A stretch of 64,000 nucleotides of DNA from Bacteroidales bacterium (GTDB lineage Bacteria > Bacteroidota > Bacteroidia > Bacteroidales > VadinHA17): the NCBI GenBank assembly GCA_011620595.1, contig WOYX01000034.1:20056-84055 (forward strand). Direction: 5' to 3'. A program made the position numbers and the translations under genes. The notes under the pieces are model-generated. The model was not told the DNA's origin. It saw nothing but the letters and a program-made list of their open reading frames with translations, and did no database searches. This document shows, one piece after another, positions 1 to 64,000 of this stretch (positions are counted from its first letter, which is position 1; every line of letters begins with the position of its first letter).

Positions 1-3000
1 CAGATATGGCAGGAATAGCAGGGCTGGAATTACCCGCATAAGCCCGTATTTGTCCCCTGTAGGTTGCAGAGGTACTTATAAAATTCAGGTTCCAGAGTGG
101 AGATGTAGTGTTTATATACGCGTTTCTGCCTGTTGGCACGGTTATATTTATTGTGCCGCCGGTGACATAACAATTGTTGGAACCAGAGCCAAGAATAAGG
201 CTGAAGTTTGATCCGGAGCCACCTGTTATTGTTGTCGGTGAAAGAATGTTAATCGTACCTCCGGTCATTTTGAAAACATTATCCGGATATGGAAGTGTGA
301 ACGATGCATAGATGTTCAGCCCGCTAATGTTATAGGTGTTTCCTTCGATATTGAGGGTGCCTCCTGACATGATGAAGGCACCCCTGTGTGCGCCCGAGAT
401 ATATGAGGTACGAATGCAGTCAGTGGTAACAACACCAGACTCAATTATTAATGCGCTCTGATCACGCATTACTATCCCCTGGTTACCATTGGCGTTAAGC
501 GTTGCCTGGTTTGAAACCCGGAGGTTGCCATATACAACTATGGAAGAGTTCGATGCCGCTGCAGAAAATGTAACATCTGCCCCGTCAAGCCATAGCTGTG
601 CATCAAGGTCTATGTTGTAAACGGCATCGCCTGAAAGACTGGGTAACACAATATTAGGTCCGAGACGAACGGTTCCGGCAAGAAGACCCAGAGCATTTGG
701 ATTTTCAATGGCCGGAGGATCATTTGATGGCGGGCTTGACTGCAGATTGGACCTTCCGAACAACTTGAAATTGGTATTATTACTGGCATCTATATTAAGA
801 ATATAGGTCTTGTCAATACCCTTGTCAATTTCTATCCTGTAAAAATCACTCTGTCCGTTGCAAATGAGGTTCTGGTTTGCATTGGGATTATTGAAGACCA
901 GGTCAGATCTGCCGTTGGAGGGCGCTGTTGTGTAACCGGGGGTAGCCTGATTGGTCATCCTCACCACCCCTTCGTTTGTAAAATCTCCGTTGACTATAAA
1001 CCTGTGATTGGCATTTCCCGTTCCAATGCCTATGCTTCCGCTGGTACTGACATCAACATTACCTGCCACCGTCACATTCCGTCCTGTTGAGGAGCCGTCA
1101 TTAATCTGAAGCTTCCCGCTGGTAATGGTCAGGTTCCCGTTAAGGGTCATATTACCTGTCAGCGTTGCTACTATGGCCGAGGATGAAAGATTTATTATCA
1201 GGTTATTATATGACAGCTGGGAGAATGTAAAATTTGAAGTGTTGTAATATTCCACCGTACCTCCATCCTCTGAAACAAAATTACTCCAGTCACCGGAGGG
1301 AAATGCACTTGTCTGCAATCGTACAAGTCCTGCTCCACGTATAACAGTGAAGTTTTGTGTTGTATAGGTCCCGAGGTCAAGAATTCCCCCCTCATTGATC
1401 TGAAGAGAAAGGACGCTTTCGCCATTTGCTGTTATGGATACCGTACGGCCATTAAGTATAACAACCCTGTCTGTTGCTGATGGTACTCCCGGGCTAACGG
1501 ACAGTGTTCCTGACGGATCCTTGGTCCATGTGCCTGCTGAGTTCCATGATCCTGACTGGTAGGAGTAGTATGTTCCATAGACCGGCTCCTCGCGTGCGGT
1601 CCACTGGCCGCTGAGAGTTGAGGTTCCCGATACGGTCATCGGATTTGTTCCTGCTGCACTGTAAAAAGCCGGCTGAGCCCAGACGCCTCCGGAATAAAGA
1701 TAAGGAACGTACTTAGTCTGATCACCACCGGATCCCACTTCTCCGGGGTTAATATATGTAAGCTTTATATTTGCGGATATCCCGCTTATGCCGGTGGTTG
1801 AAACACTCCAGTATTTCATCAGATCAGTACTGGCAGCGGCCGGAGGCCCCGGAGCCGTACCCGCAACAGCCCTGACACTGATGCTTCCTGTTCCGGTAAC
1901 GGTAGCTGTAAGAGCCGCAATTTCAAAAGGAGTGTAATTAGTGCCGGTTCCTACCGGGTAAACAACGGAAAAGGCAGAGGCAGTGGTTCCCAGTTTAATA
2001 AGGCTTCCACTACCGTCGCACACAATCATATGGGTATTGTTGAATGATCCGGAAGTTGTAATTGTTGCCCCTGTCCCAATTGTAAGATCATAGGCCCCGG
2101 ATCCGAGACTGAGGTTTCCATTGCTGAGGCTCAGGATTCCGGCAACAGATATACTGCCCTGCATTGTTTTGGTACCCCCGCCACTGACAGTGATATTTCC
2201 GTAAGACTGAGCTGATATATCCTGTGCTCCGGCAAAGCCATATACAACCGTTGAGCCCGGGTCAATAATTTCAATGCCAGACCACACTGTATTTGATGAT
2301 ACATTATGATTGTATGTTGCCCCATTATCGAGTTGAAAAGTTGTGGCTGCAGAAAGAGATATTGCTGAATTAGCGGTAAGAGATGCTCCACTTTCCACCT
2401 CTACTTTTGTGTTGCTGCCCGAAACGCTCCAGGCTGAGCCGGCTGTCATGGAATTAGAAGCCTGAATGACAAATGTCTGGTTGTTGGCCGTAAAACTTGC
2501 CGGACTGCTACCCCCTCCGGCTCTGTTTGTATTCCAGCTTGAAAGAAGTGCCGGATCAGAATTTTGGGAATAATATATTAAACTGGGCGGTGCAATATTC
2601 AGAGTATAATCTTCAACTTCACCGTCGAACCCCGTATCACAGGAAGCAGGATATGCACGATACCTGGCAGAAACCCTCATCCTGACAGTGCCGGTGACGG
2701 CTCCGGCAGGAACGGTAATGCTCAGCGGGCTCAGGCTGGAAGGACCATTGGCTGTGTTGACAGCAGTGCCAAGGTTATAGGATTCTCCGGAATCATTAAA
2801 ACTTCCATTCCCGTTCCAGTCAATCCATGCCATTGCATTAACGGTATAGGGGCCATCTGTATTCAGGTTGACGGTCAGGTTATAAGAGCTGCTCTTGATA
2901 ACATCGGTAACCAGCGATGTGTAATCACTATATCCTAAAGGTTTGCCGCTGGAGTTGCTGATCGTATTGATATTTACATAAGTTATGCTTGTCTGGTAAG

Positions 3001-3991
3001 TCATATTACCGCTTGAAGTACAATAGGTAACTATTGAATTCCCAGTTACGGCAACGTTTTTAACGGCAGAACCTCCCCCGCTGTTTGTAATATTACCGCT
3101 ATAATTCGTGCCGGGATTTGTCGGGCTAAACCGGGCATAAATAGTAGTCGCAGCCAGTGTCGACGATGTAAAAGGAACATTAATTGATGAGGCAAAGCCG
3201 GAACCGGAGCTTAATGAGACCTCAAAGTTGGACGGTGCCGCAACGTTAATATTCCCTGCGGAGGGAAATAGCCCCGCACCGGAAAGTGTATAGGTCATGT
3301 TGGATGACGTCGAACCGCTGGCTGCAAAACCAAAATCGAGACTTGTCGGCGTAACAAAAAGGCCGGGAGGATTCCCTTTTATTTCAATATTATCTATTCG
3401 GTTATAACCTGAAGCACTTACCGTACCACCCCCTATTGAGGTGTTTGAGGTCATTATCCAGCGAAGCTGAAGAGCAGCCTGATTGTCACATGCGGCAGGC
3501 AGGGCGAGATTATTTAATACGCCTGTTGTGAAATTATTTTCGACAGTAATTGAGCCCCCGGATACCGCAACCCATCCTCCACCAATATTATACTCAAGTC
3601 TAAAATCTTTCGGGCTTTTTGTTGAGCCCTGATCACGTCCTCTTTGAGCAGATGAGACGGTTATATTATAGTACCCCGTGGTAACAATGTTAATGTACCA
3701 GTATTTTGATCCGCTGCCATTATTCCATGATGTAGCCTGGGCGCAGTTTGTGCTTGCCCCGTTGTTGGAATAGTCAATTGCAGAAGTTCCCCCTACTGTA
3801 GAAATGGTTTTTGCCGCATTTGCGGCAATACCCCCATCGCAGATTGCATTATCCGGATCGTTGGGGAAATTCCATGTTGCTAATGTTGTCTGCCCCAACG
3901 CTGTGTTGTCCAGCCCCGACAAGATGATAAGTACAGCGCTGAAAATCAACGTCCTTAATAAGTCTTTACTGCATGGTGATAGTTTATTCAT
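1..3991 (-). CDS. Large secreted GEVED-domain surface/adhesin-like protein, C-terminus truncated by window edge
   Basis: Read manually on the minus strand from ATG at 3991 (MNKLSPCSKDLLRTLIFSAVLIILSGLDNTALGQ, signal peptide-like). The frame agrees at the GEVED site (near 2610-2630: CDTGFDGEVEDYTLNI) and at the left edge (RAYAGNSSPAIPAIS). Low-complexity Ser/Thr/Gly/Asn-rich beta-strand composition. Missing from the ORF track because it has no stop in the window. Confidence 0.85.
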   Translation of the reverse strand, partial: MNKLSPCSKDLLRTLIFSAVLIILSGLDNTALGQTTLATWNFPNDPDNAICDGGIAANAAKTISTVGGTSAIDYSNNGASTNCAQATSWNNGSGSKYWYINIVTTGYYNITVSSAQRGRDQGSTKSPKDFRLEYNIGGGWVAVSGGSITVENNFTTGVLNNLALPAACDNQAALQLRWIMTSNTSIGGGTVSASGYNRIDNIEIKGNPPGLFVTPTSLDFGFAASGSTSSNMTYTLSGAGLFPSAGNINVAAPSNFEVSLSSGSGFASSINVPFTSSTLAATTIYARFSPTNPGTNYSGNITNSGGGSAVKNVAVTGNSIVTYCTSSGNMTYQTSITYVNINTISNSSGKPLGYSDYTSLVTDVIKSSSYNLTVNLNTDGPYTVNAMAWIDWNGNGSFNDSGESYNLGTAVNTANGPSSLSPLSITVPAGAVTGTVRMRVSARYRAYPASCDTGFDGEVEDYTLNIAPPSLIYYSQNSDPALLSSWNTNRAGGGSSPASFTANNQTFVIQASNSMTAGSAWSVSGSNTKVEVESGASLTANSAISLSAATTFQLDNGATYNHNVSSNTVWSGIEIIDPGSTVVYGFAGAQDISAQSYGNITVSGGGTKTMQGSISVAGILSLSNGNLSLGSGAYDLTIGTGATITTSGSFNNTHMIVCDGSGSLIKLGTTASAFSVVYPVGTGTNYTPFEIAALTATVTGTGSISVRAVAGTAPGPPAAASTDLMKYWSVSTTGISGISANIKLTYINPGEVGSGGDQTKYVPYLYSGGVWAQPAFYSAAGTNPMTVSGTSTLSGQWTAREEPVYGTYYSYQSGSWNSAGTWTKDPSGTLSVSPGVPSATDRVVILNGRTVSITANGESVLSLQINEGGILDLGTYTTQNFTVIRGAGLVRLQTSAFPSGDWSNFVSEDGGTVEYYNTSNFTFSQLSYNNLIINLSSSAIVATLTGNMTLNGNLTITSGKLQINDGSSTGRNVTVAGNVDVSTSGSIGIGTGNANHRFIVNGDFTNEGVVRMTNQATPGYTTAPSNGRSDLVFNNPNANQNLICNGQSDFYRIEIDKGIDKTYILNIDASNNTNFKLFGRSNLQSSPPSNDPPAIENPNALGLLAGTVRLGPNIVLPSLSGDAVYNIDLDAQLWLDGADVTFSAAASNSSIVVYGNLRVSNQATLNANGNQGIVMRDQSALIIESGVVTTDCIRTSYISGAHRGAFIMSGGTLNIEGNTYNISGLNIYASFTLPYPDNVFKMTGGTINILSPTTITGGSGSNFSLILGSGSNNCYVTGGTINITVPTGRNAYINTTSPLWNLNFISTSATYRGQIRAYAGNSSPAIPAIS

Positions 3992-4044
3992 TACTTTCTC
4001 AGAACCAAAAAGTGAATATTAAAAGACAGAACGCTTATTGAAAT

Positions 4045-4890
4045 TCAGTCCAATTTCAATTCTGCCTCGGCATATTTTTCAGGTTTTACATCGGAGGATG
4101 CAGAGAAGGTAACCCGCAGTTTGCCGGTGCTGAAATCAACGCCAGGGACATTTTGAAGGTTAAATTCAAATTTTCTGACGGTGTTGGGCGTATAGACCGC
4201 CAGACCATTGGCAATGCCCACACGGGTTATCACACCGCCGGGTGATATATGGTCAACGGAGATATCACCGTAAACAGAATAGTCTCCTGCGCGATTGAAT
4301 TTAAATGCAACCCTGGGAACAGTGTCATTGACAAAATTCAGGGCCAGATCTGTGAGAAAGACATTTACAGAGGGTTCTCCCACCCTTATTATTACCGGGA
4401 TGGTTATCCCGAATACAGGCACCAGCTTGATGGAGATGGTTGAAGGATCCTGCTGTACCTGCGGTTCTTCACCGAGGGGCTTCTCCTTGGGCACGGCCCT
4501 GAAATAGAGATGAGACCTGTATTCGCCTGGCTCCAGCTCCCTGATTCTTGTTGCCTGGATTTTTATCGTCTGTACTTCATCAGGGCTCAGGGTTACTGAC
4601 CTGGGAAAGAACCGCAGGTAGGGACTTGCGAACTGCTGTCCTTCATCAGGTTCGGTGATTGTTTCAAAGGCACCCTCTTCGGTCATCCTGATCTGCACGA
4701 ACGAGATGTTGTAGGTGGCCGTGTCGTTTCCGATGTTGGCCAGGCTCAGGTCCACCGACCTCTGCCGGGCATCAAGAACCACTCGTCTGGGGGTGACGAG
4801 AAGGTCGCCCTGTGCCCTTGCAATAAATGGAAAAAAAACCTGAATTAGGATCAGGCCTGCCGTAAAAAGCCGCATAGATAGCTTTGTCAT
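4045..4890 (-). CDS. PapD-like periplasmic (fimbrial-type) molecular chaperone
   Basis: 281 aa; signal peptide; Ig-like N-domain (GDLLVTPRRVVLDARQRSVDLSLANIGNDTATYNISFVQIRMTEEG) and GEYRSHLYFRAVP motif typical of PapD-like chaperones. Confidence 0.85.
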   Translation of the reverse strand: MTKLSMRLFTAGLILIQVFFPFIARAQGDLLVTPRRVVLDARQRSVDLSLANIGNDTATYNISFVQIRMTEEGAFETITEPDEGQQFASPYLRFFPRSVTLSPDEVQTIKIQATRIRELEPGEYRSHLYFRAVPKEKPLGEEPQVQQDPSTISIKLVPVFGITIPVIIRVGEPSVNVFLTDLALNFVNDTVPRVAFKFNRAGDYSVYGDISVDHISPGGVITRVGIANGLAVYTPNTVRKFEFNLQNVPGVDFSTGKLRVTFSASSDVKPEKYAEAELKLD

Positions 4891-4920
4891 TATATCAGGT
4901 TTTAGTGTTTCTTTCAGCGG

Positions 4921-5454
4921 TCAGTTAAACTCAAATGTTATTGTGTAAGTACCCGTATAAACTCCCACGGGATTATCATTCAGGGTTCCTACATTTAGTG
5001 TGGCCCCCACATATACCACCTGAGATCCGTTTTCCAGCACGCCGGCTCCCGGCTCTGCCTCCGGCACTGACCGCCACTCTTCCACCGTCATGGTTCTGGC
5101 CGATCCCATGTGCGTTATGGTAACCGGATCCGAAGGCAGGCTTACAGTAAAAGCCACCCCCGGATCTCCGGTGACATAAAAACTTGCAGCGCTGTGAGTA
5201 CCGCTGCCCGGCCATACGCTGCCCATGACCGAGATAGAGCTTTCCGGTGTAAGTATAAGCTTGCCTCCCTGTGGCCCCGGTGAAAATTTACCAAAACTCA
5301 GCTGTGTGGTCTCCGTGGCAGCCAGCGTTGAAATAACCTCTGCAGTAATATGACCTGTTACCGTCGAGGCTGTCGCTGACTGTGCCTCCGCCGTAACGGC
5401 GGAGACACAGGTTAAACATATTAGGCTAATAAATACAAGTCTGAGCCTTTTCAT
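4921..5454 (-). CDS. DUF4402 domain-containing secreted protein
   Basis: 177 aa; signal peptide; TASTVTGHITAEVISTLAATETTQLSFGKFSPGPQGGKLILTP pattern and C-terminal GVYTGTYTITFEFN strand typical of DUF4402. Confidence 0.8.
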   Translation of the reverse strand: MKRLRLVFISLICLTCVSAVTAEAQSATASTVTGHITAEVISTLAATETTQLSFGKFSPGPQGGKLILTPESSISVMGSVWPGSGTHSAASFYVTGDPGVAFTVSLPSDPVTITHMGSARTMTVEEWRSVPEAEPGAGVLENGSQVVYVGATLNVGTLNDNPVGVYTGTYTITFEFN

Positions 5455-5482
5455 TATGTTTAAGACAGTCTCTGATATGTTT

Positions 5483-5986
5483 CTAGTTATAATTAATAGT
5501 TACCGGGAAATTTGCAGAGGTATACACACCCGCTGCCTGGGCTGCACCAACTGACAGGGTGGCTCCTACGGTAAACGCAGCAGCACCTGTACCGTCCAAT
5601 GCAGGCGTACCGCCAGCATTATGAACAAAATCGTTTGCCGCCATTGAATTCGTCCCGTTGACAAGAGTGACATCACCGTTGGCAGGAAGAGTAATGGTGT
5701 ATGCCCGGCTGGCTTCTCCCAATATGGTAAATGATGCGGCAACACCGGCAGCGGGAGGAACAAGTGCAGGTCCGGTTGCAGTCCTGGAGTTATCGGTGCC
5801 CAGCACAACAGTTCCTGCGGTACCGGTAACGGCAATGATACCAAAATCCATGTCGCTCACCTTGGTTAGCTTAAGACCTGCGATAATGCTTGCCGTTGCC
5901 GTCGTCTGTGCTGTAGCACTTGACTGTGCAAAGCTGCCTGCGGTGAATGCGATCATGATTACTGAAAATAAAAGAATCTTTTTCAT
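5483..5986 (-). CDS. DUF4402 domain-containing secreted protein
   Basis: 167 aa; signal peptide; ATASIIAGLKLTKVSDMDFGIIAVTGTAGTVVLG and C-terminal GVYTSANFPVTINYN; paralogous to the next gene in the cluster. Confidence 0.85.
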   Translation of the reverse strand: MKKILLFSVIMIAFTAGSFAQSSATAQTTATASIIAGLKLTKVSDMDFGIIAVTGTAGTVVLGTDNSRTATGPALVPPAAGVAASFTILGEASRAYTITLPANGDVTLVNGTNSMAANDFVHNAGGTPALDGTGAAAFTVGATLSVGAAQAAGVYTSANFPVTINYN

Positions 5987-6252
5987 CTGAGATAATTTTT
6001 AAAGGTTGATAATTACTATTCGCTATGATATGATTAATTTTCTATGACATAACTAAAACTAAAGGATATTATTATTCGATGATTGAGGTTTTTCTAAAAC
6101 TATTATGTTCTGTTTCCCTTTGCACAGTTAAACATGAAACCTTCCGCAAGAGTTTCAATGTTTTGATTAAACGTAAAAATAAACTGATAAACAGGATTGA
6201 TTATTTAGACGAACGTTAAATAATTAACATCTCACTATACTTTTCAACATAA

Positions 6253-7656
6253 TCAGAAGCTGCTGCTGCCATCCCAACAGTGTGTGCAGAGTTTTTCACG
6301 TGGCAGTCCGATAGCCTGCACCAGGTCGTCAAGACGCTGGAACATAAGGGTATCCATACCTAATGTGGATGCTATCTCATTGACCATCAACGAGTATTTT
6401 TCGGAATCGGGATCAAGATAGTCTTCAATGTTCTTCTCCTCTCCCTCCAGCTTTACAACAGCCTTGCGGGCGGCAAGCTCGAGGGTTGAGCGCGACTGTG
6501 AGAAGTTGAGAAAGGGACATGGATAGAGCAGCGGCGGGCAGGCAATCCTCATGTGAAGCTCGCCGGCACCTGCTTCACGCAGGTCCTTTGTGTTGTCCCT
6601 GAGCTGCGTTCCCCTGACAATACTGTCGTCCAGAAAAACAATCGTCTTGTCTTTTGTCAGCTTCTTGTTGGGTATCAGCTTCATCCTGGCCACCAGATCG
6701 CGTTGTACCTGACGCTGCGGCATGAAGCTCCTGGGCCAGGTGGGAGTGTATTTTGAAAAGGAGCTCATGTAGGGAACAGATTTCTCGTTGACATAGCCCA
6801 GGGCATGTCCTACTCCCGAATCGGGAACACCGCAGACAAAATCGGCCTTCACCGTATCACGTTTGGCCAGCGCAGCACCACATCTGTAGCGAACCTCCTC
6901 AACATTCCTGTCTTCATATTCGGAGGTCGGAAAACCGTAATAGACCCAGAGGAAAGCACATATCTGCATCTTTTTTCCCGGTGCCTTCAGCCGAGTGAAA
7001 CCATTGGAGCGCAGATGTACTATCTCTCCGGGGCCAAGAAAATATTCAGTATCAAAGCCTGTATTGGGAAAGGAGCATGTCTCCGAAGCTACCGCCCTGG
7101 CTCCCTCCTTCCTGCCGATTACCACCGGCGTACGGCCCAGCCTGTCGCGCGCGGCAATGATACCATCCTTGGTCAGCACCAGAAGGGAACATGACCCCTT
7201 GATTTTTTCATAAACCCGGGTTATGCCCTCGACAAATGAGTCTCCCTCGCAGATGATGTTTGCAACCATCTCGGTGGGGTTGATGTTACCCATGAAGTTT
7301 TCGGTGAAATGCATTTTCCTGGCGAGGAAATAATCAGCCAGCTCGGTGATATTAACTATCCGCGATACGGTGACCAGGGCAAACGGCCCGAGATGTGAGT
7401 TGAAAAGTATGGGCTGCGGGTCAGTGTCGCTGATCACTCCCATACCACTGTTTCCGCTGAAATCCTTAAGTTCTGCTTCAAATTTGTTCCGGAAATACTC
7501 ATTCTCCAGGTTATGAATGCTCCTCCGGAAGCCTGTCCCGGAATCATAAAATACCATCCCGGCACGCTTGGTGCCCAGATGTGAATGATAATCAGTGCCG
7601 TAAAACACATCATCAACGCAGTCCCTGTCGGATACAGAACCGTAAAATCCACTCAT
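6253..7656 (-). CDS. Amidophosphoribosyltransferase (PurF) family protein with N-terminal Cys replaced by Ser
   Basis: 467 aa; N-terminal Ntn-type glutaminase-like domain (MSGFYGSV...GTKRAGM); PRPP-binding loop IVFLDDSIVRGTQ. Confidence 0.85.
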   Translation of the reverse strand: MSGFYGSVSDRDCVDDVFYGTDYHSHLGTKRAGMVFYDSGTGFRRSIHNLENEYFRNKFEAELKDFSGNSGMGVISDTDPQPILFNSHLGPFALVTVSRIVNITELADYFLARKMHFTENFMGNINPTEMVANIICEGDSFVEGITRVYEKIKGSCSLLVLTKDGIIAARDRLGRTPVVIGRKEGARAVASETCSFPNTGFDTEYFLGPGEIVHLRSNGFTRLKAPGKKMQICAFLWVYYGFPTSEYEDRNVEEVRYRCGAALAKRDTVKADFVCGVPDSGVGHALGYVNEKSVPYMSSFSKYTPTWPRSFMPQRQVQRDLVARMKLIPNKKLTKDKTIVFLDDSIVRGTQLRDNTKDLREAGAGELHMRIACPPLLYPCPFLNFSQSRSTLELAARKAVVKLEGEEKNIEDYLDPDSEKYSLMVNEIASTLGMDTLMFQRLDDLVQAIGLPREKLCTHCWDGSSSF

Positions 7657-7736
7657 AAAGCCATGTTTTTTGAAGCTGATAAAGCCGGACTAAGATAATC
7701 AAACGGCAGAAAAACGCATTGTTCTGTAATAATTAG

Positions 7737-7744
7737 TAATTTTG
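7737..7744 (+). promoter_or_regulatory. Candidate Bacteroidetes -7 promoter element (TAATTTTG)
   Basis: Match to TAnnTTTG, 23 nt upstream of the ATG at 7767. No clear -33 TTTG confirmed. Confidence 0.4.
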
Positions 7745-7766
7745 AGCCGGATAAAATAAAATACAT

Positions 7767-8675
7767 ATGGAAAATCACGAAAAATATCAGGCTGAACACA
7801 TTGAGCACAAGAAGGGTGCTCCGGTTGTCATGATAGTGTCTACGATAATCCTGACACTCGGTTTGATTGCACTTGTAGTTCTCTACTACAACCAGAAGAG
7901 CAAGATGGTTGAGATGGAGCAGGTGCTAACAGAAGAGAAAGACTCTCTGGCCAATGAGCTCCGCATGATGATGTACGGATACGATACCCTCAAGACAAGC
8001 AATGACACTCTCAATGCAGAACTGCAGCGTGAGCGCACCCGGATTCAGAAGCTCCTCGAAGTCAGCGCCTCCAATGCACAGCTGATAAGAAAATACAAGG
8101 CAGAGATCAGCACCATGCGTGAGATCATGAAAAGCTATATAGTACAGATCGACTCTCTCAATACCCGTAATCAGCTGTTAAGCGCTGAAAATGTGGAGAT
8201 ACGCGAACAGATGACGGTAGTGCAGGAGACCAACATCGAACTGGAAAAGACCAGGGAGGAGCTTACCTCCAAGGTGAGCGTCGCCTCCATGATTCAGGCC
8301 AAGGATATAGTTGCCATGGCACTTAACAAAAAACGGAAGGAGACAGACCAGATCAGGAACCTCGATAAGGTGAGGGTATGCTTCACTCTCAGGGAAAATC
8401 CGATCGCCGAAGCAGGCAACAAGATTGTCTATCTCAGAGTAGTCCGCCCTGATCAGCTGGTGATCACCAGCTCCCCGGACAACCTGTTTGAGGTTAACGG
8501 TGAACAGCTTATTTTCTCTGCCAACAGGGCGGTGGATTATGCCAACAATGACATTGAGATGTGTATCTTCCTTGATAACACAGGTGATTTTATCCCCGGA
8601 ACTTACAGTGTAGAGCTTTATCTCGACGGCATGAAGATCGGCACCGGAGAATTTTTGCTGCAAGGAAGGAGCTGA
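7767..8675 (+). CDS. Membrane-anchored coiled-coil protein of unknown function
   Basis: 302 aa; one N-terminal TM (APVVMIVSTIILTLGLIALVVLYY) followed by a long heptad-rich region and a beta-rich C-terminal domain. Confidence 0.8.
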   Translation: MENHEKYQAEHIEHKKGAPVVMIVSTIILTLGLIALVVLYYNQKSKMVEMEQVLTEEKDSLANELRMMMYGYDTLKTSNDTLNAELQRERTRIQKLLEVSASNAQLIRKYKAEISTMREIMKSYIVQIDSLNTRNQLLSAENVEIREQMTVVQETNIELEKTREELTSKVSVASMIQAKDIVAMALNKKRKETDQIRNLDKVRVCFTLRENPIAEAGNKIVYLRVVRPDQLVITSSPDNLFEVNGEQLIFSANRAVDYANNDIEMCIFLDNTGDFIPGTYSVELYLDGMKIGTGEFLLQGRS

Positions 8676-9806
8676 TCACAGTTCCGTCAGCAGTTCCGCA
8701 ATAATATTATCAGAGATCATCCTGCCCTGGTCTGTCAGGGCCAGGGTGTCTCTTTCCCTTTTCATCAGCCCGTAACGGATATATTTTCCTGACATGTTGA
8801 CAAGATAATCATGAAGCTCCTTGTCATAGCTATTTTCAACATGCGCCAGATCGATGCCCCATACCGTGCGAAGGGCAGTCATGATATACTCATTGAAGAG
8901 GGTAAGCCTGTCAAGCTCCTCGCGTTCAAAAGAGACCTTTCCCTCGTTTACCGACCTGATATACTCTTTGACGTCTGATACGTTCCACTGTCGCGATCTC
9001 CTGTCAAATGAATGTGCAGAGGGACCAAGGCCTATGTAGGGCACCTGCTTCCAGTAGGCCGAGTTGTGCTTTGAGATATATCCTTCAAGTGCAAAATTGG
9101 AAATCTCATAATGCAGAAAACCCTTCTCCCTCAGCAGGCTGATCAACAGCATGAACATCGAACTGCTGGTCTCCTCGTCTGTCTCGGTGAGCTTCCCCTT
9201 CTCCTTCAGGCGGTACAGGGGAGTTCCCTCCTCAATGGTAAGATGATAGGCTGAAATATGTGTCACCGGAAAAGTCAGAGTCTTCTCAATATCCTGCTTC
9301 AGATCTGCCGTGGTCATTTCCGGCATGCCATAGATAAGATCTGCAGAAACATTTTTTATTCCTTCACTGAACACTGCCTCCAGTGCTTCTGCCGATTGCC
9401 GGGCCGTGTGCCTTCTGCCCAGGTACTTCAGCCTTCCGTCATCCCAGGACTGAACTCCGACACTGATCCTGTTGACGCCAAGGGCCGCAAGGGAGCTGAT
9501 ATACCCTGCCCTGACATCATCAGGGTTTACTTCCATGGTTATCTCAGGATCACTGACAACGATGAAGTTCCTTCTCACCGCTGCCAGAATTTTTTCCGCC
9601 TGTGTCACGCTCAGCAGTGAAGGAGTGCCTCCCCCCAGGTATACGGTATCAACAGTTTCATTGTAGAGGTAGCCCGACCGTAATTCAGCCTCCCGGATGA
9701 TTGCCTCAACGAGAGCCTCCGTTTCACTGCAGTCAGTGACACTGTAAAAATCACAGTAACTGCAGAAACTCCTGCAGAATGGTATGTGGATATAGACGCC
9801 GGCCAT
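8676..9806 (-). CDS. hemW: Radical SAM family heme chaperone HemW
   Basis: 376 aa; YIHIPFCRSFCSYCDFYS radical SAM Cys motif, YLGGGTPSLL, EVNPDD, SVGVQSWDDGRLKYLGRRH. Confidence 0.93.
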   Translation of the reverse strand: MAGVYIHIPFCRSFCSYCDFYSVTDCSETEALVEAIIREAELRSGYLYNETVDTVYLGGGTPSLLSVTQAEKILAAVRRNFIVVSDPEITMEVNPDDVRAGYISSLAALGVNRISVGVQSWDDGRLKYLGRRHTARQSAEALEAVFSEGIKNVSADLIYGMPEMTTADLKQDIEKTLTFPVTHISAYHLTIEEGTPLYRLKEKGKLTETDEETSSSMFMLLISLLREKGFLHYEISNFALEGYISKHNSAYWKQVPYIGLGPSAHSFDRRSRQWNVSDVKEYIRSVNEGKVSFEREELDRLTLFNEYIMTALRTVWGIDLAHVENSYDKELHDYLVNMSGKYIRYGLMKRERDTLALTDQGRMISDNIIAELLTEL

Positions 9807-9878
9807 GATAAATATATCCTCTAAAAATACGAAAGATTCAACATTAGTTTGCTATTTTCGCAATCTCATCACCCATAT

Positions 9879-10268
9879 ATGCTATATCGCATTATAAAAC
9901 AATATTATAAGAGCATTATCATTGGGTTGCTGATCACCTGGCTCAGTCTCTCCGGTAGCAAAACGATGGTTCCCGGACGAATGCTTGATATACCATATAT
10001 TGATAAGATAGGCCACTTTGCGATGTATGCCTTTTTTTCGGCCATTTTGCTTCTGGACTCATGCAGATGGCAGCTCAACCGCAGTTTCATATACCCCCTC
10101 ATCCTCATTCCGCTTCTCTTCGGAGCAATTATGGAGATCATGCAGATGACCCTGACCACATCGCGCAAGGCTGAGACTTTTGACCTGCTGGCCAATGTCG
10201 GGGGTGTGCTTACCGGTCTTTTGGCAGCCTATCTGACGAGAATGGTGCTGGCAAGATTCAGAGCCTGA
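9879..10268 (+). CDS. VanZ family membrane protein
   Basis: MLYRIIKQYYKSIIIGLLITWLSLSGSKT...DKIGHFAMYAFFSAILL. The track ORF starts at TTG 9849; ATG 9879 is more likely. Confidence 0.8.
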   Translation: MLYRIIKQYYKSIIIGLLITWLSLSGSKTMVPGRMLDIPYIDKIGHFAMYAFFSAILLLDSCRWQLNRSFIYPLILIPLLFGAIMEIMQMTLTTSRKAETFDLLANVGGVLTGLLAAYLTRMVLARFRA

Positions 10269-10698
10269 TCAAAGGATATTTTTTCAGTTGTGCTGCACAG
10301 GCTTCTATGCTCTTTGAGCTGAAAAACCTTTCCAGGCGTACCTTCTCTTTCCTGAGGTCATTGTGCAGAATACATACTCCCCTGTCAGGCTCATCAAAGT
10401 TGCATTTCTCCCCTGTTATGTAACAGCTGTCAAAGAAATCCCTTCCGTCAATAGCATCTATTATATCCATCAGGGTAAGATCAGAGGCCGGAACCATCAG
10501 ATAAAATCCGCCGTGTGGACCTTTCGATGAATGAAGTATCTTTTTCTTTGAAAGTATCTGAAGGATCTTGGCGAGATAGGGCTGCGGGATATTCAGCTTT
10601 TCAGCTATCTCCCTGAGTCCGGTATTATACTTCTGTTCGGGTTTTGACGCAATGAAAATCACCGCCCTGATGCCGTATTTGCATGTTGCTGATAACAT
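10258..10698 (-). CDS. Rrf2 family transcriptional regulator
   Basis: 146 aa; MLSATCKYGIRAVIFIA...LREIAEKLNIPQPYLAKILQILSKKKILHSSKGPHGGF; Cys cluster CYITGEKCNFDEPDRGVC. Confidence 0.9.
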   Translation of the reverse strand: MLSATCKYGIRAVIFIASKPEQKYNTGLREIAEKLNIPQPYLAKILQILSKKKILHSSKGPHGGFYLMVPASDLTLMDIIDAIDGRDFFDSCYITGEKCNFDEPDRGVCILHNDLRKEKVRLERFFSSKSIEACAAQLKKYPLIRL

Positions 10699-11139
10699 CT
10701 AGCGGTCTCTTATCGGTATCTTGTCAATCCTTCTCCTGTGCCGGCCTTCCTCAAAATCAGTTGTCAGAAAAGCCTTCAAGATCACTATCGCCTCAGCCTC
10801 CTTCAGGAACCGCCCGGGCAGTGAACATACGTTGGCATCATTGTGTGCCCTTGCAAGCTTGCTGATTTCCTCGCACCAGCAGACCGCCGATCTTATTTTC
10901 TGATGCTTGTTGGTAGTCATGTTTATGCCGTTGCCCGAACCACATATTGTAATACCGAACCTGAAGTCGCCCTTCTCCACTGCCTCTGCCAGCGGATGAC
11001 CAAAATCGGGATAATCAACGCTGTCTTCAGAAAAACAGCCTATATCCTTTACTTCATACCTGTTTGAAATAAGCCACAAGACGAGCTTCTCCTTAAGCCT
11101 GAAACCGGCATGATCTGAGGCAATTATGATTTTTTCCAA
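10699..11139 (-). CDS. rpiB: Ribose 5-phosphate isomerase B
   Basis: 146 aa; MEKIIIASDHAGFRLKEKL...FGITICGSGNGINMTTNKHQKIRSAVC. Confidence 0.95.
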   Translation of the reverse strand: MEKIIIASDHAGFRLKEKLVLWLISNRYEVKDIGCFSEDSVDYPDFGHPLAEAVEKGDFRFGITICGSGNGINMTTNKHQKIRSAVCWCEEISKLARAHNDANVCSLPGRFLKEAEAIVILKAFLTTDFEEGRHRRRIDKIPIRDR

Positions 11140-11210
11140 AACGCCCTTATATTTTTATACAAATATAGTCCTGTAATCAATACCAGAAAAAAAAACATAA
11201 CCGCTTTAAT

Positions 11211-11476
11211 ATGTTAATAACATGTAACCACCGATTTAATTTTTTGTTCATTTTTTTCATTGACCCGGCAAGTTTCCTCCATATGTATTTTTTTTCTTTT
11301 TACAAAAACATTTTCTTATTCCGGCGGAGTTATATTTCAACCTCCGGTCAACAGCATGAGAGCGATCTTTTGTTAACTTTCACTGTCAACAAAATCGTCG
11401 TAACAACTGTTAATTGGAAGGCTAAATGTCTATCTTTCAAATAAGGTATGTTTTTTGATGTGTTAACAAGCTGTTA
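11211..11476. promoter_or_regulatory. Intergenic cluster of TAACA/TGTTA inverted half-sites between rpiB and nadA
   Basis: ATGTTA-A-TAACAT (11211-11223); TTTTGTTAAC-7nt-GTCAACAAAA (11368-11394, 9/10 arms); TAACA-AC-TGTTA (11401-11412); TGTTAACA (11461-11468) overlapping TAACA-AGC-TGTTA (11464-11476). Confidence 0.4.
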
Positions 11477-11586
11477 TTAATCTTTTAACCGCCATTTTTA
11501 CAAAAAGAATCGTAAAATTGTTTGAACAGAATTAACAGCATATAATAACCATCATCTATAAAATTTTTTAAAAAATAATATAAAAT

Positions 11587-12534
11587 ATGATTGTTGATAA
11601 AGATATCGCAGGCAGGATTGAAGAGCTCAAAAAGGAGAAAAATGCTGTAATACTGGCACATTACTATCAGACGTCTGACATTCAGGATATCGCCGATTTC
11701 ATCGGAGACAGCCTGGCGCTTTCACAGAAGGCAGCAGAGACTGACGCTGATATGATAGTCTTTGCAGGAGTAAAGTTCATGGCTGAGACTGCAAAGATAC
11801 TTTCTCCGGAGAAGAAAGTCATTATACCGGATATGATGGCAGGATGCTCATTGGCAGACTCATGCAAGAGGGAGGATTTTGAAAAGTTCATCAGGGAAAA
11901 TCCCGGAAGAACGGTAATTACCTATGTTAACACCACAGCTGACATAAAGGCCGTAAGTGATATTGCATGCACCTCTTCAAATGCCAGGCAGATAATAGAA
12001 TCCCTGCCTGAAGATGAGAAGATAATATTCGGGCCGGACCGAAACCTGGGTAACTATATAAAGAGTCTGACGGGAAGGGATATACTTGTGTGGGACGGTG
12101 CCTGTCATGTCCACGAGCAGTTTTCACTGGAGGCCATCGTGAAACTGAAACGGGAAAAAGGTGATGCAAAAATAATTGCTCATCCTGAATGTGAGTTGCC
12201 GGTAAGGCTTGTGGCAGATTACATAGGTTCAACATCCGGACTTCTCTCTTTTATAAAGAAAGATCCCGGAAAAACTTTTATTGTTGCCACGGAACCGGGC
12301 ATCATCTATCAGATGAGGAAAGCAAGGCCGGAGAAGAATTTTATACCGGCACCGCCGAAAGATTCAACCTGCGGGTGCAGTGAATGCAATTTCATGAAGC
12401 TTATTACTCTTGAAAAGATATATAAATCGCTTAAATTTGAGGAGCCGGAAATAATTGTTGACCCGTTGATAGCAAAACAGGCCGTAGTACCAATCAAGAG
12501 AATGCTTGAGATATCGGCGAAACTTGGCTTATAA
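11587..12534 (+). CDS. nadA: Quinolinate synthase NadA
   Basis: 315 aa; NAVILAHYYQTSDIQDIADFIGDSLALSQKA...GCSLADSC...STCGCSECNFMKLITLEKIY. Confidence 0.96.
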   Translation: MIVDKDIAGRIEELKKEKNAVILAHYYQTSDIQDIADFIGDSLALSQKAAETDADMIVFAGVKFMAETAKILSPEKKVIIPDMMAGCSLADSCKREDFEKFIRENPGRTVITYVNTTADIKAVSDIACTSSNARQIIESLPEDEKIIFGPDRNLGNYIKSLTGRDILVWDGACHVHEQFSLEAIVKLKREKGDAKIIAHPECELPVRLVADYIGSTSGLLSFIKKDPGKTFIVATEPGIIYQMRKARPEKNFIPAPPKDSTCGCSECNFMKLITLEKIYKSLKFEEPEIIVDPLIAKQAVVPIKRMLEISAKLGL

Positions 12535-12535
12535 G

Positions 12536-14086
12536 ATGAAGAAACTTTTTCTGATCATGCTGGTTTTTATTCCTTTTGCCATGTCTGCTCAGCAAAACAG
12601 GGAGCTTAATGATGGCTATCATCAGTTTACTTATCCTAACGGAAATATCTCAAGCGAAGGTTTTATAAGGAACGGCAAGCCTGACGGATACTGGAAAGGT
12701 TATTATGTCACAGGAGTTCTTAAGTCCGAAGGCAAAAGAACCAGTTTTCTCCTTGACAGCATCTGGATCTTCTATGATCAGGCAGGAGACACGACGGAAA
12801 AGATCAGTTACCTGCTGGGAAAGAGAAACGGATATTACCTCAGGTATAAAAAAGACCCGGTACACGGACTTTACGTACACACTTCAGAACTGTATGCCGG
12901 CGACAAAAAGGAGGGTGTGGCACGAATTTTCTATCCTGACGGGAAGATAAGACAGACCATACCGTATGTCAATGGAAAGAAAGACGGGCTGTCACGTGAG
13001 TATGACAGAGATGGTAAAATAATAACCCTGCTGGAATACAACAACGACTTTCTTATCAGCAGGGAGAGAATAAACCAGACTGACGCAGCCGGACTAAAAC
13101 AGGGTGAATGGCTGGAATTCTATCCTGGCGGCGCAATAAAAACGGAGAGAAATTACCGTAACGACCTGCTTCACGGCTATTACAAGGAATATGACGAAAG
13201 GGGAAGGCTGCTGGTCACACTGCTGTATGACAACGGCAAGGTCACCGGTAGTGAGATTGACAACAGTGCAGAGATTAATATAGAGAACCGTTATGACGAA
13301 TCGGGAAAGCTGATCTATTCAGGTCCGTTCAAGGAGGGTATACCGGTGGGGATACACCGCGAGTACAACAGCGACGGAACAGTCAGGATTGCAAAAATCT
13401 ACAATGATAACGGCGTCCTGATATCTGAAGGAATCGTTGACGATGAGGGAAACAGGAATGGTCCGTGGAAGGATTTTTACCCTGACGGAACATTGATGGC
13501 GGAGGGGGCATATGTCAACAGCAGGCGCAGCGGAGCATGGAAATTCTATAATGCATCCGGAAGGCTTGAGCAGGCAGGATATTACAATAACGGCCGCATT
13601 GACGGAACATGGCGCTGGTATTATCCGGAGGGAGAGCTGCTGAGGGAGGAGGATTACTACCAGGGCAGAAGGGACGGTCAGTATACGGAGTATACACGCA
13701 CCGGCGGGATAATAGCACAGGGAGCTTACGCTGACGGTGAGAGAAACGGGAAATGGATATTCAAAACAGGAGACAATACAGAAGAAGGAAACTATCTTCT
13801 TGGGCTTCGCGACGGTGAATGGAAGGCATATTATCCGAATGAAAAACTCAGATTTCGCGGAGAATACAGGCAGGGTAACCCCGTTGGCCACCATACAGTC
13901 TGGTATGAAAGCGGAAGGATCAGGGAGGACCGCTATTACAGGAACGGCCTAAGAACACGCACATGGAAGAAATACAGTGAGGAGGGCGATGTCATTCTCT
14001 CGGTCACCTACCGTGATGATGTGGAGACAAGCATCAACGGCGTGGCTGTCAATCTGCCCGAGAGCAGCGTCAGACGCATTAAATAG
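12536..14086 (+). CDS. Secreted MORN/YwqK-type repeat protein
   Basis: Signal peptide MKKLFLIMLVFIPFAMSAQ followed by many ~20-25 aa repeats (YPNGNISSEGFIRNGKPDGYWKGYY...). ATG at 12536 follows the nadA stop; the track start at 12506 overlaps nadA. Confidence 0.85.
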   Translation: MKKLFLIMLVFIPFAMSAQQNRELNDGYHQFTYPNGNISSEGFIRNGKPDGYWKGYYVTGVLKSEGKRTSFLLDSIWIFYDQAGDTTEKISYLLGKRNGYYLRYKKDPVHGLYVHTSELYAGDKKEGVARIFYPDGKIRQTIPYVNGKKDGLSREYDRDGKIITLLEYNNDFLISRERINQTDAAGLKQGEWLEFYPGGAIKTERNYRNDLLHGYYKEYDERGRLLVTLLYDNGKVTGSEIDNSAEINIENRYDESGKLIYSGPFKEGIPVGIHREYNSDGTVRIAKIYNDNGVLISEGIVDDEGNRNGPWKDFYPDGTLMAEGAYVNSRRSGAWKFYNASGRLEQAGYYNNGRIDGTWRWYYPEGELLREEDYYQGRRDGQYTEYTRTGGIIAQGAYADGERNGKWIFKTGDNTEEGNYLLGLRDGEWKAYYPNEKLRFRGEYRQGNPVGHHTVWYESGRIREDRYYRNGLRTRTWKKYSEEGDVILSVTYRDDVETSINGVAVNLPESSVRRIK

Positions 14087-14095
14087 CTTCGGACA

Positions 14096-15115
14096 ATGAG
14101 CGAACAGTTCAACCTGAGAAAAGAGATAACCCTTGCCGGCGATGCGGAACTGGAGAAGCAGCTGCGTCCGCTCAGCTTTGAAGACTTCCGTGGCCAGCAG
14201 CGTATCACGGATAACCTTAATGTTTTTGTCACCGCAGCACTGCAGAGAGGCGAGGCTCTTGACCATGTGCTTCTGCACGGGCCTCCAGGACTGGGAAAAA
14301 CCACCCTGGCCACCATCATCTCCAATGAAATGAAGGTTAAACTGAGAGTTACTTCGGGCCCTGTGCTCGACAAACCGGGAGACCTGGCGGGACTGCTTAC
14401 CAGCCTCGATGAGGGGGATGTTCTGTTCATCGATGAGATACACCGGCTCAGCCCCGTGGTTGAAGAGTACCTATACTCGGCTATGGAGGACTACCAGATT
14501 GATATCATGATCGACAAGGGACCGGGTGCCCGCTCCGTACAGCTGAAGCTCAATCCTTTTACACTCATAGGGGCCACCACCCGCTCTGGTCTGCTCACCA
14601 GCCCGCTCAGAGCCCGGTTCGGCATCAAGTTCCACCTGGAATATTATGATACTCCCATCCTGAAAGGAATAGTGAAGAGATCGGCAGGAATACTAAACAT
14701 AATCATTGATGATATTGCTGCCCTGGAGATAGCCTCACGCAGCAGGGGAACGCCAAGGATAGCCAATTCACTGCTGCGGCGGGTACGTGATTTTGCCCAG
14801 GTGAAGGGTACCGGCGCCATAGACCTGGAGATAACGCGCTACAGCCTCGAGGCCCTGAATATTGACAAGCACGGCCTTGACGAGATGGATAACCGCATAC
14901 TTAAAACCATCATTGAAAAGTTCAGGGGCGGACCGGTGGGGTTGAACAACATTGCCACAGCCGTGGGAGAAGAGAGCGGAACCATTGAGGAGGTTTATGA
15001 GCCTTTTCTTATCAAGGAGGGCTATATAAAGAGAACGCCACGGGGACGGGAAGCTACAGAAACTGCATACAGACATCTGGGACTGGTGCCCGGAAGTGAC
15101 GGAAGTCTATTCTGA
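14096..15115 (+). CDS. ruvB: Holliday junction branch migration DNA helicase RuvB
   Basis: 339 aa; [72 protein letters not shown]. Confidence 0.98.
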
Positions 15116-15173
15116 GACAGCAGAGCCGGGAAGAGAGGTTAACACACTTATCAGGAGTGCGGGGCCCGGGAAA

Positions 15174-15875
15174 CTAAGAACTCACCTTTTCAAGACCCTT
15201 GAGGTCAATGATCTTTATTTTTCTGCCGCTGAGCTCTATAAGCCTGTCGCTCTTGAATTCAGAAAGAAGGCGTATTACCGATTCTGTGGCAGTGCCAACG
15301 ATGTTGGCCAGCTCTTCACGTGTAAGAGATATGCGGAGGAATTTCTGCTCGTCAAGACCGAAATCGCCCACGAGCTTCATCAGTACCTCTGCAACCCTCT
15401 CACGCACAGTCTTCTGGGCTATGTCGGTAATATAGGAGTTGGCCTCGGCCAGTTCATGGCAGGTGAGCTTGACCACCTCGAAGGCGAAGGCAGGATTCGT
15501 TTTCACAAACTGTATCAGCAGTTCCGAGGGTATGAAGCAGACCTGACTGTCTTCGATTACCTTGGCCGAGGTGCACGCCGGTTCGTTGCTCAACACTGAC
15601 CGGTAGGCAATAATTTCGCCGCGACGGGCAAAACGGATTATCTGTTCCTTGCCGTCAACGCCGGTCTTGAAAACCTTGATAATACCTGAGTTGATGCAGA
15701 AGAAACCGCTTATCCGGTTGCCCTCGTGATACAGTATGTCACCCCTTTTGTAGCGCCTGAAATCCTTCTCAAAATTCAGTCTGTCAGTCTCATCACGGGT
15801 CAGAAAACGAAAGACGGAGTTTGTTTCAAACGCGCATTTTTCACATAAAGCCATAGATAAGTCATGCTGTTTCAT
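15174..15875 (-). CDS. Crp/Fnr family transcriptional regulator
   Basis: 233 aa; cNMP-binding-like fold, C-terminal HTH (LTREELANIVGTATESVIRLLSEFKSDRLIEL). Confidence 0.92.
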   Translation of the reverse strand: MKQHDLSMALCEKCAFETNSVFRFLTRDETDRLNFEKDFRRYKRGDILYHEGNRISGFFCINSGIIKVFKTGVDGKEQIIRFARRGEIIAYRSVLSNEPACTSAKVIEDSQVCFIPSELLIQFVKTNPAFAFEVVKLTCHELAEANSYITDIAQKTVRERVAEVLMKLVGDFGLDEQKFLRISLTREELANIVGTATESVIRLLSEFKSDRLIELSGRKIKIIDLKGLEKVSS

Positions 15876-15921
15876 AACTCAGGAGGTTAAGATGACAAAG
15901 GTGAGTATTAATTAATGAAAA

Positions 15922-16977
15922 TCATAGAATTTCAGAACGGAACTGATTAAGAAACCGTATATCGTTTTCAAAGTAGAGACGAAGATCATTGACGCCGTAT
16001 TTGAGCATGGCGGCGCGTTCAATTCCCATACCGAAAGCATATCCGGAATATTTGACGGAGTCAATGCCGCATGCTTCGAGAACATTGGGATCAACCATAC
16101 CGCAGCCCAGCAGCTCGAGCCATCCTGTACCCTTGCACACCCCGCATCCCTTTCCTCCGCACAGATTGCAGTTTATATCCATCTCTGCCGAAGGTTCGGT
16201 GAAGGGAAAAAATGAGGGTCGGAGCCTTATTCGCACATCCTTGCCGAAGAGTTCCACGGCAAAGTAGAGAAGTGTCTGCCTGAGATCGGCAAAAGAGACG
16301 TTCTCGGCTACATAGAGACCCTCAACCTGGTGGAAGATGCAGTGGGCACGCGCTGAGATAGCCTCATTACGAAAGACCCTGCCCGGAGAGATGGTCCTGA
16401 TGGGAGGCTGCTCTCTCTCCATCACGCGTACCTGTACAGAGGAGGTGTGCGTGCGCAGCAGCACATCATCGGGATGAGACTCCACACCTGAACTCTTCCT
16501 GATAAAGAAGGTATCCTGCATATCGCGCGCCGGATGATCGCTGGCAAAATTGAGCATGGTGAAGACATGATTGTCATCCTCTATCTCCGGCCCCTCGGAA
16601 ACAGTGAATCCTATACGGCTGAAGATGTCAATTATGTGGTTGCGGACAATGGATATGGGATGGCGTGTGCCCGCATTGAATGGCCAGGCAGGGCGGGTAA
16701 GGTCAGTTTCTGAAGTGACAGTCTCGGCAACAGAGATACGCTCTTTGTGTTCATGGTACTTGTCCGTCGCCAGCTGCTTCAGCTCATTCAGAAGCCTCCC
16801 TGTCTCCCTCTTCTCTTCAGGAGGCACATTTCTGAATCCCTCAAAAAGCAAAGAAATACTTCCCTTCTTGCTGAGGTAGGCTATCCTGAACTGCTCAAGC
16901 AGATCAGCATCCGTGATCTGAAAATCCTCAATCTCTCTTTTTAATTCTGCAATCCTGCCAATCATCTGCGAAGTCAA
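15922..16977 (-). CDS. pheS: Phenylalanine--tRNA ligase alpha subunit
   Basis: 351 aa; HPISIVRNHIIDIFSRIGFTVSEGPEIEDD, HPARDMQDTFF, RNEAISARAHCIFHQVEGLYV, YAFGMGIERAAMLKYGVNDLRLYFENDIRFL. Confidence 0.97.
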   Translation of the reverse strand: MTSQMIGRIAELKREIEDFQITDADLLEQFRIAYLSKKGSISLLFEGFRNVPPEEKRETGRLLNELKQLATDKYHEHKERISVAETVTSETDLTRPAWPFNAGTRHPISIVRNHIIDIFSRIGFTVSEGPEIEDDNHVFTMLNFASDHPARDMQDTFFIRKSSGVESHPDDVLLRTHTSSVQVRVMEREQPPIRTISPGRVFRNEAISARAHCIFHQVEGLYVAENVSFADLRQTLLYFAVELFGKDVRIRLRPSFFPFTEPSAEMDINCNLCGGKGCGVCKGTGWLELLGCGMVDPNVLEACGIDSVKYSGYAFGMGIERAAMLKYGVNDLRLYFENDIRFLNQFRSEIL

Positions 16978-16979
16978 TC

Positions 16980-17777
16980 TTATTTAATTATTCTCACCTT
17001 TATTATCCTGATATCATTTACGGGCCTGTCATTCATGTCGGTAGCCGTGGAGGCAATTGCATCAACCACTTCCATTCCTTTCAGAACCTCGCCGAAGACG
17101 GTATAGGCACCGTCAAGGAAAGGTGTTCCGCCTACGGTTTTATAAGCGTTGATGTGATCTTCCGGCATGGCATAGGGGCCTTCAGCCTCCATCGCCTCAT
17201 AGGCTCTGACAATGGCATTCTGCTGAATGATATCCTCAGACATGGCGGTATCGGCATGCAGAGCCTCCCGGCGCAAATCACCCAGTGCCTTGTTGTACAG
17301 ATACTGCCGGCGATTGTACTCGATACGCTGGATGATATTGGCCAGCTCCCCATCGTTGTAAACCTTTCCCTGGACAATGTAGAACTGTGTTCCGGATGAA
17401 TTGCGTTCAGGATTCACATCATCGCCCATACGGGCTGCAGCCACGGCTCCTCTTTTGTGAAAGAGAGAGTCGTTGATCTCCGCCGGTATGGTGTAATCAT
17501 CATTCAGAATGGCCGTATCCTGTTTTGTTGAACCGTCACCGGTCTGTATCATGAATTCTTTGATAACCCTGTGGAATGAGACACCGTCATAGAAGCCGCT
17601 CTCGACAAGCTTTATGAAGTTGTCACGGTGCATGGGTGTAAGGTCAGACAGGGAGATAAGTATATCTCCCTCGGTAGTTTTTATCTCGGCGCGTACGCCG
17701 GAGCCGCTGCCTGATGTGCAGCCGGCCAGCAACACTACTGCTGCAAGCGGTAACAAGATGCGTAAGGAACTCCTCAT
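16980..17777 (-). CDS. Cyclophilin-type peptidylprolyl isomerase, lipoprotein
   Basis: Likely ATG at 17777 (MRSSLRILLPLAAVVLLAGCTSG lipobox); DGVSFHRVIKEFMIQTGDGS; GTQFYIVQG. The track ORF extends upstream to 17867. Confidence 0.9.
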   Translation of the reverse strand: MRSSLRILLPLAAVVLLAGCTSGSGSGVRAEIKTTEGDILISLSDLTPMHRDNFIKLVESGFYDGVSFHRVIKEFMIQTGDGSTKQDTAILNDDYTIPAEINDSLFHKRGAVAAARMGDDVNPERNSSGTQFYIVQGKVYNDGELANIIQRIEYNRRQYLYNKALGDLRREALHADTAMSEDIIQQNAIVRAYEAMEAEGPYAMPEDHINAYKTVGGTPFLDGAYTVFGEVLKGMEVVDAIASTATDMNDRPVNDIRIIKVRIIK

Positions 17778-17806
17778 TTTCTTATTATTTACGAATGACA
17801 AAGATA

Positions 17807-17814
17807 TATATTTG
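17807..17814 (+). promoter_or_regulatory. Candidate Bacteroidetes -7 promoter element (TATATTTG)
   Basis: TAnnTTTG match between divergent PPIase and flippase genes, 16 nt upstream of the ATG at 17830. Confidence 0.45.
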
Positions 17815-17829
17815 CAGTAAGAGTTAAGC

Positions 17830-19302
17830 ATGAACGATATACGCAAGCTTGCAGGGCAGACTGTCATTTACGGTTTCGGTACCGTTGTGCCGCGATTTTT
17901 GAACTATGCTCTGCTGACGCCCTTCTATACCTATATTCTCGGCAGGGAACAGTACGGTGTCGTTACGGAGCTGTATGCATGGATGGTACTGGCCCTCGTC
18001 ATCCTTACCTACGGGATGGAGACAACATATTTCAGGTTCGCAGGTAAAAAGGCACCGGCAGAGACGGTCTACAGTACAGCGCTGATGAGTCTCTTTTTCA
18101 CCTCTGCATTTTTCATTATGGCAGTGAGCCTGTTCATCACTCCCGTATCAGGGTTTCTGGGTTACTCTGAACATCCGGAATACATACGGATGTTTGCATG
18201 GATAGTGGCTATTGACGCCTTCTCGGCAATACCGTTCGCATGGCTGCGCAATAACAACAGGGCCAGGACCTTCAGTATACTGAAGATCATAAATGTGGCA
18301 GTGACCGTTGTCACTGTCTTCTTCTTCCTCAAGACGGCACCGGCCATGGCCGAACGGGGTAATGAGCTGATTTTTAAAATATATAATCCGGAAATGCAGG
18401 TAGGATACGTCTTCGTAGCCAACCTTGCCGGATCAGCAGTGACACTGCTACTACTGCTACCTTATGTGGTCAGGATACGGCCTGCCTTTGACCGGAAGTT
18501 GTTCAGGAAAATGCTGTCATACAGCTGGCCTCTTCTCGTTGGAGGTATGGCAGGGTCACTGAATGAGGTGCTTGACAAGATTTTGCTGCGGAGATTGATA
18601 GGAGGCGCCGAAGGTCTTGCCACGGTAGGTCTCTACGGTGCCGGTTACAAGGTGGGTGTGCTTATGTCCCTGTTCATACAGATGTACCGATTTGCTGCGG
18701 AGCCATTCTTCTTTGAAAAGGCCGGAAGCAAAGAAGCAAAGGAGACATACGCGGTAACAATGAAATATTTTGTGATCACGGCCCTGATACTGTTCCTGGT
18801 AATAAACCTCTATATTGAAGCAATCCAGATAATAATCGGTCCCCTCTTCAGGGAATCGCTGGTGGTGGTTCCCATAGTAAGCATGGGGTACCTCCTGCTG
18901 GGCATATTCATAAACCAGAGCATCTGGTACAAGGTAGATGACAGAACCATTTACGGTGCGTGGATAACGCTGGTGGGAGCCGCAGTGACAATACTCGTAA
19001 ACCTGCTGTTCGTGCCCCGGTTCGGCTATATAGCCGCTGCATGGGCACACGTGGCATGTTACCTCTCCATGGTGGCAGTGTCATATGTAGTCGGCATGAA
19101 ATACTATCCCATTAAATACGAGACATGGAAATTAGTACTCTATATTTTAGTGGCTGTTGCGTTACTGACATTGTCAAGGCTGCTGGCACCGGAGAACAAA
19201 ATTACCGGCATCGTTTTTGACACTATGCTCCTTTTGATTTTCTTTGCCATGGCAGAATTTAAGGATAGGTACTTTTCGTTGTTGTTTAAAAGAGATAGAT
19301 GA
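17830..19302 (+). CDS. Polysaccharide/lipopolysaccharide flippase (MATE-like)
   Basis: 490 aa polytopic membrane protein; [31 protein letters not shown] typical of Bacteroidetes polysaccharide biosynthesis flippases. Confidence 0.9.
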
Positions 19303-19733
19303 AAATAAGAATAGTAAACCGGACACAGCACCCCCTGCCATCATACAAGACGGCATTGTCTGCAGGAATGGACCTGATGGCTGATATCAGAGAACCGGTA
19401 ACCCTGAAACCCATGGAAAGAAAACTTGTGGCGACAGGCCTGTCTATTGAGCTGCCGGAAGGTTATGAGGCCCAGGTAAGGCCTAGAAGCGGCCTGGCAA
19501 TCAAAAACGGAATCACGGTACTTAACTCACCGGGAACAATTGACGCCGATTACAGGGGAGAGATATGCGTGATACTGATAAACCTATCTGACAGCGATTA
19601 TACGGTGCATGACGGCGACAGGATCGCCCAAATGATCATTGCCCGCCATGAGAAGGCAGAGATGATAGAGACAGAGGAGATAAGCATAACGGAGAGAGGA
19701 GCAGGAGGATTCGGACACTCGGGCATAAGATGA
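19299..19733 (+). CDS. dut: dUTP diphosphatase
   Basis: 144 aa; [56 protein letters not shown] overlap with the upstream gene. Confidence 0.97.
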
Positions 19734-21442
19734 GAAAAACCCTTTTGATAGTTGCATTATCACTGCTTGTGGCAGGCTGCTCCGTGGGTACGGTGGCGCC
19801 CACTGCTGATGCAGACTTTATGGTGAGGCCTGACAGCAGGTATGACTATATGCTGACAGAGGCGCTGCGACAGAAGTATGTGGGTGATGTCAATGAAGCA
19901 GCAAGTCTCTTTGAGAAGTGTATTGAAACCGATCCTGTCCGCTCTGTTCCTTACTTTGAACTGGCACAGATATATTCGGCCGCAGGTATGGGAGAAAAAG
20001 CGGTTAATTATGCCGCAAGGGCAGCACGGTTGGAGCCTGATAACTATTGGTACCAACTTGCAGCGGGATCTCTTTTTACACAGTATGAACAGAAGGATTC
20101 AGCAATGGTTTACTTCGCCAGGGCACTGAAAGCCGACAGCCGGGCCGTTGAGGTTAATTCTATACTGGCAGGACTTTATACAGAAAAGGGTGAGATCGAA
20201 AAAGCAGATTCACTTTTCAGAATTCTGAACGGACAGGGTGCATTAAGTGATGACATGTTCCTGATGATGATATCAGGACTGATAATGAAGGGAGATCTAA
20301 AGGAGGCTGCCAGGAGAACGGAAAGTCTGATTGAACGGGAACCGGATGAAATAAGGTACAAGGCACTGCTTGCAGATATCAGTTATGAGGAGGGTAACAT
20401 TGAAAAGAGCGACAGCATCTACAGGTCAATAATTGAAAAAAATCCGGATGATATAGAGACGCAGCTGCTTTACCTGATGAACCAGGTATATAAGAAAAAT
20501 TATGCGAATATTTCAGGTTTTCTGAATAATGTATTTGATAGTGAACTTATTGAGAGAGAGAGAAAGATATCAGTCGCAGGAAGACTGCTGAGTGACACCG
20601 CCTATGTAAAGGAGAACTCATATTCACTGGAAGAGAGCCTGATGATACTGGAGGCGAAATATCCCGGAGATGAGGAGATTCTCTCTATGAGGCCAGGTAT
20701 GTATGAGACTGCGGGGCGCATTGAGGAGGCTATTTCACGTTATGAGGAGCTGGTGAAAACGGTGAAGCCGGGCTTCTACTCTGCCGAGAGACTTATACTT
20801 CTTTACGCAGAAACTCGGGAATACAGGAAGTTATATGACCTTGCCGCCGTCTATTCGCGTGAGAATAACAGAAGCATCATCGGAAAGGTCTATTATGCTA
20901 TTGCTGCCATGGAACTCGAAGAGTATGAGGTAGCCGATACTGAGCTTAAAAAGGCATTGATACTCGTAGGAAATGATGCCGGAATGAAGGTACAGGTCCT
21001 GTCGATGATTGGAGATCTTAAGTTCAGAATGAAGGATCCGGAGTCAGCCTATGGCTACTATGAGGAGGCTTTGAAACTGTCACCCGGTGAGGTGCTGGTT
21101 CTTAACAACTATGCATATTTTCTTGCCGAGGATGAGAGTGACTTGAAAAAGGCTCTTAAAATGGCTGAAGAGGTAATGCGAAAGGAAGGTGAAAATCCAA
21201 CATATATTGATACATATGCATGGGTGCTGCATAAGCTTGGAAAGAACAGGAAGGCCTGGAAACAGATGCAGAGAATCGTCGATGCCGGAGAGGCTGATGA
21301 CCCCGAAATACTTGAGCATATAGGATATATTCTGTATGAGATGGGAAGATGTGATGAGGCTGTGGAATACTGGAAGAAATCCCTGGAAAAAGATAGCACT
21401 AAAACTTACCTGGAAGAGGAGATAAGGAAATGCATGAAGTAG
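19730..21442 (+). CDS. Tetratricopeptide repeat lipoprotein
   Basis: 570 aa; lipobox (LLVAGCS); repeated TPR motifs. ATGA overlap with dut. Confidence 0.9.
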
Positions 21443-22194
21443 TCAGGCCAGCGTTGGTGATACTGCTGATAGTACTGCTTGCTGGCTGCTCTGCCTCACG
21501 CAGGAGAAGGAGTGGTGTGCCGGGTGCGGCAGCAGGAGATATGGATTATGGCGCTGTGGCTGCCATGGTCACCGGTTATAATATCACTGATGGTGGATTC
21601 GTTATAAGAAGGGGAAAAATAGAACTGGAAGGAACATCCGTGGAAGGAAGCTTCGGTTTCACTGCACGGATAAACAGGGATAATGACTTTATTGCATCGG
21701 TGAGAGGACCGCTGGGAATAGAGCTGGTGAGACTGCTGGCTGTGGAAAACGAGATCGCAGCAATAGATAGATTCAACCGGACAGTCTATATGGGAAAAAA
21801 GGACGAATTCCTGAAAAAAAATGGTATGCCGGACGATTTTATAAAGATACTTTTTGGGGATATGCCTGAATTGGTCAGAGCAACCTTTGAGGCGACGGAT
21901 GAAAATGAAGTGCTGATAAGAATAAAGGAGAGAGATACAGATAGGGAAGTCAGTCTCTGTGTGGATGAAATGAAAGTCTGCAGACAAAAATTAATCTCCC
22001 GTGAGTCTGGACATGAGATTATGATGCAATTCAGTGATTTCAGGAGCAATGGAGGAAAGAAATATGCTTCGCTGATTGAAATGAAGGAGGGGAAAAAGAT
22101 GCTTCATGTGACTGTGAAGATTGATGAACTTGTTGCGGGCTTTGATGAAAGGATAGAGTTTAACTTGCCGCCGTATCGGAGAAGCAGTATATGA
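21430..22194 (+). CDS. DUF4292 domain-containing lipoprotein
   Basis: 254 aa; LIVLLAGCSASRRRRS lipobox; outer-membrane-lipoprotein-sorting-like beta pattern in the conserved dut-TPR-DUF4292-M23 neighbourhood. Confidence 0.8.
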   Translation: MHEVVRPALVILLIVLLAGCSASRRRRSGVPGAAAGDMDYGAVAAMVTGYNITDGGFVIRRGKIELEGTSVEGSFGFTARINRDNDFIASVRGPLGIELVRLLAVENEIAAIDRFNRTVYMGKKDEFLKKNGMPDDFIKILFGDMPELVRATFEATDENEVLIRIKERDTDREVSLCVDEMKVCRQKLISRESGHEIMMQFSDFRSNGGKKYASLIEMKEGKKMLHVTVKIDELVAGFDERIEFNLPPYRRSSI

Positions 22195-23372
22195 GAAGGG
22201 TTATTCTGTCAGCAGTGATAATGACATGCGTGCTGATTACCGGCTACGGACAATCGCGGGCAGAACTGGAGGAGATGAGGAAGAAAAACCTTGAGGAGAT
22301 AGAATATGTAGACAGGATGCTCAGGAGTACGGCAACAGAGAAGAGTGAGAACATTAACGAGCTAAGGGTAATTGGAAAGAAACTGAACCTGCGGGAAAAT
22401 CTGATAAACGAATACCGACAGGAGATATTACTCCTGGAATACAGAATTTCTCTCAACCGTATTGCAGGAGAGATGCTGGAGGAAGACCTTAATAACCTGA
22501 AGAATGAGTATGCGAAATCTATTGTGAGTGCATACAAGGCTACCAAAGGTACGCCGGCACTGGCCTTCATTTTGTCATCTGCTGATTTCAACCAGGGCTA
22601 CATGAGACTAAAGTATATTCAGCAGGTTGCAAGGTACAGAAGAAAGGAGACTGAGACAATAGAGACGATATACAAGGAATTGCAGAACACACAGGCAAAG
22701 CTTGAGAGAGACCGTGTAAACATCAGGGATCTGAAAGTAAGGGAAGAGAGACAAAAGCAGATACTGGGGAATGAAAAGAGCAGGAAGGAGAGGCTTGTAA
22801 GTACATTGGGAAAGAAGGAGACTCAGCTGAAACAGGATCTTGCACAGAAAAAGAAGATTGCAAAGCAGATTGAGAATGAAATAGCTCGTTTGATTGAGGA
22901 GGAGAGAAAGAGAAGTGAGGTAACACCGATGAGCAATGAGATGAGATTGATAGGGGATTCATTCGGCGATAACCGCGGAAGACTGCCCTGGCCTGTCGAC
23001 ATGGGTCTGGTGACCAGCCATTTCGGATTACAGCCGCACCCTGTGCTTAAGAATGTGACAGAAGACAACATAGGAATAGAGATTACATCAGGCGAAGCGA
23101 CGAAAGCAAAGGCAGTATTCATGGGAGAAGTTGTCAGAGTCTTCGCGATTACTGGAGCTAACATGGCAGTGATAATCAGACATGGGGTCTATCTTACAGT
23201 ATACCAGAATATTGTAAATGTACGGGTAAAGGCCGGTGACTCTGTCGCAACAGGTGAGATTCTGGGCGATGTTTTCAGTGACAGCAATAACGGCGGAAAG
23301 AGCGTATTGAAATTCATGATCTACGAGGAGAAGAAAAAGCTGGACCCTGAACGGTGGCTGTTAAAAAAATGA
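22191..23372 (+). CDS. Murein hydrolase activator EnvC-like, M23 peptidase-domain protein
   Basis: 393 aa; signal peptide, long coiled coil, C-terminal LytM/M23-like domain (RLPWPVDMGLVTSHFGLQPHPVL...). The domain contains IEITSGEATKAKAVFMGEVVRVF. Confidence 0.9.
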   Translation: MRRVILSAVIMTCVLITGYGQSRAELEEMRKKNLEEIEYVDRMLRSTATEKSENINELRVIGKKLNLRENLINEYRQEILLLEYRISLNRIAGEMLEEDLNNLKNEYAKSIVSAYKATKGTPALAFILSSADFNQGYMRLKYIQQVARYRRKETETIETIYKELQNTQAKLERDRVNIRDLKVREERQKQILGNEKSRKERLVSTLGKKETQLKQDLAQKKKIAKQIENEIARLIEEERKRSEVTPMSNEMRLIGDSFGDNRGRLPWPVDMGLVTSHFGLQPHPVLKNVTEDNIGIEITSGEATKAKAVFMGEVVRVFAITGANMAVIIRHGVYLTVYQNIVNVRVKAGDSVATGEILGDVFSDSNNGGKSVLKFMIYEEKKKLDPERWLLKK

Positions 23373-23429
23373 TTAAATTTTGAAACAAAAAAATTGACCT
23401 GTTGGTATAAAAACTAATAGGGAAAAAGA

Positions 23430-23822
23430 ATGGAAAGTATTAAAATCAATTCAGACGTTGAAAACCTGAAGATAGTTGAGACCGTTGTCGATACACTCTC
23501 GAAGAAACTTGGGATTCCGGATGAGGTCTACGGAAAGATACTCATATCTACGGTTGAGGCCGTAAACAATGCCATACTTCATGGAAACAAGGGAGACAGC
23601 AGGAAGATGGTGAAGGTTGACTTCACGGCTGACGGAAATCTTTTCAATGTCACGGTTACTGATGAGGGAGAGGGCTTCGAATACGAGAACCTGCCTGACC
23701 CGACAGACCCTAAAAATATTGAGAACCTGCATGGGAGAGGTGTGTTTCTGATGAGAAATCTTTCAGATGAGATAGAATTCAATGACTCGGGTAACGAGGT
23801 TAAAATGCAGTTCAGATATTAA
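23430..23822 (+). CDS. Anti-sigma regulatory factor-like (RsbW/HATPase_c_2) ATP-binding protein
   Basis: 130 aa; STVEAVNNAILHGNKGD, VTDEGEGFEYENLPDPTDPKNIENLHGRGVFLMRNLSDEIEF. Confidence 0.9.
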   Translation: MESIKINSDVENLKIVETVVDTLSKKLGIPDEVYGKILISTVEAVNNAILHGNKGDSRKMVKVDFTADGNLFNVTVTDEGEGFEYENLPDPTDPKNIENLHGRGVFLMRNLSDEIEFNDSGNEVKMQFRY

Positions 23823-24246
23823 GGTCTTGGTAATAAAAGTACACTACGATATTGAAAAATTCAGACTGCGTGACAGTAAGACATTGAAAAGGGTAATAGG
23901 AAGGATTATAACAGATTCCGGGTTGAAGCGCGGTACTATTGAACTGGTATTTACGGGCGACAGAAAGGTTTATGAGATAAACAGTGAGTTTCTGGGTCAC
24001 GACTATTACACTGACGTTATTACATTCAATTACAATAAGGGGAAGAGTATTAACGGAGAAATATATATCAGCACTGACCGGGTGCGGATAAACGCGGAAA
24101 AATTCAATGTGCCGTTCAGTACGGAGCTGAAAAGGGTTGTTTATCACGGAGTACTCCATTTATGCGGATATGATGACAGAACAGCTGAGCAGAAGGCAAA
24201 GATGACGGAGAAGGAAGAGATGTATCTGGCTTTATCATATTCCTGA
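23782..24246 (+). CDS. ybeY: rRNA maturation RNase YbeY
   Basis: 154 aa; HDYYTDVITFNYNKG, GEIYISTDRV, VVYHGVLHLCGYDD (HxxxHxxGYD). Real start may be TTG 23827 (MVIKVHYDIEKF). Confidence 0.93.
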   Translation: MTRVTRLKCSSDIKVLVIKVHYDIEKFRLRDSKTLKRVIGRIITDSGLKRGTIELVFTGDRKVYEINSEFLGHDYYTDVITFNYNKGKSINGEIYISTDRVRINAEKFNVPFSTELKRVVYHGVLHLCGYDDRTAEQKAKMTEKEEMYLALSYS

Positions 24247-26120
24247 TGAATTTCAATTACGATATCATTGTTGTAGGCGGCGGCCATGCCGGTTGCGAGG
24301 CTGCGCACATTGCTGCGGTAATGGGAGCAAGAACGCTGCTGGTTACCATGGATATGACAAAACTGGCCCAGATGTCGTGTAATCCGGCTATGGGAGGGAT
24401 TGCCAAGGGTCAGATAATCAGGGAGATAGATGCTCTGGGCGGCATGTCGGCCATTGTTACTGACAGAACAATGATTCAGTTCAGGATGCTGAACAGGAGC
24501 AAAGGCCCTGCCATGTGGAGTCCGAGAGCACAGTGTGACCGTATGCTTTTCAGCAGAGAGTGGAGAAAGATTCTGGAAGGGACAAATAATCTTCACATAT
24601 GGCAGGAGCAGGCAAACAGGCTGATCTTAGAGGAGGGAAGGGTGAGGGGGATTGTAACAACCTTTGGAAATGAATTCAGGGCTGAAGCAGTGATACTCAC
24701 AAATGGTACCTTTCTTAACGGTCTGATGCATGTAGGATTCAGCACTATGCCGGGAGGTCGGTCGGGGGATCAGGAGTCACTTGGGCTGAGTGATCAGTTG
24801 AGGAAAGAGGGTTTTGAGGTGCAGAGGCTGAAAACAGGAACGAGTGCCAGGGTCGACGGACGAAGTGTAAGATTTTCTCAGATGACGGAGCAGAAGGGCG
24901 ACGGCGACGGAAGGTGCTTTTCATTTATGAATGACCGTGTGGTAATAAATGATGAGAGAAGCTGTTTTATAACCCACACCAATGAAGAGGCACACAATGT
25001 GATCAGGGAAGGACTGAAGTTTTCACCTCTTTTTACGGGAAGGATTAAAGGCAGGGGACCCAGATACTGTCCAAGCGTGGAAGACAAGATTGTGACGTTT
25101 GAGGGAAAGGATTCGCATCAGCTCTTTCTTGAACCGGAAGGCTGGGAGACAAATGAATATTACATAAATGGATTTGCAAGCAGTCTGACACTTGAAACTC
25201 AGATCAGTGCACTGCAAAAGATAAAGGGCCTGGAAGAGGTGGTAATCTACAGGCCAGGTTATGCAATAGAGTATGACTTCTTCCAGCCCACTCAGCTGAA
25301 TCATACCCTGGAGACAAAGAGGATAGCAGGACTCTACTTTGCCGGGCAGATAAACGGGACTACAGGTTACGAGGAAGCAGGTGCCCAGGGATTGATAGCA
25401 GGAATCAATGCCGTACTTAAGCTGCGTGGTGAAAAACCTTTTGTACCGGGGCGTGATGAAGCTTATATCGGGGTTTTGATTGATGACCTGGTGACCAAGG
25501 GAGTGGATGAACCATACAGGATGTTTACATCCAGGGCCGAATACAGGATTCTGCTCCGGCAGGATAATGCAGACGAGCGGCTGACAGGCTATGGTTACAG
25601 ACTGGGAACGGTAGGTGAGGAACAAATGCAGAAAATGAAGAAGAAATATTTGCTGGTTGCTGAGCTGGAGGAGTTTCTCAAAGACAGGAGTATTTCACCT
25701 GCAGAAATAAATTCATTCCTCAGAAATAGAGATACAAGTCAGATCAGTCAGAAGATAAAGGCTGTCAATATTGCTGCAAGGCCACAGGTAGATCTGAATG
25801 AGCTGCTGGAAATAATTGAAGGATCTGACAAACTGGGATTAAACAATTCAGAAGGCAAAAGAGATATTATTGAAGCAGCAGAAATCCGCATTAAGTATGC
25901 AGGGTACCTTGAGAGAGAGAGGGGCGTTGCAGAAAAAATAAAAAGAATGGAAGATCTGAAAATCCCTGAAGATGTCAAATATGATGAGCTGGTTTCAATT
26001 TCCACAGAAGGCCGGCAGAAACTGTCAGGAATAAAACCGGCAACCGTAGGTCAGGCATCAAGAATAAGCGGAGTATCAACTTCAGATATTTCAATTTTGA
26101 TAATGTATCTTAGCAGGTAA
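24246..26120 (+). CDS. mnmG: tRNA uridine-5-carboxymethylaminomethyl(34) synthesis enzyme MnmG
   Basis: 624 aa; YDIIVVGGGHAGCEAAHIAAVMGARTLLVTMDM, CNPAMGGIAKGQIIREIDALGG, GQINGTTGYEEAGAQGL. Confidence 0.98.
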   Translation: MNFNYDIIVVGGGHAGCEAAHIAAVMGARTLLVTMDMTKLAQMSCNPAMGGIAKGQIIREIDALGGMSAIVTDRTMIQFRMLNRSKGPAMWSPRAQCDRMLFSREWRKILEGTNNLHIWQEQANRLILEEGRVRGIVTTFGNEFRAEAVILTNGTFLNGLMHVGFSTMPGGRSGDQESLGLSDQLRKEGFEVQRLKTGTSARVDGRSVRFSQMTEQKGDGDGRCFSFMNDRVVINDERSCFITHTNEEAHNVIREGLKFSPLFTGRIKGRGPRYCPSVEDKIVTFEGKDSHQLFLEPEGWETNEYYINGFASSLTLETQISALQKIKGLEEVVIYRPGYAIEYDFFQPTQLNHTLETKRIAGLYFAGQINGTTGYEEAGAQGLIAGINAVLKLRGEKPFVPGRDEAYIGVLIDDLVTKGVDEPYRMFTSRAEYRILLRQDNADERLTGYGYRLGTVGEEQMQKMKKKYLLVAELEEFLKDRSISPAEINSFLRNRDTSQISQKIKAVNIAARPQVDLNELLEIIEGSDKLGLNNSEGKRDIIEAAEIRIKYAGYLERERGVAEKIKRMEDLKIPEDVKYDELVSISTEGRQKLSGIKPATVGQASRISGVSTSDISILIMYLSR

Positions 26121-26123
26121 TTT

Positions 26124-26147
26124 GAAGTGTTCCACGTGGAACACTTT
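26124..26147. promoter_or_regulatory. parS-like chromosome partitioning site
   Basis: TGTTCCACGTGGAACA at 26128-26143 inside the 22-bp perfect palindrome AAGTGTTCCACGTGGAACACTT (26125-26146), intergenic between mnmG and ade. Confidence 0.8.
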
Positions 26148-26161
26148 TTCACAGCAATAAG

Positions 26162-27781
26162 ATGAAGATATCAGGAAAAATTGTGGACGTGCATCAGAGG
26201 CGCATCTATCAGGGAACTGTTACTATTTCGTCAGGTAAAATAGAAAGCATTGAAGAGAATGAGACAGGCCCTGACGATTATATCATGCCTGGATTGACGG
26301 ATGCACATGTGCACATAGAGAGTTCCATGCTTGTGCCATCACATTTTGCTGTTGCAGCAGTGAGACAGGGAACGGTAGCCGTGGTGGCTGACCCGCATGA
26401 AATAGGGAATGTTCTGGGTAAGGATGGAGTGACATTCATGACTGATAATGCCCGCAATGTACCCTTGAAAATATTGTTTGGGGCACCATCCTGCGTACCG
26501 GCAACAGATTCGGAAAGCAACGGAGCACGAATTGACACAGACGATATTATTGAACTGTTGCAAAACGAAAAAATAGGTTTTCTGGCTGAAATGATGAATT
26601 TCCCGGGGGTAATCCATGATAACCCGGAAGTACTTCGAAAACTGGAGGCAGCAAGGAGTGCCGGAGTTCCGATCGACGGCCACGCGCCGGGACTGACGGG
26701 TGAAAATCTGAATAAATATATAAGTGCTGGCATTACAACCGATCATGAATGCACAACGCTGGATGAGGCGCTGGAGAAGATAACAGGAGGAATGAAGATA
26801 TTGATCAGGGAAGGCAGTGCAGCGAAAAATCTTGAAGCATTGGCTCCGCTGCTTGACTCAAATCCTGATGACGTTATGCTATGCAGTGATGACCTTCATC
26901 CTGAAACACTCGAAAAGGGACACATAAACCGTCTTGTGGCAAGGCTGATCGGTATGGGATATGACATCTTCAACGTGATCAGGGCTGCCTCTGTGAACAG
27001 TGCAGAGCACTACAGGCTGAAAACAGGACTGCTCAGAGCCGGAGATCCGGCTGACTTTATCATTGCCGACGATCCCGGAAAGATGAACATAAAGAAGACT
27101 TTCATCGATGGAAAATGTGTCTATGACGGGGAGAAAACCCTCTTTTCACCGGGAGAAATAATAAAAGTAAACAGGTTCAACTGCAGTCATCTGCTGCCGG
27201 GCGATATCAGGGTAGAGAACAGAGGGAAGCGTATTCGTGTTATCGTTGCATACAACGGCGAGCTTTTTACCGGATCAGAAACCGCAGATGCAGGTACTGG
27301 CAAATTTGTAGAACCGCGCCCGGAAGAAGATCTGCTTAAAATCGTGGTCAAGGAGAGATACAATGACAATCGCCCGGCGGTGGCATTCATCAGGGGCTTC
27401 GGTATGAAAAACGGAGCCATGGCATCATCAGTAGCGCACGACAGCCATAATATCATTGCAGTGGGAACCAATGACCGGGATTTGATAAGTGCAATCAATA
27501 TGATAGCTGACGCCAGGGGCGGCATGTCGGTCGTCTCCGGTGACGGTGCGGAAATCCTCAAACTGCCTGTGGCAGGAATCATGTCTGATATACCCGTTAC
27601 CGCCATGGCTCGCAGGTATGAACGGCTCTCGGAAAGTGTCAGGTCGCTCGGATGCAGACTCGATGCACCCTTTATGACTCTCTCCTTCATGGCACTGCTG
27701 GTCATTCCGGAACTGAAGCTCAGTGACCGCGGACTCTTTGACGGACTGGCATTCCGTCACGTTCCGCTCTTTGTTGAATAG
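26162..27781 (+). CDS. ade: Adenine deaminase
   Basis: 539 aa; IMPGLTDAHVHIESSMLVPSHFA, HEIGNVLG, DGHAPGLTGENLNKYISAGITTDHECT. Confidence 0.96.
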   Translation: MKISGKIVDVHQRRIYQGTVTISSGKIESIEENETGPDDYIMPGLTDAHVHIESSMLVPSHFAVAAVRQGTVAVVADPHEIGNVLGKDGVTFMTDNARNVPLKILFGAPSCVPATDSESNGARIDTDDIIELLQNEKIGFLAEMMNFPGVIHDNPEVLRKLEAARSAGVPIDGHAPGLTGENLNKYISAGITTDHECTTLDEALEKITGGMKILIREGSAAKNLEALAPLLDSNPDDVMLCSDDLHPETLEKGHINRLVARLIGMGYDIFNVIRAASVNSAEHYRLKTGLLRAGDPADFIIADDPGKMNIKKTFIDGKCVYDGEKTLFSPGEIIKVNRFNCSHLLPGDIRVENRGKRIRVIVAYNGELFTGSETADAGTGKFVEPRPEEDLLKIVVKERYNDNRPAVAFIRGFGMKNGAMASSVAHDSHNIIAVGTNDRDLISAINMIADARGGMSVVSGDGAEILKLPVAGIMSDIPVTAMARRYERLSESVRSLGCRLDAPFMTLSFMALLVIPELKLSDRGLFDGLAFRHVPLFVE

Positions 27782-27784
27782 GCT

Positions 27785-27805
27785 GCAGGAGAACTTATCT
27801 CCTGC
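27785..27805 (+). terminator. Hairpin downstream of ade
   Basis: GCAGGAGA-ACTTA-TCTCCTGC: 8-bp stem, 5-nt loop, immediately after the ade stop. No strong U-tract. Confidence 0.4.
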
Positions 27806-28162
27806 CTGTTCGTATCACGGGTGCACCAACTCCGAAGCAGGATGAGGCATGCAACAACCCGCTTTTATAGAAGAGCAATTTCTGATATTCCTGCTATTTT
27901 CGGTTCTGCCCCGGTGAACACATATTGCGCATGGGGCCGGACCATGGTACATCAGACCTTATTCAGTCTCCACCGCAGAATTTAACGGCTCATCGCAGTT
28001 CATTCCCCATCTTTACATCCTTAGTTGCAGGGCAGCTCATTAAAAATTCCTTTCCTCGACGGATAATTCAGGGGTGTGCCCTCGTCTGTTAAGGGCAACC
28101 GTTTGACTAACAAGTATATGCATATCATTGCGCTGCCCGTTATCTTCAATTCCTCATTTTTA

Positions 28163-28170
28163 TACCTTTG
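28163..28170 (+). promoter_or_regulatory. Candidate Bacteroidetes -7 promoter element (TACCTTTG)
   Basis: TAnnTTTG match upstream of uvrC (start at 28199). Confidence 0.4.
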
Positions 28171-28198
28171 GAAAGAATGAATTAAATTCAAATCCTCT

Positions 28199-29992
28199 TT
28201 GCCAGAAAAAGAAAACATACGATCCTCAGTCCCAAACCTGCCAGACAGTCCAGGTGTATATCAATTTATAGATGCCTCAGGAACAATACTTTACGTAGGT
28301 AAAGCCAGGAGCCTCCGCAAGAGGGTGGCCTCATACTTCTCCGGAAACCAGTCGGGAAAAACACGCGTTATGCTGTCAAGAGCAACAGATCTGCGTCATA
28401 TTGTGGTCGACAATGAGTCAGAGGCACTGCTTCTGGAAAACTCCCTTATAAAAAAGCATCAGCCGAGATACAACATTCTCCTGAAAGATGATAAGACCTA
28501 TCCTTGGATATGTATTAAAAATGAGCCATTTCCGCGTGTTTTCATGACCCGGAAACTGATAGCCGACGGTTCTGCCTATTTCGGTCCTTACACTTCAGTC
28601 CCTGCTGTTCGCACACTGCTTGAACTTATCAGGCAGCTCTTCCAGATCAGGACCTGCTCTCTTCAGCTGAATGAGAAACAGATCGGGGAAGGTAAATTCA
28701 AGGTATGTCTTGAATATTATATTGGTAACTGCAAAGCCCCCTGCATCGGCCTTGTCAGCAGGGGCGAGTATGATCAGAATATAATGAAGATCAGGCAGAT
28801 AATCAAGGGTGACATGAGTTCAGTCAAAGCACATCTTGAGAAGGAAATGAAAAATTATGCAGCTGAACTGAAATTTGAGGAGGCGCAGAAAATCAAGGAA
28901 AAACTAGACATACTCTCCCGATACAGGAGCAAATCGGTGGTGGTCAACAGCTCGGTCCGTAATGTTGACGTCTTTGGCTGCTCTGAGGATGAAAACTCAT
29001 TGTATGTCAGCTATATGAAAGTGGTAGAGGGAGCAGTAGTCCAAACCTGGTCGGTTGAGCTGAAGCTGAGGCTGGAAGAGGAGAGGGAATCGGTTCTCTC
29101 CACCGCTGTTACGGAGATCAGGCAGAGAGTCTCAAGTGATTCTCCCGAAGTAATAGTTCCGGCAAAACCTGATATCATGGAAGAAGGGGTAAAGTACACT
29201 GTTCCAAAGAGAGGCGACAGGCTTAAGCTGCTGCAGCTGGCAGAACGCAACGCATTGTTTTTCAAGCTTGAACGACAAAAAAAGGCTGCAGCTAAGTCCA
29301 GGGAGAACAGGACGGAAAGAAATCTTGAAAAGATAAAGAAGGACCTGCACATGCCTCTTCTCCCTGTTCATATTGAATGTTTTGACAACTCCAACATACA
29401 GGGAGAGTCGGCTGTCGCTGCCTGTGTCGTCTTCCGTAACGGGAAGCCGAGCAACAAAGAATACCGTCATTTCAACATAAAGACAGTCACCGGGCCAGAT
29501 GACTATGCTTCGATGGAAGAGGTGATATTCCGCCGCTACCGCCGGATGCTTGATGAAGGGAAATCTCTGCCACAGCTGATAGTTATAGACGGCGGTAAGG
29601 GTCAGCTCTCGTCTGCGGTAAAGAGCCTGGAGAGACTGGGATTGAGAGGTAGTATCACTGTCATTGGTATAGCGAAGAAACTGGAAGAGATATATTTCCC
29701 GGGCGATTCAGTTCCGTTGTACCTTGACAGAAACAGCATAACACTCAAGATAATTCAGCATCTGAGAAATGAAGCACACCGGTTCGGTATCAATTTCCAC
29801 CGTAACCGCAGGAGCGCCGGCATGAACAGCTCCGTTCTCGATGAGATTCCCGGTATAGGGGAGAAGACCAAGGAGAAACTGCTGAAAAGATTCGGTTCGG
29901 TCAGGAGAGCATCAGAGGCCTCTTCAGAAGAACTGGAGGAGACAATCGGCAGGCAAAAGGCAGCAATCCTGATTGCAGCACTCCAAAAATAA
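28199..29992 (+). CDS. uvrC: Excinuclease ABC subunit UvrC (TTG start)
   Basis: 597 aa; LPDSPGVYQFIDASGTILYVGKARSLRKRVASYF (GIY-YIG), IECFDNSNIQGESAVAACVVF, IPGIGEKTKEKLLKRFGS (HhH). Confidence 0.97.
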   Translation: MPEKENIRSSVPNLPDSPGVYQFIDASGTILYVGKARSLRKRVASYFSGNQSGKTRVMLSRATDLRHIVVDNESEALLLENSLIKKHQPRYNILLKDDKTYPWICIKNEPFPRVFMTRKLIADGSAYFGPYTSVPAVRTLLELIRQLFQIRTCSLQLNEKQIGEGKFKVCLEYYIGNCKAPCIGLVSRGEYDQNIMKIRQIIKGDMSSVKAHLEKEMKNYAAELKFEEAQKIKEKLDILSRYRSKSVVVNSSVRNVDVFGCSEDENSLYVSYMKVVEGAVVQTWSVELKLRLEEERESVLSTAVTEIRQRVSSDSPEVIVPAKPDIMEEGVKYTVPKRGDRLKLLQLAERNALFFKLERQKKAAAKSRENRTERNLEKIKKDLHMPLLPVHIECFDNSNIQGESAVAACVVFRNGKPSNKEYRHFNIKTVTGPDDYASMEEVIFRRYRRMLDEGKSLPQLIVIDGGKGQLSSAVKSLERLGLRGSITVIGIAKKLEEIYFPGDSVPLYLDRNSITLKIIQHLRNEAHRFGINFHRNRRSAGMNSSVLDEIPGIGEKTKEKLLKRFGSVRRASEASSEELEETIGRQKAAILIAALQK

Positions 29993-29995
29993 CTA

Positions 29996-30011
29996 TTTTC
30001 CACGTGGAACA
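29996..30011. promoter_or_regulatory. Second parS-like site (one mismatch)
   Basis: TTTTCCACGTGGAACA, one mismatch to TGTTCCACGTGGAACA; 12-bp perfect palindromic core TTCCACGTGGAA, 3 nt after the uvrC stop. Confidence 0.65.
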
Positions 30012-30147
30012 CTCAGACTTCGCGATCCCTCTAAACGTCTGAATGACAACACTTAGAGAGGCCCGGAACGATGCCTTAACCTCCTGACATTTGAAAATTT
30101 CAGACTAAGCGGGAAGTCTCCCGAAGATTTTCTTCAGAAAACGGTGA

Positions 30148-30175
30148 ACGGAGTGCACTCCGTCCGAATTTTTTT
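30148..30175 (+). terminator. Candidate rho-independent terminator downstream of uvrC
   Basis: 16-bp perfect palindrome ACGGAGTGCACTCCGT (30148-30163) followed by CCGAATTTTTTT. Confidence 0.4.
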
Positions 30176-30236
30176 GGATCGCGTGACACTCCTGCAATGA
30201 CATATTTCTCCAGTGACAGGAAGCGGGCGACATCTT

Positions 30237-31235
30237 TTATTTTTTTCTCAGTGTTGAAAATATTACAAATTCCATCATTGCAGATCTTGTCTCCGATTCG
30301 GGATACTCTTCAAGGATATGTATTGCCCTGTCGGCATACTCCTGCATTTTTGTCTCGGCATATTCAAGGCCGTTATGATTTTTTACAAACGTGATAACCT
30401 CACTGATCTCGCTCCGCGATTTTTTCTTTTTCCTGATGATGCGTTTGATCTTCCTTCTCTCCACCGGGCCGGCCTCGCGCAGAGCATGTATGAGTGGCAG
30501 GGTGATTTTCTTTTCCTTGATATCATTTCCCTCGCGTTTCCCTGTGAGCCCGTTGCTGGTATAGTCGAGGAGGTCATCCTTTATCTGGAATGCCACACCC
30601 ACATTTACGCCGAACGATTTCATCTTTTCGATGGTCTCCGGGTCATCGGTGACGGAGCTGGTGCCGCAGGCGGTGCAAGCTGCAATCAGCGCCGCAGTCT
30701 TCATCCTTATGATGCGGAAGTAATCCTCTTCCCTTATATCCAGTTTGCGGGTCTTCTGCAGCTGTATCAGCTCTCCCTTTACTATTTCCCTCACGGCGTC
30801 GGAGACAATGCCAAGCATGTCAAAACGCTTCTTCGAGACACTGATAAGCATTCCCTGTGCAAGCAGGTAATCACCAACCAGCACGGCGATCTTTGAGTTG
30901 TAAAGTACGTTTACAGTTGGCAGTCCGCGTCTTTCCGAAGCATCATCCACAACATCATCATGCACCAGGGTGGCCGTATGTAGCAGCTCAATGAAAGTGG
31001 CAGCTATATAGGTTGTCTCGGTTATAGTTCCGTTGAGTCTGGCGGAGAGAAACACCAGAAGAGGCCTTAGCTGCTTGCCCTTCCGGCGTATGATATTATT
31101 CAGGATGACACGGAAAAAGGGGATATCACTCCGGAGCGTTTTACTGAAGTAGGACTCAAACTCGCGCATCTCTGCGGCAACGGGTCTCCTGATATCTGCA
31201 AGGGTTGACATCTTTCCTGCCTGGAATAAGCTCAA
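30237..31235 (-). CDS. Polyprenyl synthetase family protein
   Basis: 332 aa; GKQLRPLLVFLSA, ELLHTATLVHDDVVDDASERRGLPTVN, VAFQIKDDLLDYTS. Confidence 0.95.
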   Translation of the reverse strand: MSLFQAGKMSTLADIRRPVAAEMREFESYFSKTLRSDIPFFRVILNNIIRRKGKQLRPLLVFLSARLNGTITETTYIAATFIELLHTATLVHDDVVDDASERRGLPTVNVLYNSKIAVLVGDYLLAQGMLISVSKKRFDMLGIVSDAVREIVKGELIQLQKTRKLDIREEDYFRIIRMKTAALIAACTACGTSSVTDDPETIEKMKSFGVNVGVAFQIKDDLLDYTSNGLTGKREGNDIKEKKITLPLIHALREAGPVERRKIKRIIRKKKKSRSEISEVITFVKNHNGLEYAETKMQEYADRAIHILEEYPESETRSAMMEFVIFSTLRKK

Positions 31236-31307
31236 AAATAAGAGAAAATGTGATACCCGGTTAATTTTTCACCGCCTGGTGCTGAAAAGAACCAGCTATC
31301 TGTTCTG

Positions 31308-31919
31308 TTATTGCTTCTTCTCTTCGAAAAATTTTTTCTGAAAGAGGAGTATTGCGATCACGCCGCAGGTTATAGAAGCATCTGCTATATTGAATACGGG
31401 CCTGAAAAAGACAAATGACTGTCCGGGTCTGATCGGCGACCATTCGGGCCATTGGGTATCTATGATGGGGAAATAGAACATATCCACCACCCGTCCCATC
31501 AGAAATGACGCATATCCTCCTCCTTCGGGGAACATGACTGCAGGTGTGTGCCAGCTCTCACTGAAGATCAGGCCGTAAAAGGCACTGTCAATGAGGTTTC
31601 CTGCTGCACCCGCGATGATTGCACTGACTGACAGGATAAGACCGATGTGGGCTTTCTTTCTGATAATTCCGGCCAGGTACCACGATATGCCGGCTATGGC
31701 AAGCATCCGGAAGACGGAGAGAGCTATCTTGCCGATCTTGCCACCCCACTCCATTCCGAAAGCCATACCGTTGTTTTCAAGGAAGTGTATCAGGAACCAG
31801 TTGCCTGCCACATGGATCTCCTCGCCTATGACCATATTGGTTTTAACGATGATCTTAAGTGTCTGATCAACAATCAGAATAGAAAAGATCAGCAGCAGCG
31901 ACTTTTTGGCAACCGGCAT
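31308..31919 (-). CDS. lspA: Lipoprotein signal peptidase
   Basis: 203 aa; LENNGMAFGMEWGGKIGKI, AGAAGNLIDSAFYG, GRVVDMFYF, PVFNIADASITCGVI. Confidence 0.95.
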   Translation of the reverse strand: MPVAKKSLLLIFSILIVDQTLKIIVKTNMVIGEEIHVAGNWFLIHFLENNGMAFGMEWGGKIGKIALSVFRMLAIAGISWYLAGIIRKKAHIGLILSVSAIIAGAAGNLIDSAFYGLIFSESWHTPAVMFPEGGGYASFLMGRVVDMFYFPIIDTQWPEWSPIRPGQSFVFFRPVFNIADASITCGVIAILLFQKKFFEEKKQ

Positions 31920-31980
31920 AGGCAGTGAATTTGGCGCAAATTAGCAAAAAAACCGGAAGAGCGTCATCAGCAGTCACATA

Positions 31981-32000
31981 ATGCCGGATGATTCCGGCAT
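31981..32000 (-). terminator. Hairpin downstream of the AMP-ligase gene
   Basis: ATGCCGGA-TGAT-TCCGGCAT: perfect 8-bp stem, 4-nt loop, 12 nt past the ligase stop. U-tract not adjacent. Confidence 0.35.
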
Positions 32001-32011
32001 CCGGCAGGGTA

Positions 32012-33652
32012 TCAGCAATAGAGGAATCTCTTTATCTTGAGCGTTGCTGTCTTCTGGAACGGTTCAGGCTGGTAAACGACAAGCTGCAACTGACTGTACT
32101 TGTTTACCTTCGAATTGACATACATGCGGAGCTCCTCAAGGTATTCCTCCACCAGCTGTTCCGCCTGATCAGTAATATCCTTCTTCATCTGCTGGTATTT
32201 TGCCTGCAGTTCCTCGATGTTAACGTGAACCATAGCAACAAGCTTGCCTTTCTGCTGTACTACCAGGGACTCAATTACATGCCCGAAGTCGTTTATTACC
32301 GACTCTATCTCTTCCGGATAGATATTCTCACCGCTTGAACCAACGATCATATTCTTCAGCCGACCCCTTAAACTCAGGTAGTTGTCTTTGTCAAGTTGTC
32401 CAAGATCGCCGGTACGGAACCATCCGTCAGGCGTGATTACTTCCGCCGTCATCTCCGGCTCACGGTAATAGCCTTTCATGACATTGTTGCCCTTTGCCCA
32501 CACTTCACCTTCACCTGTAACCGGATCGGGGTTGTGTACCTTGAGCGTCACCCCCTGCATTGCCGGACCGGTGGAACCAAGTCTGCAGGAACCGACCTTC
32601 GTGCCTGCCAGCAGCGGCGAGGTTTCTGTAAGTCCGTAACCTATGGCATAAGGAAATCCTGAATCCAGCAAAAACCTTTCCACAGTCGGGTTCAGTTTTG
32701 CGCCGCCTACGCCGAAGAAGCGCAGCCTGCCGCCGAAAGTTTTATAAACCTTTTTCCCCGCAATCCTGTTAAGAAGTCTGCGCACCGGAGTTTTATGATA
32801 GAGGAAGGAGACAAGCCTGTTCTTTTCGAAAGTCGGCAGCACCTGGTTGAAATATATCTTTTCCATTATCAGCGGCACGGTAAGCATCATCGTCGGCCTT
32901 ACCGTCTCAAGAGCAGGCAGAAGCACCGAAGGCGTGGGTGCCTTGCGCAGGTAATATATCGCCGCCCCGTTGAAGAGCGGAAGTATCAGGCCGAGTGTCT
33001 GCTCGTAGGTGTGTGAGAGTGGAAGAATTGACAGAAAGACGTCACTCTCTGCCACCTCCTGAATGGTGAGTACCTGCTGTGCGGTAAAACAGATGTTTTT
33101 GTGTGTCAGCATTACTCCCTTCGACTTGCCGGTGGTACCTGAGGTATAGATTATGACCGCCAGGTCCTCTTCATCAACCGGATATTCCTTTTCAGGCCTG
33201 GCATCCGGTTCAAAAACTGCACCGTTGCTTCCCGATATCACAGAGTAATCATCATTTGAGAAAACCGTACGGAGGCTTTCGGATTTCAACCCTTCTATTT
33301 TCGGTCTGAGGGCATTGGATGCAAAAATTGCACTGGCCCCCGAGTGTACTATAACATTTGCCACCTCACCGGCAGTGAAGTCGGCAAGTATGGGTACCGC
33401 GACAGCCCCCATTGAGGTAATTGCCAGGTAGGTCACACCCCAGTTGGGCATGCTGCCGCTCAGGAGGGCAACCCGGTCTCCCTTTTGCACCCCGTATTTT
33501 TCCATAAGGCGGATTACCGCCCGGGTACGGTTACTGAGCTGATGGTATGTACTAACATCCTCTCCCACAAATCCCATTGCCTTGTTGCTGCCGTGCTTTC
33601 TGAAGCTCTCTGCGGCAAGGAACGGGATAGTCAACATCATCTTGTTATCCAT
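32012..33652 (-). CDS. AMP-binding protein (long-chain acyl-CoA synthetase-like)
   Basis: 546 aa; LAVIIYTSGTTGKSKGVMLTHKN, GYGLTETSPLLAG, WFRTGDLGQLDKDNYLSLRGRLKNMIVGSSGENIYPEEIE. Confidence 0.93.
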   Translation of the reverse strand: MDNKMMLTIPFLAAESFRKHGSNKAMGFVGEDVSTYHQLSNRTRAVIRLMEKYGVQKGDRVALLSGSMPNWGVTYLAITSMGAVAVPILADFTAGEVANVIVHSGASAIFASNALRPKIEGLKSESLRTVFSNDDYSVISGSNGAVFEPDARPEKEYPVDEEDLAVIIYTSGTTGKSKGVMLTHKNICFTAQQVLTIQEVAESDVFLSILPLSHTYEQTLGLILPLFNGAAIYYLRKAPTPSVLLPALETVRPTMMLTVPLIMEKIYFNQVLPTFEKNRLVSFLYHKTPVRRLLNRIAGKKVYKTFGGRLRFFGVGGAKLNPTVERFLLDSGFPYAIGYGLTETSPLLAGTKVGSCRLGSTGPAMQGVTLKVHNPDPVTGEGEVWAKGNNVMKGYYREPEMTAEVITPDGWFRTGDLGQLDKDNYLSLRGRLKNMIVGSSGENIYPEEIESVINDFGHVIESLVVQQKGKLVAMVHVNIEELQAKYQQMKKDITDQAEQLVEEYLEELRMYVNSKVNKYSQLQLVVYQPEPFQKTATLKIKRFLYC

Positions 33653-33672
33653 AATTAATTACTTTGAGGGAA

Positions 33673-33680
33673 CAAAGGTA
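33673..33680 (-). promoter_or_regulatory. Candidate Bacteroidetes -7 promoter element (TACCTTTG, minus strand)
   Basis: CAAAGGTA on + strand, 21 nt upstream of the ligase ATG at 33652. Confidence 0.45.
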
Positions 33681-33763
33681 CGGTTTAATCATGATGTATG
33701 ACATTTAAAGTTGTAAATATCAGTGAGAAATAACGTGATAAACAAAAATCGTGATAAATAGTT

Positions 33764-33771
33764 TACTTTTG
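33764..33771 (+). promoter_or_regulatory. Candidate Bacteroidetes -7 promoter element (TACTTTTG)
   Basis: TAnnTTTG match, 21 nt upstream of ATG 33792 of queD. Confidence 0.45.
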
Positions 33772-33791
33772 TGAGTATCAACAATTATACT

Positions 33792-34241
33792 ATGTCTGTT
33801 ATCAGGGTAACCAGGGAATTCAGGTTTGAGATGGCGCACGTGCTGTGGAATTATGACGGTCCCTGCCGTAACGTGCACGGTCATTCTTACCTTCTTTATG
33901 TGACTTTATCCGGTCTTCCGCTTGACAATCCGGATCATCCGCGCAACGGCATGGTGATCGACTTCGGCGATCTGAAGCGGATAGTGACGGAAAACGTCGT
34001 TGACAGGTTTGACCATGCCCTGATGATATCAGGACTGGCGCCTGCAGAGCTGGTGGAAAGCTACAGGAAACACTTCGGCAACGTCCTAGTCTCGCCATAC
34101 CAGCCGACTTGCGAAAATATCGTTGCAGAGATTGCAGCAATTGTCAGCGACAAGTTACCGGATGCGGTTTCGCTTCACAGCGTGAAACTTTACGAAACGG
34201 CCAACTCGTTTGCCGAGTGGTATGCATCAGACAACCGGTGA
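33792..34241 (+). CDS. queD: 6-carboxytetrahydropterin synthase QueD family
   Basis: MSVIRVTREFRFEMAHVLWNYDGPCRNVHGHSYLLYVTLSG; GMVIDFGDLKRIV; PTCENIVAEIA. The track ORF uses an upstream GTG at 33771. Confidence 0.92.
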   Translation: MSVIRVTREFRFEMAHVLWNYDGPCRNVHGHSYLLYVTLSGLPLDNPDHPRNGMVIDFGDLKRIVTENVVDRFDHALMISGLAPAELVESYRKHFGNVLVSPYQPTCENIVAEIAAIVSDKLPDAVSLHSVKLYETANSFAEWYASDNR

Positions 34242-37147
34242 TGGCAGAGGAAAAGGATAAAAGGCTCTTTTTGCTTGATGCATATGCCCTGATATTCAGG
34301 TCATACTATGCATTCATCAGGAATCCGCGCATGACATCCAAAGGGATGAACACCTCTGCGGTGTTTGGCTTCCTCCTCACACTTGAAGATCTTCTTGCGA
34401 AGCAGAACCCTACGCATATAGCCGTTGTGTTCGACCCTCCGGGGCCTACCTTCAGAAATGAGATCTATCCGGCATACAAGGCCAATCGTGACGCTACTCC
34501 CGAGGATATCAAAATGGCAGTGCCCTATATCAGGCGCCTGCTTGAGGCCTACCGAATTCCCATCATTGAAGTGCCGGGCTTTGAGGCTGACGATGTCATC
34601 GGCACCCTGGCGCGCAAGGCCTCGGAAGAGGGTTTCATGGCCTACATGATGACGCCTGACAAGGACTTCGCCCAGCTTGTCACCGGCACGGTGAAGATGT
34701 ACCGGCCGGGACGTGGCGGCGGCGAGGCAGAGATATGGGGAGAGGAGGAGATCATGCGGGAGTACGGCGTCGCACCGTCCAATATTACCGATCTCCTCGG
34801 CCTTATGGGCGACAGCTCTGACAATATCCCCGGAGCCCCGGGAATAGGCCCGAAGACAGCCTGCAGACTCATCAGCGAGCATGGTGACATTGAGAGCCTT
34901 CTCGGCAGGACATCGGAGCTCTCAGGCCGGCAAAAGGATATCCTCGAGCAAAACAGGGAACAGATCCTTCTCTCAAAACGCCTGGCAACCATTGAGCAGA
35001 ATGTGCCGCTGGAATTCCGTCATGGGGATTTTCACCGCACAGGGGCAGATGTTGAGGCACTGCGAAAGCTATATGAGGAGCTGGAATTCAGAACCATGGC
35101 CTCACGACTCCAGGCATCATCGGAGGTCAGTACCGGGAAAACGGGTACAGATGAATCCGGAAAATCAACTCCTACTGATGACTCAACGGGTGTTTCAGGC
35201 AGACCCTTCGGCAATGCTGCCCCTGAACCCGGCACTGACGGCCAGGGGTCACTCTTCGGACATGTTGCTACAGCAGAACGGCCCGGCAACCAGGGAACCC
35301 TTTTCGGCAAGCCCACCTATTCAACATCTTCATCTGCAGCGAATATAAGCAATACTCCCCATGAATATACCACGGCGGGAAACCAGGAGAAGGCAGAAGA
35401 ACTGGCAGCAAGGCTTGCAGAACTCCCCGAGTTCTGCTTTGATACCGAGACTACCTCCCTTAATCCGCTCAACACCTCGCTGGTGGCCATCGCCTTCAGC
35501 TGGCAGAAGGGATCGGGAACCATGCTGTGGCTTCCTCCTGACAGAGACGAGGCACTGCAGATGCTGGAACCTTTCAGGAGAGTGTTTGAAGATGAAAGAA
35601 TCGCCAAAACGGGACAGAACCTGAAATTTGACATTCAGGTGTTGTCAGGATACAGCATAAGGGTCAGGGGCCGGCTGTTTGATACTATGATTGCCCATTA
35701 CCTTCTTGAACCTGACATGCGCCATAATATGGACCTGCTCTCTGCCAGCTACCTGAACTATGAGCCTGTGCATATTGAGGAGCTGATAGGCGAGCGCGGA
35801 CCCAAACAGAAAAACATGAGGGATGTTGACATGGAGAGCCTCAGGGAATATTCGGTTGAGGATGCCGATGTCACCTGGCAGCTGAAGGAGAAGTTTGCAC
35901 CGATGCTCATAAAAGAGGGTCTTGACAAGCTGGCTGACGACATTGAGATGCCCCTGATAGTTGTTCTTGCCGATATGGAAAGGACCGGGGTTATGCTTGA
36001 CAGTGAGGCTCTCAACAGCTATGCCGTCACTCTCCGTGAGACCTTGATAAAGCTTGAAGCAGAGATATATACCCTTGCCGGACAGGAATTCAACATCTCC
36101 TCTCCCAAACAGCTGGGAGAGATACTCTTCGTGAGGCTAAAGCTTGATGACAATGCCCGGCTCACAAAGACAAAGCAGTACCGTACCGATGAGGAGGTGC
36201 TTCAGCGGCTTTCCTCCAGGCATCCTGTCATCGGCAAGGTGCTCGAATACCGGGGAGTGAAGAAGCTGCTCTCGACCTATGTGGAGGCACTGCCAGGACT
36301 TGTCAATCCCGTCACCGGCAGGATACACACCACCTATAACCAGGCCGTTGCATCAACCGGCAGACTCAGCTCCACAAACCCGAATCTCCAGAACATACCT
36401 GTGCGTGATGCCGAGGGTCGCGAGATACGAAAGGCATTTATTCCGGCAGAGGGAAAGACATTTCTGAGTGCTGATTATTCACAGATAGAGCTGAGGCTGA
36501 TGGCTCACCTGAGCGGAGACGAGTCAATGATATCAGACTTTCTGTCAGGACAGGATATTCATTCGGCCACGGCAGCCAAGATCTTCAATGTAGCCCCTGA
36601 GGAGGTTACCCGTGAGATGAGGGCAAGAGCCAAGACCGCAAACTTCGGGATCATATACGGCATCTCGGCTTTCGGACTGTCAGAAAGGCTTACGATAGGG
36701 CGCAAGGAGGCCAAAGAGCTGATTGACGGCTACTTCAGTTTATACCCGGGGGTGAAGGTCTACATGGATGAGTGTATCCGCCGGGCACGGGAGTCAGGCT
36801 ATGTGACAACAATATACGGCCGGCGGCGCTGGCTACCCGATATTCATTCGAGAAACCAGGTGGTAAGGGGCAATGCCGAACGCAACGCCATCAATGCGCC
36901 CATACAGGGCAGTGCTGCAGACATCATCAAGATAGCCATGGTCAGGATCGCCAAAAGGCTTGAGAGGGAGATGCCCGAGGCAAAGATGATACTGCAGGTG
37001 CATGACGAACTGATCTTTGAGGTTGATGCCGACAAGGTGGAAAAACTAAGGATACTGGTCACGGAAGAGATGAAGGGTGCTGCTGACCTTGCAATACCGC
37101 TGGAGGTTGACACCGGTACGGGCAACAACTGGCTGGAGGCTCACTGA
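34241..37147 (+). CDS. polA: DNA polymerase I
   Basis: ATG at 34241 overlaps the queD stop by 1 nt. 5'-3' exonuclease (FLLDAYALIFRSYYAF), 3'-5' exonuclease (FCFDTETTSL), polymerase (FLSADYSQIELRLMAHLSGD, QVHDELIFEV). The track start at 34109 is an artefact. Confidence 0.97.
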   Translation: MAEEKDKRLFLLDAYALIFRSYYAFIRNPRMTSKGMNTSAVFGFLLTLEDLLAKQNPTHIAVVFDPPGPTFRNEIYPAYKANRDATPEDIKMAVPYIRRLLEAYRIPIIEVPGFEADDVIGTLARKASEEGFMAYMMTPDKDFAQLVTGTVKMYRPGRGGGEAEIWGEEEIMREYGVAPSNITDLLGLMGDSSDNIPGAPGIGPKTACRLISEHGDIESLLGRTSELSGRQKDILEQNREQILLSKRLATIEQNVPLEFRHGDFHRTGADVEALRKLYEELEFRTMASRLQASSEVSTGKTGTDESGKSTPTDDSTGVSGRPFGNAAPEPGTDGQGSLFGHVATAERPGNQGTLFGKPTYSTSSSAANISNTPHEYTTAGNQEKAEELAARLAELPEFCFDTETTSLNPLNTSLVAIAFSWQKGSGTMLWLPPDRDEALQMLEPFRRVFEDERIAKTGQNLKFDIQVLSGYSIRVRGRLFDTMIAHYLLEPDMRHNMDLLSASYLNYEPVHIEELIGERGPKQKNMRDVDMESLREYSVEDADVTWQLKEKFAPMLIKEGLDKLADDIEMPLIVVLADMERTGVMLDSEALNSYAVTLRETLIKLEAEIYTLAGQEFNISSPKQLGEILFVRLKLDDNARLTKTKQYRTDEEVLQRLSSRHPVIGKVLEYRGVKKLLSTYVEALPGLVNPVTGRIHTTYNQAVASTGRLSSTNPNLQNIPVRDAEGREIRKAFIPAEGKTFLSADYSQIELRLMAHLSGDESMISDFLSGQDIHSATAAKIFNVAPEEVTREMRARAKTANFGIIYGISAFGLSERLTIGRKEAKELIDGYFSLYPGVKVYMDECIRRARESGYVTTIYGRRRWLPDIHSRNQVVRGNAERNAINAPIQGSAADIIKIAMVRIAKRLEREMPEAKMILQVHDELIFEVDADKVEKLRILVTEEMKGAADLAIPLEVDTGTGNNWLEAH

Positions 37148-37149
37148 CG

Positions 37150-37386
37150 ATGGCAGCACGGGTTATTGTTCTCTATTTCGGTGCCGCACAAAAGGTTGCG
37201 GGCAATGCCTCCGAAGATTTTATGGCAGAAGACACTCTGTCGCTTCGCAGGCAGATATTAGAGAGGCACCCGGGGATGTGCAGGGTAACCTTCAGGCTCG
37301 CCCTGAACAGAAATCTGCTGAAAGAGGATTCACTGCTGAAAGAAAATGATATAATTGCAATACTTCCTCCTTTTGAAGGAGGTTAA
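37150..37386 (+). CDS. moaD: MoaD/ThiS family sulfur-carrier protein
   Basis: 78 aa; ubiquitin-like; ends ENDIIAILPPFEGG with diglycine C-terminus; followed by moaE. Confidence 0.88.
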   Translation: MAARVIVLYFGAAQKVAGNASEDFMAEDTLSLRRQILERHPGMCRVTFRLALNRNLLKEDSLLKENDIIAILPPFEGG

Positions 37387-37404
37387 CCTATTGAATTCTG
37401 CATA

Positions 37405-37806
37405 ATGAAGAACAGGTATCTGGTCGGGGGGCCAATTACACCTCTGCTTATCTCGGAACTGATGACACTGGGCAATGATGACAACGGTGCCGGTGCTGTC
37501 TCTATATTCATCGGCAAGGTGCGTGACGATGAGGTCAACGGTAACAGGATCAAGGCTCTGGAGTATTCTGCCTACAGTGAGATGGCGGAGAAGGAGGCTG
37601 ACGGAATCGTGAAGACGGTGAAGGCAGCTTTCAGTGATGTTCGGAAAGTTTTACTGGTTCACTCCACGGGAATTGTCAAAGCCGGCGAGGCATCGCTGTT
37701 CATCATGGTTACGTCGGGCCACCGCGACCATTCTATGCGTGCATGCCGTCACACCCTTGAGATGGTCAAGGAGAAGCTGCCGGTATGGAAGAAGGAGATA
37801 TTCTGA
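37405..37806 (+). CDS. moaE: Molybdopterin synthase catalytic subunit MoaE
   Basis: 133 aa; GAVSIFIGKVRDDEVNGNRIKALEYSAYSEMAEKE, HSTGIVKAGEASLFIMVTSGHR, LPVWKKEIF. Confidence 0.93.
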   Translation: MKNRYLVGGPITPLLISELMTLGNDDNGAGAVSIFIGKVRDDEVNGNRIKALEYSAYSEMAEKEADGIVKTVKAAFSDVRKVLLVHSTGIVKAGEASLFIMVTSGHRDHSMRACRHTLEMVKEKLPVWKKEIF

Positions 37807-37826
37807 CCGTTCCGTAACGGGCGACC

Positions 37827-39497
37827 CTACATTGCCGGACCTTTAAGCAGGCTGTCGTAGCGCATCCTGTCTCCTGCTATCTCCTGCGCAGTCTGCACCT
37901 GTCTGTCGCGGCCCAGCGAATATCTCACCGAGCCGGCATCATAAAAATACCTGCCTGCAAGTTCCGACTCCAGCAGTTCAATGATATCGCTCTTCTGTGC
38001 TTCCAGGTCTCTTTCCAGCGAATGACTCAGGCCGGCTTTCAGTTTTTCAATCTCACTGCTGTTTGCCTCATAGAGATTCTCTTCCCGTGCCGCCGAGGTC
38101 AGCTCCTCAAGCATAAGTTCCGAGTCTGTGCGGTATGAGAAATTCCTCTCACGGAGGAACTGTTCAAAGCGTTCCAGGTCACTGTCGGTCACCTTCAGGC
38201 TGTCGAGTGACGATGGCTGCGGTTTCGACCAGTAGTATTCCGTGGCGAAGTCAAAGACCATGTTCTGAACATAGAGTTCGCTGGTGAAGCGGCTGAACAT
38301 GTCTGACTCCACCTGCATGTCAGGTATGATGCCACCGCCGTCCTTTACCGGCCTGCCATTCCTGGTGGTGAATGTCTGTATCAGCGAATCCGGTATCTGT
38401 CCTACGCTGCCGTCTTCGTTCCGGTGTGAGAAATCGACAGCCTGTATGCATCTGCCGCTGGGAATATAGTATTTTGCCGTGGTCACCTTAAGCTGTGCCT
38501 TGTAGCTGAGGGGTCTTGCCACCTGCACCAGCCCCTTGCCGTATGACCTCTCTCCTACAATTATCCCGCGATCAAGGTCCTGCAATGCCCCGGCCACTAT
38601 CTCCGAAGCGGATGCAGAGCCTCTGTTTATCAGTACCACCACCGGCATGTCGGGGGCCACCGGTGTTCTGGATGTACGGAAAACGGCATTATACTGTTTT
38701 GCCCTTCCCCTGGTGCTTACCACCTCCTGTCCGGGCTTAACGAACAGATTCACAATCTCCACGGCCTCATTGACAAGGCCGCCGGGATTGCCCCTGAGGT
38801 CCAGTATCAGATCAGTGGCACCAAGGTTATCCTTCAGGTCGGTGACAGCATCCCTCACCTCAGTGATACAATTTTGTGTGAAATTGGTGAACCGGATATA
38901 TCCGGTGTTCTCATCTATCATCCCGTAATAGGGCACGGCAGAGATAGATATCCTCTCTCTCTTTATGGTTTTCGTAAACTCTTTCCCGTTGCGCCTGAAG
39001 ATTATCTCCGCCTCCGTTCCGGGTTCGCCCTTGAGCATGGCAGAAGCCTGCTCGGAAGAGACACCCCTGAGTGAGATACCGTCAATACTTAGCATTATGT
39101 CTCCGGCCCTTATGCCATTCTTATCGGCAGGGAACCCCCTATAGACGTTGGTGACAACAATGTAATCACCTGATTTCCTGATCAGGGAACCAAAACCGCC
39201 ATATTTGCCTGTGGTGAGGAAATCCAAAGCCTCGCGCTCCTCTTCTGGGTAATAGACAGTATACGGATCGAGGGTTGCCAGCATCGCCGTGATGCTTCTG
39301 GTGACAAGCTTTTCAGGGTCTATTTCGTCAACATAGAATGCATTCAGCTCCCTGAACACGGAGATGTAAATATCCAGATTCCTGGTGAGCTTGAAGTCCT
39401 TGCTCTCCTGACCACCCATCAGAAATCCGAATGCAAGCAGTGCCGCCAGTGCCATCACCGGTATCAGCCATATTCTTTTTCTGTTGCTTCTCTTCAT
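37827..39497 (-). CDS. S41 family C-terminal processing peptidase
   Basis: 556 aa; PDZ (GIRAGDIMLSIDG), LRGNPGGLVNEAVEI, VLINRGSASASEIVAGALQDLDRGIIVGERSYGKGLVQ. Confidence 0.96.
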   Translation of the reverse strand: MKRSNRKRIWLIPVMALAALLAFGFLMGGQESKDFKLTRNLDIYISVFRELNAFYVDEIDPEKLVTRSITAMLATLDPYTVYYPEEEREALDFLTTGKYGGFGSLIRKSGDYIVVTNVYRGFPADKNGIRAGDIMLSIDGISLRGVSSEQASAMLKGEPGTEAEIIFRRNGKEFTKTIKRERISISAVPYYGMIDENTGYIRFTNFTQNCITEVRDAVTDLKDNLGATDLILDLRGNPGGLVNEAVEIVNLFVKPGQEVVSTRGRAKQYNAVFRTSRTPVAPDMPVVVLINRGSASASEIVAGALQDLDRGIIVGERSYGKGLVQVARPLSYKAQLKVTTAKYYIPSGRCIQAVDFSHRNEDGSVGQIPDSLIQTFTTRNGRPVKDGGGIIPDMQVESDMFSRFTSELYVQNMVFDFATEYYWSKPQPSSLDSLKVTDSDLERFEQFLRERNFSYRTDSELMLEELTSAAREENLYEANSSEIEKLKAGLSHSLERDLEAQKSDIIELLESELAGRYFYDAGSVRYSLGRDRQVQTAQEIAGDRMRYDSLLKGPAM

Positions 39498-39511
39498 AAA
39501 GACTGTTTTCG

Positions 39512-39519
39512 CAAAGTTA
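39512..39519 (-). promoter_or_regulatory. Candidate Bacteroidetes -7 element (TAACTTTG, minus strand)
   Basis: CAAAGTTA on + strand, just upstream of the S41 start (39497) and overlapping the end of rnpA. Confidence 0.4.
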
Positions 39520-39909
39520 ATATTTAAGATTCATCAATCTGCCGATCACCACGGTGATACACTTCAGCACAGAGTCATACGGCCTGATCTGAGTGTCATT
39601 CCAGATGATGGCAAGGTCCATGCGCCTGCCGCTGCCGTTGAGCCTCTCCGTCAGGGGCATATGGCTGAGCCTCCATGCCTCCCTGATCCTTCTTTTTATC
39701 AGGTTGCGGTCCGTTGCCTTCCTGAAATTTCTTTTCGGAACTGATATGAGCACCCTGATGGTGCTTACCGATTTCTCTGCCGGGGCTGTCAGGTATATTA
39801 TTTTCAGAGGAGGCTCGCTCAGAAACTTTCCTCCGGCAAAGAGTCCGCTTACGGCCTTCACTCCGCAGAGCCTTTCTCCCTTGACAAATGATGCCTTTTC
39901 CCGTGTCAT
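39517..39909 (-). CDS. rnpA: Ribonuclease P protein component
   Basis: 130 aa; RVLISVPKRNFRKATDRNLIKRRIREAWRL. Confidence 0.94.
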   Translation of the reverse strand: MTREKASFVKGERLCGVKAVSGLFAGGKFLSEPPLKIIYLTAPAEKSVSTIRVLISVPKRNFRKATDRNLIKRRIREAWRLSHMPLTERLNGSGRRMDLAIIWNDTQIRPYDSVLKCITVVIGRLMNLKY

Positions 39910-39978
39910 TTCAAAAGAGAAAGCATCGATCCGCAGCAGGGATGGATGCTTTCATTGAGAGTCTCTTTTCAGTAAGCT

Positions 39979-40749
39979 CTATTTGTTATTCCTGTTAAAG
40001 TCGCGTATGAAGCAGTCGAGAGCCATGGTCATGGATGGAGCCTTGGGATTGGGTGCCTGAATGTCGAGCCTGTAACCCTCATTGGTTACCGCCTCCGCCG
40101 TAGTGGGGCCAAAGGCGGCGATCTTTATCTCTCCCTGGATAAAGGAGGGGAAATTCTCCTTTAACGATTTGATTCCCGAAGGACTGTAAAATACAAGCAG
40201 GTCATAGTCAAGCTCCTTACCGTCAAATCCGGCACTGATTGTTCTGTACATGGTGGCAACGGTGTGGTTGACTTCCTGCTTTGTCAGCAGGTCCGGAATA
40301 TCAGTATTATGGGGTTCGGAGAGAGGAACAAGGTAGTTTTCTTCCTTATGCTTCACGATAATGTCAATGAGATCTTCAAATTTGGCTTTGCCGTGAAAGA
40401 CTTTGCGCTTGCGGTAGACAATATATTTCTGGAGGTAAAAAGCCACATTTTCAGTGATGCAGAAATACTTCATGGTATCAGGCACCGTGATGCGCATCTC
40501 GTCACAGATTCTGAAAAAATGGTCAATGGCCGTCTTGGATGTAAAAACGACGGCTGAGAAATCAGTTGGATTGATCTTCTGATGACGGAAATCCTTTGCA
40601 GGGATACCTTCAATCTGAATGAACTGCTTGAAATCAATTCTCAGATTGTATTTTTTGGCGAGCTCGAAATATGGTGATTTCGGATTGTTGGGCTCAGGCT
40701 GCGACACTAATACCTTCCTAATTTTCAACGCCTTAAGTTTTAAGTTCAA
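39979..40749 (-). CDS. hemD: Uroporphyrinogen-III synthase
   Basis: 256 aa; VLVSQPEPNNPKSPYFELAKKYNLRIDFKQFIQIEG, DYDLLVFYSPSGIKSLKENFP, IAAFGPTTAEAVTNEGYRLDI. Confidence 0.9.
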   Translation of the reverse strand: MNLKLKALKIRKVLVSQPEPNNPKSPYFELAKKYNLRIDFKQFIQIEGIPAKDFRHQKINPTDFSAVVFTSKTAIDHFFRICDEMRITVPDTMKYFCITENVAFYLQKYIVYRKRKVFHGKAKFEDLIDIIVKHKEENYLVPLSEPHNTDIPDLLTKQEVNHTVATMYRTISAGFDGKELDYDLLVFYSPSGIKSLKENFPSFIQGEIKIAAFGPTTAEAVTNEGYRLDIQAPNPKAPSMTMALDCFIRDFNRNNK

Positions 40750-40770
40750 CCTCCTCTGATTACCTGCCGA

Positions 40771-41631
40771 TCAGAAAGCACCGATTATTTTGAGAATGAC
40801 CAGGACAGGTAATACTTCAAGGGCACAAAGGTACAAAATGTAATACAAAATCGGAATATGCCAGTTGCGAAAAATGACTAATAGTCTTAAGGCTCTGATA
40901 ATAATCAGTATGGCAGATACGGCGAGGCCGGCAATTATAACAGGAAGCGGATTGTTGAGAGGTGAAAAAATGATGACTGCGTTGAGAAGAAAGAGTAAAA
41001 GTGCAGTTGTAAACCACACGTTGTAGATGACATTCATATATTCCCTCAGGGGGTTCTTCCATCCTGTAAGTTCGGCGGTTACGATGCTTGTAAGATGTCT
41101 CAGCATCACTCCTGCAATGAACGAGCCGGCAATAATTGCAGTAAGCCATACAAAGCCTGCCGGTCCGTCTGGCTCCATGATTTCGCCGGAAAGGAGTGAG
41201 ACGGCAGCAAAGAGGCCGATGTTCAGTGCCGAAAAGATGTTACGTATTACAGGAGGCCAGGTAAGGACTTCGGAGGTACCCGGGGGAATCGGGGTGGGCT
41301 GTCTCCGGAAGCTGAGTGTTGATAATCCGGCAACGACAGCCTTCCGGGCCATGACGGTCAGCAGGGTCAGCAGCAGGAGGGAGAGTGAGAGGATGATAAA
41401 ACCGAAATCGGAGTTCACCTTTTCCGCCGGCAGTGGCAGACCGGCAACGCGTTCTGCCTGATGAATGATGTCAGTCCTGATGGTGCCGCCGGCCTGAGTG
41501 CCAACGCCGGTCAGCACATGTTCTTCGTTCAGCGGGAGGAATCTGCCGATGCTGAAGGTATTCTCCCGGGCGATACCGGATAGGGTATCGGCAGCAGGAG
41601 CAGTTACAGTATCTCCGGTATCGGTGATCAT
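40771..41631 (-). CDS. DUF4271 domain-containing membrane protein
   Basis: 286 aa; multiple TM segments; adjacent to hemD, typical Bacteroidetes arrangement. Confidence 0.75.
   Translation of the reverse strand: MITDTGDTVTAPAADTLSGIARENTFSIGRFLPLNEEHVLTGVGTQAGGTIRTDIIHQAERVAGLPLPAEKVNSDFGFIILSLSLLLLTLLTVMARKAVVAGLSTLSFRRQPTPIPPGTSEVLTWPPVIRNIFSALNIGLFAAVSLLSGEIMEPDGPAGFVWLTAIIAGSFIAGVMLRHLTSIVTAELTGWKNPLREYMNVIYNVWFTTALLLFLLNAVIIFSPLNNPLPVIIAGLAVSAILIIIRALRLLVIFRNWHIPILYYILYLCALEVLPVLVILKIIGAF
40826..40833 (-). promoter_or_regulatory. Candidate Bacteroidetes -7 element (TACCTTTG, minus strand) inside the DUF4271 3' end
   Basis: CAAAGGTA on + strand, 77 nt upstream of the hemD start. Confidence 0.3.
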
Positions 41632-41640
41632 CTCCTTCGG

Positions 41641-42513
41641 TTAAAAGAAGGCGGGTTTACCGGGATACAGTTCCGCCAGTATATTATTGGCAAGCCTTGA
41701 TGCGCCGATCCTGAAATATTCTGGCGTCAGCCATTTTTCTCCGAGCATGTTCCTGACGATGAAATAATAAACCAGGGCATCATCGGATGTGACTATTCCG
41801 CCTGCCGGTTTGAAGCCAACCATTATGCCGGTCTCATTCCAGTAGTCTCGTATTGCACGGCACATCACCCATGCTGCCTCTGGTGTGGCGGAGACAGGGC
41901 TCTTTCCTGTTGAGGTCTTGATAAAATCAGCACCTGTATCCATGGCAATGACTGAGGCCCTGTAGATATTTCTTTCGTCCTTGAGCAGCCCCGTCTCCAG
42001 TATTATCTTGAGGGTAGCCTCTCCTGCTGCCTGCCTCACAGCCTTCAGTTCATCTATCACCTTTTCGTATGCCCCTTCAAGGAATGTTCCCACAGGAATG
42101 ACAACATCAATTTCGTCAGCACCCATCCTTACCGCCAGGGCCGTCTCCAGGGTCTTGACCTCGAGGAATGTCTGTGAGGTGGGGAAGGATGCGGCTACAG
42201 CGGCAAGCCTGATACCGCAATCGCTGAGGCCCTGGCGGGCAACGGTGACAAAGTTGGGGAAGACGCAGAGTGCAGCTACATTGTTCATTCCGCTGAAGCT
42301 GTAGCGGAATGAAGCAGCTCTCTCAGCGAAACTGCCTATCGTTCCTTCGCTGTCGATGGTGTTGAGACTGGTAAGGTCGATCATGGAAAATATTTCCTTC
42401 AGCAGAGGGCCCCTCTCCACTGAAGTGGTCATCCGTTGAGCCTCGTTAATGCATTCATCCATCTCTCCGGGCGAGTAATCATGGTTCAGTAATTTCTCGT
42501 ATAATTTGGTCAT
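41641..42513 (-). CDS. deoC: Deoxyribose-phosphate aldolase
   Basis: VAALCVFPNFV, MGADEIDVVIPVG, LKIILETGLL, GADFIKTSTGKSPVSATPEA, VGFKPAGGI. Likely ATG at 42513; track ORF begins at 42543. Confidence 0.93.
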   Translation of the reverse strand: MTKLYEKLLNHDYSPGEMDECINEAQRMTTSVERGPLLKEIFSMIDLTSLNTIDSEGTIGSFAERAASFRYSFSGMNNVAALCVFPNFVTVARQGLSDCGIRLAAVAASFPTSQTFLEVKTLETALAVRMGADEIDVVIPVGTFLEGAYEKVIDELKAVRQAAGEATLKIILETGLLKDERNIYRASVIAMDTGADFIKTSTGKSPVSATPEAAWVMCRAIRDYWNETGIMVGFKPAGGIVTSDDALVYYFIVRNMLGEKWLTPEYFRIGASRLANNILAELYPGKPAFF

Positions 42514-42710
42514 AATTAATGATATGTAATGAAAAACAGACATTATCTGCCCTCAGGCAAACAGGGGTCAATTTAATTGTTTTTAATGAAACTTACATGA
42601 ACAGCAACTCGCAAAAGGTTATGATTGTTTTACTGCATGTAAGTTCCTTTCAACCAATAAAATAAGAATCAAATAAACGAATGAAAAGCAAATAAAAAGC
42701 AGAGAGAAGA

Positions 42711-44087
42711 CTACCGGCGAAGATTTTTATTTCTTGCCAGGGAGGCGAAAACACCCGCCAGGCAAAGAACGGAGAAGACGATAAACGCGCTTTTTATTGA
42801 GTTCATCAGTTGAGGGTAGTTTGCCGGGGCTATCCTTTCCTGACCCATGTAGAGTGCCAGCAGCATCAGTGCTATTGCCATGCTGAATGTCTGGCCCACG
42901 TTTCTCATGGTGCCAAGCATGCCTGAGGCATTCCCCAGCTGTCTTTTCTCAACCGAGCTCATTATGGCATTTGAATTTGGTGATGAGAAGAGCGAGAATC
43001 CGGCTCCCATAATGAGCAGTACCACAACAATGAACAGAATCGAAGTCTGTTCGGTAAGAAAGCAGAGCGCTATCAGTCCGGCCGTGGATATGGCCATGCC
43101 TATGGAGGCGAGTACTCCCGGGTTATGATGGTCTGACAGCTTGCCGGCAAGAGGTGATATCAGTGCCATTGTGACAGGCCATGACATGAGCACGAACCCC
43201 GCGTCACGCGGTCCCATATCCTTGATATACTGCAGAAACAGGCTCAGAAAGAAGCCTATGGCACTGGTGGCGGCATAATGGATAAGTGCGGCGAGGCTTG
43301 AAAAGGCAAAGACCCTGTTCCTGGAGATAAGTGTTATGTCGAACAGCGGGTGAACTGCTCTCTTCTCCCTCATGATGAAGAGCGGCATGAGCAACAGGCC
43401 GGCGCCTGTTATGATCCACCCCGCCGGCGAGGGCAGTCTGGAGAAGCCATACATCAGTGCCGCAATTGCCAGCCCGTAGACAACCGAGCCCGGCCAGTCG
43501 AAGCTCTCCCCCCTGGCATCAGCCCACTCTTTCTTCATGCGCGTGCGGATAAGTATCAGGCTGATGATCCCCATGGGAATGAGAAAGGCAAAGATGCTCC
43601 TCCAGCCCAGGTAGCGCGTCAGCAACCCTCCCAGGAAGGGTCCTGAGGCAAGGCCTGCATATACCGCTGTGACATTTATTCCCATGGCCCTGCCTCTCTC
43701 CCCCGGAGGGAATACGGAGGTCAGTATCGCCATGTTTGTGCCGAACATAAGGGCTCCTCCAACACCCTGCAGTATCCTTACACCGATAAGCCACCGTATG
43801 CCGGGAGTGAAGGTGAGAAGTACCATAGAGAGGGTGAAGACAATCATCCCGGCGGTGAATATCTTCCTGCGGCCCAGGATGTCTCCGGCCCTTCCTGCCG
43901 GAAGGAGCAGCATAGAGGTGGTGAGCATGTAGCTGCTCACTATCCAGTTGAGGGTGACGGCATTGAGACTGAACTCCTCATCGATGGAGGGGAGCGCCAG
44001 GTTGACTGCCGAACCCATAAAAGGAGTCAGAAATGAGGCGAAGGCAGTGACCGTCAGCACTGATCTTTTAAATTCTTTCTCCGTCAT
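42711..44087 (-). CDS. MFS transporter (DHA2/EmrB-like)
   Basis: 458 aa; ~14 TM; LNWIVSSYMLTTSMLLLPAGRAGDILGRRKIF; RILQGVGGALMFGTNMAIL. Confidence 0.93.
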   Translation of the reverse strand: MTEKEFKRSVLTVTAFASFLTPFMGSAVNLALPSIDEEFSLNAVTLNWIVSSYMLTTSMLLLPAGRAGDILGRRKIFTAGMIVFTLSMVLLTFTPGIRWLIGVRILQGVGGALMFGTNMAILTSVFPPGERGRAMGINVTAVYAGLASGPFLGGLLTRYLGWRSIFAFLIPMGIISLILIRTRMKKEWADARGESFDWPGSVVYGLAIAALMYGFSRLPSPAGWIITGAGLLLMPLFIMREKRAVHPLFDITLISRNRVFAFSSLAALIHYAATSAIGFFLSLFLQYIKDMGPRDAGFVLMSWPVTMALISPLAGKLSDHHNPGVLASIGMAISTAGLIALCFLTEQTSILFIVVVLLIMGAGFSLFSSPNSNAIMSSVEKRQLGNASGMLGTMRNVGQTFSMAIALMLLALYMGQERIAPANYPQLMNSIKSAFIVFSVLCLAGVFASLARNKNLRR

Positions 44088-44587
44088 TCCCTGCTTTTGC
44101 TGTCAATGATTATCGTTACCGGCCCGTCATTTACCAGTTCAATTTCCATCATGGCACCAAATATCCCCGTTGCCGGTTTGCGGCCAAGGAGCTCACCGGT
44201 GCGCATAATGAACTCCTCGTAGAGGGGAACAGCCTTTTCCGGCCTGGCGGCCTTTATATACGAGGGCCGGTTCCCCTTCCTGGTGGAGGCGTGAAGTGTG
44301 AACTGGCTGACAATCATCAGCTCGGATGCGGTATCAACGGCAGAGAGGTTCATCACCCTGTTGCTGTCATCAAAAACCCTCAGGTTAACCGCCTTTGATG
44401 CCAGCCACTCAACATCATAGGTGGTGTCGGCCTCCTCAATGCCGGTAAGCACCAGCAGCCCCTTCCCGATGGAAGAGTGTATCTTCCCTTCTATGGTTAC
44501 AGAGGCCCGCTTCACTCTTTGTATTACTATCCTCATAACGCCAAACAAGGTGGTAAAAATAGCAATTATTACTATTTTTGCGGCCAT
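44084..44587 (-). CDS. dtd: D-aminoacyl-tRNA deacylase
   Basis: MRIVIQRVKRASVTIEGKIHSSIGKGLLVLTGIEEADT, MIVSQFTLHASTRKGNRPSYIKAARPEKA. Real start probably the internal ATG of MRIVIQ, at 44536. Confidence 0.95.
   Translation of the reverse strand: MAAKIVIIAIFTTLFGVMRIVIQRVKRASVTIEGKIHSSIGKGLLVLTGIEEADTTYDVEWLASKAVNLRVFDDSNRVMNLSAVDTASELMIVSQFTLHASTRKGNRPSYIKAARPEKAVPLYEEFIMRTGELLGRKPATGIFGAMMEIELVNDGPVTIIIDSKSRE
44573..44580 (+). promoter_or_regulatory. Candidate Bacteroidetes -7 promoter element (TATTTTTG)
   Basis: TAnnTTTG match, 17 nt upstream of mntP ATG 44597. Confidence 0.45.
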
Positions 44588-44596
44588 CTTGCAGTT

Positions 44597-45163
44597 ATGG
44601 ACCTCATCACAATAACAGCGATAGCCCTGGGCCTCTCGTTTGACAGTTTCGCTGTCTCCCTCTCATGCGGTGTCATAGAGTCCAGGATACGTTTCAGTAA
44701 TGCCATGAGGATAGCATTTATCCTTGCCCTGTTCCAGGGCGGACTGACGGTGGTCGGCTTCTTTCTGGGCTCTACGGTAAGCGTATACATAGAAAAATAT
44801 GATCACTGGGTTGCATTTATCCTTCTGATGTTTCTCGGAACAAGAATGATTATAGGGGGATTGAAGGACGGTTCCAAACGTCAGCCGGTAGACATCAACC
44901 GCTGGCCGGTGGTTCTGACCATGGCCGTCGGTACAAGCGTCGATGCCTTTGCCGTTGGTATCAGCTTCGCCCTGCTGAGGGTACAGATATGGACCGCCGG
45001 CCTGATAATAGGGACCGTCACCTTCCTGGCATCCATGACCGCAATACGTATCGGCAAGTCCGCCGGTGACCGCCTCGGGTCAAGGGTTGAGATCATAGGC
45101 GGAATCATTCTGGCAGCAATAGGAATCCGGATCCTGGTCGAACACCTGACGGCTGCTGCCTGA
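44597..45163 (+). CDS. mntP: Manganese efflux pump MntP
   Basis: MDLITITAIALGLSFDSFAVSLSCGVIESRI; VGTSVDAFAVGISFALL. ATG at 44597; the track start at 44477 overlaps dtd antisense. Confidence 0.93.
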   Translation: MDLITITAIALGLSFDSFAVSLSCGVIESRIRFSNAMRIAFILALFQGGLTVVGFFLGSTVSVYIEKYDHWVAFILLMFLGTRMIIGGLKDGSKRQPVDINRWPVVLTMAVGTSVDAFAVGISFALLRVQIWTAGLIIGTVTFLASMTAIRIGKSAGDRLGSRVEIIGGIILAAIGIRILVEHLTAAA

Positions 45164-45211
45164 CCACTGCCCTACTATAGTAAGTTTACTGCAAATCCTT
45201 TCACTTCACCT

Positions 45212-45230
45212 CTGTGAGTAATGCTCACAG
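45212..45230. terminator. Hairpin between convergent mntP and PHP genes
   Basis: CTGTGAG-TAATG-CTCACAG: 7-bp stem, 5-nt loop, in a convergent intergenic region. Confidence 0.35.
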
Positions 45231-45332
45231 GCCTGGCAACGGTGCAGCGGCTGCTACCGCTGTTTCTACGGCACCGGAAAACAAATCCACGGATATCCGA
45301 TTCGCGGGAATATCAAAGTCAGTCGGATCTCT

Positions 45333-46121
45333 TCAGAACGGGATCATATACCGTTCCCGGTTCCTGAAGACAGCCATCTCCCTGTATCCGGCCTGTCTCA
45401 ACAGCTCATACGCCTCGTCGAAATATTGCCCGACCCGCTCAGGAAAATGAGCGTCCGAATTGACGCATACCGGCACTCCCTGTTCAGCAAAGAAAATGAG
45501 GTATCGCCGGTCAGGGTAGAAATCCTGCAACGGTCTGTTCCTGCCGTTGGTATTCAGCTCGAAGGCAACGTCATGAATACGGAAGGCAGCCGCCATCAGT
45601 CGGTAGAGATGGCTGATGTCGCCTTCGGGCCTGTAACGGTGGATCCTGACAAGGTCCGGATGACCGATGATGTCAAACAGTCCGGTGGCAGCTGCTTCAC
45701 AGACCAGGTTGAAGTAATTCTCGTATATCAGGTCTATGTCCTTTCCAATGTAAAACCCGGGCCCAAGGTCAACCGTCTCATCACCGAGGTAATGTACTGA
45801 TCCAATGACATAGTCAAAAGGTAGGGACTCTGTTATCTGCAGGGCCTCACTGGTTGTTCCCGGAATATAATCGAGCTCAATGCCAAGTCTTATCACTGTC
45901 TCCGGGTATTCTCTCCTCAGTGCCACTATCCGTTCAGCATATTCAGGGAGCCTGTCATGATCCATGCACCATTTTGAGTGTACACCGGAAGGATGAATGT
46001 GATCTGAAAATCCGATTTCACGGAATCCTTTTGCGATGGCAGAGAGCACACTGGCCTCCGGATCTTCACGTCCGTCACTGAAGATGGTGTGTATATGGTA
46101 ATCGGTTTTATAAACGGTCAT
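45333..46121 (-). CDS. Histidinol-phosphatase, PHP family
   Basis: 262 aa; TDYHIHTIFSDGREDPEASV, EIGFSDHIHPSG, IIGHPDLVRIH, VCVNSDAHFPERVGQYF. Confidence 0.93.
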   Translation of the reverse strand: MTVYKTDYHIHTIFSDGREDPEASVLSAIAKGFREIGFSDHIHPSGVHSKWCMDHDRLPEYAERIVALRREYPETVIRLGIELDYIPGTTSEALQITESLPFDYVIGSVHYLGDETVDLGPGFYIGKDIDLIYENYFNLVCEAAATGLFDIIGHPDLVRIHRYRPEGDISHLYRLMAAAFRIHDVAFELNTNGRNRPLQDFYPDRRYLIFFAEQGVPVCVNSDAHFPERVGQYFDEAYELLRQAGYREMAVFRNRERYMIPF

Positions 46122-46188
46122 GCGGTCAGCGTTTATTTGCGCACCCTCAAATTTAGGAAAGGTGAACGAATTTGTTGAGAGATTGTTC

Positions 46189-46196
46189 TAAATTTG
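46189..46196 (+). promoter_or_regulatory. Candidate Bacteroidetes -7 promoter element (TAAATTTG)
   Basis: TAnnTTTG match, 9 nt upstream of ATG 46205 (18 nt from ATG 46214). Confidence 0.4.
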
Positions 46197-46204
46197 CATA
46201 ATTC

Positions 46205-46912
46205 ATGGGCCCGATGACGGAGACACGCACCAGCAAATGCAACTGTATTTCCTGTGAACTCAGGAACGTGGCATTCAGTAATCTCAGCGACAAGGATATA
46301 GGCCGTATCTGCGAGGCCAGGGAGGAGAAGCACTATGCCAGGGGAGAGATAATACACAGGGAGGGCGACGCCATACACGATTTCAAATACCTGAAAAATG
46401 GTCTTGTAAAGCTGTTCAGGGTCAACGGCAACGGAGACGAGCAGATCATCACCATCACCCGTCCCTTTGGGTTCGTCAGCAACACCAACGTCTTCCACGA
46501 GACTCATTACAGATATTCTCTCTCTGCCCTCGAAGATTCCGATGTATGCTGCATCCGGCTTGATCTGATCAGGGAACTGATTGAAGAGAACGGCAAGTTT
46601 GCACTCAACCTCATCTCCGTTCTCTCACGTACATCACAGAATATCATAGCCCTCGGCCTTGAGATCAGGCAGCGTAACCTGGCCGGCAGGATAGCATATG
46701 TGCTTCTCTATTTTGCCAATGAGATATTTCGTTCCAGGATATTTGACCTTCCGTTATCACGCAAGGAGATAGCCGATTTCATAAGCATGAGTTCTGCCAA
46801 TGTAATTCGCACCTTCAGCGATTTCCGCCGTGACGGCATCATCAGATCGAATGGCCGCACCATTGAGATCACCGACATGAAAAAACTCGAGGTAATCTCG
46901 CTCCGCGGCTGA
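46205..46912 (+). CDS. Crp/Fnr family transcriptional regulator with N-terminal CxCxxC
   Basis: 235 aa; KCNCISCELRNVAFSNLS; cNMP-like domain; HTH LSRKEIADFISMSSANVIRTFSDFRRDGII. Confidence 0.92.
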   Translation: MGPMTETRTSKCNCISCELRNVAFSNLSDKDIGRICEAREEKHYARGEIIHREGDAIHDFKYLKNGLVKLFRVNGNGDEQIITITRPFGFVSNTNVFHETHYRYSLSALEDSDVCCIRLDLIRELIEENGKFALNLISVLSRTSQNIIALGLEIRQRNLAGRIAYVLLYFANEIFRSRIFDLPLSRKEIADFISMSSANVIRTFSDFRRDGIIRSNGRTIEITDMKKLEVISLRG

Positions 46913-46967
46913 TCATTTGCTCAAATTCATTATCTTGATTGCAGTTTTCTCTTATTAACTCAAGACA

Positions 46968-48875
46968 ATGAAAAAATTGACCAGCACTCTGATTCTCATC
47001 AGTTTCCTTCTCTCCGCTCCTCTCTGTTTGCTAAAGTCTCAGCAGTTTTCGACGGTCCATGACTCATCACTGTACACGGTTGAAGGAACGCGGCACGGTG
47101 TCAGTTTCTTTCCCCGCGTTCAGCACCACGGCGTGGAATACATCCCTGGTGAAACTCTATCCTTCGACAGGTACCACACCTACGAGGTAATCTGTCACTG
47201 GATGAGTCTGTGGGCAGAGAAGCATCCGGAGATAGTCACTCTCTATGAAGTCACCCGAAGCTACGAGGGCAGGCCCATCATGCAAATGACCCTTACCAGC
47301 GGCAAAAACGGATCAGACACCGACAAGCCTGCCGCATTCTTTGAGGGCAACAGACACAGCGGTGAGATCACCAGCGCCGAGTCGGTCCTCTGGCTGGCCA
47401 GGCACCTCATTGAGGGTTATGGCAATAACCCGGCAATAACAGACCTTCTCGATCATTTCACCGTCTATCTCCGCCCGGTCAATAACCCCGACGGCCATGA
47501 ACTCTACCTGAACACGGCGCAGAGCAACCGCAGCACCGTCAGGCCCGATGACAATGACTCTGACGGTCTCCTCGACGAGGATCCGCCGGAGGATCTTGAC
47601 GGTGACGGTATCATACTGACGCTGCGGTGGCCTGACAGGGAGAACGGCACCCTCGTGCCTGACCCTGCAGATCCGTCAGGGAGGATAATGAAGAGAGTGC
47701 CTCGTGGCGAGGGGATCTATGCAACCTCCTCCGAGGGCACTGACAACGACGGTGACGGGCGTATCAATGAAGATGGCATCGGCGGTCTCGACCTGCACCG
47801 TAACTACCCGGAAAACTGGAGGCCTGAGAGAGAGCTTACCGGCAGAGGCTTCACCCAGCGGGGAGCCGGAGCATATCCTCTCAGTGAGCCCGAGACACGG
47901 GCCGTATTTGCCTTCCTGATGACCCACCCGAACATATATGTCGTAAACTCAATGGACACCACCGTGCCCATGCATCTGCGACCTCCCTCAACATCATCAT
48001 CGGAGGAGAGAATGTACCCTGAAGACCTGAAGTGGTACAGGTATTTTGACACCCTGGCAAGCAAAATCACAGGCTATGAAAAGGCCGGCGACGTCTACGA
48101 TGACTACGGCAGGGGACAGCCTCTCTTCGGCCACGGTCCCGATTTCGGATACTGGTACTACGGTGCAATTTGGTACGGTGATGAGATCTGGAACGGAGGA
48201 AGGGCAAAGGACTATGACGGTGACGGCGATAAGGATCAGATTGACATGCTTGCCTGGGATGAGGAGGCGAATAGCGGGGAGGGTTTTCACGAGTGGAAAC
48301 CCGTCAGCCATCCCCTCCATGACAGCGTGGAGGCCGGCGGTTTTCATCCGAAATTCTTCAGCCAGAATCCGCCCCCGGCACATCTTGAGACCTGGGCCTC
48401 AAACCAGGCGCTCTTTAACATGGAACTGATCAGTCATCTGCCCCGCCTGGAGTGGGAGGAGTTCTCAGTAAAGCGGGTAAAGAGACACCGCGGTGATTCT
48501 GTCGATTATGACCTCACTGTCAGGTACAGGAACACGGGCAAGCTGCCCACCGCCCTCAGCCAGGCTCACCTTGTCAGGATTGTCAGGCCCGATGAGGTGA
48601 GGATAACCATTGAGAGTGATACTTCCGACGTACCACGCTACAGGGTTCTTGAGCCGGTGCCGGTCGAGCGCCGGCGCGATTTCATGATGATGTACGGCGA
48701 GGAGAGCGGTGGACCGGATTATATTTCCGCCACTGCAGGCTATACCCCCGGCGGCGCCACTACCGAGGTACACTTCATCATCAGAGTCTATGACGGCGCA
48801 GAACTGAAAGGCAGCGCAAAAGTGTCAACCACCAGGGCCGGACTGCTACCGGAAAAGGAATTTGTTATCAGATAA
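46968..48875 (+). CDS. Secreted M14 family zinc carboxypeptidase
   Basis: 635 aa; signal peptide; FFEGNRHSGEITSAESVLWLARHLI, YLRPVNNPDGHE, LDLHRNYPENW; inserted DxDxDG loops. Confidence 0.9.
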   Translation: MKKLTSTLILISFLLSAPLCLLKSQQFSTVHDSSLYTVEGTRHGVSFFPRVQHHGVEYIPGETLSFDRYHTYEVICHWMSLWAEKHPEIVTLYEVTRSYEGRPIMQMTLTSGKNGSDTDKPAAFFEGNRHSGEITSAESVLWLARHLIEGYGNNPAITDLLDHFTVYLRPVNNPDGHELYLNTAQSNRSTVRPDDNDSDGLLDEDPPEDLDGDGIILTLRWPDRENGTLVPDPADPSGRIMKRVPRGEGIYATSSEGTDNDGDGRINEDGIGGLDLHRNYPENWRPERELTGRGFTQRGAGAYPLSEPETRAVFAFLMTHPNIYVVNSMDTTVPMHLRPPSTSSSEERMYPEDLKWYRYFDTLASKITGYEKAGDVYDDYGRGQPLFGHGPDFGYWYYGAIWYGDEIWNGGRAKDYDGDGDKDQIDMLAWDEEANSGEGFHEWKPVSHPLHDSVEAGGFHPKFFSQNPPPAHLETWASNQALFNMELISHLPRLEWEEFSVKRVKRHRGDSVDYDLTVRYRNTGKLPTALSQAHLVRIVRPDEVRITIESDTSDVPRYRVLEPVPVERRRDFMMMYGEESGGPDYISATAGYTPGGATTEVHFIIRVYDGAELKGSAKVSTTRAGLLPEKEFVIR

Positions 48876-48914
48876 TTTTTAAATTACGGTCTCAATTTTA
48901 TTGGAGGATCCATT

Positions 48915-50447
48915 ATGAAATTACAGCATTTTTCCGTTAAAGACATCCCTCGCAGACGATTTCTTGAACTTACCATGAAGGGAGGCGTGGCTGTTGCAGT
49001 AACGCCGGCGCTTCTTTCACAGCTAACCTCGTGCGGCCCCGGCGCCGCCTCCGCGACTGCCCTTGACACTGACAGGGATATGATCTCACGGGTATTGAAA
49101 AAGGCGCTTGAAAAAGGAGGCGACTTTTCGGAGGTTTATATCGAGAACCGCATCTCAAAGCAGATAGTGATGGAGGAATCGAAATTCAGGAGCGGACTCT
49201 GCGGCATCAACCAGGGTGCCGGAGTCAGGGTCATCTGTGGAAACAAAACAGGATATGCCTATACAGATGTGGTGGATGAAGAGAAGCTCATGCGTGCTGC
49301 TGAGGTGGCTTCCTATGTTGCATCGGGAGAAGCACCTGCCACTGTGGTCAGCCTGACGGAGGCCGACTATAAATCATTTGTGACAGTGGAGATGCCCCTG
49401 GCAGAGATAGCTGACGAACAGCGCATAGAGATGATCCGAAGGGCCGATACTGCTGCCCTTGAATATGACCCGAGGATCAGGATGGCTCTTGTCGATTACT
49501 ATGACGAGATCAGGGGAAGGGTCATTGCCAACAGCGAGGGACTTTACCTCCGCGATGAGCTGCCGCTTCTCTTCTTCATCGTCCAGGCAATGTCGTCTGA
49601 CGGCAAGGCAAGGCATATGGCAAGAGAGCGTCTCAGCATGCACAGCGGATTCGAGATGTTCTCACAGGTGACTCCGGAAGAGGTGGCACAGAATGCTGCC
49701 CGTGAGGCCATTGCCATGCTCGCGGCTGAAGAGGCACCGGCAGGCATCATGAACGTGGTGATGCAGAATGGCTGGGGAGGTGTGCTGGTACATGAGGCTG
49801 TTGGACATCCCCTCGAAGCCGACAATATTGCAAAAGGAATAGGCGCTTTTACAGGTAAAATGGGACAGAAGGTGGCCAGCGACTGCTTTACCATGATTGA
49901 TGACGGTACCCTGCCAAACTTCAGGGGAACCGTCAACCATGACGACGAAGGGACGCCGGCACAGCGCAACGTGCTGATAGAGAATGGAGTGCTGAAGGGC
50001 TACATGACAGACATCCTGAGTGCCAGACAACTCGACATGAAAAGGACAGGCAACGGACGCAGGGAGAGCTTCAGGTATATTCCCATACCCAGGATGACCA
50101 ACACATTCATTGCACAGGGCAAGGATGACCCGGCGGAGATACTGGCTTCAACACGCAAAGGCATCTATGTACAGAGCCTCAGCGGCGGAAGCGTCAACCC
50201 CGTAACTGGAATGTTCAACTTCACCTGCCGCGAGGCCTACCTCATTGAGAACGGCAAAAAGACAGTGCCGGTCAGGGGAGCAACACTCATCGGATCATGT
50301 ATGGATGTTATATCTAACATCGATGCAGTGGGCAACGACCTGGCATTCGGACCGGGCATCTGCGGCAAGGGACAGAACGCCGAGGTTACAGCCGGACAAC
50401 CGACAGTACGTATCAGGGGAATAAATGTGGGCGGCAGCAAAGCCTAG
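48915..50447 (+). CDS. TldD/PmbA family protein (TldD-like) with Tat/lipoprotein signal
   Basis: 510 aa; IPRRRFLELTMKGGVAVAVTPALLSQLTSCG; HEAVGHPLEAD (HExxxH); FSEVYIENRISKQIVMEESKFRSG. Confidence 0.92.
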   Translation: MKLQHFSVKDIPRRRFLELTMKGGVAVAVTPALLSQLTSCGPGAASATALDTDRDMISRVLKKALEKGGDFSEVYIENRISKQIVMEESKFRSGLCGINQGAGVRVICGNKTGYAYTDVVDEEKLMRAAEVASYVASGEAPATVVSLTEADYKSFVTVEMPLAEIADEQRIEMIRRADTAALEYDPRIRMALVDYYDEIRGRVIANSEGLYLRDELPLLFFIVQAMSSDGKARHMARERLSMHSGFEMFSQVTPEEVAQNAAREAIAMLAAEEAPAGIMNVVMQNGWGGVLVHEAVGHPLEADNIAKGIGAFTGKMGQKVASDCFTMIDDGTLPNFRGTVNHDDEGTPAQRNVLIENGVLKGYMTDILSARQLDMKRTGNGRRESFRYIPIPRMTNTFIAQGKDDPAEILASTRKGIYVQSLSGGSVNPVTGMFNFTCREAYLIENGKKTVPVRGATLIGSCMDVISNIDAVGNDLAFGPGICGKGQNAEVTAGQPTVRIRGINVGGSKA

Positions 50448-50471
50448 TGTGAACAATTAACGATTAAGGAC

Positions 50472-51806
50472 ATGAACTATTTATCACTTGCAGAGAAACT
50501 TGTGTCGAAAGCCGTCAAGGCAGGGGCCGACGCAGCTGAAATATATATTTCTGCCGGCCGCAACCTGTCGGTGAATATCCTTAACGGCGAGATCGAAACC
50601 ATTGAAGAGGCTGATTCCGCCGGTGCAGGCATCAGGGTAATAGCAGGAGGATCACTGGGCTTCAGCTACAGCAACAGCCTCGCTATGAAATCGCTGGAGG
50701 AGACGATAGAGATGGCGGTTAAGTTCGCAAAACTGACCACTCCGGACGAGAACAATATTTTTCCCTCACTGAACGGTGAGACGGATGTCGACGGCCTGTT
50801 TGACCCGGAGATGGAAGGTATACCCCTCGACAAAAAGATTGCCATGGCCCTAGAGACAGAGAAGATGGCTATGAGTGACTCCCGCATCACCAAGAGCTCG
50901 GGGTCATTCTACGGGGAGGGTGTCTCAGAGATATTCATAGCCAGCTCCGGGGGATCGTCCAGGAGCTATAAGGCCTCTGTATGCTCCTTTGGCGTGAGCG
51001 TGGTGGCCGAGAAGGGTGACCAGAAAAAGACCGGGGGAGAATACGGCTCCCGCCGTTTCTTCAGTGATCTTCCGCATTCCGGGGATATTGCGGCAAAAGC
51101 CGCCCGCAAGGCTTACGAGATGCTTGACCCGCGAATGGTCAGGACACAGAAGGCTGCTGTCATCTTTGATCCGGATGTGGCAGGATCGCTGCTGCGCGGT
51201 GTCATAGCAGCCCTCAATGGCGAACGTGTGCTGCAGGGTGCCAGCTTCCTGGCCCAATCGCTTGATAAACAGTTTGCCTCACCGCTTCTGACCATCATTG
51301 ACGACGGAACAAGACCCCGCTCTTTGGGATCGGCTCCCTTCGACGGCGAGGGAGTCCCGACACAACGGAGGGTGCTCGTTGAAAAGGGTGTGGTAAAAGG
51401 ATTCCTTTACAATTCCATTGCCGCCCGCAGGGCCGGTACTGTCAGCACGGGCAATGCCTCCAGGAGCGGCTACAGCTCACTCCCCGGAATAGGAACCCAT
51501 CATCTCTCACTTGAGACTGGCAAATATAGCCGAAGCGAGATAATTGCCGCCACTGACAGGGGACTCCTCCTCAACGGTGTCACCGGATACGGGATCGATG
51601 CGGTAAGCGGAAACTTCAGCGGCGGTGCATCAGGCTTCTGGATTGAGAAGGGTGAGATACTCTATCCGGTTGAGGGACTGACCATTGCCGGCAGCGGCGA
51701 TACCATTCTCAACGGTATTGACATGATGGGTAACGACATAGACATGAACCGGTCATTTGCTGCTCCCACCTTCCGGGTGAGAGAGATGCAGATAGGAGGT
51801 ATCTGA
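50472..51806 (+). CDS. TldD/PmbA family protein (TldE/PmbA-like)
   Basis: 444 aa; KAGADAAEIYISAGRNLSVNILNGEIETIEEADSAGAGIRVI; no HExxxH; no signal peptide. Confidence 0.92.
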   Translation: MNYLSLAEKLVSKAVKAGADAAEIYISAGRNLSVNILNGEIETIEEADSAGAGIRVIAGGSLGFSYSNSLAMKSLEETIEMAVKFAKLTTPDENNIFPSLNGETDVDGLFDPEMEGIPLDKKIAMALETEKMAMSDSRITKSSGSFYGEGVSEIFIASSGGSSRSYKASVCSFGVSVVAEKGDQKKTGGEYGSRRFFSDLPHSGDIAAKAARKAYEMLDPRMVRTQKAAVIFDPDVAGSLLRGVIAALNGERVLQGASFLAQSLDKQFASPLLTIIDDGTRPRSLGSAPFDGEGVPTQRRVLVEKGVVKGFLYNSIAARRAGTVSTGNASRSGYSSLPGIGTHHLSLETGKYSRSEIIAATDRGLLLNGVTGYGIDAVSGNFSGGASGFWIEKGEILYPVEGLTIAGSGDTILNGIDMMGNDIDMNRSFAAPTFRVREMQIGGI

Positions 51807-51911
51807 TTTCAGCAGGCCCGCAGGGCAGAGGATATATCTGTCCTTCACGTCCGACGTGGCTTTACGCGAAGGCGGATCAAAAAAATAAAGAGACGGCTGA
51901 TTCCCTTTTTG

Positions 51912-51938
51912 ATATGACTGGGAAATGTCATATTTTTA
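51912..51938 (+). terminator. Candidate rho-independent terminator after the TldE-like gene
   Basis: ATATGAC-8nt-GTCATAT hairpin followed by TTTT. Confidence 0.45.
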
Positions 51939-51977
51939 TCACTTTCAATCAACAGATACAAATCAAAAATTTTCAAA

Positions 51978-53183
51978 ATGGTAAATCAGAAGAAAATAAA
52001 GGGAGTGATCGGTATTCTTACCGGTGGAGGAGATGTTCCAGGGCTTAATCCTGCCATCAGGGCAGTGACGATCAGGGCCAACAGGGAAGGTTACAAGGTT
52101 ATAGGGCTGCGACGGGGCTGGGCCGGCCTGCTGGAGATAGTAAGGGATCCCAAGTTTGATAACAGTAACTGTTTTCAGGTGCTCACGGATGATATTGTCA
52201 ACAAAGCCGGAAGAACCGGCGGCACATACCTTCACACATCACGCACCCGGCCCAGCCATGTGCCCAAAGCTTATGTCCCGGATCATCTGAAGGATACCTA
52301 TAAGGATGATATGAACGATCTTACGCCTGAGGTTCTGAAGAATCTTGAGTGGTTGGGCATCGATTTCCTGATACCAATAGGCGGTGATGACACCCTCAGT
52401 TACGGTGTTCATCTCTACAAGCAGGGAGTGAAGGTGGTGGCCATGCCCAAGACGATGGACAACGACGTGCCGGGCACGGACTACTGCATAGGTTTTAGCA
52501 CGTGTGTTACCCGTACTATACAGATGACCAACACCCTGCGCACCTCGGCCGGGTCACATGAACGCATAATGGTGCTGGAGGTGTTCGGCAGGTATGCCGG
52601 CTTCACCGCCATGCTGCCCACCATGGCAGGATCAGCCAACAGGTGTGTCATCCCGGAATACAAGTTTGATATTGAGCTTCTCACACAGCTGCTGGTAGAA
52701 GACCGCAACTCCAACCCGAGCAAGTACTCCATAGTCCTGGTCTCGGAAGGCGCACTATACAAGGGCGGTGAGATGATATTCCAGGACAGCGAGCTCGATG
52801 CTTACGGCCATGCCAAGCTCGGCGGCATCGGAGATCTTCTATCAGCCGAAATCAAGGAACACTCCGCAAAATTCAACGGTGGCAAGACCATAAATATCAT
52901 TACACAGAAGCTGGGTTACATGGTCAGGGGCGGTGACCCTGACGCTGTCGACTCAATAGTACCGATGGCCTTCGGAAACCTGGCCCTCGACCTTATCATG
53001 AAAGGCCTGCACGGCAGGGTAGTGGTGCTCAAGAACGGACGTTATGACAATGTACCCATCGACGTGGTCACCTCTTCAAAAAAGGTTGTGAAGGTATCCG
53101 AATACTACAACACCGAAAGGCTCAGGCCTTACTATTCAAATTTCGAGATGAAGCCGTTCTTCCTTATGGCGGCAGAGTATTGA
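51978..53183 (+). CDS. 6-phosphofructokinase, probably PPi-type
   Basis: 401 aa; GILTGGGDVPGLNPAIRAV; PIGGDDTLSYG; MPKTMDNDVPGTDYCIGFSTCV; GRYAGFTA. Confidence 0.93.
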   Translation: MVNQKKIKGVIGILTGGGDVPGLNPAIRAVTIRANREGYKVIGLRRGWAGLLEIVRDPKFDNSNCFQVLTDDIVNKAGRTGGTYLHTSRTRPSHVPKAYVPDHLKDTYKDDMNDLTPEVLKNLEWLGIDFLIPIGGDDTLSYGVHLYKQGVKVVAMPKTMDNDVPGTDYCIGFSTCVTRTIQMTNTLRTSAGSHERIMVLEVFGRYAGFTAMLPTMAGSANRCVIPEYKFDIELLTQLLVEDRNSNPSKYSIVLVSEGALYKGGEMIFQDSELDAYGHAKLGGIGDLLSAEIKEHSAKFNGGKTINIITQKLGYMVRGGDPDAVDSIVPMAFGNLALDLIMKGLHGRVVVLKNGRYDNVPIDVVTSSKKVVKVSEYYNTERLRPYYSNFEMKPFFLMAAEY

Positions 53184-53207
53184 AAATAACCTGTTCAGAT
53201 ATAACGG

Positions 53208-53246
53208 AAGGTGATGCCGTATGTGATCCGGCATCACTTTCTTTGT
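53208..53246 (+). terminator. Rho-independent terminator downstream of pfk
   Basis: GTGATGCCG (53211-53219) - 9-nt loop - CGGCATCAC (53229-53237) followed by TTTCTTTGTTT. Confidence 0.7.
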
Positions 53247-53268
53247 TTCAGCGGAAATAGTTGCGGGG

Positions 53269-54183
53269 GTGGAGGATGGCCTTGTAATAAAATCGACCGG
53301 CAGCCGCTACAGGGTGCTTGCCGATGACGGCATGATCCATGAGTGTGTCCTCAAGGGCAGGTTCAGGGTCAGCGGAGTACGTACCACCAGTCCGGTAGCT
53401 GTGGGCGACAGGGTGACCATTGACACCAGGGAGAACGTGATCACATCGCTGCACCCGAGACGCAACTATATCATCCGCAGAGCATCAAACCTCTCCAGGG
53501 AATCGCAGATCATCGCAGCCAATGTTGACCAGGCATTCCTGATGATTGCTGTTACCATGCCACGCACGCCAATAGAGTTTATCGACCGTTTTCTTACCAC
53601 CGCCGAGGCCTACCGTATACCTGCATCCATAATCATCAACAAGAGAGACCTCTATGACGATGAAGATGACGCGGTTGCTGCCAGAATAGAGATCGTATAT
53701 AAAAAAATCGGATACCCTGTATACACTGTCTCCGTTACGGCTGACAGCAGCATAAGCCAGATCACGGCTGCCCTGAAAGGCAAGATCACACTGCTCTCCG
53801 GCAACAGCGGCGTTGGCAAAAGCACCCTTCTCAACAGGCTCAACCCGGCACTCTCACTGAGAACAGGAGAGATCTCAGAGTATCATGAACAGGGGCGTCA
53901 TGTGACTACCTTTCCGGAGATGCATCCGCTGCCAGAGGGGGGGTATGTCATTGACACCCCCGGCATCAGGGGATTTGGTGTTATAGACTTCGATCGCAGC
54001 GAGATATATCATTTCTTTCCCGAGATTTTCCGGAGATCATCGGAATGCAGATTCTACAACTGTCTCCACCTGGCAGAACCCGGCTGCGCCGTGCGTGAAG
54101 CCGTTGCCTGCAATGAAATTGAACCCTGGAGATATAAAAGCTACATAAGCATGATGACGGAAGACAATGATAAGTACAGATAA
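53269..54183 (+). CDS. rsgA: Ribosome small subunit-dependent GTPase A (GTG start)
   Basis: 304 aa; ASIIINKRDLYDD, LLSGNSGVGKSTLLNRL, VIDTPGIRGFGV, C-terminal Cys/His knuckle CRFYNCLHLAEPGCAVREAV. Confidence 0.95.
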   Translation: MEDGLVIKSTGSRYRVLADDGMIHECVLKGRFRVSGVRTTSPVAVGDRVTIDTRENVITSLHPRRNYIIRRASNLSRESQIIAANVDQAFLMIAVTMPRTPIEFIDRFLTTAEAYRIPASIIINKRDLYDDEDDAVAARIEIVYKKIGYPVYTVSVTADSSISQITAALKGKITLLSGNSGVGKSTLLNRLNPALSLRTGEISEYHEQGRHVTTFPEMHPLPEGGYVIDTPGIRGFGVIDFDRSEIYHFFPEIFRRSSECRFYNCLHLAEPGCAVREAVACNEIEPWRYKSYISMMTEDNDKYR

Positions 54184-57031
54184 TCGTTATGCAATAGGTA
54201 AGAACCGCTCCTTAATGAAAAAAACATCTCTTGTTGCCTGGTCTGCCTTCTTCCTGATCATGCTGGTCACGGCAATATTCTACCTGAGCCTCTACAGGAA
54301 CCAGATAGAATATTCCAACAAGCTGCTTGACAGACAGGTAATGATAGCCGGCTCCGACATTGACAATACCAGCATGTATATTGTCAGCGACCTTACGGAG
54401 CTTGATTTCTCGGATGATTTCTCCGGTTTTTTCACCGATGAAATTACCAATGAGCGGGTCACGGAGAGGATGAAGCTTTACTATTCCAAGTATGAGGATA
54501 TCATTGTCGGGCTTATGCTGTACAACACCTCGGGTGATGTCTATACCCTCTTCAAGGATGAGGAGAGGAATGCATGGCTCGACGGATCATACAAAGCCCA
54601 GTCAGTGCCAGAGATATTTGAGACAGAGCATCTGGAGTCCGAACGTGACCGCTACAAATACTATCTGCCGGTATTGAATGACGGACAGGTTCTCGGCAAC
54701 CTTGTGATAACAGTTGATTTCAAAAAGTATTTCTCCAGGATCTTTACCAAGTACAATCTTGAGCAGTACCAATGGCAGTGGGTGGTCAATGACACCGGTG
54801 AAATAATCTTCGACAATCACGGTGGTGAGATAAGTTACAACCATCTGAATAAAATTGCAGAAGGCATCTCTCTGGGCAGCTCGGGGAGGCTCACACACAC
54901 CATGGAGCAGGATGGCCTCAGCAACGAGGTAATCTCTGCCTATTACCCGGTGACGCTCCTTGGACTCGATTTCGGGATGGTCTTTTCAGCCCCGACGGAT
55001 TTTTTTCGGAAGTATATCGTCAGGAACTCGCTCATCCTGGGCCTGCTGACGATGCTGACACTTATTTTCATTATCATATTGTTCCGCTATGCCTCTGGGA
55101 GACAGGAACGTCAGCTGAAAAAGAGTACGGAGTCGGAGAAGACTCTTCTCTCATTGATGGATAAGATGCCTGCCGGCATCATCGTCTACAACGCCGGCCG
55201 CGAGATACTCACCGCAAACAGGGAGGCGGCACAGCTCTTCGGTTATGAGACTGAAAGTGAGATGACCGGCAAGCTGGTGCCCGACCTGTCAGGCAGTGAG
55301 TTTGCGGGGGACTTTGCAGGCCGGAACGGTAACGGTAATATCATCAGGCTGGGAGGCGCCTCAGGGGAGAAGGTGATCTTCCGCAACAGCATCCCGGTGC
55401 AGTATCACAGCGAGAGCGCTACACTCGATGTCCTTATTGATGTAACCTCACTGGAGCTGGCACGCCGGCTTGAGGCAGATGCAAATATTGCCAAGTCGGA
55501 GCTTCTGGCGCGCATGAGCTTTGAGATACGCACTCCACTGAGTGGCATCCTTGGTATGACCGATATGCTCAACAGGGCGAAGCTGTCGGAGGAGACAAAG
55601 GAGGTGGCCATGCTGCTCAGACGGTCGGCCGATCTGCTTCTCAACATCATCAATGATATCTTTGATGTCTCAAAGGTTGAGACCGGCAAGATGATACTCG
55701 ACGAGATCCCGTTCCGGCTCCGGGAGCAGATCGACTATTGCATCAACCTCGTCAGGAGGGAGAACCCTGACGCCGCAGTGAAGATAACCTCATCGGTTGA
55801 GCAGTCGGTGCCGGAGAGCCTCATCGGAGATCCCTACAGGCTGCGTCAGATCATCACCAACCTGCTTAACAACTCCCTTGCCGGGACAAAAACGGGAGAA
55901 ATAAGGGTTGAGTGCAGGGTAAAAAGCACAGAGGGGAACCGGTTCTTCCTCGAGTTCACCATCACCGACACCGGCACCAACTACACCAAAGCCGAGATCA
56001 GGAAGCTGTTCGGCGACTATATCACCAATCTGAGCGAGCGTTCCGACTGGTCTGAAGACCTGAAGCTTGGACCTGTGCTTGCACGTCAGCTCACTGAACT
56101 TATGGGCGGCGAACTGCATGCCGAGAGTCCGGCCGGCAAAGACTCCTCCGGAAAGGAGAGAGGACTGAAGGTGACATTCACCGTCAGCGTCCACCTGAAT
56201 GAAAAGATTTCCAAAGATATAGATCTCAACCGCTACAGCGAGACGAGTATGATACGCACTCTTGCCATCACCGGCTCACATGGCCGTGATGATGATTTCC
56301 TAGGCATCATGCACCGCATCGGGCTCCCGGTATCAGTGACCAGCTTCCAGAAGCATACGGTGTCACAGATAAAAACCAGCCTGGGAGACGAGCAGAACAG
56401 ATATATACTGCTGGTTATCTTCGATGAGCCTGAGGCTGACGGCTTTGAGGCAGCCCGCGAACTGATGGAGGCAGGGATTACCAGCCAGCATATTGTGCTT
56501 ATGTTTACCTCCAGGGATCCCAAAGGCCACTATGCAAAGTGCGTTGACATGGGCATTGACCAACTTCTTGTCAAGCCTTTTGCGGGCGAAGATCTCATCA
56601 GTGTCCTCAAGGATCATTTCCCCGGTCTCAGGGAGCAAAGGGGCACCGTATCGTCTGACAGATCTGACATGCCCGAAATCCTTGTCGTTGACGATAACTA
56701 TCTCAACAGGAAGGTGGAAGGCTCGCTCCTGAAGGTTCTGGGCGTCAATGCCGAATTCGCCTCCGGCGCCGACGAAGCCATTGCGATGGCTGCTGCCAGA
56801 AGCTATGATCTTATCCTTATGGATCTTATCATGCCTGAGAAGGATGGTTTCGAGGCGGCAAAGACGATTCTCGCGATGGACAGCGCAGCAGTTATCGTGG
56901 CTCTCTCGGCAGATACCATGCCCGAAACCCGGACACGTGTGGAGCAGACCGGAATGAAGGAGTTGCTCTCCAAGCCGGTGACTGTGGAGGAGCTGAGAAG
57001 AGTGATAACCAGGTATCACAGGCAAGACTGA
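54167..57031 (+). CDS. Hybrid histidine kinase-like protein with degenerate kinase core and two receiver domains
   Basis: 954 aa; two TM flanking an extracytoplasmic sensor; PAS-like region; H-box KSELLARMSFEIRTPLSGI (His to Phe); degenerate HATPase; degenerate REC1; canonical REC2 (ILVVDDNYLNRKV, LILMDLIMPEKDGFEA). Confidence 0.93.
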   Translation: MISTDNRYAIGKNRSLMKKTSLVAWSAFFLIMLVTAIFYLSLYRNQIEYSNKLLDRQVMIAGSDIDNTSMYIVSDLTELDFSDDFSGFFTDEITNERVTERMKLYYSKYEDIIVGLMLYNTSGDVYTLFKDEERNAWLDGSYKAQSVPEIFETEHLESERDRYKYYLPVLNDGQVLGNLVITVDFKKYFSRIFTKYNLEQYQWQWVVNDTGEIIFDNHGGEISYNHLNKIAEGISLGSSGRLTHTMEQDGLSNEVISAYYPVTLLGLDFGMVFSAPTDFFRKYIVRNSLILGLLTMLTLIFIIILFRYASGRQERQLKKSTESEKTLLSLMDKMPAGIIVYNAGREILTANREAAQLFGYETESEMTGKLVPDLSGSEFAGDFAGRNGNGNIIRLGGASGEKVIFRNSIPVQYHSESATLDVLIDVTSLELARRLEADANIAKSELLARMSFEIRTPLSGILGMTDMLNRAKLSEETKEVAMLLRRSADLLLNIINDIFDVSKVETGKMILDEIPFRLREQIDYCINLVRRENPDAAVKITSSVEQSVPESLIGDPYRLRQIITNLLNNSLAGTKTGEIRVECRVKSTEGNRFFLEFTITDTGTNYTKAEIRKLFGDYITNLSERSDWSEDLKLGPVLARQLTELMGGELHAESPAGKDSSGKERGLKVTFTVSVHLNEKISKDIDLNRYSETSMIRTLAITGSHGRDDDFLGIMHRIGLPVSVTSFQKHTVSQIKTSLGDEQNRYILLVIFDEPEADGFEAARELMEAGITSQHIVLMFTSRDPKGHYAKCVDMGIDQLLVKPFAGEDLISVLKDHFPGLREQRGTVSSDRSDMPEILVVDDNYLNRKVEGSLLKVLGVNAEFASGADEAIAMAAARSYDLILMDLIMPEKDGFEAAKTILAMDSAAVIVALSADTMPETRTRVEQTGMKELLSKPVTVEELRRVITRYHRQD

Positions 57032-57034
57032 CGC

Positions 57035-58153
57035 ATGGCCCTGAATATTACCGGTCTCGATGCTGAAGAATTCCTTGCCCGCAGGGCGGAGATGCCGCTG
57101 GTGGATGTAAGATCCCCCTCCGAATATGCATACGGGCATGTCCCCGGTGCGGTGAACATACCACTCTTTGATGACAGTCAGAGGGCGGAGGTGGGCACCC
57201 TCTTTAAAAAGCAGGGCAGCACCCCCGCGGTGCTTCGGGGCATTGAGCTGGCAGCACCAGAGATGCCGGCAAAGCTCAGGCAGGCGCTGGCGCTGGCCAC
57301 GGGAAGACGGCTGCTGCTCTACTGCTGGCGGGGAGGGATGCGCTCCGAAGCTATGGCGTGGCTCTTCCACACAGGAGGAATAACGCCCCTGCTCCTCACC
57401 GGGGGTTACAAGGCCTACAGAAATTATATCCTGACAGATCTTTCCCGGAAGAGAGATTACATCATCCTGGGAGGTCTTACCGGAAGCGGCAAGACAGGGA
57501 TACTGAATCATATGGACAGTGCGGGGGCACAGGTGACAGACCTGGAACGGCTGGCATCACACCGGGGGTCGGCATTCGGAGCCCTGGGACAGCCACCGCA
57601 GCCCTCATCTGAACACTTTGCCAACCTGTTGTATGAAGATCTCTCCGGCAAGAGAGATGGTGAGGCTATATGGCTGGAGGATGAGAGCCGCAATATAGGA
57701 TCGGTATTCATGCCCGACAGCTTCTTCGAACAGATGCAAAAAGCCCCGGTGGTTGCCCTGATGATGAGCATAGAAACGCGCATGCCGCGACTGCTTGGGG
57801 AATATGCCTCTTTTCCCCTGGAACAGATCACCGCCTCGGTGATGAGAATATCGAAACGGCTGGGGGGCGACAGGACCAGGGAGGCGATCCAGGCGCTGCA
57901 GAGAGGCGACTTCAGCACTGCCATAAGGATCACCCTTGAATACTATGACAAATCATACCGCTACGGCCTGTCAAAGAGGCAGGAGAGACAGGTGATATAT
58001 GTGGAGACGGATACCGATGATGTGGCGGTGAATGCCTCAAAAGTGGCAGCTGCGGCCGCTGAGATGGTGTCCGGTGGTCACTCTTTCCTGAGTGATGAAG
58101 CATCAACCCGTCTGAAGACCTTGTCTGACCGCCTCGCCTGCACAGGCAGCTGA
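57035..58153 (+). CDS. mnmH: tRNA 2-selenouridine(34) synthase MnmH
   Basis: 372 aa; rhodanese (VDVRSPSEYAYGHVPGAVNIPLF, LLYCWRGGMRSEAMAWLF) plus P-loop (ILGGLTGSGKTGILNHM). Confidence 0.95.
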   Translation: MALNITGLDAEEFLARRAEMPLVDVRSPSEYAYGHVPGAVNIPLFDDSQRAEVGTLFKKQGSTPAVLRGIELAAPEMPAKLRQALALATGRRLLLYCWRGGMRSEAMAWLFHTGGITPLLLTGGYKAYRNYILTDLSRKRDYIILGGLTGSGKTGILNHMDSAGAQVTDLERLASHRGSAFGALGQPPQPSSEHFANLLYEDLSGKRDGEAIWLEDESRNIGSVFMPDSFFEQMQKAPVVALMMSIETRMPRLLGEYASFPLEQITASVMRISKRLGGDRTREAIQALQRGDFSTAIRITLEYYDKSYRYGLSKRQERQVIYVETDTDDVAVNASKVAAAAAEMVSGGHSFLSDEASTRLKTLSDRLACTGS

Positions 58154-59337
58154 ATGGAGCAGAGCTCTCCCTTTGGTACTGTATCAGCATCATTTTCCAA
58201 AGAATCCCTCAGTCCGGTGACGGTATACTCAACAATACCCGTTGTGGAACCTGTTATTATCAACTCGTCGCCGACGCTCAGGCTGCCGGTCTCCAGCCTG
58301 ATCTCAGCAACGCCAGGCCTGCTGAAGAAATTGGTGATCTTACCCAGGTAGATCTTTCTTTTTGTAGCTGCGGATCCGTAGGTGGTGCTCCACTCTCCCA
58401 GCCTCTGGCCGAGGTACCAGCCGTCCCAGAAACCCCTGTTGAAGACGGTCTCCAGACGGCTCATCCAGCCGCTGACCCTCTCCGGTCCGAAGGTGCCCTC
58501 CGCCACTGCTGCGGCAGCTTCACTGTAACACTCCGTGACGCACTTCACATACTCTGCAGGCCTGGCCCTGCCCTCTATCTTCAGCACCCTGGCGCCGGAC
58601 TCAATGATCTGATCGAGGAACCCTATGGTGCAGAGATCCTTGGGTGACATAATAAATTCATTGTCAATGGCCAGCTCATACCCTGTCTCACGGTCGGTCA
58701 CGGTATAGCCTCTCCGGCATGTCTGGTAGCAGTTGCCCCTGTTCGCGGAGGCATTGTACTCGTGCAGGCTCAGGTAGCACTTTCCCGAGACAGCCATGCA
58801 GAGTGCGCCGTGGACGAACATCTCCAGCCTGATGAGCTCACCGCCGGGACCGCGGATATCATCACGGATGATGGTGTCATGTATCTTCCGTACCTGCTGC
58901 AGGTTAAGCTCACGCGACAGAACGGCCACATCAGCCCACTGGGAGTAGAACCTGAGCGACTCACTGTTTGAGATGTTAAGCTGTGTTGACAGATGTACCT
59001 CCAGACCTCTCTCCCTGGCTGCTGTGATGGCTGCCTGGTCAGTGGCTATGACGGCTGACACGCCGGCGCTGACGGCAGCATCGAGTATCGCCCTCATCTC
59101 ATCCATCTCATCGTCATACATGACGATATTCAGGGTGAGGTAGCTCTTCATCCCGTTATCCCTGCACAGCTCCGCCAGTTCCTGCAGATCATCAACGGTG
59201 AAGTTATCCGAGGAACGGGCCCTCATGTTCAGCCTGCCCACGCCAAAATATACCGAGTCAGCACCTCCTGCGACAGCTGCCCTGAGCGTCTCGCGTGAGC
59301 CGGCCGGAGCCATTATCTCTATGTCGCTTCTCTTCAT
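58078..59337 (-). CDS. Peptidase U32 family protein (TrhP/YegQ-like)
   Basis: 419 aa; IEIMAPAGSRETLRAAVAGGADSVYFGVG; MFVHGALCMAVSGKCYLS...NRGNCYQTCRRGY; MSPKDLC; LKIEGRARPAEYVKCV. 3' end overlaps mnmH. Confidence 0.94.
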   Translation of the reverse strand: MKRSDIEIMAPAGSRETLRAAVAGGADSVYFGVGRLNMRARSSDNFTVDDLQELAELCRDNGMKSYLTLNIVMYDDEMDEMRAILDAAVSAGVSAVIATDQAAITAARERGLEVHLSTQLNISNSESLRFYSQWADVAVLSRELNLQQVRKIHDTIIRDDIRGPGGELIRLEMFVHGALCMAVSGKCYLSLHEYNASANRGNCYQTCRRGYTVTDRETGYELAIDNEFIMSPKDLCTIGFLDQIIESGARVLKIEGRARPAEYVKCVTECYSEAAAAVAEGTFGPERVSGWMSRLETVFNRGFWDGWYLGQRLGEWSTTYGSAATKRKIYLGKITNFFSRPGVAEIRLETGSLSVGDELIITGSTTGIVEYTVTGLRDSLENDADTVPKGELCSIQLPVQARRSDKVFRRVDASSLRKE

Positions 59338-59359
59338 CCCTGTAGCCGTCTGTTGCCTC

Positions 59360-60499
59360 TTATTTGTTAAGAATGATCCTCATGCAGCATCCATTGCCGG
59401 GCTCGGAACGGAGAACAAAGATCTTGCCCCCGTGATACTCTTCAATGATCCTCTTAGAGAGGGAGAGACCCAGTCCCCAGCCCCGTTCCCTGGTCGAATA
59501 GCCGGGTTTGAAGATGGTCTTGAAATCTTTCCTCGGAATACCCCTGCCGGTGTCTTCCACATCAATGAAAGCCTCTTTCTCATTCTCGCTCAGGATGATG
59601 GTAATGGTTCCGCTGCCTTTCATTGCATCTGCCGAGTTCTTGACGAGGTTCTCGATAACCCAGCCTAGCAGAACGGCATTCAGTGGCACGGAGCTGCATG
59701 AGGAGGTGTTATTGACGACGGTGAGCCCGATGGTGGAGGCTATCCTCTTCCTCAGGTACCCTGCCGTTGTATCCGCCAGGGCAGGCAGGTCGCCGGGCTG
59801 AAGCTTCGGCTTTGACCCTATCAGCGAGAATCTCTCCGCAACCCTCACCAGTCTCTCCACGTCAGCAGGCAGCTCCTCGGCTATGTCAGTGCCGGGGTAC
59901 CTGCTGCTGATGATCTCGCTCCATGCTGACAGCGACGAGGTGGGTGTCCCAAGCTGATGGGCCGTCTCCCGCGAGAGCCCGACCCACACCTGGTTCTGTT
60001 CAGCCATCCGTGAGGAGCTGAAGGCAACGTATGCCACAGCAATGAACAGAAGGATCACTCCCAGCTGCACATAGGGGTATATCCTGAGCTGCCGGAGGAG
60101 TGTGCTCTCACGGTAATAGAGGTAGTCGCTGATACCGTCGCCGAGCTCCACGGTAATGGGTTCATTCCATTTCTCCATGCGGCTCAGCTCACGCTGAAGG
60201 GAGAGAGTGTCGGATGCAATACCTGAAGGAATATTCCGGTGTGATATTATGTTTTTGTTACCGTCGGTCAGAATCACCGGCACGGTGGTGTTATCCTCGA
60301 TGATCCTGAAGAGGAATTCGAAGTCATCAGACGTGACCAGCCTTCTTGTTGCCTCAGCCCACTGTTCAGCCTTCTTCTTCTCTTCCAGCTTGAGCTTTGT
60401 CACAAGCTGCCGGGTGTAAAAGAGTGATCCGAGGCCTATGATAACCGCGAACACCAGGAGCAATATCTTCCATACCAGCTTCTTACGGTAGATGTTCAT
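59360..60499 (-). CDS. Sensor histidine kinase
   Basis: 379 aa; two TM; SRETAHQLGTPTSSLSAWSEII (H-box), ENLVKNSADAMKG (N box), VEDTGRGIPRKDF, RGWGLGLSLSKRIIEEYHGG. Confidence 0.94.
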   Translation of the reverse strand: MNIYRKKLVWKILLLVFAVIIGLGSLFYTRQLVTKLKLEEKKKAEQWAEATRRLVTSDDFEFLFRIIEDNTTVPVILTDGNKNIISHRNIPSGIASDTLSLQRELSRMEKWNEPITVELGDGISDYLYYRESTLLRQLRIYPYVQLGVILLFIAVAYVAFSSSRMAEQNQVWVGLSRETAHQLGTPTSSLSAWSEIISSRYPGTDIAEELPADVERLVRVAERFSLIGSKPKLQPGDLPALADTTAGYLRKRIASTIGLTVVNNTSSCSSVPLNAVLLGWVIENLVKNSADAMKGSGTITIILSENEKEAFIDVEDTGRGIPRKDFKTIFKPGYSTRERGWGLGLSLSKRIIEEYHGGKIFVLRSEPGNGCCMRIILNK

Positions 60500-60502
60500 T
60501 GC

Positions 60503-63154
60503 TCACCTCTTTTTTCTGAGTAAAATTTTCAGGGGACTCTCCTTCACCTCCTCGCGGCTCTGTGCGGCCGGAGTGGCACCCTCTTTTCCCTCTTCCCAGG
60601 TGATGGTGAACCTGGGCTTGTCCTCAGCTGGTTTTGTAATGAGTGTATCTGACCTGTACCAGCCGTACTCCTCATTGAGAATCCCCTTCAGCTCCTTCTT
60701 CTCCAGGGCTATGTCTGTCTTAATGTTATCCTGTGCCTGTCCGAAGTCGTATTTAACTTCCGTCTTGCCTCCGACAGACACTATCTTCAGCGGGACGGTG
60801 GCCTTGCCGCTGCCGTCGACCGTCACCTGTCCGAAGGAGCTCACGCCGCGATTGCGGTCCCTGGCCTTGCGGCTCATTACCTCCGATAACAGGAGGCGCA
60901 GGTGATATGAATAATCGCCATTGAATTTGTGACTGCCGTAAAGGGTGAAGTTCACGGCTGAGGAGTTGATGAGCATCCTCGGGATAGAGACACTCTCGCT
61001 TTTGATAAAGAGGTCATTCTCCATCCTGGAGAAGGAGATATCCTTCAACTCATCCAGGTCAAGATATGACGAGAGGCTCTCTGCCGGCCCGAAGTCCGAC
61101 AGCCTGCCTTCCGTGATCACAAGATGTGCCTCGGCTATGAGCTCCGGCCTGATGATCCTGAAGAGAGAGTCGAGGGGAGACAGCATGTTAACGGATCCGG
61201 TAAGATTACCACGGAGATTGTCACTCACAATGAAGCTCTGCCCGAAGTTATTGAAGGCGGTAAATGCGCTGTTGATATCAGCACCCTCAACATTAAGCCT
61301 GACCCTTGCAATATAATCGCTCTCCTTCTGCTTGCCGAGCATCAGTTCTCCCTCAAGGAGCCCCCCCAGGCCTCCTGCACTTATATCTTTGAAGGTGAAA
61401 ACATAAGGCCTGTAATCAATTGCGGTTTTCAGGTCTGACGCCCTGAAGCCCTTGAATACCAGGCTGTCAGCAGCAAACCTCACATCTGCGGTAACCGATG
61501 TCGGGAAGATATCCCTCTTCTTTCCTTCACTCCGTTCACTTACAGTGTCACTGACAGTGTCACTGACAGTGTCTCTTACCGCGAACTTTTCCGGGATGAA
61601 CATGTCCGTGCTGACATCCCCGCTGACATAAAGCATCACCGGCCGTCCCGAGAGCCACGGTGTGAAGTCGCGCATGGAGGCATCGATGATGAAGTGCTGC
61701 TCCCCGTAGGTTAGAGAGAGGCTGTCAGCAACCAGGTCATTCATGACGGTTACAGAGCCGTTAATCTCAGAGAGTGACGCCCCCTTTTCACCGAATGACG
61801 CTCCGAAGTCGCGGAACAGAAGAGATACCTCCGGATTGAGCACAGGCAGTGTGGCCGCTCTCAGCTTCATGGTGTCGGGCAGTGTTCCCGAGAGACGTAT
61901 GCTTCCCGACAGCAACCCGGTCTGATCATGAATAAAACCCGGTTTTATTATTTTGCCCAGGTCGTCAAAGTCGAGATCACCCTCAAGGCTCAGTATTATG
62001 TGGGGAGAGGTGAGGTCGTTAAGCATGAATGAGCCTTTCAGGCTTGCCGAGCCGTATGATGCCTCAAGCTGGTCAACAGTAAAACGGAATGTCTCCGGAC
62101 TGTTGCGTGCGCCGTTTGTCATGCCGCCGCGGAACTCAAGGTTGTTGACCCTGAAGCCTGATGCCGTGTGACTCATCCTGCCGCCCGAGAGCCCGAAATT
62201 CATATCGATATGGGGGCTTCCTGCCTCACCGTAGGGGCCGTTGACTGTCAATCCAAGGTCCAGTATCCCTGACGGGGTGAAGCTGCCGGTGAGTGAACCC
62301 CGGCGCGCCGGAAGGAGAGCCGGGAGGGTGGAGATCTCAATCTTCTGCCCGGTGACGGTAAGATCCAGCTTCTTCGCGGAGAAGTTTACATTGCCGTCGA
62401 TGTCAAAGTCAAGCCCTGCCAGCTCCAGGGCCCCTTTTGCTATTGAGATTGAGTTGGCCGACTTGCGCATCCGGAGGCTGGCGGAGGCCGGCAGGTCGTG
62501 GAAATCCATACCCCCGATGGTGGCGGAGTCTACTTTGGCACTGAGAGCAGCATTGAGGAAGACACCCGTTTTGAATATCTCACCTCCGAGGGTAGCCTGG
62601 CTGATGTTGCCTGCTATCCTCATTTCGTTGCTTCTGTCATGCCATATGACCCCTATGTTCTTTGCACTTATATTTTTCAGCCTGACATTCTTCCCCCCTC
62701 CTTTCCTGCTGGCAAGAACCTCAAAGTTGATGTCACCCCTCTTGTCTGTAAGCATGCTGATCTCTCCGTCACTCACCATGATGGCTTTTACGGCTACGGT
62801 GCCGGTGAGCAGCGACGGGAGTGAGATCTTCAGTGAGAGCGAGGATGCGTAGAGCAGGGTGTCAGTATTATCACCGGCAAACTGTGTCATGTCATAGTAG
62901 GGCGACGGCGCAACAAGCAGGTTGTCAAACCTGGCACCTATGTTCGGGAATGTCGATAAAACCGTAAGTCGAAGTTTGCTGTATGATATTTTTGTGTTGA
63001 CCGCCTCATTGACTTTCCCGGTCAGTGCTGATGTGATCTTCTCCTGACGCAGCGAGGTGTAAATAACCAGTACTGCAAGGAGCGCCAGAAGCAGTCCGCC
63101 TGTAAGGAGAGCTATTTTCTTCACCCATCTCATTGTCCCCGCCGCTGCCGGCAT
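60503..63154 (-). CDS. AsmA-like family membrane protein
   Basis: 883 aa; N-terminal TM then AsmA-type beta-rich repeats (VNTKISYSKLRLTVLSTFPNIGARFDNLLV...). Confidence 0.85.
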   Translation of the reverse strand: MPAAAGTMRWVKKIALLTGGLLLALLAVLVIYTSLRQEKITSALTGKVNEAVNTKISYSKLRLTVLSTFPNIGARFDNLLVAPSPYYDMTQFAGDNTDTLLYASSLSLKISLPSLLTGTVAVKAIMVSDGEISMLTDKRGDINFEVLASRKGGGKNVRLKNISAKNIGVIWHDRSNEMRIAGNISQATLGGEIFKTGVFLNAALSAKVDSATIGGMDFHDLPASASLRMRKSANSISIAKGALELAGLDFDIDGNVNFSAKKLDLTVTGQKIEISTLPALLPARRGSLTGSFTPSGILDLGLTVNGPYGEAGSPHIDMNFGLSGGRMSHTASGFRVNNLEFRGGMTNGARNSPETFRFTVDQLEASYGSASLKGSFMLNDLTSPHIILSLEGDLDFDDLGKIIKPGFIHDQTGLLSGSIRLSGTLPDTMKLRAATLPVLNPEVSLLFRDFGASFGEKGASLSEINGSVTVMNDLVADSLSLTYGEQHFIIDASMRDFTPWLSGRPVMLYVSGDVSTDMFIPEKFAVRDTVSDTVSDTVSERSEGKKRDIFPTSVTADVRFAADSLVFKGFRASDLKTAIDYRPYVFTFKDISAGGLGGLLEGELMLGKQKESDYIARVRLNVEGADINSAFTAFNNFGQSFIVSDNLRGNLTGSVNMLSPLDSLFRIIRPELIAEAHLVITEGRLSDFGPAESLSSYLDLDELKDISFSRMENDLFIKSESVSIPRMLINSSAVNFTLYGSHKFNGDYSYHLRLLLSEVMSRKARDRNRGVSSFGQVTVDGSGKATVPLKIVSVGGKTEVKYDFGQAQDNIKTDIALEKKELKGILNEEYGWYRSDTLITKPAEDKPRFTITWEEGKEGATPAAQSREEVKESPLKILLRKKR
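61542..61574 (+). repeat. 12-bp tandem repeat (ACAGTGTCACTG x ~2.75) inside the AsmA-like gene
   Basis: acagtgtcactg acagtgtcactg acagtgtct; encodes TVSDTVSDTVSERS on the minus strand. Confidence 0.85.
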
Positions 63155-63874
63155 TTATTTTTTCTTCCTGGCAAGCAGAAAGGAGAGATCGGAGCCGGGG
63201 ATCACCTCCACAGGCTCCCTGCCATACCTGAATATGCGGCAGTTGCGCGGGCCGATGAGAGAGAGCTTCCTATCCTCAAGGAGGAACATTGTTCCCTCGC
63301 GCAGACCGGCTACGAAGAGGTCCCTGTTGACCTCGATGAACTCCAGTATCCTCTGCTCACGGGTCTCCCCGGCATGGCCTGCAGGATTGGCGTCAAGGTA
63401 ATGGGGATTTATCTGGAAGGGTACAAGCCCGAAAGCTCTGAATGACGAGGGAGCCGTCACCGGCATGTCGTTGGTGGTCATGATGGTCGGGCATGCCACG
63501 TTGGAGCCGGCACTCCAGCCTATATATGGTGTGCCGCCAAGCACTTTCTTTCTGACAGCTGCTATAAGCCCGTTTTCCCTGAGGCATTTGAGAAGCATCC
63601 AGGTGTTGCCGCCGCCGACTACTATTGCCGGGGCGTCCATGACAGCCTGCACCGGGTCACTGAAGCGGTGAATGGATATGACGTCGTGACCCACCTCACT
63701 GAAACGCGTTCTCACCTTCTCCTCATAGGCATCGTATGAGAAGGTGACGGCCGCATATGGAATGAAGAGTGCCTTCACCTTCCTGGTGCCGAGGAACTTC
63801 CGAATATTGTTCCTGGGATACTCGAGATATGCCTCTCCGGCATTGGTTGAATTGCTGATAAGTAAAAGTCTCAT
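63155..63874 (-). CDS. pepE: Peptidase E-like (S51 family) dipeptidase
   Basis: 239 aa; LLLISNSTNAGEAYLEYP, VVGGGNTWMLLKCLRENGL, IGWSAGSNVACPTI, FQINPHYLDANP. Confidence 0.92.
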   Translation of the reverse strand: MRLLLISNSTNAGEAYLEYPRNNIRKFLGTRKVKALFIPYAAVTFSYDAYEEKVRTRFSEVGHDVISIHRFSDPVQAVMDAPAIVVGGGNTWMLLKCLRENGLIAAVRKKVLGGTPYIGWSAGSNVACPTIMTTNDMPVTAPSSFRAFGLVPFQINPHYLDANPAGHAGETREQRILEFIEVNRDLFVAGLREGTMFLLEDRKLSLIGPRNCRIFRYGREPVEVIPGSDLSFLLARKKK

Positions 63875-63898
63875 ATCTGTCGGGTTTCCGTTTTATGT

Positions 63899-64000
63899 TT
63901 ACAACCTCAAGGTTTCAACGCACTTCTGTCCGCGCTGCTTCCCGGGCTGTTGCGTCAAATGTACAACGCACTTCTGTCCGCTCTGCTGAATGTGCTGTTG
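63899..64000 (-). repeat. Edge-truncated 48-nt period repeat, open in-frame on the minus strand (16-aa period)
   Basis: Two 37-nt units (63916-63952, 63964-64000) sharing CAACGCACTTCTGTCCGC and GCTGTTG, separated by 11 nt. Minus-strand reading QQHIQQSGQKCVVHLTQQPGKQRGQKCVETLRL-stop. Confidence 0.7.

Follow-up and report, generated by a model that had tools for sequence, protein, structure and literature searches.

A conserved six-gene operon of Bacteroidota appears to encode a complete, unrecognised chaperone-usher pilus machine

In the literature consulted, the published range of chaperone-usher pathways omits Bacteroidota, and the best-studied fimbriae of this phylum are described as being built without chaperones or ushers. 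The type V pilins (Mfa/FimA, Porphyromonas) are lipoproteins that a gingipain protease matures, with no known chaperone or usher. Here, we describe a conserved operon from a Bacteroidales bacterium with six genes in the order pilin A, pilin B (both DUF4402), PapD-like chaperone, giant GEVED protein, pilin C, and usher with SPOR repeats. Together, they appear to encode a complete chaperone-usher pilus machine that had gone unrecognised, and chaperone-usher fibre assembly appears to be a pathway not previously credited to Bacteroidota. We assign a probability of roughly 0.86 to the reading of the locus as a complete, divergent chaperone-usher pilus system, based on computational evidence from the set of genes and their order, their co-occurrence, the folds of usher and pilin, the homology of the chaperone, and a sorting tail.

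Operon layout and distribution

The window, the whole stretch of 64,000 nucleotides that was analysed, spans positions 20056-84055 of contig WOYX01000034.1 (named C59 in the coordinates below), and a window position equals the C59 position minus 20055. At its left end are four consecutive minus-strand genes separated by gaps of 28, 30, and 53 nt, as a preliminary description of this DNA had reported. Pilin A (5483..5986, 167 aa), a probable shaft subunit, and pilin B (4921..5454, 177 aa), a putative second shaft or adaptor subunit, match the Pfam DUF4402 model with E-values of 3e-26 and 1e-25, respectively. They are followed by the PapD-like periplasmic chaperone (4045..4890, 281 aa) and by the N-terminal third of the giant surface protein (1..3991), which has a GEVED domain with an E-value of 2e-19 and continues left of the window. 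These domain matches agree with the two DUF4402 genes and one GEVED gene initially named. Signal peptides had also been claimed for all four proteins, and sequence inspection found an N-terminal hydrophobic, signal-peptide-like stretch in each, mostly ending near AQ. Inspection of the three DUF4402 proteins found no lipobox cysteine.

The preliminary description saw no usher in the window and offered a location beyond the left edge or elsewhere, or a different route such as type IX secretion (T9SS), as explanations. The usher is indeed absent from the window and was found 8.6 kb past its left edge, while the choice between an usher and T9SS did not hold, as both are present. Extending the contig leftward, as had been proposed, recovered the usher as well as a C-terminal T9SS domain. 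The full-length giant comprises 3,989 aa (C59:12077-24046, minus strand) and carries at its C-terminus, beyond the window, a T9SS type A sorting domain. Also outside, on the left and on the minus strand, are pilin C, the third DUF4402 protein (C59:11477-12064), and the usher with SPOR repeats (C59:7670-11440, 1,256 aa). In the assembly, the pilin C gene lies 12 nt past the GEVED gene, and the usher gene 36 nt past the pilin C gene. A search of the 266 nt upstream of pilin A for a Bacteroidota-type promoter (TTTG...TANNTTTG) was negative, and sigma-70-like matches in the same interval were set aside as not meaningful in Bacteroidota.

The six-gene order is conserved in dozens of genomes, which rules out that these genes are chance neighbours. 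Phylum-wide, 62 of the 68 DUF4402-bearing genomes also have the usher. Twenty usher-positive genomes had no DUF4402 by Pfam, and their pilins may be too diverged for Pfam. The giant gene sits between the chaperone and pilin C in nearly every operon that has one (35/36). The core of DUF4402, chaperone, and usher was also observed without the giant, in genomes that have no T9SS, and on plasmids of Proteobacteria.

Usher, chaperone, and pilins

The usher is an outer-membrane beta-barrel protein, and SPOR repeats are present in many members of its family. The Pfam Usher model (PF00577) did not recognise it, which is a sequence-model criterion rather than a biological one. Across 247 genomes, PF00577 was above cut-off in none, and its only two weak matches were both on this usher family. 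The AF2 model of a compact homologue from Chitinophaga oryziterrae shows the plugged beta-barrel and periplasmic domains of an outer-membrane usher, and its best 18 PDB fold matches were all FimD/PapC (E 1.3e-26 to 4e-12). With proteobacterial homologues as a bridge, the usher profile matched E. coli ushers, represented by a seven-row alignment, with an E-value of 1.2e-8, while the match of a Bacteroidota-only usher alignment was weak (E 0.0012). A single archaic usher sequence was matched at 1.1e-6, and comparisons with LptD, FhuA, and BamA gave 0.3-0.4. PDB sequence searches with the usher, chaperone, and pilin returned nothing relevant, and useful matches from the NCBIfam search were limited to the SPOR-type and T9SS-tail models.

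The original PapD-like call for the chaperone was right. The window protein itself had only sub-threshold fn3_5 and Big_14 matches in Pfam, and PapD_N was found in 11 of its 23 homologues (best E 3e-5), above cut-off in two proteobacterial ones. The chaperone profile matched E. coli chaperones with an E-value of 2.9e-8 and an archaic chaperone with 1.3e-5. Its conserved residues P96, R125, R200, and Y233 match the archaic/alternative signature P59/R89/R174/Y196, with R200 and Y233 equated by position. The proline that is invariant across the superfamily of PapD-like chaperones is present, as are the two anchoring residues for the pilin C-terminus, an arginine and a tyrosine, a trait common to the archaic and alternative clades.

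No function of DUF4402 was described in the literature searched, and the best reading is that it is the pilin of a divergent chaperone-usher pathway. The AF2 model of the DUF4402 pilin (cited for pilin A) reached a pLDDT of 90.6, and its top 23 PDB fold matches were all chaperone-usher pilins, at modest E-values of 0.012 and up. The Ig-like fold appears incomplete, since the chain stops at the final predicted strand and one strand is thereby judged to be missing. Pilins A and B have an N-terminal extension, a candidate donor strand in A, and pilin C has no donor extension. In Pfam, all three match DUF4402 only and not the spore-coat-U type, and a profile comparison with known pilins, including the spore-coat-U pilin, was uninformative, with little past the N-terminus aligned. 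The model matches, together with the co-occurrence and co-localisation of these genes with chaperone and usher, support the earlier suggestion that DUF4402 proteins are chaperone-dependent fibre subunits.

Assembly, the giant protein, and alternative readings

In the assembly route that we infer, Sec would take pilins A, B, and C into the periplasm, where each incomplete Ig fold would borrow a beta-strand from the PapD-like chaperone, which would ferry the pilin to the usher in the outer membrane. At the usher, the incoming subunit would use its N-terminal extension to displace the chaperone by donor-strand exchange, and the fibre would extend outward through the plugged usher barrel. Pilin C, without a donor extension, is probably exported first as the tip subunit, a role for which it is a likelier candidate than the giant, and pilins A and B would make up the shaft or adaptor. 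The SPOR repeats of many ushers probably anchor the usher to peptidoglycan. The giant, encoded in the same operon, would reach the surface via type IX secretion and may act alongside the fibre or dock on it.

The N-terminus of the giant resembles a signal peptide, and the C-terminus scored 26.9-27.0 bits against TIGR04183 (T9SS type A, cut-off 23), or 21.7 with the whole protein scored. Eight of ten giants' C-termini were above this cut-off, no DUF4402 domain was found in the giant, and the source genome has a T9SS (SprA, 2,632 bits). Because of the T9SS type A tail and the missing DUF4402 domain, the sequence makes export by type IX secretion more likely than the role of fibre cap or adhesin first suggested for the giant, which we found unsupported. 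A separately exported surface protein is its best reading. We would only tentatively entertain a hybrid organelle, a single structure that two outer-membrane secretion systems would jointly build from a peptidoglycan-tethered DUF4402 fibre and a T9SS-exported giant docked on the fibre or its tip.

The locus could instead be an archaic (sigma-clade) chaperone-usher pathway missed by Bacteroidota annotation pipelines, which would be a range extension only. The chaperone signature residues and the profile matches to the archaic chaperone and usher point that way, but we consider this unlikely given the absence of PF00577 matches above cut-off, pilins of DUF4402 rather than spore-coat-U type, and classical E. 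coli ushers that match at least equally, as a seven-row alignment against a single archaic sequence. It is very improbable that the giant is a tip adhesin passing through the usher, with a C-terminal Ig-like domain held by the chaperone like a pilin domain. The position of its gene, between those of the chaperone and pilin C, would suit such a role, but the T9SS sorting domain at its C-terminus, the lack of a DUF4402 domain, and the existence of the core without it all argue otherwise. Least credible is a locus with no pilus, where the barrel would serve as a porin or an exporter of another type, and the DUF4402 proteins would be soluble and located at the surface or in the periplasm. This would fit a domain without a described function and the modest pilin fold E-values, but not the strong and specific usher fold match, the uniformly chaperone-usher pilin matches, the chaperone homology, or the three-part linkage across phyla.

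If the divergent chaperone-usher reading is true, DUF4402 gains a testable function as a pilin, and a widespread protein family now annotated just as carboxypeptidase-regulatory-like or SdrD-like gains a name. The reading would be testable in the cultured strains Chitinophaga ginsengisegetis, C. oryziterrae, Niastella populi, and Daejeonella oryzae. A T9SS-type gene fixed inside the operon also invites the question whether two secretion systems of the outer membrane work together.

Comparison with known systems

The locus shares a plugged beta-barrel usher, a PapD-like chaperone, Ig-like pilins, and a single operon with classical pili, namely type 1 (FimC-FimD-FimA) and P pili (PapD-PapC-PapA). 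It differs from them in an usher that is invisible to PF00577, in DUF4402 pilins, in the SPOR repeats of many ushers, and in a T9SS-tailed giant within the operon. Archaic (sigma) pili, such as Csu and CupE, are similar in their chaperone signature residues and in the profile matches of usher and chaperone, whereas their pilins are of the spore-coat-U type. The cysteine pair reported for archaic pilins is also missing from pilins A and B, and the candidate tip, pilin C, is single-domain, in contrast to the two-domain archaic adhesin. Like the type V pili, these would be Bacteroidota surface fibres, with donor-strand polymerisation proposed for both, yet this locus has both a chaperone and an usher, and its pilins have no lipobox cysteine. 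Finally, the giant resembles T9SS type A cargo adhesins in its N-terminus and TIGR04183 tail, but it is encoded at a constant place within a chaperone-usher operon.

Layout and conservation of the operon

The parent contig WOYX01000034.1 is 84,055 bases long, with the window at 20056-84055, so the sequence to the left of the window could also be read. The four genes of the preliminary description are present with coordinates and gaps unchanged, and its two DUF4402 proteins (here pilins A and B) and GEVED domain were both confirmed. At full length, the GEVED gene (contig 12077-24046, minus strand) encodes a giant protein of 3,989 aa. A gap of 12 nt leads to a third DUF4402 gene, that of pilin C (11477-12064, minus; 195 aa), and one of 36 nt to a gene for a 1,256-aa outer-membrane barrel protein (7670-11440, minus), referred to below as the usher. 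All six genes lie on the minus strand and run pilin A, pilin B, PapD-like chaperone, giant, pilin C, and barrel protein. The nearest upstream neighbour of pilin A, 266 nt away and likewise on the minus strand (window 6253-7656), is amidophosphoribosyltransferase-like with glutamine amidotransferase (GATase_7) as its sole Pfam match. At the other end, an endonuclease IV-like gene (L004:6812-7654 on this contig, left of the window) with the orientation of the operon starts 15 nt past the usher stop codon. It adjoins the usher in most genomes of this genus and nowhere else in the family, and may be co-transcribed with the operon by accident of location.

Within the same family, 65 of 117 genomes gave a match to the barrel protein (E<=0.001), some of them in the SPOR part only. 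In the regions around it in 34 relatives, the six-gene order was identical wherever the contig was long enough, one diverged form excepted, and the operon sat in varying chromosomal neighbourhoods. A scan of GTDB genomes gave 353 stretches encoding a relative; the 80 loci returned by name range from uncultured Bacteroidales to Chitinophaga, Niastella, and Daejeonella. Chaperone and usher were both in view in 69 distinct operons, of which 36 had a protein with a T9SS (type IX secretion)-like tail, placed after the chaperone and before pilin C in 35; its junction with pilin C had a median 4-nt overlap, as did the chaperone-to-usher junction in three-gene forms. Giants in view measured 598 to 4,397 aa, some of them truncated where the contig stops. 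The operon also occurs in minimal form, as DUF4402-chaperone-DUF4402-usher (Niastella populi) or, at loci in other classes, as DUF4402-chaperone-usher. Nine Bacteroidales loci sharing a neighbourhood (L146, L147, L149, L151, L153, L155, L156, L168, L176) have a DUF4402-usher pair without an adjacent chaperone, which may be borrowed from elsewhere in the genome. Locus L167 has two tandem usher genes (870 and 1,403 aa) with a DUF4402 gene ahead of each, and the usher of L139 is exceptionally long at 1,853 aa.

The barrel protein as a probable usher

Pfam usher models did not match the barrel protein, in which only SdrD_B/carboxypeptidase-regulatory and SPOR domains were found. Across 247 Bacteroidota genomes PF00577 gave no match above cut-off and just two weak hits, both on members of this usher family. 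The fold was modelled on the Chitinophaga oryziterrae homologue (872 aa, 46-row alignment, mean pLDDT 83.6) rather than this genome's protein. The model has an N-terminal domain, a long series of barrel-like strands, and C-terminal beta-sandwiches; a short insert (residues 332-371) breaks the strands after about six, where FimD has its plug. In a Foldseek search of the PDB, places 1-18 were all FimD/PapC structures (E 1.3e-26 to 4e-12), followed by an SdrD structure at 1.2e-10 and other barrels at ~1e-5. Sequence profiles agreed with the fold match once proteobacterial homologues were included, at E 1.2e-8 across 460 columns against seven E. coli K-12 ushers and 1.1e-6 against an archaic usher, compared with 0.3-0.4 for the LptD, FhuA, and BamA controls; FimD as a single sequence gave 0.023. 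SPOR domains, which bind denuded septal peptidoglycan, were present in 19 of the 32 ushers scanned, and these ushers may therefore be tethered to the cell wall.

Chaperone, pilins, and giant protein

PapD_N matched weakly in 11 of 23 chaperone homologues and above cut-off in those of Polaromonas JS666 and Novosphingobium. The window chaperone aligns to the Polaromonas protein at E 2e-42, and the chaperone profile to eight E. coli chaperones at E 2.9e-8. Chaperone residues P96, R125, R200, and Y233 were the same in all 27 homologues and stayed almost fully conserved when proteobacterial ones were added. In published work, a proline (P59 of CsuC) is invariant across the chaperone superfamily, and R89, with Y196 and R174, anchors the pilin C-terminus in archaic and alternative chaperones (PMC4654587). 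Alignment with an archaic chaperone backs the equivalence of P96 and R125 to these archaic residues, and position in the second domain suggests that of R200 and Y233.

The pilin A model (35 sequences, pLDDT 90.6) has strands spanning residues 39-166 and an unpaired stretch from the signal peptide to residue 39. Its first 23 PDB matches were all chaperone-usher pilins (Caf1, CfaB, FimA/F/G, PapA, and the PapG pilin domain), with probabilities up to 1.00, yet E-values were modest (0.012 and up) and TM-scores mostly 0.3-0.4. With signal peptides assigned by eye, the putative cleavage site and a conserved FG are mostly 24-30 residues apart in pilins A and B, against mostly 17-19 in pilin C proteins, most of which have a Pro-rich start or begin their first strand almost at once; the CupE donor strand is 13 residues. 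The tip is the place for a subunit that takes up a strand and has none to give, which makes pilin C the probable tip subunit.

The giant's tail reached 27 bits against the T9SS type A sorting domain (cut-off 23; 21.7 with the whole protein scored), and tails scored alone exceeded the cut-off in 8 of 10 giants. As SprA, a core T9SS gene, is also present in this genome, the giant is most likely exported by T9SS; it may contact the fibre. SprA was not found in 19 usher-positive genomes, so the pilus core can do without T9SS. In family f19 (G160, G214, G373, G452, and others), which also lacks SprA, each genome has several DUF4402 genes next to chaperone and usher; this family could carry the system in a T9SS-independent form.

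Distribution and comparison with known systems

In a phylum sample of 397 genomes, the usher was found in 82, DUF4402 in 68, and the chaperone, at a loose threshold, in 107. DUF4402 and usher occurred together in 62 (Fisher p 2e-47, uncorrected for relatedness), and in the 38 genomes tabulated all three genes fell inside 5.8 kb. Plasmids of Polaromonas, Sphingopyxis, and Novosphingobium keep the same core together, with the usher annotated merely as carboxypeptidase-like or hypothetical; on a Pseudoalteromonas plasmid, a chaperone-usher pair is accompanied by a weak pilin candidate. The DUF4402-usher system extends to Deferribacterota: on a Deferribacter desulfuricans megaplasmid (L197:7878-13457), an IS200/IS605 tnpA-tnpB pair lies between two chaperone-like fragments adjoining DUF4402 and usher-like genes, and this element appears to have split the chaperone gene.

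The literature searched, mostly without subscription papers, held no mention of DUF4402, and an earlier description is possible. Chaperone-usher systems have been published from Proteobacteria, Cyanobacteria, and Deinococcus-Thermus (including PMC4654587); for the fimbriae of Porphyromonas, the papers report neither chaperone nor usher. This locus differs from the chaperone-usher sequence model in escaping PF00577, and from the archaic clade in its pilin type. It has the structural features of a chaperone-usher system and probably works like one, in which case it would assemble a fibre.
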